Shown here: in pieces, positions 1-64,000 of the stretch
How positions within the stretch are numbered: position 1 is the first letter of the stretch
Layout of the letters: each line of letters starts with the position of its first letter
From: Setophaga petechia
Lineage: Eukaryota; Chordata; Aves; Passeriformes; Parulidae
DNA length: 64,000 nucleotides
Direction: 5' to 3'
NCBI GenBank assembly: GCA_024362935.1
Contig: JANCRA010000061.1
Span: forward strand, 2,976,001 to 3,040,000
Position numbers and translations under genes: made by a program
Notes under the pieces: model-generated
Database searches by the model: none
What the model was told of the DNA's origin: nothing
The model's input: only the letters and a program-made list of their open reading frames with translations

Positions 1-588
1 TGAGGGACCTTCAGGCAGACTTCCATCAACACCTGCATGACAGGATTCAGCACAAGGGCTGCTTCAATGTCAAACATCCCCTCGCTGCATCGAAGGCCTT
101 TACTTACCAGAGAGAGTGACGCTTTGATCTTGCGGTTTGTTGGCCTGTGGTTACGCTAGGAGGAGAAGGCCTGTTTATTTTCGTTTTTTTCCAGCAAGCA
201 AAGATGCTTCTGCACAACATTCCCTGCCCTTTTGCAGCTGTGGATGGGATTTTGCTCCAGTTTAAATTTTCCACGTTTGCAGCAGCTGTAGCAAAGGCAT
301 TGCTGTCGCTTTCCTAGTTCTCCATTTCAGCGCTTGCGAGCACTAAAAGCTCTGTTTTTCTGAAACGACCCTGCTTACTGATGGCAGCCAGGGAGAAAAA
401 TGAACTACATATGCATCTAGAGTTCTGTTGCACTGGCCTATTCTAATTTGGTGGCTGTGACTTAGAACCCCTCTGTCACTATGAAATGTTATAGGATCTC
501 CTTAGAAGATGTGGTGGTAGATGTGAAAAGAAATGAGGTTCTACATGCTAGGAAATGGCCTGTCCCTCATGCTCCACTCTTCTCACAG

Positions 589-714
589 ATGCCTGAACCA
601 AGAGCTGTCTCTCCCCTGGCTCCCGCTGCTCCTGGAGAAGAAGCCAAAGAGGAGCAAAGTGAGGTTATTGAGCGCCAGCCTCCATCAGTGGACCCATCAC
701 AATGTTCTGCACCT
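589..714 (+). CDS. Repeated 42-codon exon, copy 1 (putative N-terminal exon of the kinase gene)
   Basis: This 126-bp block is open, starts right after an AG acceptor (581-588) and ends at a GTAAGT donor (715-720). Both boundaries are phase 0, so any number of copies could be spliced in series without shifting the frame. The encoded segment opens with MPEPRAVSPLAPAAPG, then a short acidic run (EEAKEEQSEV), then a second proline patch (RQPPSVDP). Its proline-rich and acidic character resembles the unstructured N-terminal half of group I PAKs, but I see no CRIB motif. Copy 1 has Glu at residue 17. Splicing into the kinase gene at 15.4-25.1 kb is an inference from strand, phase and proximity. Confidence 0.55.
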
Positions 715-2353
715 GTAAGTGCCAGTTGTGTGTGGTGCTGCGTTTAGTGCAAGGCAGAGCTGCAAGTTTTGGAGCAGCCAGCACTTTGCTGTTGCTGGCT
801 GAGGATGCTGGGTGCTGCAGTCCTGGCAGGAGCTCGGGATTTCCCGCAGGCAGCGCCCACAGAACTTGGCCTTGGAGCTGTCACGTTGCGGCAGCAAAGG
901 GCCGGTGCCTCTGGGAGAGCATGTGGCTGCTTGGCTCAGGGAAGCTCTATCTCTTGGCTTCTGCAGTGCTATGGCCTAGGGCAAAGCAGGTAGTTCTGGA
1001 GGTGCCAGGCCTTGGTTTGTTTCTTTTCCCTTTTTGGAAAGGTGTGTTTTCCTTGTGGAAGCGGCCTGCACTTTCCTTGAGTAGTTCTTCACTTGTACAG
1101 TGTGTTTTGGGCCAGCTGTCTTTTGGCTTTTGAGAAGCTGCAAGGGCAGGACTGTGTTGTCCACGTCGCTATGGGGGCCATTCTTGTCCCGCGAGGCCCA
1201 AGAAACGAAGTGCGGAGTTGCAAAGCCTTCTTGTGAGGCCAAAAGCAGAAGCAGACAGATTCTGTTGCTGCAGATTTTGGTGAAGACTGAAGCTTTGGCA
1301 AGTTCCTTGGAGCCTGGAGTGGGAGGGAAGCTGCGAGTCCTTGACCGCTGTCTTGTGTTGCTCGGAAGAGGAAGGCCATCTTGCAATGGTGCCTGCTGGA
1401 TCTGAAGTGAAATAGGCCCCTTTGTGGCTGAGGAGCTGCGTGAGCCAGAAGGCCACAGAACTGGCGGCCTTGAGCAGATGAAGATGAGGCAGGGTGTGGC
1501 CAGGTGGCCAAGAAGGCCAAGGGCATGGTGGCCTGTGTCAGCAGCAGTGGGGCAGCAGGAGCAGGGCAGTGAGCATGGCCCTGTGCTGGGCAGCGCTGCG
1601 GCCACAGCTGGAGCGCGGTGTGCACTTGTGGGCCCCTGGCAAGCAGAAAGTCATGGAGGGGCTGCAGCGTCTGCACAGAAGGACAGGGGAGCAGGGGAAG
1701 GGGGGGCATCACAAGGCCAGTGAGGAGGTGCTGAAGGAGCTTTAGCCTGGACATTGGAAGGCTCCTGAGGGACCTTCAGGCAGACTTCCATCAACACCTG
1801 CATGACAGGATTCAGCACAAGGGCTGCTTCAATGTCAAACATCCCCTCGCTGCATCGAAGGCCTTTACTTACCAGAGAGAGTGACGCTTTGATCTTGCGG
1901 TTTGTTGGCCTGTGGTTACGCTAGGAGGAGAAGGCCTGTTTATTTTCGTTTTCTTCCAGCAAGCAAAGATGCTTCTGCACAACATTCCCTGCCCTTTTGC
2001 AGCTGTGGATGGGATTCTGCTCCAGTTTAAATTTTCCACGTCTGCAGCAGCTGTAGCAAAGGCATTGCTGTCGCTTTCCTAGTTCTCCATTTCAGCGCTT
2101 GCAAGCACTAAAAGCTCTGTTTTTCTGAAACGACCCTGCTTACTGATGGCAGCCAGGGAGAAAAATGAACTACATATGCATCTAGAGTTCTGTTGCACTG
2201 GCCTATTCTAATTTGGTGGCTGTGACTTAGAACCCCTCTGTCACTATGAAATGTTATAGGATCTCCTTAGAAGATGTGGTGGTAGATGTGAAAAGAAATG
2301 AGGTTCTACATGCTAGGAAATGGCCTGTCCCTCATGCTCCACTCTTCTCACAG

Positions 2354-2479
2354 ATGCCTGAACCAAGAGCTGTCTCTCCCCTGGCTCCCGCTGCTCCTGG
2401 ACAAGAAGCCAAAGAGGAGCAAAGTGAGGTTATTGAGCGCCAGCCTCCATCAGTGGACCCATCACAATGTTCTGCACCT
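2354..2479 (+). CDS. Repeated 42-codon exon, copy 2
   Basis: Identical to copy 1 except for a single G-to-C change that makes residue 17 Gln. The acceptor and GTAAGT donor are intact and both boundaries are phase 0. Confidence 0.55.
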
Positions 2480-4118
2480 GTAAGTGCCAGTTGTGTGTGG
2501 TGCTGCGTTTAGTGCAAGGCAGAGCTGCAAGTTTTGGAGCAGTCAGCACTTTGCTGTTGCTGGCTGAGGATGCTGGGTGCTGCAGTCCTGGCAGGAGCTC
2601 GGGATTTCCCGCAGGCAGCGCCCACAGAACTTGGCCTTGGAGCTGTCACGTTGCGGCAGCAAAGGGCTGGTGCCTCTGGGAGAGCATGTGGCTGCTTGGC
2701 TCAGGGAAGCTCTATCTCTTGGCTTCTGCAGTGCTATGGCCTAGGGCAAAGCAGGTAGTTCTGGAAGTGCCAGGCCTTGGTTTGTTTGCTTTCTCTTTTT
2801 GGAAAGGTGTGTTTTCCTTGTGGAAGCGGCCTGCACTTTCCTTGAGTAGTTCTTCACTTGTACAGTGTGTTTTGGGCCAACTGTCTTTTGGCTTTTGAGA
2901 AGCTGCAAGGGCAGGACTGTGTTGTCCACGTCGCTATGGGGGCCATTCTTGTCCCGTGAGGCCCAAGAAACGAAGTGCGGAGTTGCAAAGCCTTCTTGTG
3001 AGGCCAAAAGCAGAAGCAGACAGAGTCTGTTGCTGCAGATTTCGGTGAAGACTGAAGCTTTGGCAAGTGCCTTGGAGCCTGGAGTGGGAGGGAAGCTGCG
3101 AGTCCTCGACCGCTGTCTTGTGTTGCTCGGAAGAGGAAGGCCATCTTGCAATGGTGCCTGCTTGATCTGAAGTGAAATAGGCCCCTTTGTGGCTGAGGAG
3201 CTGCGTGAGCCAGAAGGCCGCAGAGCTGGCGGCCTTGAGCAGATGAAGATGAGGCAGGGTGTGGCCAGGTGGCCAAGAAGGCCAAGGGCATGGTGGCCTG
3301 TGTCAGCAGCAGTGGGGCAGCAGGAGCAGGGCAGTGAGCGTGGCCCTGTGCTGGGCAGCGCTGCGGCCACAGCTGGAGCGCTGTGTGCACTTGTGGGCCC
3401 CTGGCAAGCAGAAAGTCATGGAGGGGCTGCAGCGTCTGCACAGAAGGACAGGGGAGCCGGGGAAGGGGGGGCATCACAAGGCCAGTGAGGAGGTGCTGAA
3501 GGAGCTTTAGCCTGGACATTGGAAGGCTCCTGAGGGGCCTTCAGGCAGACTTCCATCAACACCTGCATGACAGGATTCAGCACAAGGGCTGCTTCAATGT
3601 CAAACATCCCCTCGCTGCATCGAAGGCCTTTACTTACCAGAGAGAGTGACGCTTTGATCTTGCGGTTTGTTGGCCTGTGGTTTTGCTAGGAGGAGAAGGC
3701 CTGTTTATTTTCGTTTTTTTCCAGCAAGCAAAGATGCTTCTGCACAACATTCCCTGCCCTTTTGCAGCTGTGGATGGGATTCTGCTCCAGTTTAAATTTT
3801 CCACGTTTGCAGCAGCTGTAGCAAAGGCATTGCTGTCGCTTTCCTAGTTCTCCATTTCAGCGCTTGCGAGCACTAAAAGCTCTGTTTTTCTGAAACGACC
3901 CTGCTTACTGATGGCAGCCAGGGAGAAAAATGAACTACATATGCATCTAGAGTTCTGTTGCACTGGCCTATTCTAATTTGGTGGCTGTGACTTAGAACCC
4001 CTCTGTCACTATGAAATGTTATAGGATCTCCTTAGAAGATGTGGTGGTAGATGTGAAAAGAAATGAGGTTCTACATGCTAGGAAATGGCCTGTCCCTCAT
4101 GCTCCACTCTTCTCACAG

Positions 4119-4244
4119 ATGCCTGAACCAAGAGCTGTCTCTCCCCTGGCTCCCGCTGCTCCTGGACAAGAAGCCAAAGAGGAGCAAAGTGAGGTTATTG
4201 AGCGCCAGCCTCCATCAGTGGACCCATCACAATGTTCTGCACCT
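4119..4244 (+). CDS. Repeated 42-codon exon, copy 3
   Basis: Gln-17 version with intact splice signals. The sequence 3' of this exon is nearly identical to that following copy 5, part of the two-unit duplication described in the findings. Confidence 0.55.
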
Positions 4245-5883
4245 GTAAGTGCCAGTTGTGTGTGGTGCTGTGTTTAGTGCAAGGCAGAGCTGCAAGTTTT
4301 GGAGCAGCCAGCACTTTGCTGTTGCTGGCTGAGGATGCTGGGTGCTGCAGTCCTGGCAGGAGCTCGGGATTTCCCGCAGGCAGCGCCCACAGAACTTGGC
4401 CTTGGAGCTGTCACGTTGCGGCAGCAAAGGGCCGGTGCCTCTGGGAGAGCATGTGGCTGCTTGGCTCAGGGAAGCTCTATCTCTTGGCTTCTGCAGTGCT
4501 ATGGCCTAGGGCAAAGTAGGTAGTTCTGGAGGTGCCAGGCCTTGGTTTGTTTCTTTTCCCTTTTTGGAAAGGTGTGTTTTCCTTGTGGAAGCGGCCTGCA
4601 CTTTCCTTGAGTAGTTCTTCACTTGTACAGTGTGTTTTGGGCCAGCTGTCTTTTGGCTTTTGAGAAGCTGCAAGGGCAGGACTGTGTTGTCCACGTCGCT
4701 ATGGGGGCCATTCTTGTCCCGCGAGGCCCAAGAAACGAAGTGCGGAGTTGCAAAGCCTTCTTGTGAGGCCAAAAGCAGAAGCAGACAGATTCTGTTGCTG
4801 CAGATTTCGGTGAAGACTGAAGCTTTGGCAAGTGCCTTGGAGCCTGGAGTGGGAGGGAAGCTGCGAGTCCTCGACCGCTGTCTTGTGTTGCTCGGAAGAG
4901 GAAGGCCATCTTGCAATGGTGCCTGCTGGATCTGAAGTGAAATAGGCCCCTTTGTGGCTGAGGAGCTGCGTGAGCCAGAAGGCCACAGAACTGGCGGCCT
5001 TGAGCAGATGAAGATGAGGCAGGGTGTGGCCAGGTGGCCAAGAAGGCCAAGGGCATGGTGGCCTGTGTCAGCAGCAGTGGGGCAGCAGGAGCAGGGCAGT
5101 GAGCGTGGCCCTGTGCTGGGCAGCGCTGCGGCCACAGCTGGAGCGCGGTGTGCACTTGTGGGCCCCTGGCAAGCAGAAAGTCATGGAGGGGCTGCAGCGT
5201 CTGCACAGAAGGACAGGGGAGCAGGGGAAGGGGGGGCATCACAAGGCCAGTGAGGAGGTGCTGAAGGAGCTTTAGCCTGGACATTGGAAGGCTCCTGAGG
5301 GACCTTCAGGCAGACTTCCATCAACACCTGCATGACAGGATTCAGCACAAGGGCTGCTTCAATGTCAAACATCCCCTCGCTGCATCGAAGGCCTTTACTT
5401 ACCAGAGAGAGTGATGCTTTGATCTTGCGGTTTGTTGGCCTGTGGTTTTGCTAGGAGGAGAAGGCCTGTTTATTTTCGTTTTTTTCCAGCAAGCAAAGAT
5501 GCTTCTGCACAACATTCCCTGCCCTTTTGCAGCTGTGGATGGGATTCTGCTCCAGTTTAAATTTTCCACGTTTGCAGCAGCTGTAGCAAAGGCATTGCTG
5601 TCGCTTTCCTAGTTCTCCATTTCAGCGCTTGCGAGCACTAAAAGCTCTGTTTTTCTGAAACGACCCTGCTTACTGATGGCAGCCAGGGAGAAAAATGAAC
5701 TACATATGCATCTAGAGTTCTGTTGCACTGGCCTATTCTAATTTGGTGGCTGTGACTTAGAACCCCTCTGTCACTATGAAATGTTATAGGATCTCCTTAG
5801 AAGATGTGGTGGTAGATGTGAAAAGAAATGAGGTTCTACATGCTAGGAAATGGCCTGTCCCTCATGCTCCACTCTTCTCACAG

Positions 5884-6009
5884 ATGCCTGAACCAAGAGC
5901 TGTCTCTCCCCTGGCTCCCGCTGCTCCTGGACAAGAAGCCAAAGAGGAGCAAAGTGAGGTTATTGAGCGCCAGCCTCCATCAGTGGACCCATCACAATGT
6001 TCTGCACCT
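5884..6009 (+). CDS. Repeated 42-codon exon, copy 4
   Basis: Gln-17 version with intact acceptor and GTAAGT donor. Its flanks pair with those of copy 6. Confidence 0.55.
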
Positions 6010-7648
6010 GTAAGTGCCAGTTGTGTGTGGTGCTGCGTTTAGTGCAAGGCAGAGCTGCAAGTTTTGGAGCAGCCAGCACTTTGCTGTTGCTGGCTGAGGA
6101 TGCTGGGTGCTGCAGTCCTGGCAGGAGCTCGGGATTTCCCGCAGGCAGCGCCCACAGAACTTGGCCTTGGAGCTGTCACGTTGCGGCAGCAAAGGGCCGG
6201 TGCCTCTGGGAGAGCATGTGGCTGCTTGGCTCAGGGAAGCTCTATCTCTTGGCTTCTGCAGTGCTATGGCCTAGGGCAAAGTAGGTAGTTCTGGAGGTGC
6301 CAGGCCTTGGTTTGTTTCTTTTCCCTTTTTGGAAAGGTGTGTTTTCCTTGTGGAAGCGGCCTGCACTTTCCTTGAGTAGTTCTTCACTTGTACAGTGTGT
6401 TTTGGGCCAGCTGTCTTTTGGCTTTTGAGAAGCTGCAAGGGCAGGACTGTGTTGTCCACGTCGCTATGGGGGCCATTCTTGTCCCGCGAGGCCCAAGAAA
6501 CGAAGTGCGGAGTTGCAAAGCCTTCTTGTGAGGCCAAAAGCAGAAGCAGACAGATTCTGTTGCTGCAGATTTTGGTGAAGACTGAAGCTTTGGCAAGTTC
6601 CTTGGAGCCTGGAGTGGGAGGGAAGCTGCGAGTCCTCGACCGCTGTCTTGTGTTGCTCGGAAGAGGAAGGCCATCTTGCAATGGTGCCTGCTGGATCTGA
6701 AGTGAAATAGGCCCCTTTGTGGCTGAGGAGCTGCGTGAGCCAGAAGGCCACAGAACTGGCGGCCTTGAGCAGATGAAGATGAGGCAGGGTGTGGCCAGGT
6801 GGCCAAGAAGGCCAAGGGCATGGTGGCCTGTGTCAGCAGCAGTGGGGCAGCAGGAGCAGGGCAGTGAGCGTGGCCCTGTGCTGGGCAGCGCTGCGGCCAC
6901 AGCTGGAGCGCGGTGTGCACTTGTGGGCCCCTGGCAAGCAGAAAGTCATGGAGGGGCTGCAGCGTCTGCACAGAAGGACAGGGGAGCCGGGGAAGGGGGG
7001 GCATCACAAGGCCAGTGAGGAGGTGCTGAAGGAGCTTTAGCCTGGACATTGGAAGGCTCCTGAGGGACCTTCAGGCAGACTTCCATCAACACCTGCATGA
7101 CAGGATTCAGCACAAGGGCTGCTTCAATGTCAAACATCCCCTCGCTGCATCGAAGGCCTTTACTTACCAGAGAGAGTGACGCTTTGATCTTGCGGTTTGT
7201 TGGCCTGTGGTTACGCTAGGAGGAGAAGGCCTGTTTATTTTCGTTTTCTTCCAGCAAGCAAAGATGCTTCTGCACAACATTCCCTGCCCTTTTGCAGCTG
7301 TGGATGGGATTCTGCTCCAGTTTAAATTTTCCACGTTTGCAGCAGCTGTAGCAAAGGCATTGCTGTCGCTTTCCTAGTTCTCCATTTCAGCGCTTGCAAG
7401 CACTAAAAGCTCTGTTTTTCTGAAACGACCCTGCTTACTGATGGCAGCCAGGGAGAAAAATGAACTACATATGCATCTAGAGTTCTGTTGCACTGGCCTA
7501 TTCTAATTTGGTGGCTGTGACTTAGAACCCCTCTGTCACTATGAAATGTTATAGGATCTCCTTAGAAGATGTGGTGGTAGATGTGAAAAGAAATGAGGTT
7601 CTACATGCTAGGAAATGGCCTGTCCCTCATGCTCCACTCTTCTCACAG

Positions 7649-7774
7649 ATGCCTGAACCAAGAGCTGTCTCTCCCCTGGCTCCCGCTGCTCCTGGACAAG
7701 AAGCCAAAGAGGAGCAAAGTGAGGTTATTGAGCGCCAGCCTCCATCAGTGGACCCATCACAATGTTCTGCACCT
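7649..7774 (+). CDS. Repeated 42-codon exon, copy 5
   Basis: Gln-17 version with intact splice signals. The downstream spacer carries a private T-to-A change near 8114 not seen in the other copies. Confidence 0.55.
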
Positions 7775-9413
7775 GTAAGTGCCAGTTGTGTGTGGTGCTG
7801 TGTTTAGTGCAAGGCAGAGCTGCAAGTTTTGGAGCAGCCAGCACTTTGCTGTTGCTGGCTGAGGATGCTGGGTGCTGCAGTCCTGGCAGGAGCTCGGGAT
7901 TTCCCGCAGGCAGCGCCCACAGAACTTGGCCTTGGAGCTGTCACGTTGCGGCAGCAAAGGGCCGGTGCCTCTGGGAGAGCATGTGGCTGCTTGGCTCAGG
8001 GAAGCTCTATCTCTTGGCTTCTGCAGTGCTATGGCCTAGGGCAAAGTAGGTAGTTCTGGAGGTGCCAGGCCTTGGTTTGTTTCTTTTCCCTTTTTGGAAA
8101 GGTGTGTTTTCCTAGTGGAAGCGGCCTGCACTTTCCTTGAGTAGTTCTTCACTTGTACAGTGTGTTTTGGGCCAGCTGTCTTTTGGCTTTTGAGAAGCTG
8201 CAAGGGCAGGACTGTGTTGTCCACGTCGCTATGGGGGCCATTCTTGTCCCGCGAGGCCCAAGAAACGAAGTGCGGAGTTGCAAAGCCTTCTTGTGAGGCC
8301 AAAAGCAGAAGCAGACAGATTCTGTTGCTGCAGATTTCGGTGAAGACTGAAGCTTTGGCAAGTGCCTTGGAGCCTGGAGTGGGAGGGAAGCTGCGAGTCC
8401 TCGACCGCTGTCTTGTGTTGCTCGGAAGAGGAAGGCCATCTTGCAATGGTGCCTGCTGGATCTGAAGTGAAATAGGCCCCTTTGTGGCTGAGGAGCTGCG
8501 TGAGCCAGAAGGCCACAGAACTGGCGGCCTTGAGCAGATGAAGATGAGGCAGGGTGTGGCCAGGTGGCCAAGAAGGCCAAGGGCATGGTGGCCTGTGTCA
8601 GCAGCAGTGGGGCAGCAGGAGCAGGGCAGTGAGCGTGGCCCTGTGCTGGGCAGCGCTGCGGCCACAGCTGGAGCGCGGTGTGCACTTGTGGGCCCCTGGC
8701 AAGCAGAAAGTCATGGAGGGGCTGCAGCGTCTGCACAGAAGGACAGGGGAGCAGGGGAAGGGGGGGCATCACAAGGCCAGTGAGGAGGTGCTGAAGGAGC
8801 TTTAGCCTGGACATTGGAAGGCTCCTGAGGGACCTTCAGGCAGACTTCCATCAACACCTGCATGACAGGATTCAGCACAAGGGCTGCTTCAATGTCAAAC
8901 ATCCCCTCGCTGCATCGAAGGCCTTTACTTACCAGAGAGAGTGATGCTTTGATCTTGCGGTTTGTTGGCCTGTGGTTTTGCTAGGAGGAGAAGGCCTGTT
9001 TATTTTCGTTTTTTTCCAGCAAGCAAAGATGCTTCTGCACAACATTCCCTGCCCTTTTGCAGCTGTGGATGGGATTCTGCTCCAGTTTAAATTTTCCACG
9101 TTTGCAGCAGCTGTAGCAAAGGCATTGCTGTCGCTTTCCTAGTTCTCCATTTCAGCGCTTGCGAGCACTAAAAGCTCTGTTTTTCTGAAACGACCCTGCT
9201 TACTGATGGCAGCCAGGGAGAAAAATGAACTACATATGCATCTAGAGTTCTGTTGCACTGGCCTATTCTAATTTGGTGGCTGTGACTTAGAACCCCTCTG
9301 TCACTATGAAATGTTATAGGATCTCCTTAGAAGATGTGGTGGTAGATGTGAAAAGAAATTAGGTTCTACATGCTAGGAAATGGCCTGTCCCTCATGCTCC
9401 ACTCTTCTCACAG

Positions 9414-9539
9414 ATGCCTGAACCAAGAGCTGTCTCTCCCCTGGCTCCCGCTGCTCCTGGACAAGAAGCCAAAGAGGAGCAAAGTGAGGTTATTGAGCGC
9501 CAGCCTCCATCAGTGGACCCATCACAATGTTCTGCACCT
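9414..9539 (+). CDS. Repeated 42-codon exon, copy 6
   Basis: Gln-17 version; the exon itself is open. A private G-to-T change at about 9360 creates an in-frame TAG upstream of the acceptor. It therefore interrupts only the intronic read-through frame and not the exon, which agrees with the exon boundary placed at 9414. Confidence 0.55.
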
Positions 9540-11178
9540 GTAAGTGCCAGTTGTGTGTGGTGCTGCGTTTAGTGCAAGGCAGAGCTGCAAGTTTTGGAGC
9601 AGCCAGCACTTTGCTGTTGCTGGCTGAGGATGCTGGGTGCTGCAGTCCTGGCAGGAGCTCGGGATTTCCCGCAGGCAGCGCCCACAGAACTTGGCCTTGG
9701 AGCTGTCACGTTGCGGCAGCAAAGGGCCGGTGCCTCTGGGAGAGCATGTGGCTGCTTGGCTCAGGGAAGCTCTATCTCTTGGCTTCTGCAGTGCTATGGC
9801 CTAGGGCAAAGTAGGTAGTTCTGGAGGTGCCAGGCCTTGGTTTGTTTCTTTTCCCTTTTTGGAAAGGTGTGTTTTCCTTGTGGAAGCGGCCTGCACTTTC
9901 CTTGAGTAGTTCTTCACTTGTACAGTGTGTTTTGGGCCAGCTGTCTTTTGGCTTTTGAGAAGCTGCAAGGGCAGGACTGTGTTGTCCACGTCGCTATGGG
10001 GGCCATTCTTGTCCCGCGAGGCCCAAGAAACGAAGTGCGGAGTTGCAAAGCCTTCTTGTGAGGCCAAAAGCAGAAGCAGACAGATTCTGTTGCTGCAGAT
10101 TTTGGTGAAGACTGAAGCTTTGGCAAGTTCCTTGGAGCCTGGAGTGGGAGGGAAGCTGCGAGTCCTCGACCGCTGTCTTGTGTTGCTCGGAAGAGGAAGG
10201 CCATCTTGCAATGGTGCCTGCTGGATCTGAAGTGAAATAGGCCCCTTTGTGGCTGAGGAGCTGCGTGAGCCAGAAGGCCACAGAACTGGCGGCCTTGAGC
10301 AGATGAAGATGAGGCAGGGTGTGGCCAGGTGGCCAAGAAGGCCAAGGGCATGGTGGCCTGTGTCAGCAGCAGTGGGGCAGCAGGAGCAGGGCAGTGAGCA
10401 TGGCCCTGTGCTGGGCAGCGCTGCGGCCACAGCTGGAGCGCGGTGTGCACTTGTGGGCCCCTGGCAAGCAGAAAGTCATGGAGGGGCTGCAGCGTCTGCA
10501 CAGAAGGACAGGGGAGCCGGGGAAGGGGGGGCATCACAAGGCCAGTGAGGAGGTGCTGAAGGAGCTTTAGCCTGGACATTGGAAGGCTCCTGAGGGACCT
10601 TCAGGCAGACTTCCATCAACACCTGCATGACAGGATTCAGCACAAGGGCTGCTTCAATGTCAAACATCCCCTCGCTGCATCGAAGGCCTTTACTTACCAG
10701 AGAGAGTGACGCTTTGATCTTGCGGTTTGTTGGCCTGTGGTTACGCTAGGAGGAGAAGGCCTGTTTATTTTCGTTTTCTTCCAGCAAGCAAAGATGCTTC
10801 TGCACAACATTCCCTGCCCTTTTGCAGCTGTGGATGGGATTCTGCTCCAGTTTAAATTTTCCACGTTTGCAGCAGCTGTAGCAAAGGCATTGCTGTCGCT
10901 TTCCTAGTTCTCCATTTCAGCGCTTGCAAGCACTAAAAGCTCTGTTTTTCTGAAACGACCCTGCTTACTGATGGCAGCCAGGGAGAAAAATGAACTACAT
11001 ATGCATCTAGAGTTCTGTTGCACTGGCCTATTCTAATTTGGTGGCTGTGACTTAGAACCCCTCTGTCACTATGAAATGTTATAGGATCTCCTTAGAAGAT
11101 GTGGTGGTAGATGTGAAAAGAAATGAGGTTCTACATGCTAGGAAATGGCCTGTCCCTCATGCTCCACTCTTCTCACAG

Positions 11179-11304
11179 ATGCCTGAACCAAGAGCTGTCT
11201 CTCCCCTGGCTCCCGCTGCTCCTGGAGAAGAAGCCAAAGAGGAGCAAAGTGAGGTTATTGAGCGCCAGCCTCCATCAGTGGACCCATCACAATGTTCTGC
11301 ACCT
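11179..11304 (+). CDS. Repeated 42-codon exon, copy 7
   Basis: Glu-17 version, like copies 1 and 8, with intact acceptor and donor. The downstream spacer has a private A-to-G change near 11506. Confidence 0.55.
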
Positions 11305-12943
11305 GTAAGTGCCAGTTGTGTGTGGTGCTGTGTTTAGTGCAAGGCAGAGCTGCAAGTTTTGGAGCAGCCAGCACTTTGCTGTTGCTGGCTGAGGATGCTG
11401 GGTGCTGCAGTCCTGGCAGGAGCTCGGGATTTCCCGCAGGCAGCGCCCACAGAACTTGGCCTTGGAGCTGTCACGTTGCGGCAGCAAAGGGCCGGTGCCT
11501 CTGGGGGAGCATGTGGCTGCTTGGCTCAGGGAAGCTCTATCTCTTGGCTTCTGCAGTGCTATGGCCTAGGGCAAAGCAGGTAGTTCTGGAAGTGCCAGGC
11601 CTTGGTTTGTTTGCTTTCTCTTTTTGGAAAGGTGTGTTTTCCTTGTGGAAGCGGCCTGCACTTTCCTTGAGTAGTTCTTCACTTGTACAGTGTGTTTTGG
11701 GCCAACTGTCTTTTGGCTTTTGAGAAGCTGCAAGGGCAGGACTGTGTTGTCCACGTCGCTATGGGGGCCATTCTTGTCCCGCGAGGCCCAAGAAACGAAG
11801 TGCGGAGTTGCAAAGCCTTCTTGTGAGGCCAAAAGCAGAAGCAGACAGATTCTGTTGCTGCAGATTTCGGTGAAGACTGAAGCTTTGGCAAGTGCCTTGG
11901 AGCCTGGAGTGGGAGGGAAGCTGCGAGTCCTCGACCGCTGTCTTGTGTTGCTCAGAAGAGGAAGGCCATCTTGCAATGGTGCCTGCTGGATCTCAAGTGA
12001 AATAGGCCCCTTTGTGGCTGAGGAGCTGCGTGAGCCAGAAGGCCGCAGAGCTGGCGGCCTTGAGCAGATGAAGATGAGGCAGGGTGTGGCCAGGTGGCCA
12101 AGAAGGCCAAGGGCATGGTGGCCTGTGTCAGCAGCAGTGGGGCAGCAGGAGCAGGGCAGTGAGCGTGGCCCTGTGCTGGGCAGCGCTGCGGCCACAGCTG
12201 GAGCGCTGTGTGCACTTGTGGGCCCCTGGCAAGCAGAAAGTCATGGAGGGGCTGCAGCGTCTGCACAGAAGGACAGAGGAGCCGGGGAAGGGGGGGCATC
12301 ACAAGGCCAGTGAGGAGGTGCTGAAGGAGCTTTAGCCTGGACATTGGAAGGCTCCTGAGGGGCCTTCAGGCAGACTTCCATCAACACCTGCATGACAGGA
12401 TTCAGCACAAGGGCTGCTTCAATGTCAAACATCCCCTCGCTGCATCGAAGGCCTTTACTTACCAGAGAGGGTGACGCTTTGATCTTGCGGTTTGTTGGCC
12501 TGTGGTTTTGCTAGGAGGAGAAGGCCTGTTTATTTTTGTTTTTTTCCAGCAAGCAAAGATGCTTCTGCACAACATTCCCTGCCCTTTTGCAGCTGTGGAT
12601 GGGATTCTGCTCCAGTTTAAATTTTCCACGTTTGCAGCAGCTGTAGCAAAGGCATTGCTGTCGCTTTCCTAGTTCTCCATTTCAGCGCTTGCGAGCACTA
12701 AAAGCTCTGTTTTTCTGAAACGACCCTGCTTACTGATGGCAGCCAGGGAGAAAAATGAACTACATATGCATCTAGAGTTCTGTTGCACTGGCCTATTCTA
12801 ATTTGGTGGCTGTGACTTAGAACCCCTCTGTCACTATGAAATGTTATAGGATCTCCTTAGAAGATGTGGTGGTAGATGTGAAAAGAAATGAGGTTCTACA
12901 TGCTAGGAAATGGCCTGTCCCTCATGCTCCACTCTTCTCACAG

Positions 12944-13069
12944 ATGCCTGAACCAAGAGCTGTCTCTCCCCTGGCTCCCGCTGCTCCTGGAGAAGAAGCC
13001 AAAGAGGAGCAAAGTGAGGTTATTGAGCGCCAGCCTCCATCAGTGGACCCATCACAATGTTCTGCACCT
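12944..13069 (+). CDS. Repeated 42-codon exon, copy 8 (nearest the kinase exons)
   Basis: Glu-17 version with intact splice signals. It is the last complete copy before the array decays, and lies 2.35 kb upstream of the first confident coiled-coil exon at 15420. That exon also starts in phase 0, so direct splicing between them would keep the frame. Confidence 0.55.
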
Positions 13070-14119
13070 GTAAGTGCCAGTTGTGTGTGGTGCTGTGTTT
13101 AGTGCAAGGCAGAGCTGCAAGTTTTGGAGCAGTCAGCACTTTGCTGTTGCTGGCTGAGGATGCTGGGTGCTGCAGTCCTGGCAGGAGCTCGGGATTTCCC
13201 GCAGGCAGCGCCCACAGAACTTGGCCTTGGAGCTGTCACGTTGCGGCAGCAAAGGGCTGGTGCCTCTGGGAGAGCATGTGGCTGCTTGGCTCAGGGAAGC
13301 TCTATCTCTTGGCTTCTGCAGTGCTATGGCCTAGGGCAAAGCAGGTAGTTTTGGAGGTGCCAGGGCTTTCTTTCTTCATTTTCCCTTTTTGGAGATGTGC
13401 GTTTTCCTTGTGGAAGCTGTCTGCACTTTCCCTGAATAGTTCTTCACTTGTACAGTCTCATTTGGGCCAGCTGTCATTGCCTTTGGTAAGCTAGAAGGGC
13501 AGGATTGTGTTGTCTATGCAGCTGTGGGGGGCCATTCCTGTCCCACGTGGCCGAAGGTACAAAGTGCAGAGGTCCGAAGCCTTCTTGTGAGGCCAAAAGC
13601 AGAAGCAGACAGATTCTGTTGCTGCAGATTTTGATGCAGTCTCCTGCTTTGGCAAGTTCCTTGGAGCCTGGAGTGGGAGGGAAGCTGCGAGTCTTTGACT
13701 GCTGTCTTGTGTTGCTCGGAAGAGGAAGGCCATCTTGCAATGGTACCTGCTGGATCTGAAGTGAAATAGGCCCCTTTGTGGCTGAGGAGCTGCGTGAGCC
13801 AGAAGGCCGCAGAGCTGGCGGCCTTGAGCAGATGAAGATGAGGCAGGGTGTGGCCAGGTGGCCAAGAAGGCCAAGGGCATGGTGGCCTGTGTCAGCAGCA
13901 GTGGGGCAGCAGGAGCAGGGCAGTGAGTGTTGCCCTGTGCTGGGCAGCGCTGCAACCACAGCTGGAGCGCTGTGTGCACTTGTGGGCCCCTGGCAAGCAG
14001 AAAGTCATGGAGGGGCTGCAGCGTGTGCACAGAAGGACAGGGGAGCTGGGCCAGGGGGTGCAGCACAAGGCCAGTGAGGAGGTGCTGAGGGATCTTTAGC
14101 CTGGACAATGGGAGGCTAC

Positions 14120-14285
14120 TGAGGGATAGTCTGGCCGACTTCCATCAATGCCTGCATGACAGTGCTCAGCCAAGCATCCCATCACTCCATCGAAGGGCTT
14201 TTGACATTGAAGTTGGTGACACTTACGTCGTCTGGTTTGTTGGTTTTCTGTGAGCAGGGGATCTGTTCCTTTTCTTTTGTTTCAC
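14120..14285 (+). repeat. Decayed partial ninth repeat unit
   Basis: The start of another unit is recognisable (TGAGGG, the CTTCCATCAA block, GCCTGCATGACAG, and a TCGAAGGGCTTTTGACATTGAA-like stretch), but with many substitutions and small deletions. It stops well before the point where the exon would lie. It marks the ancestral right boundary of the array. Confidence 0.75.
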
Positions 14286-14904
14286 TAATGATGTTTACTT
14301 TTCCCCTATTTTTACTGCTCTTTTCCAGGTGTTGCACAAGTTCTTCTATATTTGTTTTTTGTAAGGTGTCCGTTCTGGAAGATGCAATTATTGTGCTCGG
14401 GAACATATTGACTGGAGCATGGACCTTGCTGCAGAGAAAACTCTTCTGGTTTTAGCCCAGCCAGTAGGGCCCTGATATAGTGTTCAGGTTAACATGGCCC
14501 CCACCTTCTTTTAGTCTAGGCAGTCAGTGTGTTTTGTGTTTGGGAATTGAGCAGGAGATCAATGCCCTTACATTCCAGCTGGTTCTCTGAGATCACAGGA
14601 GCTGGGAGGGGCTGGGCTGCATTTCTGATTCCAGCCACTTGAGCACCATCGGTGCGGTCGAGTCCAAGAGAAGAAGTTGCCCGAGCACAGATGCACAAAG
14701 AGTGCAGTTCCCAGTGTAATGCTTTGGATCTGATCACTTTCCATAAGGACCTACACACTCCAGATTCCCCAAGAGTGCTTTATTGAAGCAACAGGAGATA
14801 AGGTTCAGGATCGCTCATGATCAGGGCACTGGCTACCAAGTGTTGATGTGTGTAGCAACAGAAAGCAACAATAAAGAGAAATTGTAGAGAGTGAGATGCA
14901 TCTG

Positions 14905-14952
<48 letters not shown>

Positions 14953-15234
14953 CCTATCTATGTCACAATTACATATTGAATCTTCCTGACTCTAGTTCAA
15001 AGCAGTTGGAGAAGCAAAGTTCCACATGCTAAAGCATCCCTTTCAGGAGAGGACTAGAGAACACGTTTCTTTGACTGATTCTGAGCACAGAGAGATGTTT
15101 TCCTCCCCAGACATGGTGGTTTTGTCTGCTCAGAGCTGTTTTCCTCCTCCAGTCTCTTCTCCCCTGAAGCCTCTAGTTAATTATTTAATTTTTCTTCCTG
15201 TCTAGAGAGGTGGAAGAATTCCATGTTTTAGGGG
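14286..15234. other. Spacer between the array and the coiled-coil exons
   Basis: No convincing exon is visible. The stretch holds a TCTA microsatellite and otherwise unique DNA. It would be intronic if the array exons splice to the kinase gene. Confidence 0.5.
14905..14961 (+). repeat. (TCTA)n tetranucleotide microsatellite
   Basis: About 14 tandem TCTA repeats with one interruption (TACC) near the right end. Confidence 0.95.
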
Positions 15235-15419
15235 GTGAAGAGAACTCCAGAAGTGTCTCTCACAAGAAGTGAGCTCACCCAGGAAGCCACTTGCAGAGCC
15301 AGGATGGAGCTGTGGGACAGGGCAGGGTGTCAGTCACTACTGAAAGACAAACAGGACATGGCAGAAGCCGAGGGAGGCCCTCAGCAGACTCTTGAGAAAT
15401 GCCACACCTTCCCTGTCAG
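15235..15419 (+). other. Possible degenerate coiled-coil exon
   Basis: One frame is open here and reads like the coiled-coil exons that follow (for example RSELTQEATCRARMEL and LLKDKQDMAEAEG). I could not find a donor and acceptor pair that joins it in phase 0 to the exon at 15420, and a TAG lies just upstream at about 15229. It may be a dead exon or have boundaries I cannot place. Confidence 0.3.
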
Positions 15420-17382
15420 CTGCCTGAGAGGCTGTTGGAGCTTCAGTCCCAGATGGCCCCTGACTGTAGGGCCAGGGTCACTTTGGAATCTGTGCCTCCC
15501 CTTGAACACAGAATGACCCAGCAGAGCAGCAGCACAGGGCTTTGGGAACGTGTGAGCCCAGCAGTCTTTGAGTCTCGGCCCACAAAGCTCATATGGGAAG
15601 TTGAAACCCGTCTTCTCTTGTTTTCTGTGCAGGTGCTTCTAGAGAGAGAGCAGGAGCAGACTGCCTCATCAGAGATGCCATGCCCGACTCAGGGAGAGCT
15701 GTTCCCAGCCCGAGAGCAGGAAGAGCAGCTCAGGCAGCAGGTGGAAGAGCCACAGGAGAATGGCCAGGTAAGCCTGACTGGCCAGGTGACAGAGGGAAGG
15801 GCAGGAAGAGGGGCACAAACCAGAGCTCTTGGGACTGAGGAGGCCAGGAGTCCCACAGGCACTGCAAGCACAGAGCCTTGGAATGTGCAGAGATCAGCCC
15901 TGGGACAGGAGGGTTACATTGGAAACAGATGTGGGTAGGGAAGCAGAAAGAATAAATAATGACTGAATAAATGTGATTTTGAGGCTGCAAGAGAAATAAG
16001 CTGAGCCTGATGGCAGCTCCCAGTCACTTGCTCTGCATTTGTGTGTACAGAAGATCAAGGCAGAGCCACAAGCAGAGCTGCCTGAAGCTCAGAGTGCCAT
16101 CACGGCAGTGAAGAGGAGGAACAAGGATGACATGAGAAGAATTCAAGAGGAGAATCTCGATCAGCAGAGGGGCGATCAACAAAATCAGGTGAGTGAAAGA
16201 GTGGTAGCCACTCCATTCATGAAACATCCTCTCACTTGTTTTTTAGAGAACTTGAAGGAACAGCTGGATGCAGAGCTTCAGATAGCTCACAGCGTGGTCA
16301 AGGCAAAGCAGAAGACGCTGGAGGAAGAAATGAAAATTATCAGAGAGAAAGCTAATCGCCTCCCTCAAGCTCTAGAAAAGCAAGTGAGTGAAGGAGGGAT
16401 GCAGTCACTGCAGTCACCAAACTGGTGGTTTCTGCCCTTCTTGCCTTGCCAGTGCACAGCAGCAGGGAGTGGGGCCATGCCTCTGAGTGCCATCCTGCTG
16501 TGGTCTGTATCACAGCTGCTCTGATGGACACTTCCTGGGCTGCCGAATAGCCTTGTTTCTTGAGATGTTTTTACAGTGGAACGTGGTGACCCAGATGGAG
16601 GATTGAAACAAGCTGTCTGTATCCTTTGTCAATCTGTTCTTTGCCTTTCCTCACAGTTGATGACTCCTGGCTGACAGGGACAAGCTGTAGTGTCTGACTG
16701 CTTTGTTCTGTTTCATTTGAGGTGCGAGTGTTGACATCTTACCAGGCAGCCTGCGAAGACTTCCAGCGAATGTCTGGCAATGAAGAGCCTCAGCTTAGGA
16801 GTGAGGCACAGGTACCATCCCCACCAGAAATGCTACAGGTTGAGCAAGACCTTAAGATGGTGCAGGAAAAGAGGACACAGTGGGAGGAGGCAGAACATTT
16901 GAACAAGCTCCAAGTATGTCTGCAGTCCTTGGTAGGGGAAAGGAATCCTTGAGAGGAAGTAGAATGGTGATTGTGGCAGTCATCTTTCTGAAAATGCACG
17001 AAAACCAAACACGAATCTGGCCATGAACCCAAGTAAAACTTGCCTTTGGTTTTGACCCATCCAGTTTGAGAAGTGGACATCAGAAAAAAAACCATTGAAG
17101 AGCCCTGCATGTGGCTGACAGCGCCTTCCTAGGGGCTTGCATTTCAATAGGGGATCTCAGGGTCATCTCTGCCAGCCACCTTTCTGACATCAACTCATTT
17201 TTTTTCCCAGATCTACATGGGCTCTGTCACCAAACCTGCTGCAGCAGCAGCAGCAGCATTGTCTAAAGGAGCCTTATCTCCCCGACCTGAGAAGTGGAGC
17301 CGGGGCAGTTTGTTCACCTCCTGCACTGACCCAGCTGCTGCTCAGCAACAGGAGATTGAGGGTGACTCCCTGGAGCTGCTGA
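15420..17382 (+). other. N-terminal coiled-coil and linker exons of the PAK-like kinase
   Basis: Five consecutive exons of 44, 45, 46, 45 and 64 codons, all phase 0-0, encode highly charged Glu/Gln/Lys-rich segments such as [15 protein letters not shown] and [19 protein letters not shown]. This is the pattern of a long coiled coil built by duplication of about 45-codon exons. I could not assign it to a family; rootletin-like or CEP-like rods are loose comparisons only. The acceptor of the exon at 16249 was chosen two bases downstream of a first AG because only that keeps phase 0. The sixth exon (17211-17382) is a linker with a poly-Ala run, leading through EGDSLELL into the segment that aligns with PAK sequence just before the glycine loop. 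Confidence 0.65.
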
Positions 17383-20300
17383 GTACGTCTGCTGTATTTC
17401 TTGTCTGAGGGACAGTGTTTTGTGCGCAGGCGTCAACATAGCTGTAACAAATGTTTCTCCTGAGTTTGGTGTCATGGGGACAATTAGGGACATTTCTCCA
17501 CAGGAACTGCTGTAGAAAAACAGTCTCTGTGCTGACCACAGAGCTGTCTGCCTGGTTGTTGTTTTTATTACCCAGCCGACCAAAATGGACTCAGAGCTTC
17601 AGGCACTGGGGCTGCCTTTTGTATCTCCTGGAAGCTGCAATCTCTGCTTTAAAGTCAGCATCTTGCATTTTGTTTCCCTCAGGGAAATTGGTGAACCCCA
17701 TGGAAAATCCCCTGATGAAATACACAGATCTGGAACATATTGGCAGCGGGTAAGTCCAACCACAGTTACTTCTACATAACCATGGGCCAGGTGTTTTTCT
17801 GGTGGAATGTCTATCCAGTGTGAAGTCAGGCCAGCTGCAAAGATGTTCACACTGGGGATAGATTGTCCCATCTCTCAATGCTGCTCAGAATTTGTGAGTG
17901 GGCTCAGAAGGCATTGTCAGAGACACCTCCATGCCGCTGAGGTTTTGACTGCCTCAAGGAACAGGACGTTGAAGGTCTCCTTGCCACCCAAGTGTGAAAC
18001 AGTTCTGTGTTAATTTCTTTAATATTTTTGTATATCTCTAAATCATACAGCCACACTAATGAAAGGGGAAGAATCTTGCTTGCCTGAAAGAGCAACCTAC
18101 TCCCTGATAGCTGTGAGACACCAGTTCTCAGGAACATTTCTTTCCAAGAGTTTGCTGTAGGAAATACTCTGTGATCAGGATTGAAACTGCACAGTTTAGA
18201 AACTGAAGCCTGAGATGAAAGAAGCAGCTGTCTTAAGGAGCTGAGGCAGTAAACCCTAACGCTTCAGGATCCGGCCCAGTGCCCATGCACTTGAGAGGAA
18301 AATGCATCTTCTCTCTTCTGGCAGAACCCTCCTGCATCCTGCAGGTTTTAGGCATTTACAGCACAGATCTCCTGTGTGGGCTGGCTTTCTCTGCAAGGTC
18401 TAAATGGCTTCTCCTTTCTCTGCTTCTGTTTTGTTTCTAGGACTTTTGGCGATGTTTGCAGAGCACTTATGAATGCCACAGGAAGAGAGGTAAATGTCAA
18501 CAGGTCCTGCAAACTCTGCTGCTCTTGAGGGGCTTTCCCCTCTGGTGTGAGCTGTGGCTGGAGCTTTGGGCAGAGCTGTGCTGAAAAGGCACAAGAAGCA
18601 CAGACTGGTGCCAGCCTGCAAAATACATTTGGGACTTTGTCCTCCTCAGCTGCTGGAAGGAAGGCATGGAGGGCAGCGGTTCCTTTCAGACAAGGACGCG
18701 CTCACTCGCTCTCCATTGCTAAAACAAAGGCGGTGCCTTCAAGCACCTCACGGCTCTTTGCGGCTACAGCTTCAGGGTCCTGAATTCTCATTTCTGGCTG
18801 CCAGCAAATCCATCTGAAAGTTACTGGTAGTTCCTTGGCCACTTGCAGTGCTGCACTTGGGAACTGCACGTAGGGAGAGATCTGCAAGGCGTCCCTGAAA
18901 GCCCTAAGCCCTGCCCATAGCCCAAGATGTATCCACAGAGTATTAAGGCATGGATTACTACTTCTGATTCCCAAACAAAGCAGCAGAGATTGTGGTCAGA
19001 GCTTTGTGGGTGATAGCTGAGACACCGCTGTTACCAAGTGGACAAGGCAAAATGTCAGTGGCCCCACGTGTCCTGTAACTGGCCCCCAAGGGAGCAGAGA
19101 AATGGGCTGTTGGAATGTCAGTTCCTAATTACTGCAGTGCCGAATCACAAGGCAGTTTGGTACAGCTCAGCTGTGTCATTACAAAATCACTTGCTCCATG
19201 TGCATTGTGGTCTCTTGACACCAACTTCTCAAGATACTTATTTTCAATGTCATTTTAGGTGGCCATAAAGAAAATAGGTCTTCAAGGACTGAGGAAGAAG
19301 GAACTAAAAGTCAATGAACTTATGGTCATGAAAATGAATAGGAATCTCAACCTGGTCAACTATTTAGACAGGTGAGTTGTTCTGAATGTTTGTTTACATA
19401 TTGCAAACATGCAAGGTAAAATCCCACTTTTGTCAGTGGCAGAAAATAGAACTATAATTATAGGTTAATTATTATTGCTGTTTTCATCTCCAGCGGATAG
19501 GAAGAGAGTGCTTCTTATCTGCATGAGTCTTCTCTAACACACATAGTTTGAAAATTATTCAGAAACCTGCATCAGTCATATCTTACTAAATCAATAGCCT
19601 GTATGTTCACAGCCACCACTTTGTTTTGGGGCTTGATTTTATTCAAGTGTCTTTTTACGTCCGGGTAAACTAACATGGATTTTCCTTGGATTGTTTCCTC
19701 TCTTTTCCATTGCTTTGCATGCCAGGAAGACTAGGTGCATATTTCCAGAAACACACAGTGTGACAGGTTTTTTATCTCTTACTAAACTGCATTTTTTACT
19801 TGCTGCCCATCTAAGATATCTCTTTTTTCAGAGCTGTGCCTTTCTTCTTGAGACTGTACAGATTGCAAATAATGCACAGCCAAGAGGAAATGTCTATTCC
19901 TTTGATTCTGTCCTTGTCACAAAGGGACCTGGAAACAGGAATCAGTCAAGAAAACAACTCAGCCATGCATGTTCCACACCCTTGTTTCCTTCTTTCAGCT
20001 ACCTTGTGGGTGAGGAACTCTGGCTGGTTATGGAGTACATGGATGGAGGCGCCCTGAGCGATGTCACCAGCAAGACCTGCCTGTCTGAGGATGAGACAGC
20101 AGCCATTAGTCGGGAGGTCAGCAATCCCATCTGCGTTTCCAAGGGCTTGGTCAGGATTGTCTGCAAAAGAGGGGCTCAGGCCTGGAGTGATTTCATTTGC
20201 CAAGCTTTGTTTCCGTGTTGCTGGTATGCTATGGGCAAGTAAAAGCATCTCAAGTGAAAGGCCTGCCAGTGCCCCTGCATTCCCTGTACTCAGTGCCAGC

Positions 20301-23300
20301 ACTCTTATCTCCTGCTGTTGTACTTTTGCTCTGCCACTCATATTTGTATTTGCTGTTCTCCACCTTGCCTCTCTAAATGTTCGCCTGGAGTCTGTCTTCA
20401 CTGCATTCCTTGCCTGTGAAAGCAAAGGTGCTGGTGGCAGGATTTGAAACAAACAGCAAAGAAAAAGCAGCACATTTCTCACAGGCCTCAGCTGAAAAGG
20501 ACAGGAGTGCAGCCAAAATGCTCTTTGCTTCAGGAAGGTGACTGATGTGATACTTCCAAGCCTGTGCTGAGGCCAGCAATAAAATCTTTGTCATGCAACC
20601 TCCCACCCAAAAGTGATCTGCTTCACACCAAAGGGAGGGACTTTCCCTTCCTTGACAAAACCCCTCCTTTTTCCTCTGCATGGAAAAAGCACGTCCACTA
20701 CAGCAGGAGTCATCCTGGCTGGTTTGCAGGGCAGGATGTCTACAAGAGCAGGTGCTGTTGCTTTTTAAAAGCTGACGTGCCTTTCTTCAGAAAGGACCTG
20801 TTCTGCAAGTGTTTGAAGCAGCCAGCTCTTCCTCTCAGTGGTCATGACTGTTCTGCCATTACTCCCTATTCCCCTGGGGAGGGAATCTTTTGGAGCTGTT
20901 TCCTTTCTTGTATGATAAAATCACATCACTAATTTTTGTCCTTCTGTTCCTGTTTTCTCTCTCAGTGCCTGCAAGGACTGCATTTTCTTCATTCAAACAA
21001 CGTGATCCACCAAGATGTGAAGAGCAGAAACGTCCTTCTCAGAACTGATGGCTCTGTCAAGCTGGGTCAGTATATTCTTGGGCAGGTGCAGTGTTCCAGG
21101 GATGTGGCTGTAGGGCCACGTGGAGTGACAGCCAGCTCCCCAAAAATGGTGCTGGCGGCAGTGCAGGGCCCCCTACTGTGAGCTGAAGGCAGAGTTGCAA
21201 TGTGCACAGCGGTATAAGGAACCAGAAAAGGTCATGAGTGGCATTGTTCTGTGTGTGTCCCTTCCAGACAGAGGGAGCTACAATCTAAAGCTTCAGGGGA
21301 ATAAGGTCCACTGCGGTGAGCAGCGTTATAAAGCCTGGGATTTTTTGGAAGTGGCCAATTCCATACTCCCTTGGCTAAAGCCTGAAAGAAATCGAGGGTG
21401 GACAGTTCTCCAGGAGATTCAACAGCACATTCTTAGCCTGAGAGTGGGGAATTCTTCTGCTTGGTTTCCTAATTGGAGTTGGCTTTCATGGTTTGTTGTT
21501 TTCTCCGCAGCTGACTTTGGCCTCTTTGCTCAGCTCACCCCTGAGCAGAGCAGGTGGAGCTCTGTGGCCGGCTCTTCTGGGTGGATGGCACCTGAAGTGG
21601 TGACAGGTCAACCATATGGCCCCAAAGTGGACATATGGTCTTTTGGAATTGTGGGCATCGAAATGGTGGAACGAGAAGTTCCTTACTGGAATGCAACTCC
21701 TGTCTTGGTAAGCTACAAATACTCACTGATCTCACTGTCTTTCACACCTGTCCCATGTTGTGTGTGCCATTGGACAAAATCCCATTGGCATCTGCTGGCA
21801 CCACTTCCACCAAGATCCCCTTCTAAAAATGTCCCTGCAATCCATCAGCATCTGCTGTAGCTTTGGTTGCATCAGAAAGGGAAGTGGCAGTTCAGAAATC
21901 TTACCCGTTTAGAAATCTAACCAGTTCAGAAAGTTGCCATTTTGGCCTCCAGCCATGCCCGACATTTCTCATTTGCTTTTTGAACCATGTTGGATCTCTG
22001 TCTCTTAAGGACAGGAAGTTTTCAGTGAACGCTTGGATGTGTGATAAATATCTTTTGAAATAGATATTGAGTCTTCTCAGCTTTAGTTTTATAGATAAAG
22101 AAAAAGTGAAAAAGGAACAACCAGCAAAGCAATGCCCTAGTTTTGCTTTCTTTTCTCTTTTTAAACCACAGCTATTTTCCTCTATACTGTAGCATCTTTT
22201 CCAAATCCTGTGGGTCTTATAAACTTATCATGTGTGTGGGTGGCCTAGGTAAGTTTAGGATGTGTTTTTCTCCGACTACAGTTAGAATTGTATGCCAAAA
22301 TCTTGGCTGTTTCTTGGTACTTCAACAAGTTGATGATCTTGCAGGCAGGTGCCTGGGCTGGGATCCAACCTAGGCAGTTGACACTGGTGCTGTGTTTCTT
22401 TACCGCAGGAGCAGGGCCATCCCTGGCCTGCACAGTTCTAATGACAAGGGAGGACTCCAGCTCCCCACCATGGCCAGTGGCTGAGTACAGCTTCAGAGGC
22501 ACAGGATAAAACCCCCTTTGTGACCTCTGGTGGTGTGGGAAAAGGAAAGAAAGCTGTCCTAATTATTTGTACTCAAGGGGAGCGTGTTTGCTTTTTTAGA
22601 CTTGCAAATTTTCCTCTGGGTTGAAGAGGATAATAACAAAGCCTCTTTGGTCACTGTCTATTTCAGTGCCACCAGCACAGAGCTGTTAGTATTGTGATGG
22701 GCATTTTTATGGAGACCAGGCCGCAGCCTGGGGTCATGGAGATCATGCCAAACCTCCCATTTCTTACCCGACACTTTCTGCGATGGGCACACCTTTAATG
22801 CATTGACTTGAGTATCCAAATGAGCAGAGGGTGACCATAGGGATGACAGTTCTTCCTCTGATTGGACCATGAAATGGTTTTCTTTTGCCACATAAAGAAG
22901 CTGAAACTTGCAGCTGAGAGACAGAGCTGCAGGTGGCACTTGTTGTGTGTGCTCAAACATTTTCATCTCAATATATCTGTGCATGCATCTTAAAGCATCT
23001 GTGTTGAATATGAGATTCCAAATGTTTGTTTCTTTACCTGAGCAATACATAGTGGATTTCCTTTCTTTCCTTCCAATTCCCATTGTTTTCAAGAACAAAG
23101 CAAAAAGCTTGATTAATTTTGTTTTATGGCAGCTGTGCTTGAGGGACCAACAAGCACTGCAGAGATACTTTTGATGTACTAATCCTTGGAAAGAGTAGAG
23201 TTAGTATAGCACAGTCCCTCTTCCAAAAAGCCTCCCAAGCTGGTATGAATCCTCAGAGAAGGAAATGTGCTTTTGCTGATGTAGTTCCCACTAACTAGGT

Positions 23301-25098
23301 CAGTCAATGAAATCAGCTGTCAAGGAAAGATCTGTGGGATGGTGGAAAAGCTGTGGCTGCATTGGAGTTTGGGTTTTTGGTTGGTAAAGGAAAGTCACCT
23401 CTGGGTCTCTGTCAGGGCAGAAACTGCCACTGCAGAGTGGAGCTTAACCAATGGGATCTGGGAGAGCAGTTACAGATAGGAAAGAAGCAGGTGGAGCCTG
23501 GTGTTTCCTTTTCCTCAGGCTAAACTAATGATAGCCAGGGGAGAGAGACCACAGCTGCGGCAGCCCAACCGATTCTCACCTTGCCTGCGTGACTTCCTGA
23601 GCTGCTGCCTGCAGAGAGACGAGGAGCAGCGCTGGTCTGCCAAGGAGCTCCTGCAGGTAAAATGGGAAGGGGCTGCAGGTGAAACCGGCTCTGAGGGATG
23701 GGCTCCTCCTCCACTCAAGTCCAAAGCATCAGATGAGCCCCCTTCCTCCTCACCTCCACTCTTGCTGCTCTTCAAATGAAAATGTTAAGGAATCCTGGAC
23801 TGGGCTGGGCTGGCAGGGTCCTGTAAACGTCCTCTGGTCCAAGTGTCCTGCAATGAGTAGGGACATCTTAAAAGAGATCAGGTTGCCCTTTGCCACCTGA
23901 CCTGGAATGGTTGCAGGGATGAGGCACCTACAAGCTCTTGAGACAACCTGTACAAGGGTTGTACCATGCTCCGAGTAAACAAGTTCTTCCTTAGACCTAC
24001 TCTGATTAGATCTCCTTTGTGTATAAAAATATTCACCCACATCCTATTGTAACTGGCCCTGTTAATAAAACTGTCCCTCACTTGCTTCAAAGCCAGTCTG
24101 AAGTCTTGGAAAGTGGCAATAAAGTCTCCCTGGGACCTGTTCTTCACAAAATTGAATAACTCCACCTCTTTCCGCATTTCCTCAGAGGAGAGGTGCTCTG
24201 TCCTCTGTTTCTGTTGCCCTCTTTTGTAATTTGGTGGAGTACTTAGTTTTATCTAACGGTAAAAGAATTGAAGTTGAGCAATGCAGGGTACAGAGACATG
24301 AAATGGTGGTGGGGGAACCCAAGGAAGCCAGTCCCAGCCTAGGGGTCAGAGATTTGGCTGTGGGCAGGAGGGGCTGTGGGGGGCTCACTGTGAGCCTCTG
24401 AGGGGGCCTGGTTTGTGCCCCCAGCCCACCCTTAGAGGTTTCTGCCACGCAAACAGGGACAGCTGGGAGGGACTTGTCCCAGCCCCATCTGCTGCCTGGC
24501 ACACTCAAGGAGACAAGAACTGTGCCAGGGTTACTGCCAGGTTGTGTGGCAGAGAGGGAACTGCAGGACCCAGTGCCACTGGGCTGGCCCTGCTGGGAAG
24601 GGAGGTGCCATTCAGCACACGAGGGGCAGGGCATGGAGAGGTAGACACTGCTTTCTGTCCCTATGGGAATTAGCACTGTTTTTCAAAGGCAGGGACTTAT
24701 GTGAGTCATTGGAATTTCTGAAAGGAAGAAACCCCAGGGACAGAAAGCGCTTCTTCTAGAGCACTGGCAGGCCAAAAATCCCAGCAAGATGAAGAAACAA
24801 GAATAAACAGATGAACGGGATTCTGGGCCAGGTTTGCCTGGGATGGCAAAGTCCTGCAAATGACTATTGGGGAGCATATGATCCCATTGCTCCTCTTTCT
24901 GCGTCTTTCTGGGAACTAGAGGAATCCTGATTGAGTCTGTGAAGCACTGAGCTTGAAAAGTCATGGTTTACTGTTCTTTGTGGTTTTTTTTCCTGTGGAC
25001 AGCATCCATTTGTACGTTCAGCCAAGCCAGCATCCACCCTGGCACCACTCATCAACTCAGTAAAGAAGAAGAAGAAGAAGAAGGAGACAAGAATGTAA
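15420..25098 (+). CDS. Coiled-coil/PAK3-like serine-threonine kinase gene (5' end incomplete)
   Basis: Fourteen exons assemble into one frame of 593 codons plus stop: 15420-15551, 15633-15767, 16051-16188, 16249-16383, 16722-16913, 17211-17382, 17683-17749, 18441-18489, 19259-19371, 19999-20116, 20966-21065, 21511-21707, 23519-23656 and 25003-25098. Every junction has GT-AG signals and compatible phase; the first five exons are phase 0 at both ends. The N-terminal half is helical and charged, the C-terminal half a full STE20-family kinase domain most like group I PAKs. No start codon is assigned. The true 5' end is probably among the repeated exons or beyond the left edge. Expansion and fast evolution of PAK3-like kinases is known in zebra finch (Kong et al. 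2010). Predicted product: a cytoplasmic protein kinase without a visible CRIB domain. Whether it is active is uncertain because of activation-loop changes. The exon chain is confident, but joining coil to kinase in one transcript is inferred from phase. Confidence 0.8.
17683..25098 (+). other. STE20/PAK-type kinase domain exons
   Basis: Numbering from the exon at 15420: glycine loop GSGTFGDV (322-329), VAIKK with the ATP-site Lys344, alpha-C Glu360 (VNELMVM), catalytic loop HQDVKSRN (432-439) with Asp434, Lys436 and Asn439, ADFG (451-454), MAPE (476-479) and [13 protein letters not shown]. Length, exon order and residue spacing match group I PAKs closely, including [20 protein letters not shown] and the C-terminal [10 protein letters not shown]. 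Departures: HRD is HQD, the phosphorylated activation-loop Thr is Ser468, and the near-invariant GTPYW is GSSGW. The protein ends in seven consecutive lysines encoded by an AAG repeat, followed by ETRM. Catalytic residues are present, so activity is possible. Changed regulation or substrate choice is inferred. Confidence 0.88.
23786..24230 (-). mobile_element. CR1 LINE fragment in the last intron of the kinase gene
   Basis: The plus strand reads as the antisense of the 3' region of avian CR1. Recognisable blocks include AGGGACATCTT, CAGGTTGCC, CAACCTGTAC, AGTTCTTCCTTAGACC, AAGTCTCCCTGGGACC and GAGGAGAGGTGCTC. Substitutions and small insertions are numerous, so it is old and 5'-truncated. Confidence 0.75.
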
Positions 25099-25211
25099 AA
25101 ATCAAGATGTCATCTGCCTAACTAAGTTAGAGTAGGATTGTAGAGTAGGACTCTAGAGTAGAATTTTTGAGTAGTTTTGTAGTATAGGTTTATAGAGTAG
25201 GATTGTTATGA

Positions 25212-25217
25212 AATAAA
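25212..25217 (+). terminator. PolyA signal of the PAK-like kinase gene
   Basis: AATAAA lies 114 bp after the stop codon at 25096-25098. A short AGAGTAGGATTGT-like tandem motif occupies the intervening 3' UTR. Confidence 0.75.
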
Positions 25218-28200
25218 GTTTCTGAAACATCAACTCATTTGGAAGATTCCCCTCATTCTGACCCCTTCAGAAAGTTCAGCATTTTCTTCTAAATTGCCAG
25301 TGGTTTTTTATTGGTGCTAAGACATGCTTATGGCTTCTTTGGTATGGTTTGCAAGTGGTGAAGGTTCTTCTTCATTCATCCTCTCCAGACCAAACTGCCT
25401 TTGAAATATGGCCCACTGGCCCATTTTGGCACATCTGTGACACTTCTAGTTGAGGCAGAAAGGGCAATGGCATTTGCAGGCAAAAGCAGAGGAAGAATGG
25501 GGTAGCCCAAACATCCTGTGCAGATACAGGCTGTTATGTTTGCCCAATTATGCCTTCATTAAAAAAAACCCCAAACAATATTTGAGATAGTAACAATTTT
25601 AATTGAATAGTTTAGAAAATATATCAATTAAGGGATATTTTGGTTCAAATAATAGCGCATAAGCAAAAGATAACCGCAGGGTACGGAGTGCAGGGTTCTG
25701 GGACCCTTGCCACCTCACGTACAAGCTTGCCAAGTAAAAATTACCCCCTTATATGCCATGGGTTAATACCATCTCCTCCTATTTTCAGTTCGTCATATTT
25801 CTATCTCTGCCCTCATCACCACCTTTACCACGCATGCGCCACCACTCGGTTTGGTGGTCGCACAAGTCTTTGGGGTCGTCTGATGAAGATTTCGTAGTCT
25901 TCCTCTGTGTCCTTTAATTCACCTTTGGGTTACATGTGCGCACCAAACCAGTACAATGTAAGCCAAAACTAACATATCACTACATCTACATATCAAGGCA
26001 ATAAATCCCTTATAATTAGCATTTTCTGGGACTTAACCAGGTTTTGCTTCCTTTCTGCTCATTTTTAGCAACTGTATCTTCAGCTTCTTTCCTCCTGTCC
26101 TTGTGAACATCTGCTGGGGAGGGGGGGTGGGGAGCCCCTCCTCTCCCTCTCTTCTTTGGCTTTACAACTTTTAACTATCTTTATTATTCCCAAATATTAA
26201 TTACTGTACCAATATTGATTACTGTTTCAATTTTATCAGCACAAATCATGCCTATTTACCACAAGGGCATATGCCACTAAACTGGCCAAGGTACATCCAG
26301 TTCTCTGAGTGTCACCAGACTTGCAGTATTTCTGCAGCTCCATCATAATTTAATACATTTCTGTGCTGGCTCATTCTGGTGTTCTTTTAGCTATGAACAG
26401 CCTTGTCTAATGGCTTGATTGGAGAAGCTAAAGAAGCAGAGAAAAATGGTGTATGTGGTGGGGAGGGGTGCCCAATAGTCTCTAAAGTGAGCTGGACTAC
26501 AGTTCATCTTCATCTGGACTACTGGACTACTGTCATCTTCAGAAGTGTGCAGCTTGGGTAGAAGAGATTACAGGAACAGGTTTTAGTAATTCATCTGTGT
26601 TGTGGTTTGACAATCTGCAAGATGAATTAGCTACTGGTAAGAGCCTGAAAAGTCTGGTTGTGGTTGTATATAGGAGACTTTATAGAGGGAAGACTTGGGA
26701 AATATATGAAGAAAAGAACTAAAATCAAATGGACAGACCAGGATGAAAATGAGATTAAAATACTTCGGCCTTTTTAGAGAATACTAATGTACCCTAGACA
26801 GCCAAGCCATCACGAATCCATCCCTGCTGGAGCTGTGTTTCCTCTGACTATTGCTGTCTAAAGTTAAACACAGTGGCCCTGACATAAAAGCTCATTGTCT
26901 CCAGTAAACAGCAAAGCACTTTGAACACTCTTTGTCCCCAGTGATCAATACTGAGTCTGAAAGAAAACAAAGAGAAAGCCACTGCCACTCTATGCATTTG
27001 GTTATCCTCAATATTGTATTTATATTCAAAATAGCCATCAGAAATATCTGCTGCTTCTTACAAAAAGAGAATGTAAGCAGGAAATATCGGGGGGTTTACC
27101 CCTATAAATGATTAGCAGGGGAAAAACCTTATTATCAAAGTTAGCCTTTGAAGAACAGCAGATTCCTACAAGGAGAACGTATCCATTGTGCAGCTGACAT
27201 TACAGGAATAACCAGGCAATCATCTGGTATCTGTACGTAAAGGAATAGTGCTGTCACTACTGAACTTCTTAGTGTTTGTGGAAGAGGTACAGCCTTTGCA
27301 GGTTACTTACATACTGGCACAACAAGTTATGCTAAACATATTCTTCATTCCTCCTGCTGGAATGCAGTGGCTTTGGATTTTTCCTAAGGAGGCCAGCCTT
27401 ACAAAACTTTTTTTCCTGTGTCTCTTTTTTGTTTTTTCTTTTCTCTTTTCATAGGTTCATCCTTGTCCCTAGTAAGTGTTGCACACATCTCAAATTTCAT
27501 TGCAACTGGCTGAAGGAGGTTAGCCCCAAACATATGTTTGCTGCTACTTCAGGCAGTACCTTGCAGAGCAGAGCTGTGCGTGTCCATCCTGCTGAGCAGA
27601 ACCTTAAGACGGACATCCTGAACAGGAAGCTGTTTGTTTGATTTGTTGAGCTGCAGCACAAGCAGCTCAAAATCAACTGGAGTGTGCATACCCTTGTGCC
27701 CTTGCCTTCAGTGAAAGCATGAGGCAGTAGGAGGAAAGTCAAGGAATCGGGAGGGGACAGGGAACACAAGCTGGAGTGAAGATAATTGGACAGTGATGTG
27801 CAGGACACAAACAACACGACTCAGAGGACACCAGGCTTCTCAGTTCAGCTCCCCCAAGACCATGAATGTCTGCCCCGCCTGCACATTGAGCAAGTATCTA
27901 AACACCCACCTGCCTGCCTTGTCCTGCCTCTGACACTCATGCTTATGAAAAGCAGGAGCTGTACCTGATCTCAAGCAAAGCAAAAGAAAATATTATTCCT
28001 ACTGTCCTGCACAAATGCTCAGTGCTATCAGAGCTGTTACAGTGGATGGCAGAGGGGAAAGGTGCTTTCACAATGGGAAATACTGGGATCTGGATGGTTG
28101 AGCTGAACATTTGCCACCTGGATAAATTCTCATCCCAAGATTGCTTCTGATCGTAGTTTTAAAGTCCTGTCCTGTTATTGTACAGGCTGAATAATTTGAT

Positions 28201-29980
28201 AAGTAACTATTTCTTCTGAGCATTTGAGGTTGCAGTTATGTGACTGCAGCAGCAGTTGAGTCACCAAATGTTCATCTCTGCTTTCCAGAGCCCTCAAAGC
28301 TTTCCAACGCCATTTGGTGTGGGGAACTGCAGGGACAAAGTGACCCACCTAAGACATAACTCACCAGAAGAAAAAGTTCACTTTTCAGCTACATCAGTGT
28401 CCCTTATGCTTTTGCACAGTAGAAGACAGCACCATGATAAGGATGGATGAGTAGTCAGGAATGACAGGCTTCCACTGTCATTCTGTGCCACTGCCCCAAA
28501 ATCACTTGAGGCTCCTCTCCCTCAGTCTTTTGGGTCTAACCGAACCTGTTTTAAAGAAATAGTTAAGGATATTTAAGTATGTTTAAGGATGAAAGTCAAG
28601 TGTACCCTGAAAAGTGTGCAAGTGAGCAGAGAGGAAGTTGGGAAGACTGCACAGAAATCACACAAAATTACAATTACCTTAATATTTATTCCCAAAGATA
28701 AGGCCTTTGGGCCCACTTTTTTTCTTTTTAATTTATTATCCCTGGTAATAAATTCTGCTGGGTAAAACATCCAAAATGTAATCCTGGGTCCAGTGTGGTA
28801 AGTGTTTCTGCTGATGCTGCTCAATAGTCACTCTCCCACATCCTCACTGACACAGAAGTGGAAAAAAACCCCATTTTTGTTTCTTAAAATTTCTGCAACT
28901 CTTATCCTGGAAAGAACATAATAACAAATCTCTTTGGAATGTATAAGCTTTTTCCCACCTTCAATAGTCTCACATACCCTCTTTTCTCTCCTCTCTTCCA
29001 GAATCTGCTGTGTTTTCAGTGCATCAACTTTTGGTGGCATGAGAGCATTTGAGTGGAAGGTAGAGTATAAATCACTGTCATTAAAAACAGAAAAAGAGGC
29101 AGAGGTGGTCAGCAAAAGGAGATTTGGGAAAGCAGATCACGTGAGAAACCATGATTTCTTTATTATTTTGAGAGAGTAACATGCATCTCAGTAAGCTGAT
29201 GGACTTTCCAGCATGCCTAACCCGTTTCTAGGAAGTCACTACAGGAAGCCAGTTGTGGTGCTTGATTGTGTTGTTTATTTTGGGCATTAATGTTCCTCTG
29301 GTTTTCCCCTCTTCTTCCACATTGTCTCAGCAATAAAAAGCCCTAGGTGGGGAATAGCAGAAGGAACACTAAGGATCACAGGCCTGCAAAGCTGATTTCC
29401 TTTGTTCATCATGATTATAAGAGGGGATAATAGAAATTGCTATGTTAAAATTAAAGAACATATATCATGCTAGAAGCTTCTGATTACAGGACTGGACACT
29501 AACAACATTCTAGCTGTGCTCACCAGAACAAGGTATTTTACTGAAAGGACCTAAGAGATTTTTTTCTTGGTAGGTTGTTTTTTTCTTTCCCCAAGATTCT
29601 TCTAAGCTATAAGAGAGGTCTGAGCCTGAAATTAGTTTAGCCCAAACACATGCACTTGCATTTTCTGGAGCTGCAGGCACAAACCTAAGGAGTTCCTACA
29701 ATGACAGATAGTAAGCTTTCCCTGAAGCATCTTTCAGGTAATTAGATATTATGGTCACAGGGCTGAAGGGGGTGTGTGTGTATATAAGAGTAGGGAAGTG
29801 GAACACAGAGCAAAGCACTGGGAGGTGGGAGGAGGGGGAGTGAACCCGTCAGAGGCAGTCTTGGGCCAGTTTGATAAAATGTCTGAATACTGAACAGGCT
29901 GATATAAATCTTTGTGTAGCTGCTGAGCCTCCCCACTTCAGCCAATACACGTATGAAGACTTCGCTGCAGACTGAGAAAG
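25218..29980. other. Intergenic stretch, no gene seen
   Basis: AT-rich unique sequence with only short spurious frames. It contains a probable LTR relic (25555-25990) and a G-rich run near 26117-26132. No exon, RNA gene or intact transposon is recognisable. Confidence 0.6.
25555..25990 (-). mobile_element. Probable solo LTR relic of an avian ERV (minus strand)
   Basis: Read on the minus strand this stretch has LTR-like order: a GCGCATGCG-containing upstream part, a TATAAGGGGG box-like element, a GGTCCCAGAACCCTGC block and an AT-rich end with CAAAATATCCCTTAATTG. This composition recalls avian ERVK-type LTRs. I cannot define exact ends or a target-site duplication. Confidence 0.4.
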
Positions 29981-29999
29981 CTTTTACCTGTCAGAGGTG

Positions 30000-31060
30000 A
30001 CACACACATAAAGAACCTGCTGGTGACACTTGACACTTTCTGCTCGAGTTTGCAGACCCCGGTGATTCTCTCCCCTCCTCGGAGTGAGGCGAGGGGTCCG
30101 GAGCATCCAACAGGTCCCAGCAGGGGACACCTGCAGAAGTGACATCGGGCAGAGGGGACACCCGCCGGAAGTGACACCCACTGAAGGTGACACGCGGCCG
30201 TGGTGACACCGGGCAGATGTGACACCGTGGCTGGGGAGGGCCGGGGGAGCTGCGCGGCCACTGCGGTTGTCCCGCCGCTCCCGATGGAGCGTTCGCGGAC
30301 CGCAGAGCAGGAATGAGGATCTCCGGCTGCGCAGCCGCCACCGCCCCGAGCGTCCCCCTGGGGCTCGGGATTTACTCCTGAATCTGCTTCCAGGGACCGG
30401 TCCCTTCCCCGCTGTGCGGTGACCCCCTCCGGCCACCTCCCCTTCCCCTTCCTTGAGCATCCCCGTGCTGGCGGATCACATGTTTGGTCTATGATGCCTT
30501 TAATCCCACCCTCAGCGCCCGAGAGGGAGGAGAGAAATTCGCGGAAGAGAAGTGAGCCACACGCCGAGAGCAGGATCCCGGCGGGAGCGGAGCTGCGGGA
30601 GGGAGGGAGGCGGGAGCGGCCGTGCGGGGCTGCCCAGCGGATCGGATAAATCTCCCGCTCGGATCGGGGAAATGGCCCGCTGGGATTGCGCTGTCCCGAG
30701 GGAAGGCTTCCCCTTTCCCTGCGGGGGATGAGGGATGGGCGGCGCACCGAGGCTGGGGGAACGGGGAAAGGGGGGGCACGAAGTTATGGCTGATGAGCAG
30801 CCACAACTGCTCATCGGGGCTGTGGCTGCGGCATCCGAGCCGGCAGGGAGGTGGAAACCCTCCAGGGATCGAGGAGATGTTTCTGTGCTTGCTCCGGGGA
30901 TATGCCTGTACATGGTGACTAGCGAGGACGAGTAGCCGGAGCCTGGCCGCGCCTCAAGAAACAGCCCCTCCCTTAGGGGAGGTGAGTGGAACTCAAAAGG
31001 GAACGGGGAAAAGCCAGCCAGCTTCTGCCCTGAGCTTGGTGCCACCCGGAGCAGCCCTCG
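30000..31060 (+). promoter_or_regulatory. CpG-island promoter and candidate first exon of the PGAP4 locus
   Basis: GC content and CpG density jump here relative to both flanks. There is no conserved coding frame; long frames on both strands are by-products of GC-richness. A good donor (GGAG before GTGAGT, GT at 30982-30983) closes a plausible untranslated first exon, matching the acceptor at 34782-34783 ahead of the PGAP4 coding exon. That fits the usual PGAP4 layout of noncoding 5' exon(s) plus a single coding exon. The exon assignment is inferred. Confidence 0.6.
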
Positions 31061-34000
31061 CCCGAAGTAGAAGCTTGGCCGGAATCTCTCTGGTCTGAAA
31101 TCCGAGCAAGGAGCTGAGGACTGGGCACACTGAAATGCCCTCCGTGTGTGTCTGCAAGGAGGGCAGAGAGTGGAGGTGGGATCAGCCTTTCTTATCTAAC
31201 GCCCTCTCCTCTTTGACCATCCCCACTGAGGTAACTGCCATTAATCACGGTGCTTCACGGGTCGCCTTGTGCTACCTGGCAGCTCTCCCGAAGGGAACGA
31301 GGAGCGCCTGAGAAACCCAATGGCCGAAGTCGCTGACATTTTGAATCAAAGGCTGCTGAGGAAATCTGCAGTTGTGCTGTGATGCAGCAAAACATGAAAC
31401 ATTGCTGATGCACACTACAGGTTCCTGGGCTGACTTCTCCCCTGCAGTCACTGAGAAAATAATTTATGTACAACCATTAGGGCACATCAGGTTCAGCAAT
31501 CATTTGCAAGCACAAAAGCCAGGAGGAACACCCTCCTGCACATGTGAAATCTGCTGATTTCTTGTTTGTCCAACAAGGGTGTTACTAATTGTACCACAGA
31601 TTATTTTTCAGCTCCTGCATTTACCTCATTTTCTCCCCTTGGGGCTCAAGCAGTTCACCAGGATCCCCCAGAACCAGGGCATTCCATTCACCACGCCTTC
31701 CTGTGCAGGATAAACACTCTGGTTCTTGCTTGTGGGGGGAGGAGAGGAAGAGGGTGTATATTCCTCGGGCACAAGTGGTGAATACAGGGAAATCAGTAGT
31801 TTAACAGCAGTCGAGAGTCTCTGCAAAGAGGAATGCTTTTTATCAATATGATGAAACATTTCTCTTTCAAATAGAGTTTGAATCAGAATACTCTGGCTGT
31901 TGTCTTTTACAGTTTTGCATTTTGATTGTTATATAGGCCGGTCCCAACTGGAAATTTACAGGTTTGTCATCAAAGACCTTTGTTCATAAATATTCTATTT
32001 CCTTATTCCTGTGCTTTATTTTTCACAGTCATAAACAACAGTAAAGCTACAACATCTGCAGTGTTAGCAGCCATCACCACATCTGTTTCCTTTTCTCTCC
32101 CTCCATTCTTACACCCACAACTCCACTGGCACAGGTGAATTTTTAAGAGAATTCATCATTGTGGGAATAACAAAAAGGTGTTATTAATGATTAGATAATA
32201 ATCAAATTATATTTAATGATAAAAAATTGCAAAGTGTCATTCACCTCCCACAGCTATGTCCCTCGTTTCTTAATTAGTAGGTTTCAAACTGTGCTTCATG
32301 GATCTCTAGGGATTTATGAACAATCTGTGAAAGTTAACTACAGTCTGATGAAAAAAGCAAGCCAGTCTATGATGAAATTTACATTCAAGTTTTTACTCTG
32401 TAGTTTCCTGTGTTACCTAATTGATCACGGTTACACTCTGCATATTTGTGCATTTTTACTGTTCCAATAGTGCTTAAATTCCATCTCCTTGGACAGAAGA
32501 GGTCGTACATTCACTGACAGGCCTTGAGGAATGGCAGATCAAAAGAGACAGCAGTGCTTTCAATTTCTATCTCATGCACCACATAGCTTATGCAAAAGGC
32601 CAAGTCCTCTGCCCCTCTCTAGCCACTTCTCTTATGCCTCAAGCTGTCATTAATCTGTTAACTGTGACAGTGTTACATCTTTGGTACGCAGGCCATAAGA
32701 AACAAAAGTTCTAAGGGAGCTGAGAGCTTAAGTGCAGCAGCCCTGATCTCTGCCTGGCTTATCCAATGATAAGATGATAGATGCCACTCATCATCTACAA
32801 ACAAGCAAAGAACAATTGCTTTCATCAGTGCTTGAGGAGGTGAGAGATATATTTCATACCTACCAGTAAAATGCAATCAAATAACAACTACTGCTCTCTT
32901 ACCATTAAGGTTCCTCTGAACGTTTTTAGTAGCACAGCTCTTGCTGGGATGGTTGTATTTTCTGGGGAGCCCAGCTCCCAGTTTGGCATGGAAGTGCAGC
33001 AATCAGATCTGTGGATGCTTGGCGTCTGCTGGACACTGGTGTTTGTCAGGGGAGACCTGACACATTGCAGGAATATTATCTGGCACCTGGCCTACTAAAA
33101 GCTGTCAGAAAATAAGAGGAATTGGAGATGAGAAAAGCTGGCCATCTGGCCCAGTATTAGGGATCAGTTCATGGCAGGGACCTCAGGTTTTGGAATTTGA
33201 GGATATCTGTACAGTCCCTGTCAGCATGCCCATATATTACAGGAGATCTCTATGACTCCTTGGGAAGCTTCCATTGACTTCCTCAGATTCAAGCAGGACA
33301 TTTGTCACAGCACCACAAAGGCCTTGTCTCTGCCAAAGAGGGTTCATCAGCAGGGTAGCTGGTCGTGAGCTGGCAGCTCTTCTGCATGGTGTTAGGCTGG
33401 GGTGTAGAAAAGCTTTTCACTCAAAGGTTTCATCTTGGGTGCTGCTGTAGGTTCAAATGTGTAAAGTACCACTTGTGTGAGCGCCATTACTCCCACCACT
33501 GCTATGGGCCAACTGGGACTGTGACAGCTCAAGACATTTCCATGACATTTTCCAAGAGCCTGCCTTTGTTTCCCTCTTTCATCCCTTTGTAGAGAGATGA
33601 CTCTATGGCTCTGACCAAATGTCTTCATCCAGCTGTTTTTATGTTAGGAAAGAAATGCCTTTTCCCACTGACGCTGAGAAGAAGTGTAGATAGGTCAAAA
33701 AGAGCCATTTAATAATTAATTGTACAGGAATAGTTGTGTCTCTGTCTCATGGTGCAGGAAGGAGAAGGCAGATGGTCCCTCTTATGTTCTGGAGGCATCT
33801 AAAATTTTGCAGCTTTTAAACATATAGGGAACATTTTTTTTCCAGGAACTAGCCAGCAGATTAAAAAGCAAGATTAGTGGCATAAGGGAATTCATGTGAT
33901 CAGTCTAATTGCCCTGATTTTTGTGTAAGCTTCTGAAAGCCAGGCTGTGAGGTGTTCAGGGCAGCCAGAGAAACAGAACAGAAAAGCCAAATATGGCAAA

Positions 34001-34783
34001 CTCTAACTTGTGTGAAGGTGAATGTTTGCTTAAAGTGAGTGTGTGTATGTGCATACAAAAATATTATATATTTATAGGAATGTTTCAGTTTAAAATTCAA
34101 GGCATATACTTTTAAATTACATTCTTTTAAATAAGAAGTAGGAATCAATGGCTTAATTACATGTTCATGTTGCTGTGCCCAAGTATTTCACAGGGTCTAG
34201 TAAGGAGGAGACATCTGAGAGAAACAGGCACACACATTATCCTTAGTACACACAGGCCCATGCTTCAGACTCCGGGGAGGAGAGTGAAAAAAACCACATT
34301 TGGAAGTGTGTGAGCAGCAGCAGGGAAGCATGTATGTCTCCAAAGAGGTAAAAGTTTGTCTCTCCAATATGTGCTAGACTAAGATACAAGAATTCTGGCT
34401 TTTCTTTGTGGCTGTGATCTAAACATTATTATGTCACTGTCACCAGAGATGGGTACCTAACCTTTAACAGAAGGGGATTTTCACACACCCTGCATCCACC
34501 TTGCCTGTTGTTACATGTTTGAAGCACAGCAACAAACACACGAAGTTCTTTCAAGCTTGGTTAGATCAGAGTTCCTATGTGCTACAAAAGCCTTAGGGGT
34601 CCTTTGCTGGAAATTAATTTTGGCTCATCTGTCCTCAATCTCCTAGAACTATTCTGTGATGCCTCCACCATATGGGATTCCACAGGGGCCTTGTATTTTA
34701 GCTTACTCAGAGACTGGTCCCCTGCTTTCTCTTTTCTCTGTCAGTTCCTATTTCACTAACCATCCTTTTTTCTTCCTTTCTAG
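30982..34783 (+). other. Candidate 5' UTR intron of the PGAP4 locus
   Basis: It is bounded by GTGAGT at the left and a pyrimidine tract ending TTCTAG at 34783. The interior is AT-rich with no gene, RNA or intact mobile element that I can recognise. Confidence 0.5.
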
Positions 34784-34913
34784 CCTTGGACAACCTGTAC
34801 AGGTTTGGCAACAATGGCCCCAGTGGTATCCTGCAGTCCAGGGAGAAGGATGCATTGGAAGTGAAGGACTGAGGGCATGAGCAGTGCAGGAGTGTCCTCT
34901 TTCTGCAGCAGTT

Positions 34914-36044
34914 ATGTTCCACCGAGCCTGGCAGCTCTGTGGGAAGTGGTGCCGTTGGTCCAGCCCTTTCATCCATCTCCTCATCCTGACTATGGTGACT
35001 TTTCGTGTGCTGGCACCTTTGATCTGCCACTGGCTCCTGCACTCTTACTTCTACCTGTGGCGCTGGCACCTGAACCCCATGAGCCAGGAGTTCCTGGAGC
35101 AGAACCAGCAGGAGGGCCAGGATGCTCTCCATTACTTTGAGAAGATGCAGATTCCAAATGCCTCCGAGGCCTCTGGCAGTGGTGCCTTCCAGCCCTTGCT
35201 GCTGATCACCATCATCACTGTGCAGAGGCAGAATGATTTCCACTACATCTTGCAAGTGGCCTCCCACTTCCACCGCCTCCTCCAGAAATGTGGGGCGCAT
35301 TGTCAGAGCTACTGCATGCTCCTCTGTAATGTGGAGTCAGGCCCCAGCTGCTGAGCAGCCTCTTTTCTACGGTCAGTCATGACAGAACTGGAGAGAATCC
35401 TGACCCCAGCCTGAACCAGGTTGAGAAGGAGAAGCAGGACTACGTCTTCTGCCTGGAGTAGTCACTGTTAATGTATAGCCCAGAGTACATCCTCCTCATG
35501 GAAGATGACGCCATGCCATAGGAGGAGATATTTTCTGTCTTGCAGCACCTCTTCTCGGCCAGGTTCTCCAAGCCCTACCTCAGAGACACTCTCTACTTCA
35601 AGCTGTACCATCCCGAGAGACTCTAGCACTACATCAACCCCGAGCCCATGAGGATCCTGGAGTGGCTGGGCCCGGGCATGTTCCTGGGGCCGGTGCTGAG
35701 CTGCGCGTACTGCCCGGCCACGCGGCGGGCGGGCCCTGGCTGGTGCCTGGTGGCGTTCTTTGCCCTGTACAGCATGGCCCTGTCAGAGCTGGTGGGGCAA
35801 CACTACGGGCTGGAGCTGCGCCGCCTGCACCCCGCGCTCTACAATGTGGCACCGGCCAGCGAGTGCTGCACGCTGGCCATGCTCTTCTCTGCTGCCTCCG
35901 CCTGCCGGGCCTCGGGATACCTGCGGGGGCTGCGCTGCCGCCAAGGACACCGCCATCTACTCGCTGCTGCGGGGCAAGGGTGAGAACACCTTCCTGGCGG
36001 AGCCTATCCTGGTGCGGCGCATGGGGATGTACTCCAGCCTCTGA
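34914..36044 (+). pseudogene. PGAP4: PGAP4 (TMEM246) coding exon, inactivated
   Basis: PGAP4 is a Golgi GalNAc transferase that adds the GalNAc side chain to GPI anchors. It has an N-terminal transmembrane segment and is encoded by one exon in vertebrates. Here the ATG at 34914 opens MFHRAWQLCGKW, a hydrophobic segment (FIHLLILTMVTFRVLAPLIC), and family blocks including an acidic EDD (at YILLMEDDAMP). The frame ends early at TGA 35352-35354 after a frameshift near 35330. The correct frame then has three TAG codons (35459, 35519 and 35624), and a second frameshift near 35938 precedes the final MGMYSSL and stop at 36042-36044. The span is about 377 codons, near the family length of about 400. 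The acceptor immediately upstream shows this is the original locus and not a processed retrocopy. Confidence 0.88.
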
Positions 36045-36229
36045 CTGAACAGCAACCTGAAACTGCTGTGAGCTGCTCCTGCCCTGCTGCACAACGACAC
36101 CCAGTGCACTTCCCATGGGGCAGAGGGACAGTGTGCAAACTAGGAGTCTGTGCTGCTTGTCTCCACATGGGCATAAATAACTCTCTCTAAAAGTACAAAT
36201 TTTCTTAAAAAATCAGCTTTTGTTCATGG

Positions 36230-36696
36230 TGTAATAAGTAGCAATATGTTTGTTCATTAATTAAATTAATAGCTGAATAATTCTTACAATATAAAAGCAA
36301 TAGCTAAATAGTTGAGATTGCTCGTGACTGTAACAATAGCCGACCTGGAAGAATTGCTGAGCTTGCAGAAACATATAGTGCTTAGAATTGCTAATCTTGC
36401 AGAAAATGTATAGTGCTTTGGAAACACATGGTTATAGTTATGTCCTATAAGAAAAAGTCCACCCAGCGAACAAAGCGGGCCCCCCCCTCTCCTTCAAGAC
36501 CACCAGAACAGGATACGTCATCCCGAGAGGAGAAGAAATAAAAGACCAGCCCCAGAAAGGGGGGTTGCGGACTTTAGAGAGCAGAGTTCTCTCAGTCCCC
36601 CCAGCGCTGAACTTTTGCTTGTCACTGCTTGCTTTATAATCAAATAAATTCTGATTGGAAAAAGAAATTTACATGGTAAGATTCTTCTTTATAACA
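36230..36696 (+). repeat. 5' LTR of the endogenous retrovirus
   Basis: Starts TGTAATAAGT and ends TTTATAACA. A TATAAAA box lies at 36290-36296 and an AATAAA polyA signal at 36537-36542, giving a conventional U3-R-U5 order. It differs from the 3' LTR at only about four or five positions, mostly in a C-run near 36480. Confidence 0.95.
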
Positions 36697-36698
36697 AA

Positions 36699-36716
36699 TG
36701 GTGCCGTGACTCGGAT
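36699..36716 (+). other. Primer binding site, tRNA-His type
   Basis: TGGTGCCGTGACTCGGAT begins 2 bp after the 5' LTR and is the reverse complement of the 3' end of vertebrate tRNA-His including CCA. It would prime minus-strand DNA synthesis. Confidence 0.9.
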
Positions 36717-37078
36717 CCAGGAAACGAGGCCCAGAGACTTCGGGGAGGCGCCCCCACCCCTTTTGGTGGGCTCCGGAGATCCTTGGGCCACCCGGTAACC
36801 TGGATCTGACGAACCTAAATTCAGTGAGCAAGCAAAAGAGTATACCGGTAACCCTGTAAACTTTGTGCACGAAGATCCGAGCGAAGACGCAGGACGCGTG
36901 AGTATATAGGAGAACCGCTAGGTTGGGGTTGGGATCCCAGGGCATGGTGAATGAGACGTCCAACTGCGGACGAAGTGAAAGTAGTACGACCCTCCAGTAG
37001 TGCGGTTCTTGTAGCCCGCAAGGGAGCGAGCCACGACCGAGGGGTGTTGTGTGTGTGTGTGTGGAGGTGCCTTGGAAG
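36717..37078 (+). other. Retroviral leader with candidate major splice donor
   Basis: Noncoding leader between primer site and gag. A strong donor, GACGC before GTGAGTAT (GT at 36898-36899), is the best candidate for making env or accessory mRNAs. A short GT run lies at about 37047-37062. Confidence 0.55.
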
Positions 37079-38524
37079 ATGGGGCAGAAGGAAAGCAAGC
37101 CTTCTGATCCCATGGGGGAGGGCCCCCGGTTACCCTCAATACCAAAGGATAGTCCATTAGGATTAATGCTTAAGTATTGGGATGATTTTCCCTCCAGAAA
37201 GGGGAAGGATAAGGCAAAAATGATAAATTATTGCATGGTAGTATGGGGCAGTAAGAAGCTGGAGTCAGGAAATGTTTATTGGCCCGTTTTCGGATCCTCC
37301 GAAGATTGGGTCTGCCAAGCCCTGAACAGTTTTGTGAATTCTAAAGAGCCAGTAAACCTGGAAGAGAGTGCTTATGCTAAATTATGGTTGGTAGGAAGTA
37401 ATGAACAAATGACTAGATTGTTCCCCCTTAAGGGAAGTCAAGGGGAGGAAGACAGAAAGAAAAAGTCTCGATTAGAGGAAGAGACTCCTATTTACCCTCC
37501 CCCGTATGTACCACCACCAGCCCCACCTGTACCACTTCCAAACGTACCTCCAGCATCTGCTCCTAATAAGGTCATGAACTCCCCGGATTGCAGGAGGCGT
37601 ACTCGGAGTCAGATGAGGACAGTAATTGAGGAAGGAGAGAGCAGTGGGTTGTTCCCTCTCAGGGAAATAGCATTAGGAGGACCCCAAGCTGGGATGGGGT
37701 TTGTCACTGTCCCGTTAAACTCGGGAGATGTGCGCGAATTTAAGAAAGAGATGGGAAAATTATTAGAAGACCCTATAGGAGTGGCAGAAAGGGTGGATCA
37801 GTTCCTAGGGCCAAACATATATACTTGGGTGGAAATGCAGTCCATTTTAGGCATCCTATTTACAACAGAGGAAAGAGGGATGATCAGAAGAGCTGGGATG
37901 AAGATTTGGGACACCCAGCATGTTCAAGGTCCTGCGGCTGATGTGAAATGGCCCTTACAAAATCCCAATTGGAACAATCAGGACCCCAACCATCGTGGTC
38001 ATATGCAGGACTTAAGAGCTATCATAATCCAGGGCATACGAGAGGCTGTGCCCCGGGGACAAAATATAAGCAAGGCATTCAGAGAGTGCCAAGGAAAATA
38101 CAAGACCCCCACTGAATGGTTGGAAAGATTAAGGAAAAGCTTTCAGTTATACTCAGGGGTGGATCCGGACACGCCAATGGGGCAAGCACTCCTGAAAACA
38201 CAGTTTGTAGCTAAATCATGGGATGACATTCGAAAGAAACTAGAAAAGTTAGAGGATTGGCAGGACAGAGGACTTGATGAAGTGCTTAGGGAGGCCCAGA
38301 AGGTATATGTTAGACGGGAGGAGGAAGCACATAAAAGGCAAGTTCGAATGATGGTGGTGGCAGTCAGGGAGGGACAGCGAAACAACCCCCCACCACGGGA
38401 AAGAAATGGCATGAGGAGAGGTCCCTGGGATTTAGGAGGGCCCCCAGCTGGAGGGAAAGAAGGAGCAGTGTGCTACTATTGTGGTGGGAAAGGACATGAA
38501 GAGGGAATGTCGAAAGAGGCTTAG
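37079..38524 (+). pseudogene. gag: ERV gag, open to a frameshift in the zinc knuckle
   Basis: The ATG at 37079 was chosen over an upstream in-frame ATG (37049) because it gives MGQKESKP, with Gly2 and a polar residue pattern fitting N-myristoylation of matrix. The 481-codon frame contains a proline-rich PPPY late-domain motif (residues 140-143), a capsid region (from about residue 200) with a major homology-like segment near KYKTPTEWLERLRKSF, and the start of a CCHC knuckle at residue 465 (CYYCGGKGH). A frameshift right after that His removes the last Cys and ends the frame at 38522-38524. Up to that point gag is uninterrupted. Confidence 0.88.
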
Positions 38525-38549
38525 GGATGAGAAAACGTTTAAAGAGGAT

Positions 38550-38552
38550 TAG
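38550..38552 (+). promoter_or_regulatory. Gag-pol UAG readthrough context
   Basis: In the frame that gag would have without its frameshift, the stop is TAG followed by GGAGGTCAAGGG. Pol continues from here in the same frame. This is the arrangement and immediate 3' context of gammaretroviral stop-codon readthrough. I did not verify a downstream pseudoknot. Confidence 0.65.
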
Positions 38553-39110
38553 GGAGGTCAAGGGCTCTATCTATTGGGGACCCAAATGTCATCGGAGCCC
38601 TTGGTAAAACTCAGAGTGGGTCCTCAGCACACCCCCATAACCTTCCTTGTAGTTACAGGGGCCGAGAGATCAACAGTTCAATCTTCGCCCCCAGGATGCA
38701 AGATCTCATCTTCCACAATACAGGTTATTGGGGCAAGGGGAGAACATTTCAAGGTTCCTGTAATTGAAGATGTTTTAATAGAATCAGAGAAGAAAATGGG
38801 GGTGGGATCACTATTATTAGTCCCCGAAGCTGATTACAATTTATTAGGAAGAGATTTAATGGTGGAATTAGGGATAAATGTAAATATTGAAGAAAAACAG
38901 TTGAAAGTCAAGTTGTGCCCCTTACGGGTCATTGACGAAGAGAAAATCAACCCAGAAGTCTGGTATACCCCTGAGACAGTAGGAAGATTAAATATAGAGC
39001 CCTTCACAGTCAAAATTCAAAACCCAGAAATCCCAGTAAGAATAAAACAATATCCCATGTCAGATGAGGGGCGAAGGGGACTGAAACCAGAGGTAGAACG
39101 GTTAATATGA
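38553..39110 (+). pseudogene. pro: ERV protease and start of reverse transcriptase
   Basis: The retropepsin region is recognisable by its flap-side motif (LLGRDLM) and spacing. The active-site DTG reads VTG because codon 38652-38654 is GTT (Val), so the protease would be inactive. The frame continues into the N-terminal RT segment (RIKQYPMSDEGRRGL) and stops at TGA 39108-39110. Confidence 0.82.
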
Positions 39111-40154
39111 CGAGGGCTCTTGGAATCTTGCATGTCTCCCTTCAACACCCCTATTCTGCCTGTAAAGAAACCAGATGGAAAATACCGACTCGTACATGAT
39201 TTAAGGGAAATAAATAAGAGAACCATGGCCCGGTTTCCTGTAGTAGCAAATCCCCATACATTGCTCAGTCAATTGAAACCAGATGATCAGTGGTATAGTG
39301 TTATAGATTTAAAAGACGCCTTTTGGGCATGTCCCTTAAAGGAAGAATGTAGAGATTACACAAGAGTCCTGAAATATGAGAGCATTTTGCTCTCGTCTTC
39401 TCGGTTGAAACTTGAAACCACCTCTCTGCAAAACCCCGCAGAGTTTCTGTTTGGAGATCCACAGGAGAATTTAACTCATGACTGCCTACATAGTATAGAA
39501 AAACAAACAAAAATTAGGCCAGATCTCGAAGAAGAATTGGAAGAGGGAGAAAGGCTATTTGTGGATGGGTCCTCTAGGGTTGTCGAGGGAAAGCGAATCT
39601 CTGGATATGAGGTTGTAGGAGGCAAAAATTTAGAAATAATAGAATCTGGACCTCTAAGTCCTAGTTGGTCAGCCCAGGCCAGTGAGTTATATGCAGTATT
39701 GCGGACCTTGAAACTTTTAGAAGCTAAAGTTGGGACCATCTATACGGACTCAAAGTATGCCTTTGGAGTGGTACATACTTTTGGGAAAATTTGGGAAGAA
39801 AGAGGGTTAATAAACTCCCGATGAAGAGAATTAATACATCAGGAACTAATGACTCAGGTACTACAAGCTTTAAGAGGCACAAAGAAAATAGCAATAGTAC
39901 ATGTTAAAGGACATCAAAAGGGCCTCTCCCATCTGACTAGAGGAAACAACACAGCAGACAGAGAAGCGAAGGAAGCTGCCCTCAGAAAATTCCAGGGTCA
40001 GGGAATAAAAAAACCACTAGATAATGAGAAAATTCATGTCCTGAGCTTCACAGCCCAGGAAAAGGAGAAATTAGACGAAATGGAAATAAAAGACACTGGG
40101 GGTATTTGGAAATTGCCAGACAATAGGGAGGTGCTGCCAAAATCTATGGCCTGA
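39111..40154 (+). pseudogene. pol: ERV pol: RT fingers fused by deletion to RNase H
   Basis: RT fingers motifs are clear (PVKKPDGKYRLVHDLREIN, then VIDLKDAFWACPL). After about 39360 the sequence jumps to the end of the connection domain. The palm with the catalytic Y-x-D-D motif, the thumb and most of the connection are missing. RNase H follows with its acidic residues visible in FVDGSS, SELYAVL, YTDSKYAF and ADREAKEAA. In-frame stops are TGA 39822-39824 and TGA 40152-40154. Every piece stays in one frame, so the deletion length was a multiple of three or was small-indel compensated. Confidence 0.85.
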
Positions 40155-41138
40155 AGAATAATGCAGCAACTTCATGACCAGACTCATTGGGGAACCCAAG
40201 CCTTAGTAGATCAATTTACCATTAAGTATATGTGTATAGGAATTTATGATATAGCAAAACAAGTAGTTAGCGGTTGTATAACATGCCAAAGAGTTAATAG
40301 ACATCAAGTTAGAGAAAGGATTCCAGGAGGAAGGGAATTAGCACACCGGCCCTTTTCACATGTACAAATAGATTTTACCGAACTACCAAAAGTAGGGAGA
40401 TACAAGTACTTATTGGTATTGGTAGATCATCTAACCCACTTTGTAGAAGCATACCCTACATCGCGGGCTACTGCAAATGTAGTGATTAAAACCTTGTTAG
40501 AAGAAAAAATCCCCAGGTATGGAATAGTAGAAATACTAGACTCTGATAGGGGCCCCCATTTTGCAAACAAGGTAATGAGAAAGGTAACCATGGCCTTAGG
40601 CACTAAATGGCAATATCACACCCCTTGGCATCCTCAAAGCTCAGGGAGGGTGGAAAGGGCAAATGGAGAAATCAAGAAGCAACTCACCAAACTCATGGTA
40701 GAAACTAAAATGTCTTGGGTCAGATGTTTACCCATGGCACTGCTAAACATTAGAACCTGACCCAGGACGGATGTAGGAATCTCTCCTTTTGAAATGCTTT
40801 ATGGAATGCCTTTCGACTTAGAACTCCCGGGAAACCATCCTTGTATACAAGATAGTCAAATTCAGAATTATATACAACAATTAATGAAACGGAGGGAAGA
40901 ATTAAAATGAAAAGGGCTATTGGTAAAAAGACCCCCCTTGGATGTAACGATGCATAAACTTAAACCCGGAGATAGAGTTCTAATTAAGACTTAGAAAGAG
41001 ACAACCCTAACACCCCAATGGGAAGGTCCCTGTGTTGTTCTGTTTACCACAGAAACAGCCATCCGAACTGCTGAAAAAGGCTGGACACATGCCAGTCGAG
41101 TGAAAGGACCCATCACTGCAGACACCCTTGGGAGGTGA
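40155..41138 (+). pseudogene. pol: ERV integrase with in-frame stops
   Basis: The zinc-binding HHCC domain is visible (LHDQTHWG ... GCITCQRVN). The catalytic core has its acidic triad in HVQIDFTEL, LDSDRGPHF and SGRVERANGE, so the core to about 40757 looks intact. The C-terminal domain is cut by TGA 40758-40760, TGA 40908-40910 and TAG 40992-40994. The natural end is TGA 41136-41138. Confidence 0.85.
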
Positions 41139-41207
41139 CCAGTCGCCCTGGAGATCTACGGTTAACTCTTCAGAAGGCACAGAAGCCTGCGCCCGTGGGT
41201 AATGTGA

Positions 41208-41828
41208 ATGACTGAATTAGGGGACAGAGAACTATACCGACTGAGACTCTTGGTAAGAAAACCCCTACAGGAACTGGAACAGGAGTTAGAGTGTCCTCTC
41301 CCGTGGAAAACCTGGAATGAACTGACACTTGCTCTTTCAGTAGTGGCTGAAGTGAGGCGAGAATTATTCGATTGCACCGAGTGTCTTAAATGTCGGGAAT
41401 CTTCTTGCCGGGCATGGGTAAAAATCTTTTGCGGGGGTTGTAAAAACAAATGGTGGATTTTCCAGTCACGGTTGGTGGGAAGCACATGGTGTCTTACTTG
41501 TGATTGGCATTGGAGAAGAGCAAATCCATTAAGAGCCTTAAGAGAATTTATAAAGATCCCTGGAGGGCGGGAGATCCCCGACAGAGAAGTAGCCGCAGTA
41601 GTTGAAAACCTAGAAGAGAGAAGGAATTGGGCCCTAGCGTGGGAACTCCAACACCAATTGCATAGGATTACAAGCCAAAACCGGACAGTCGTATTAACTA
41701 CCTTGTGTAAGAAGGGAATCCACATTCCTCTGGTGTGGCAAGTGAGGCCTGATGAGTGGAATAGCATGATTCGCCGCTATTCCCGAGTTCATAAACAACA
41801 AAAACGTAAAGAACGTAGGGAAGAATGA
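41208..41828 (+). CDS. Intact 206-codon Cys-rich accessory-like ORF between pol and env
   Basis: The ATG is at 41208, 70 bp after the end of pol, and the TGA at 41826-41828; no interruption. I do not recognise the family. Cys residues cluster at 56, 59, 62, 67, 75, 78, 95 and 98 with His101, forming repeated CxxC pairs (CTEC, CLKC, CGGC, CLTC) that look like one or two zinc-binding knots. Trp-rich stretches sit between them. Residues 189-204 form a strongly basic tail (RRYSRVHKQQKRKERR) that could bind nucleic acid or act as a nuclear signal. Simple gammaretroviruses have no gene here. It could be an accessory or regulatory gene, or a captured host exon. An intact frame among broken neighbours is notable. 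Function is not assigned. Confidence 0.7.
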   Translation: MTELGDRELYRLRLLVRKPLQELEQELECPLPWKTWNELTLALSVVAEVRRELFDCTECLKCRESSCRAWVKIFCGGCKNKWWIFQSRLVGSTWCLTCDWHWRRANPLRALREFIKIPGGREIPDREVAAVVENLEERRNWALAWELQHQLHRITSQNRTVVLTTLCKKGIHIPLVWQVRPDEWNSMIRRYSRVHKQQKRKERREE

Positions 41829-42179
41829 CGCAACTCTAGGAAATCGAGAGAAAGGGAATAAAGACAGAGGGTGAACCCTAAGTAGGTGTGAGACTTAGGT
41901 CCTGTAAAGCTCGCTAGGGACGGCAGAGTTCATCATAAAACCAAGGAGATCCTTTGCCTGGAGGCCAGACAGCCTGCCCTTAGGAGTGGGGGCGGGAGTT
42001 AAGGAGATTGCCCAAATAATGCACCCCCTGAAGACTACCCCTGCTGCTGAGAAGATAATGATCCCTGCAGACCGATGCACCCGGGCTGGCAGGCGAGGCA
42101 GAGAGGTAAGGGATAGCGGGGAGAGCAATGGGCCACAGGAATAGAAACGGAGCACAGGAAAGCTCCAGATAAAAGAGGC
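41829..42179 (+). other. Spacer between accessory ORF and env with a candidate splice donor
   Basis: No long frame. A short ATG-initiated frame at 42058 runs into a good donor, GAGAG before GTAAGG (GT at 42106-42107), suggesting an internal leader exon or alternative splicing. Confidence 0.4.
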
Positions 42180-44343
42180 ATGATTATGAAAAACGGAAGA
42201 AATTTGTTGCTAGGAACCTGGCCTGATTGGCGAGCTACCTTAATTATTATAATCCTGAGCCTCCCGGCTGCCTGGGGAAACCCCCTTCAGCCTTACAAAG
42301 GGAACCTGATCCCTGACTGGTCTCAGGCCTTTTTGAGGTCTACCGGATCTATGGGGGATACCACAGGTTTAAATTTACTAACATTAGTACTGCATGATGG
42401 TCTGCCGTACGCTAGACACGAATGGAAGAAGCAGGAAACCTGGCAGCTCCAAGGAGTAGTGGGAGAACAAATTAATATTGGATATCGAATGGTTAATCGG
42501 TCTGATTATACTAACGCAATTACAATCAGTGTTTCCATGAGTCAGGAGGATAAACAAATAGATTGTAAATACCCAATTGCACGAGACTGCTGGCAAAACT
42601 TCACATTAACTCACACAGCAGAGATAGTCTGCCTCTGGTCAAATGATACACAGGGCCTTTCTTTTAAATTTATAATAGATGCTAAAACACACTCTACCAC
42701 TACTGAACCTCACACTATCACCACTCTACCTACACCACCAGTCATACTCACCCCAAAAAATTTTCAAAATAGGACCTTACATAATTAGAAAAACTGGTCA
42801 ACAACAAATATTATTCAATCCAGCATGGTCCCTCAAACAGGTCGAACTGCTGATGCAAACCAATGTTTCAGACATCCAGCCAGCATGTTCTCCGTTTTTG
42901 CAAACATCCTTTGAAGGCTGGACCACTTGGCTCCGGAAATGCAGCTCTTTTAAAACAAGGAAACTTAGAGACGTGACCGGTGTTCTACGTACAGGATTGG
43001 GAATTCTGAATAGTATTGACTCAGAAGTACTAATGAGCAAATTGGCTGCTATGACTACAGACTTGTTCAAATTACAGCAACCACTGAAGTCATCTCTGTT
43101 AGCCTTGGGGACACACCAGTGGATGCTGTCAAATATTTTGCCAAGTTGGGAAAAAGTAAATGTGAACGGTCATAAATTGGTGATTGATGCACTTAGTGCT
43201 ACACAAAATAATGTTTCCTTAGCCCTCAGCTGTATCCAGGCACAACTGTGGATGCAGTCGGTCTCTGCCTCGATTATAAGAGAAGGCGAGGAAGGCACTT
43301 TCCCCACAGAAATTCGGAAAATAATCTGGGACAATGCCACTGAATTTGAAAGAGAATTCCAATCCTGGTGGAAATTGGTGAATTTTACCTATAACACTAT
43401 TTCAAACACAGCTACTGCTTTTGTCCTAACCATACGAAATGCCTCTGTACATCCAGTTTTTCCTGTTATTGCATTAGGAGTAAACCATGACGGAGCTGTT
43501 CTCTATCCTATAGAACATAGAGGATGGGCCCGTCAGTTTGGAGATAAATGGCAAACTGTTGATTTGGAATCTTGCATTGTCCGAGAACAATTGGGGTTTA
43601 TCTGTGAGGGTAATGTGATTATAGCTCAAGATATTTGTTTAGACACGGAGCAAAATATCTGTCAATTTGAGATTCGTCCTAACGAGGCTTCTAAAACAGT
43701 TCTTGTATATATAAGTAATGGGTGTGCATGTTTTAGAACTATTTGTGATTCTGTGCTTCTAGATAATATTGTGGTGAATACAAAAAATCACTCAAACTTC
43801 TGTACTTGCAACTTTACTAAGATTACAGGGTGTGACATTACTTATGAAGCTACAGTTACCTCTCACTACCTATTGCAATCCAACTACACACTGATTCACA
43901 AACTACTGCCCACCCCGATTGGGATGGACAACACCCTAGTGAGACAGCTGTTGCTCCATCAAGACCTGATCAAAATCCTCGAGAAAATCAAGAAGAACGG
44001 ACAGAAGACCCTGGTGACTGTTCATCATGACGTAGGAAAAATACACCGAATTATAGAGAGGGTGAAACAGGATGGCGAGTATAATTGGTGGGATACTCAC
44101 TTTGGGTGGACCCCCACTACCACAGGTGTCCTAAATAGTATATGCCATCCCATTGTTGTTCTTTTCATTCTGGCTGTACTTGGTTTTATTCTGTTAGTAA
44201 TTCTATTTGTTATGAATTGGGATATGAGGAAAAAGCTAAGGAAATTAGCGCCTATAATTAATGCACATAGTTTAACTGATGAAGCGGCTTATTTAACACT
44301 TGCTAGGAATGAACTAAAAAGATTTAATGAACAAAATTGGTAA
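42180..44343 (+). pseudogene. env: ERV env, one frameshift
   Basis: The 5' frame (42180-42788) opens with a signal peptide (LIIIILSLPAAWG) and N-glycosylation sites. It is out of frame with the 3' frame (42679-44343). The switch is a 1-nt difference near the C4/A6 run at about 42752-42762. The 3' frame has a basic RKLR near 42960 as a possible proteinase site, a Gly/Leu-rich segment after it, heptad-like helices, many glycosylation sites, a membrane anchor at about 44150-44213 and a short basic cytoplasmic tail. I find neither the CxxC SU motif nor the CX6CC motif of gammaretroviral TM. The stop is immediately followed by the polypurine tract. Confidence 0.82.
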
Positions 44344-44344
44344 T

Positions 44345-44360
44345 AAAAAGAGATGGGGGA
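44345..44360 (+). other. Polypurine tract
   Basis: AAAAGAGATGGGGGA-type purine run 2 bp upstream of the 3' LTR, the usual primer for plus-strand synthesis. Confidence 0.85.
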
Positions 44361-44362
44361 AT

Positions 44363-44828
44363 TGTAATAAGTAGCAATATGTTTGTTCATTAATTAAATT
44401 AATAGCTGAATAATTCTTACAATATAAAAGCAATAGCTAAATAGTTGAGATTGCTCGTGACTGTAACAATAGCCGACCTGGAAGAATTGCTGAGCTTGCA
44501 GAAACATATAGTGCTTAGAATTGCTAATCTTGCAGAAAATGTATAGTGCTTTGGAAACACATGGTTATAGTTATGTCCTATAAGAAAAAGTCCACCCAGC
44601 GAACAAAGCGGGCCCGCCTTCTCCTTCAAGACCACCAGAACAGGATACGTCATCCCGAGAGGAGAAGAAATAAAAGACCAGCCCCAGAAAGGGGGGTTGC
44701 GGACTTTCGAGAGCAGAGTTCTCTCAGTCCCCCCAGTGCTGAACTTTTGCTTGTCACTGCTTGCTTTATAATCAAATAAATTCTGATTGGAAAAAGAAAT
44801 TTACATGGTAAGATTCTTCTTTATAACA
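44363..44828 (+). repeat. 3' LTR of the endogenous retrovirus
   Basis: 466 bp, TG...CA, about 99 percent identical to the 5' LTR by direct reading. Differences are at the C-run, a TTAGAG/TTCGAG change and a GCGCTG/GTGCTG change. Confidence 0.95.
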
Positions 44829-47800
44829 CACGGCGACTCTTATTTAATACAAACTTGGAACTAATCACAATGCACCACCTGGGAGGGAAGTGGAGGATTC
44901 CAGCTCACTCTCTTTAGCCATTTCCAAAGAAAAGCTCTCACACCAACATGCACAGCTTTCCTGCCTACTCTTCCTGGACAGTGGTTACAAAAATCCTCAC
45001 CTTAGGGCAGCAGAAATGTTGGACAAAGTGAATGTTTCAAATTTAAGCTAATGAGGAGGGAAAGGCCTTGTTTCCCCATCCTTACTAAGGTCTCATCTCT
45101 GACCTGTCTCTGTTCCAAAGCTGTGGTTTTGAGCAGACCCTTCAAAAGCAGAAGTGGTTTGCAGGAGCTTTCCCACAAATTCTGCCTAGACACTTCAAAG
45201 TTTTGAAGTCTCTTTAGTTACTGTCTCCCTTATCTGCGCCTTCACTATTCCCACTTCTTTTCCTTCAACCAGAGGCTCTTAAAAACAAAACCTCTGCTGC
45301 TTCATTAAAGGTCACCTCTGAGAGTAGGGATAGGAAAACAGAATCACAGCCACTTGTGTTGCACAGATGGGCCCCAAAGCCACATTTTCATTGATACACA
45401 ACACATATTGTACACAATGTTTGCTGTGTTGGTCGGGATCATCACTCGTTGTACTGGATCCATTAAAAGAGGTCTTGTCAGCCATTGAGTGAACTTAGAC
45501 ATTCAACATGAATTTATCTTGACCTTCCACCAGCACAGAGGCAAAGGAAAGTTTCAATCAGGTGCTGTTGTGCAGGATCCTTGTTCATTCTGGAGCTGTA
45601 ATTCACAGCTCAGATGGAGTGGTTCATTCACTACTCCTGGCAGAAAGCAAAATGATGGTGGGAAACAAAGACAGCTCTTCACAAGAGCAAGCAACAATAG
45701 CACAGCACATCAAGGGGCCACTCTGACAGTGACCGTGTCTCCTGGTTGTTAGGCATCTGGGAGAGGTACTTTCCACCAGAGCTGTGGGCACAGTTAAATA
45801 GAAAACCTTGCAGATGACAAGAGACATCATACTGAATGAAAACAGGCAAAAATTTGGTATATCTGATGAAAAGACTACTTTGGCTTTAGTTAGCTTTGAA
45901 TCAAATTCATTTTGAGGTGGCATCTGGTTGAACTATTTTAAAAACCATATTCCTTACTTTGGAATGAACCAAGAAAATATTTTTTGTTGAATTTAATCAG
46001 TGGTGGTCGTTTGGTTTTTTCTTTTTGGTAACGGACGGGCTCTGCTTTGAATTTTCTTGTCCCAGCTCTCTACCAGGTGATTTATGGCTTAAGCTCTTAA
46101 CAAGTCTGATTGTAGGTGAGAAATACCTTAAGCTCTTGAGAGATGAAACCAAAGAAAATGGCAACCCTCCCTCTGTCAGCACGGTGGGCACCAGTTACAC
46201 AGCACAAAGGCACAGTGCAGGCTAGCTGAAAAACAGCATCACAGCAGTGCTTTGCTCTCCAGTAATCAGCTGGATACCTTCAGAACATCTTTGGAAATTA
46301 GAGTGTGTAAAAACTGCTTGTGTGTTCCATGCCATTCCAAAGGCCCAGCCTTTAGGCCTCCTGGCAAAAGACACCAGGAAAATGGCACAAGCAAAACCAC
46401 ATTTTGTTCCCAGCCACTGGAAGCCCTGGAGATGCCAGTTTAGTCACACAGTGGCAGGTGGGCAAATCTCTCCTCTGGCTTCACTGCCAGTGAAGAGATT
46501 TGTGGGGTTTGAGTGTCAGGATCTGAGTATCACTGTGTATTTATTCCACCAAGTGCCTGCAGATACAACTGGTTTCTGGATCTTCAGCTATGAATGTTTC
46601 AGTGCTTGCTCTTCTCTCTTTCATGTCCTTGTACTGTAAAAATCCAGGACAGTGCTCTGTTCTTTCCATTCATATTTGTTCTTGCAAAGAAAATCTCACA
46701 GCAAGAAATGGGACAGACAATGAAAAAAGGAAGAGGGGAAAGAAAGCAAGCAAGAAAGCAAGCAAGCAAGCAAGAAGCTGTATCCAGTTAATAAATGTTT
46801 TCTTATGAGGAAATGATTTATCCATTTGTCTCAAAGTTATTTTCCTGTTTGTCCAGTAGTACTTAATTTGACGTTTCAAAAGTCCAGGAGACTGAGCCTC
46901 CTAGCTGGAAATTAAGAACGTGAATTTGAGGCATTCCTTCTAAACCAGAAGACAATTTTCATGGCATAAGAGGTGTCAGAATTTAACTGCAAGACCAAAC
47001 AATGTGCAGAGGACCCAGGGCTTCAACTTTCCAGTGTGAGAGTTTCAGATAAACCAGCTGAGAACAAACTCCTTTGTGCAAGAAGCAGGTTAAGAAATTC
47101 TTTATGTCCTTCTGGGACAATTTCCTAAAGTGCACAACTCACCTTCACAACAGAGGTGCTGCTTTGCTGAGCATCATGAAGCTGTTCTGAATTACTCAGG
47201 TACTTGCGCAGTGCCCACCCTGCCAATGGGGCATCCCAGGAAAGGGCTCCTGTGGCTGCCTTCCAATCTCCCAGAAGCAGATTGAGACTTGTTTCTCTTT
47301 TCTGTGCTGCATATTTTACTAGAAATTAGAAGTCAGAGAAGTGCATGTCACCCTCAGAACAGAGAATGGGAGGCTACTGTGAATTCTTAATTCCTGTTGG
47401 ATTTTGTTCTGCAGTTCAGACTAAAAATGCAGTACTCAAAAGCCTTTTCCCTCTCTTTTCTGTGAGGGGAGTGGAGCTGAGCTGCTCCATCTCAGACTAC
47501 AGAAGCTCAAAGTATGTTATTAGCTCCCTGAAATGTGGCCTTAAGAGCTTGGTTTCTTTAAAACAAGCTTAGTGACGATTTTTGAAACAAACAGTATGGA
47601 TTTCCTTGGGTATTGGTTCTTTCCCAATAGTTGGGCGACTTCTTCAATGAAGCAGCTGCTGCTTGCACAAGAGGAGTCTTTCTTGATGGGCCATCAGCAG
47701 GACCCAAGGCTTTACTGTCCAAGACAGTTCAGGGGGAGTTATTAACTTAAACAAAAACTACATTTGTTTCCAAAGCATGTCCAACGTAAGCATGACACAG

Positions 47801-49949
47801 GCAGAACACCGGGCATAAACTGACAGATCTCTACTAGATCAGAAGCCCAAGAGGATTTTCTAACTCTGGCAGGCATCAAATTCAGTGCCTTAGTGAGAAG
47901 GCACTGAATTTGAAGAGAAAAAAGCCTTCCTTCCTGTGGTGAGGAGCTGTGAATCACCAGATTGGGTATTTCAGCAGCAATTTGTCTGGATACAGGCTGA
48001 ATTTTTAAAAATGAAGTTATTTACAAGAAAACTTTTTACAAAATAAACAACCTTTCTATAAAAACTCTATTAATAGTCTCTTCTTTCTGTGTCCACTGTT
48101 TGTTTTCCTGATTGGCAGATCCATCTTTCCTTACCATATTTGACAAAGAAGGATACTCCCATATTCATGCATTGGCACAGATTTTTCATCCAACCCCACT
48201 CAAAGCAGGTCTTACTAGACCAGGTTTTTCAGGCCCTTCTCCAATCAAAATCGAGGCATTTTAACAGGGACCTGAGGTAAAATCAAGCTCTGAGTGCTGG
48301 AATTTAACCTTGGCTTACTTTTGAATAGAGAGGGTACATATTTCACAAAATAAAAAAGGCAATTTTCTGTGAGAGACAGTTGTAATTACAAATGCATTGG
48401 CAGTTTCTCTTCCAAAGTCGGAGTTTCATTTTTTGTATTTTCATGTCAGCTTTACAGGCATTGTATCTGAATTCAGCACATGGCAGGGCCTAACGTGGTT
48501 CTGAATAATCTTTAGTAAAACACAAACCTTCCAAAAATGCATGGAGAATTAGGTACTCCATGGTCTGTGCTTCTTCACTGCATGCCTCCATTCTGGAGTA
48601 ACTTCATTTCCACTGATTATCTGTCCTGACAGCTTTGAGAGACCAGTTTATCCATGTACCTACAGGCTAAGGGTCAACAACATCAGTGTCCCTTCCCGTG
48701 ACTTTGTTCTTCATGGCAAGCTAGGAATGCCATGTTGGTGGAACAAACATGGAAGCTAGGAACAACAGTGATTTTTAAATGTTGATGAAGAGTTACATTT
48801 TATTTTTCTGTTTCTAAGCCTCTGGGCAGCTGTGCCTATCTTCTCTTTGAATTTCTGCCTTGGTGTCCAGTGTTCCTGGACAGAAACCACATCTACAAAT
48901 GGTCCTTTCAGCAAGTTGGTCTAGTTCAGACATCTGCTGTGGTTTGTATTTTGCAAACGTAATGCAAATATTAACATGTAGCACCTAATTGTGCTTTTTT
49001 AGAGGGAGCATGTACTGCTCAGATAAACAGGTAATAAGCAATTAAATGTTTCCCTTTAGAGAAGCCAAGTGTTTACCTTTTTGCTTTTTTAAAAACAAAT
49101 GTTGGGTTAGTTGTTTGGTTAAATGTAATAAGTGCACTGCATTCCCCTCATGATGCAAGTTTATTCCTTTGATTATTTAAGGACACACAAAACCACTGTA
49201 AGATATTTTTTGGAGGCACAAGTACCCCCAAAGTATGATTATGTGTGATAGAAGTATGTACTCTTTTCAGTGTAATTTTAATATCACTGTTATTTCTGCA
49301 CAGTATGGTCAGTGTGATGAGTCTGCATACTAAGAGTGACATCATCTACTATGTTTCTTCATTCCGTTTTCTGTCTTGAAAAGGCTTCCATTCCTAAATT
49401 AAGTGAAAAAGATCATATCTATTCACCTTTTTACCTCTGTGTCTCAAAATCTCTGTGAGGACCTGTAATCCTGTGCCTGGAGTGCTGGGTTGAAGGGTTG
49501 GAAGGCCTGGAAAGGCACACACCAGCTATTACCCATCTGGAAATACATTTATATACTTCTGAAGAGTTAAGAATGCAAGGTGGGCTGCAGGGGAATATTT
49601 AAAGTGTATGTAAATGTCTGAGACTGTTTTTTTTCAAGAAGACTCCCACAGAATTTCTCTAATAGCTTATGAGGCCATACTGCAGATGATATCGAGAATA
49701 AAACACTTCCAAGAACTTCTTTCCTATATCAGCTTCTAATCAAAGCAGGAACAAAAGGACTCAAACTGACTCTGACTTTGAGGAAGAAGACCACCCTTAC
49801 GGTACCTTCTTGGTCTCAAGAGGGTCTTAGATAAGATATTTAATTTAAAATATTTTTAATCTATATTAGATGCTTCTGTTGTGGTGGAGAAACTTTAATA
49901 TACCATGGGGTTTATCTCTCTGCTAGGATGGGAGAAATGGAATGTAAAG
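44829..49949. other. Intergenic stretch, no gene seen
   Basis: Unique AT-rich DNA. It contains an AAGC-type microsatellite at about 46738-46777. No splice-bounded conserved exon, RNA gene or intact transposon is recognisable. Confidence 0.6.
46738..46777 (+). repeat. (AAGC/AAGA)n microsatellite
   Basis: Tandem AAGC with AAGA interruptions. Confidence 0.85.
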
Positions 49950-50365
49950 CACTGTAAAGCAGGGAAGGCTTTTGTTGTTGACATCTTTTGTGAAAAATCC
50001 TTTCTTAGGATTTTTCCTGCTGGAGCTGAGAAGAAGATCAGTAACAAATGTAAACTATTATCTGCTGCTGTGGAATGCAACAGGTCCACCTGTGATTGGT
50101 CTTCTGTAGATGTTTGCATTTACTGACCACTCACAGTGGAGCTGCTATTGCTCTCTGCCAAGAGACAGACCTTTGTTATTCATTCTTTCTATTGTATTCT
50201 TAGCTTAGCCAGCTTCTGAAGAAGCTCCTTTCCTTTCTATTCCTATGTAGTATAGTTATAATGTTATATATATATCATAAGATAATAATTCAAGCCTTCT
50301 GATAATGGAATCAAGATTCCTCATCTCTTCCATCCTCTAAAAACCCCTGTGACCACTGTCACAGG
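49950..50365 (+). mobile_element. Solo LTR of a songbird ERV
   Basis: Order and wording match a common passerine LTR: AAATCCTTTCTTAGG near the start, CTGCTGTGGAATGCAACAGG, GTGATTGGTC, an AT-rich ATATATATCATAAGATAATA segment, and TCAAGCCTTCTGATAATGGA near the 3' end. No internal retroviral sequence lies on either side, so it is a solo LTR. Ends are approximate. Confidence 0.7.
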
Positions 50366-51019
50366 CTTTATGTCCATGTCATATGCCACAGCTTCCTTCA
50401 GCAAAAAAAAAAAAAAAAAAACCACGGATCAGGAGGGGCAGCACGGAGGAAAACAGAGGAGCAGAAGCACAAGGCCTTTGACTGGACTGCACTGTCAGCT
50501 CCTTCTGAGGTTTCCCTGCTGACTGGCAGCCTGGCAGGCTCCTCAGGTTTGCTACAAGCACTGACCTCGGCATGCAGCTGCACAAGACAGGCTCAAGAAG
50601 GAAGACAGAGTTGTGGAGAGAGAAATCAGGGTCTCACCTGTCCTTGTCAAGGCCAAAGGATCACTGCAGCAGCCAAACAAATGGAGAAACAATGTCATTC
50701 TGCAGGCAAACGCTGGGTCTCTCTCGTAAAAACATGCCAATGTCCAAGGTTGCAGAGGGTGATGTTCCTGAGGGTATGATGCTTGTCCAGCAGTCTTTGT
50801 GCTATGCTTCCCTCCAGGAGTACTGGCCTGCAGAATGGGGAGAAAGAATTTAAAGCACATAATCAAACCTATAGGCCTAGAGTTGGTGAATGATTGTAGT
50901 GTAGATTCATATAAACTGCAATGCTGATACACCATTTATACAGCATCAGTATTTTTCACTAAAAAATTCTGCTAAGCAACTGATGCCTACATAACTTAGA
51001 TCATAGTTACAAGGTGCTT
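50366..51019. other. Intergenic spacer with a poly-A tract
   Basis: Contains an uninterrupted A run (about 50403-50420). No gene is recognised; short frames on both strands look spurious. Confidence 0.55.
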
Positions 51020-51147
51020 ATTTAGCATTTGGAGGATACCCTCGGGCACATGGTGTCACTTTTGGGAATGGTGCTGTGCAGGTCAGGAGTGGGACTCAAT
51101 GGTCCGGATGGGTCCCTTACAATTCAGTATATTCTGTGGTTCTGCAA
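51020..51147 (+). mobile_element. CR1 LINE 3' end
   Basis: Typical CR1 tail wording: GGGAATGGTGCTGTGCAGG, GACTCAATGGTCC, GGGTCCCTTACAATTCAG, ending ATATTCTGTGGTTCTG, the CR1 terminal octamer-like repeat. Confidence 0.75.
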
Positions 51148-51299
51148 ATTTTCAACACCCGGGCATCACTTGCAGCTTGTTGCCTGCTTTATTGAATCTC
51201 CCTGCTTGTCGATTAGGCCTGAAAGCACAAAAGACCAAACAGCAAAGAACGCCTTTTCCTAAAGAAACTTCCACACATTCCGTTTCCCAGCGAGGGAGG

Positions 51300-51401
51300 C
51301 TGGCTTGAGGGGACGGACTACATTTCCCATGAGGCTCTGCGGGGCGCGGCAGAAATGCGTCACTCGCGGTGGCCGTGGAGGGCGCCAGGCGCGCCCCTAG
51401 C
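51300..51401 (+). promoter_or_regulatory. MRPL50 promoter with ZNF143-type motif
   Basis: A short CpG-rich promoter. ACTACATTTCCCAT (51317-51330) matches the ACTACA-TTCCCA promoter motif bound by ZNF143/THAP11 at many housekeeping genes. A CRE-like TGCGTCAC lies just upstream of the start codon at about 51356-51363. Confidence 0.6.
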
Positions 51402-52623
51402 ATGGCGGCCGTGTGGGCGCTGCGGGTGGCGGCGCGGCAGAGGCCGGGGCTCGGCCCCGCAGGGCTCAGGGCGCTGTGGGGCGACCGCAGGTACCCGCAG
51501 AGCACAGGGTGGCTTCCGGGGGTGGCTTCTGGCCTTGTCCGTATGCTGGGCCTACACCGGGCCTTGGCTCTCTGGTGGTCATTTATCCCGGCGCCGCCTG
51601 AGCAAAGCCCTCTGGGTTTGTCCATGGCACTGGAGTGTCCTTAGGGTGGGAGATTCCACAGGTTCTCTGGGCAAGCAGCGCCCACCGAGGTGCACTGCTG
51701 GTGGGGGTGCAGCGGTGCAGGGCTGGAGCCTTTAGAGCTGTTACTGCTTTTGTTAGGAGTGGGAAGAGAGGGATTTCGCGGGAATGAAAAACAATTCCTG
51801 TGTAACATTTTGCGTGAAACCGCGCATGTGTTGTTGACTACATTGGGGCATATGAGAAAGCAAATGTTTTTACTTAAAAACTAGTAATGTTTTTTTTTTT
51901 ACACATGGACACTGATTTTCTTCCGTAGTAGTGGTTATTTTCTGATATGCTTTTTATTCACAGCAAATTAGAAAACGGAGCTCTAACAGAAAAGAAGTAA
52001 CTAATCCTATTTAAATGCTGTTTTCGCTCAGACCCATGATAGGAGGTGGGCAGCCTGTGTGGGGAGTAGCACTTGGGGAAGGCCTGTGCACTTCTGGCCA
52101 ACAGACCTGATGAGTCCATGGGATGTATAGAATGTCTGGATTGAGTGGTTTAAAACAGCACGAATACAAAAATGCTCTGACTGTCTTGAGTAGCCAGAGA
52201 GTGAGAATGTGTTCTGGTGCCAGCAGGAAGGAGGAAAGAGAAGTGGAAACTGACGGAGCAGTTCCTGAGAAGGAGGAGAGGAGCCAGCCCAGCCTGATGC
52301 ACCCCCCGCCCTGCCGCCGGAGCTACGTCCCACCCGAGGACCTGCAGAGCTGCCTCGAGTCCCACGTCAGGGAGGTCTTCGGGCCCTCTGTTCCCGAGAA
52401 CTGGCAGCAGGCTCCCCTGCAGGAGAAGAGGCTGAAGCACCGCCTGCTGGCCCGGCTGGCAGCGGAGCTGGGACACGCCATCCCCAACTCACAGCTGCAC
52501 CGCATGCGCCGCGCCGGGGATGTGCTGGGCTTCTACCGCACCCCCGTGAGGGACGGCACCAAGATCGATGAACTCGTGGCCGCAGAGCTGCCCCCGAACC
52601 TGAAAATCATCTGGCAGCAGTGA
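51402..52623 (+). CDS. MRPL50: Mitochondrial large ribosomal subunit protein mL50
   Basis: Exon 1 is 51402-51490 (MAAVWALRVAARQRPG, an Arg/Ala-rich mitochondrial presequence) and ends AG before GTACCC. Exon 2 is 52194-52623, with acceptor TAG at 52191-52193 chosen because it completes the split codon. The joined frame is 172 codons plus stop, close to the roughly 158 residues of the human protein. Family blocks include SYVPPEDLQSCLESHVREVF, AELGHAIPNSQLHRM and FYRTPVRDGTKIDEL. The product is a metazoan-specific component of the mitoribosomal large subunit. It appears fully intact. Confidence 0.93.
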
Positions 52624-52711
52624 GTCCCCCCACGCAGCATCCCTGTGCCTGGCTGGTGCTGCAGGGCAGCAGCAGAGCCCTGTGGCTGGGGTGAGATCTG
52701 TGAATTTCAGT

Positions 52712-52717
52712 AATAAA
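52712..52717 (+). terminator. MRPL50 polyA signal
   Basis: AATAAA 89 bp after the stop codon. Confidence 0.8.
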
Positions 52718-52904
52718 GGTTCACTGAGCTGTGCTCAGGTTTGTCTGTTCCTGTTCTGCTCTTTTTTCCCTGCAGACCAGTTCTTGTGACGTGCAGTGTG
52801 GGCACTGCCAGCTGCCCCCTGCCCTTGCCCTGCTGCTGGGCACTGACAGGATCCAGTGAGGATCAACAAGGGGACCATTTCCACAGTTTCTTCTCTGCAC
52901 CTCT

Positions 52905-53430
52905 GTATTGGTTTTGGCCGAGCTGGAGTTAATTTTGTTCCCAGGGGCTGTTATGGGGCTGTATTTTTGACCTTTGCTGAACTCAGGGCTGATAATACAG
53001 AGATGTTTTTGCTGTTGCTGAGCAGGGCTTGCACTAAGCCAAGGCCTTTCCTGTTATGCTTCCTGCCACACAGGTGAGGGGACCGGGGGTACATGGAAGG
53101 GGACACAGCCAGGACAGGTGACCCAAACTGACCCAAGGGATATTCCAGACCATATGGCATCAGGCTCAGTGTATGAAAAAATGGGGGAAGAAGGCAGAAG
53201 GGGACATGTGTAGTGATGGCATTTGTCCTTCCAAGTCAGTGAGATGTGCAGTGGGACCCTGCTCTGCTGGAGGTGCTGAACACCAGCCTGGCCATGGGAA
53301 GCAGGATATTAATTCCTTATTAATTCCTTATTTTGCTTTGCTTGTGTGTGCAGCTATTGCTTCTCCTATTAAACTGTCCTTACCCCAACGCACAACTTTC
53401 ACAGCTTTTACCTTTCTGATTCTCAGGACC
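52905..53430 (+). mobile_element. Solo LTR of an avian ERV (ERVL-like), truncated
   Basis: Characteristic avian LTR wording in order: GGAGTTAATTTTGTTCCCAG, GCTGAGCAGGGCTTGCAC, CCAAGGCCTTTCCTG, CCCAAACTGACCCAAGGGAT, ATTCCAGACCATATGGCATC, and CTATTAAACTGTCCTTACCC with an ATTAAA signal near the end. It lies about 190 bp after the MRPL50 polyA signal. Ends are approximate. Confidence 0.72.
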
Positions 53431-55559
53431 ATGGCAGTGTGCTTCCCACTGCTCACACTGTGGCTCACAAATATCTTCTGCTTTCCTTCTGTTTCACTGC
53501 TCTGGCCTGTGCGGCCACTCTGGGGATGTGCTTGGCAAGCACTGGAGGACAGATTCCAAGCTCTGGAATGCTTCTTCCAGGACTGGTGAATGGCACTGTA
53601 GCTGTCTGCCTGCCTGGATTTCTTCGTACTGTTCCTGGTTGGCCCAGATCTGGCTGTCAAAACAATTGAAGGAGTTGCCAGCAGGACTGGTGAGGATTAG
53701 TCTGTGCTAGCCTTCTGGATGCTGTGATCTTTCCATTTCCCTTTCTCAAAAGGAAAAAACAAACAAAATATGAAAATTTGTTCAATTGACCTGTTTCATA
53801 TCTTACCATATGTCAACAAGAGCTCTCATGGAATAAAACACTTAACAAAGCCAAAATTTATGATTTCTTTCCACAATATGAAGTTTGGTGGGTTTTATAA
53901 CACACAATTCAGTTGAGTTTTACTTCTGCTTTTCCTTATATTTACTTTCACTTGAAAACATCAGAACACTGCATAATTGCAGTACAGTATTGCCTAAGTA
54001 ATCCATGAATTTGTGGAACATGCCACCAGACTTTACAACTTTCCATCCCTGAGTTGTGTATCAAGGATACATTCTCCTTAAGCATCCAGACAGTTTCTAT
54101 TTAAAGGAAAATGTAAGCATTTAATTCTTGTCTCTGGAGATCAGTTTTTTTCTGCTTTTAGCTGTTTGCTTTTTTGGTGTTCGGGTTTTTTTCTCACAAG
54201 TTCATACAGAAATTCCTGTAGATGAATGAGCAGTTAATATTTTAATCTTTCCAAAAGTACAGTCACAGAAAGCAAAACAAATCTTCGTGAAATTCTGAAG
54301 CAGAAAAAGGTAGGTATTTCACATAGCATTTTCTATTTCTAGAATGCTGTCAGTAAGTCTGACTCTAATGATTGGATCTCCTCTTCCTGGAGATTTCACA
54401 CCCTTAGAAAAAGACAGATCCCTGGAGAATAATTTATATCTACAGAATTGTGGATTCTTTGGGGCTCTTTTTACTTCTGTTGGCAAATGGAACAGTGAAA
54501 TATGAGCAACACAGAATTTACTAACTGGTTATTTAGGCAGTCAGATTATAAAGGAAAATATAGACAAAGCTCATAAATTCATAATGGAAAGCTGGACAAG
54601 GACACCAAGCCCCAAGTCTTCATTTCCCTGTCTCCTGAAGCTGAAAGTTTCTCTTCTTTCTTCCCCTGCTAACCAGGTTGCAAAATACGCTCCAGAATCA
54701 GTGACAGGATCTTTTCAGTTTATGGTCTAGAATCGGAGCAAGGCAGAAAAGCCAAGGATTCTTTAAGAAAAAAAAAAACAAAACAGTAAAGAGTAGAAAA
54801 AAATTGTCTTAATTTGCTGCTAGGTGAGCCTGGAAAGGGGTAATGCTTGTTTTGTGTGTTTTCCTCAGCTGGATGAGGAATTGGGCCAAAATTAAAGTAC
54901 TTTGTAGGATGCAGTTCACCCTGTTTTCTGTTGTGTGTCCGTGAAATGGACTCATCTGAGAGTACTGACATTAGCAGTAGATGAAAACAATGACAGACAG
55001 ACAAAATTAACTTTGCCTTTAATCTGTAGCAATTATAGTCTCTAAAATTTACAGACCACAATAAAGGATAAAAATTTAATGAGCAAACATATAGTCTACA
55101 AGGGATGTAAGAGTTAGAGATCACAGGTAGTAAATATGGGTGTTTGTTCACAATATGTGCACCTGATGGGGCTGTCTTCTCCTCTTTGGAATGTTTTTGT
55201 TTGGGTTTTTTTCTTTTTTGAAGGTAACAGACAGCTGAACACAGATGGCTGGCTGAGAGAAATGAAAATGATCTTGCTTTCTTATTTTCATACCTACAAC
55301 AGTGGGGGAAAAAAAGAAAAAAAAAGAGAGCAGGAAATATGCCAGATGATGTTCTAGTATGTCAACGTGAAGGAAACTGCAGCAAGTGTTGATATTTTAG
55401 CATTTAGAACTCGCTTTTAGAGGGTTCTAGGTGATGGAACGTGAACGTTCTTCACTTTCTTCTAGTGAAATATTCGCTATTAGGTGTAAATGAAGACCAA
55501 AGAGCTTTTCGCTACATTAGCTTGCCAAAACGTCTGGATTTGTGTTTAAATAGGTTGGC
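53431..55559. other. Intergenic stretch, no gene seen
   Basis: AT-rich unique DNA with poly-A/T runs. Short frames only; no recognisable exon or transposon. Confidence 0.6.
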
Positions 55560-55991
55560 AACACCGAGTTATCCCCCGGAGACGAGAGCGCTTTCCCAGC
55601 CACCGCGACCCCTCTGTTCCCGGACATTCCGCACAGTCCCACAGCATCACGTGACAAGCGGAAGCGCTGCACGGGAACGGGTCCTGGCAGCTGCACGGGC
55701 GTCCCAAGACACTCCCCCGCGGCGGGGAGGCGCAGAAGGCGGTCCCGCCGAGCTCGGAGCAGGGTTTCCCTGCCTTTCGGGTCGGGTTCCCGGCTCGGTG
55801 GCCCGCGGAGCGCGGCGGGACCCGGCGGAGCGCGGCAGCGCGCGCAGCTGCCAGGATCTGACCAGGCGCTGTTGCGCATGCGCGACCCGTGTCCCCGCTC
55901 CTTTTCCGCCGCGTCTTTCTCCTCGTCCCTTTCCTGATCTTTTCCCTTCTTTTCCTCTTTTCCCCATCCCTGCACCTCTCCCGCTGCGGCC
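55560..55991 (+). promoter_or_regulatory. RIOK2 CpG-island promoter
   Basis: A sharp rise in CpG content continues through exon 1 to about 56240. It contains the palindromic E-box TCACGTGA (55647-55654, USF/MiT type) and an NRF1-like TGCGCATGCGC (55873-55883). The 5' UTR just before the ATG is a long pyrimidine-rich tract, as in translation-apparatus genes with TOP-like leaders; the transcription start was not determined. Confidence 0.65.
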
Positions 55992-63983
<7,992 letters not shown>

Positions 63984-64000
63984 GTAAATATTATTTTGTT

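What the first reader, a model, noticed from the sequence alone, without database searches (positions are those of the whole stretch)
1..14120. Tandem array of a phase 0-0 exon upstream of a kinase gene: a possible expandable protein repeat
Seen: eight 1765-bp units, each with an identical-length 126-bp open block between good splice sites, both ends phase 0, all eight open and all on the strand of the downstream kinase. Inference: splicing would add 42 residues (proline/acidic, SH3-ligand-like) per unit, so copy-number change would lengthen a disordered N-terminal region of a signalling kinase without breaking frame. I know of no described system of this kind in the PAK family.
Basis: partly seen in the sequence, partly recalled or inferred. 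Interest (0 to 1): 0.88.

Follow-up and report, generated by a model that had tools for sequence, protein, structure and literature searches.

The report
Expandable exon array in songbird kinase
In a songbird, the start of a PAK3-like kinase gene holds one small exon copied at least eight times in a row, and related songbird genes are predicted to encode anything from none to 12 such blocks, so the kinase seems to carry a tail whose length can change without breaking the protein; this was not checked in RNA.

Summary
Eight 1765-bp units fill window 1-14117; each has an identical-length 126-nt block, phase 0 at both ends, open, between AG and GT sites. Units 1-7 are at least 98.6% identical; unit 8 diverges after its first ~995 bases. 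The array runs off the window's left edge, so 8 is a minimum.

Songbird 'PAK 3-like' proteins carry this block before the same coiled-coil exons and kinase: 109 of 154 fetched proteins have at least one copy, 43 two or more, up to 12, mostly at 41-44-residue spacing. Blocks, downstream exons and kinase join into one open 871-residue frame ending in a stop.

Corrections: the next exon is 15633-15767, not 15420; the SH3-ligand reading fails (motifs in 3 and 24 of 213 units, none in the window block).

I read it as a whole-exon coding VNTR, like human LPA KIV-2, in a PAK3-derived kinase lacking the p21-binding domain. Not shown: a transcript joining several blocks, or variation between individuals. 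The one transcript-like relative I noticed (P0048) lacks the block. I found no description in the capped paper listings I saw.

The parts
1..14117 (+). Tandem array, eight 1765-bp units (intron-exon-intron), continuing beyond the left edge of the window
589..714 (+). Repeated 126-nt phase 0-0 exon, copy 1; further copies start at 2354, 4119, 5884, 7649, 9414, 11179 and 12944
12944..13069 (+). Copy 8 of the 126-nt exon, the one nearest the kinase
15633..15767 (+). Next exon (VLLEREQEQ..., phase 0-0), the one relatives join to the last block
16051..16383 (+). Coiled-coil exon, read through 16188 as in relatives
16722..16811 (+). Coiled-coil exon (donor at 16811; an alternative donor at 16913 fits some relatives)
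17211..17382 (+). Linker exon, leaves phase 1
17683..17749 (+). Kinase exon 1 (start of the glycine loop)
18441..18489 (+). Kinase exon 2
19259..19371 (+). Kinase exon 3 (VAIK lysine)
19999..20116 (+). Kinase exon 4
20966..21065 (+). Kinase exon 5 (catalytic loop HQD in place of HRD)
21511..21707 (+). Kinase exon 6 (DFG, APE)
23519..23656 (+). Kinase exon 7
25003..25098 (+). Last exon with stop codon

Best explanation
The window holds all but the 5' end of a songbird PAK3-like (PAK3L) gene, probably Z-linked. An early exon, with flanking intron, has been amplified into a tandem array of at least eight 1765-bp units. Because the exon is 126 nt with phase 0 at both ends, any number of copies can be spliced between a first exon (outside the window) and exon 15633-15767 in frame, each adding 42 Pro/Glu-rich residues. 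Unequal crossing over and gene conversion between units change the number and homogenise the units, so protein length drifts by whole blocks between paralogs and species. Shown by sequence: the array, frame and splice compatibility, an intact kinase frame, and block arrays in relatives' predicted proteins. Inferred: multi-block transcripts in this species, exchange as the mechanism, and a role as a flexible spacer between an N-terminal helical, possibly membrane-binding segment and the coiled-coil/kinase part. No p21-binding domain was found, so Rac/Cdc42 control of the ordinary PAK kind is unlikely.
For: Array and block. Relatives: 109 of 154 fetched proteins with at least one block, 43 with two or more, 11 with five or more, maximum 12; spacing mostly 44, 41 or 42. 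P0001 (Agelaius tricolor) matches the window block, then 15633-15767, then each later exon to the stop, in order. One open 871-residue frame. Kinase nearest PAK3 in the PDB. Whole-block differences between otherwise similar proteins: Ficedula P0094 has blocks 1-4, 11 and 12 of P0123; zebra finch P0057 lacks blocks matching 3-6 of P0079, with tails 96% identical over 349 aligned residues. Window units fail the four-gamete test at 49 of 190 informative site pairs, as exchange would give. Within-array block identity averages 0.77 against 0.48 between arrays.
Against: No RNA evidence for joined blocks. The relatives are mostly predicted models, and predictors omit exons with stops, which biases towards open blocks. 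45 of 154 fetched proteins have no block. The closest relatives in the tree (Agelaius, Camarhynchus) have one block or none. P0048, the one transcript-like record noticed, starts on a different first exon and lacks the block. A block's nearest neighbour lies in its own array in only 74 of 130 cases, ties counted as own, so homogenisation is incomplete in most relatives. The array's left end, the first exon and a promoter are outside the window.
Confidence: 0.78

Rival explanations
1. The block is a real exon of this gene, but mature transcripts use only one copy (or none, from an alternative first exon); the other copies are skipped and the array is neutral tandem duplication.
For: P0001 and P0002 have one block, P0005 and P0064 none. 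P0016, P0046 and P0048 start on other first exons without a block. The exon-side donor bases (CCT) are poor by consensus.
Against: Predicted proteins in Taeniopygia, Vidua, Passer, Ficedula, Oenanthe, Zonotrichia and Geothlypis hold 5-12 diverged but open blocks in series. Their divergence means each included copy stayed open, although prediction bias weakens this.
Confidence: 0.15
2. The locus is a non-functional or non-expressed PAK3L copy, so the array has no protein consequence here (overlaps with the other readings rather than excluding them).
For: PAK3L genes are very numerous: 200 copies on zebra finch Z (PMC13060935, passages read). HRD has become HQD and the activation segment has changed.
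Against: No frameshift or stop from the array to the final stop. VAIK, HxD, DFG and APE are kept. 89% identity to an Agelaius protein over the queried region. In zebra finch only 4 of 200 copies show frameshifts (same passages).
Confidence: 0.15
3. Assembly artefact: the unit was falsely repeated.
For: Units 4 and 6 differ at only 2 of 1765 sites. I had no reads to check depth.
Against: Units 1-7 carry 35 variable columns in mixed combinations, unit 8 has its own diverged half, and arrays of the same block occur in other species.
Confidence: 0.04
4. The block is a chance open frame in a satellite unrelated to the kinase.
For: 489 of 1639 windows of this length in the unit are open.
Against: Protein-level matches at up to 87.5% identity (over 32 residues) in the same position of the same gene family.
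Confidence: 0.01

Closest known systems
Songbird PAK3L (PAK3-like) gene family
   Same: PAK3-derived kinase lacking the PAK3 N-terminal regulatory exons (Kong et al. 2010, as reported in PMC13060935, passages read). Same exon order as 'PAK 3-like' database proteins.
   Different: The passages of PMC13060935 that I read, including those for the terms exon, N-terminal, intronic, tandem repeat and isoform, do not mention a repeated exon block. Kong et al. itself was not held.
Human LPA kringle IV-2 coding VNTR
   Same: Whole intron+exon units in tandem (5.6 kb, 1-40 per allele, PMC11462820, start of abstract in a listing); protein length changes by whole modules; 98-100% identity between KIV-2 exons (PMC7613587, passages).
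   Different: There each kringle has two exons (PMC7613587) and within-species variation is established. Here one 126-nt exon encodes a probably unfolded block upstream of a kinase, and variation between individuals is untested.
Group I PAK (PAK1-3)
   Same: Kinase domain: best PDB match PAK3, E 4.2e-95.
   Different: No p21-binding domain at E 0.01 in the window protein (15633 to the stop) or in three relatives; the N-terminus is replaced by a helix-predicted first exon (relatives), blocks and coiled coil.

Membership tests
Songbird PAK3L | Kinase domain closest to PAK3 | tested here: met
   PAK3 first among 2764 matched distinct sequences, PAK1 very close behind
Songbird PAK3L | Lacks the PAK3 N-terminal regulatory (p21-binding) part | tested here: met
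   kinase-type families only; the 5' end outside the window was not seen
Songbird PAK3L | Relatives in oscine birds with the same exon order | tested here: met
   that the named genera are oscine is recalled
Songbird PAK3L | Z linkage | tested here: inconclusive
   RIOK2 and MRPL50 lie in the window; that both are Z-linked in birds is recalled; the chromosome is not given
Group I PAK | p21-binding (CRIB/PBD) domain | tested here: not met
Whole-exon coding VNTR (LPA KIV-2 kind) | Tandem genomic units each holding intron and exon | tested here: met
Whole-exon coding VNTR (LPA KIV-2 kind) | Exon phases that let any number keep the frame | tested here: met
Whole-exon coding VNTR (LPA KIV-2 kind) | Copies joined in one mRNA | not testable with these tools
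   only predicted proteins of relatives
Whole-exon coding VNTR (LPA KIV-2 kind) | Copy number differs between individuals of one species | not testable with these tools
   only between models, paralogs and species
SH3-ligand repeat | [RK]xxPxxP or PxxPx[RK] in the block | tested here: not met
   absent from the window block; 3 and 24 of 213 blocks in relatives

The most novel reading that the evidence does not exclude
Songbird PAK3L kinases carry a population-polymorphic whole-exon length dial. An N-terminal helix (possibly a membrane anchor) and a string of up to 12 or more 41-44-residue blocks set the reach of a p21-independent, germline-expressed PAK. Block number, changing by unequal exchange on the Z chromosome, is a heritable and rapidly evolving trait of sperm or testis signalling.
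Probability: 0.2. Interest if true: 0.85.

Novelty: new variant of a known kind. Interest (0 to 1): 0.62.

Why it matters
PAK3L is a massively amplified songbird gene family whose function remains to be elucidated (200 copies on zebra finch Z, PMC13060935, passages). If its kinases also differ by whole-exon blocks, there are two layers of copy-number change, genes and exons, in one family with reported testis expression. Length would be an easily typed trait to test against sperm phenotypes and Z inversions. It would also add a kinase to the proteins sized by a whole-exon VNTR.

Tried and rejected
Exon at 15420-15549 as the joining exon: none of five relatives mapped matches it and its length is not a multiple of 3. 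Its splice scores are weak, but so are those of some accepted exons. SH3-ligand role: motifs not conserved. Selection on the block from window copies alone: too little variation. Full concerted evolution of blocks: only 74 of 130 blocks are nearest to their own array. A block remnant between the array and exon 15633: only weak hits, E 0.14 or worse. Tree: 42 relatives chosen by hand, 7 dropped because my start-motif search failed (P0121, P0020, P0039, P0031, P0041, P0095, P0129), 35 used plus the window; the window groups with Agelaius (83/46, weak) inside a five-row set with Camarhynchus (96/83). AlphaFold of P0062 is poor: mean pLDDT 42, 658 of 875 residues under 50. It shows no secondary structure in the block region and a helix at residues 2-35, but is not used as strong evidence, and no fold search was made. 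The own genome was sought with one unchanged request 11 times and never answered, so array length, first exon and other copies in this genome are unknown. Kong et al. 2010 was not held. In one search the script stopped at its last comparison (P0033/P0036 tails), which was therefore not made.

Full report
Observation. The first 14.1 kb of the window is eight head-to-tail units of 1765 bp. Tandem Repeats Finder did not list them; its longest period is 500. Units 1-7 differ pairwise at 2-24 of 1765 positions. Unit 8 is like them for about its first 995 bases, then diverges and ends at 14117. The array has no left end in the window. Only 1 of 35 variable columns of units 1-7 lies in the block, 2.5 expected, which says nothing about selection.

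The gene. Downstream on the same strand lies a kinase whose joined exons match PAK3 best in the PDB (E 4.2e-95), with PAK1 nearly equal. A protein search with the exons upstream of the kinase found 156 proteins, 120 listed; the organisms named there are, as I know the genera, all oscine birds, and many records are called 'serine/threonine-protein kinase PAK 3-like'. Mapping one of them (P0001, Agelaius tricolor) back by tblastn gives, in order: block, 15633-15767, 16051-16383, 16722-16811, 17211-17382, then the kinase exons to 25003-25098 with the stop. Blocks plus these exons read as one frame of 871 residues. The exon at 15420 is in none of the five relatives mapped; the joining exon is 15633-15767.

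The block in relatives. Blastp of the window block against the 120 relatives found it at up to 87.5% identity over 32 residues, typically near their N-termini. With a profile built from such matches, 109 of all 154 fetched proteins have at least one block: 66 one, 19 two, 11 three, 2 four, 4 five, 1 six, 2 seven, 2 nine, 1 eleven, 1 twelve; 45 have none. These are representatives of 90%-identity clusters chosen by similarity to the window, so the counts describe the sample, not birds. Of 117 spacings between successive blocks in the first 126 proteins, 60 are 44, 27 are 41 and 9 are 42 residues; some are far larger (201, 350, 552, 590), blocks not in tandem. Ficedula and Oenanthe arrays have 41, zebra finch and Vidua mostly 44, the window 42. 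Array lengths differ by whole blocks: Ficedula P0094 equals P0123 minus blocks 5-10 (matches of 98-100%), and in zebra finch P0057 matches blocks 1, 2, 7, 8 and 9 of P0079 (89-98%), with tails 96% identical over 349 aligned residues. These may be annotation variants or paralogs; either way whole blocks come and go in frame. In 33 of 38 proteins whose first block starts at residue 30-45, by my reading of the list, the block follows a similar ~39-residue first exon of moderate hydrophobicity. That exon was not found in the window (two queries).

How it likely works. The exon is phase-symmetric, so unequal exchange between units adds or removes 42 residues without touching the frame. Window units show mixed combinations of variants (49 of 190 informative site pairs fail the four-gamete test), as exchange or conversion would produce. 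The blocks are Pro/Glu-rich (9 Pro and 7 Glu of 42) and probably unfolded; the AlphaFold model of P0062 shows no secondary structure there, but its overall quality is poor. Canonical SH3 motifs are not conserved (3 and 24 of 213 units); PxxP is in 177 and [ST]P in 173 of 213, so proline-directed phosphorylation is a better guess, untested. Pfam at E 0.01 finds only kinase-type families in the window protein and three relatives, no p21-binding domain. I infer a flexible spacer between an N-terminal helix and the coiled-coil/kinase part.

Against. No RNA was available. The relatives are mostly models and predictors leave out broken exons. P0048, 589 residues on a contig of at most 2123 bases from source 'lgn' (I believe an archive of assembled reads; recalled), would have to be a spliced transcript or a retrocopy; it starts elsewhere and has no block. 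P0016, P0046 and P0004 also start on other first exons. So block-less forms are likely, and the array may be used only from an upstream promoter. The closest relatives in the tree, Agelaius and Camarhynchus, have one block or none, so either the array grew recently in the window's lineage or their models are short. Blocks are nearest to a block of their own array in 74 of 130 cases only.

Known or new. Amplified PAK3L genes on songbird Z are known: 200 copies in 10 clusters in zebra finch, testis and brain expression, no PAK3 regulatory exons (PMC13060935, passages read; it cites Kong et al. 2010, not held). That paper is the only one in the library with the word PAK3L. Its passages for exon, N-terminal, intronic, tandem repeat and isoform show no mention of exon blocks. 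The listings showed no description of a repeated exon in this family, but they are capped lists of titles and abstract beginnings (one search found no paper), and subscription papers are mostly not held. The block-bearing proteins themselves are already in public databases as unexplained predictions. The kind of thing is known from LPA KIV-2 (listing, passages). I therefore call it a new variant of a known kind.

Noticed in passing
36230-44833: An endogenous retrovirus: two ~470-bp terminal repeats 98.9% identical with a Gag p30 match in 37001-38521, so by inference a fairly recent insertion.
   Followed up: partly
52114-52620: Open frame for mitochondrial ribosomal protein mL50 (MRPL50), E 1.3e-41 to a solved chain.
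   Followed up: partly
55938-63089: RIOK2-like exons: Rio2_N match at 56553-56867; a first exon near 55956 is by eye, and an acidic frame at 62418-63089 may be another exon (no Pfam hit).
   Followed up: partly
35509-36048: Open frame resembling a solute-carrier (SLC22-type) membrane protein by eye and recall; Pfam found nothing in 35627-35980.
   Followed up: no
P0048, P0016, P0046, P0004 (relatives); window near 15304: Alternative starts that skip the block array (MLAVFHDAIPSLCQN, MELWDR, MFPPPEM, MFPSPDV), suggesting a second promoter in the family. By eye, MELWDR is also readable near window 15304, but without a GT donor right after it.
   Followed up: partly
N-termini of 33 of 38 relatives: A conserved ~39-residue hydrophobic and basic first exon (such as MIQQLAAAVVTVYGVTYSGYFLTHLARHIKHVF) before the blocks; possible membrane or mitochondrial anchor (helix).
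   Followed up: partly
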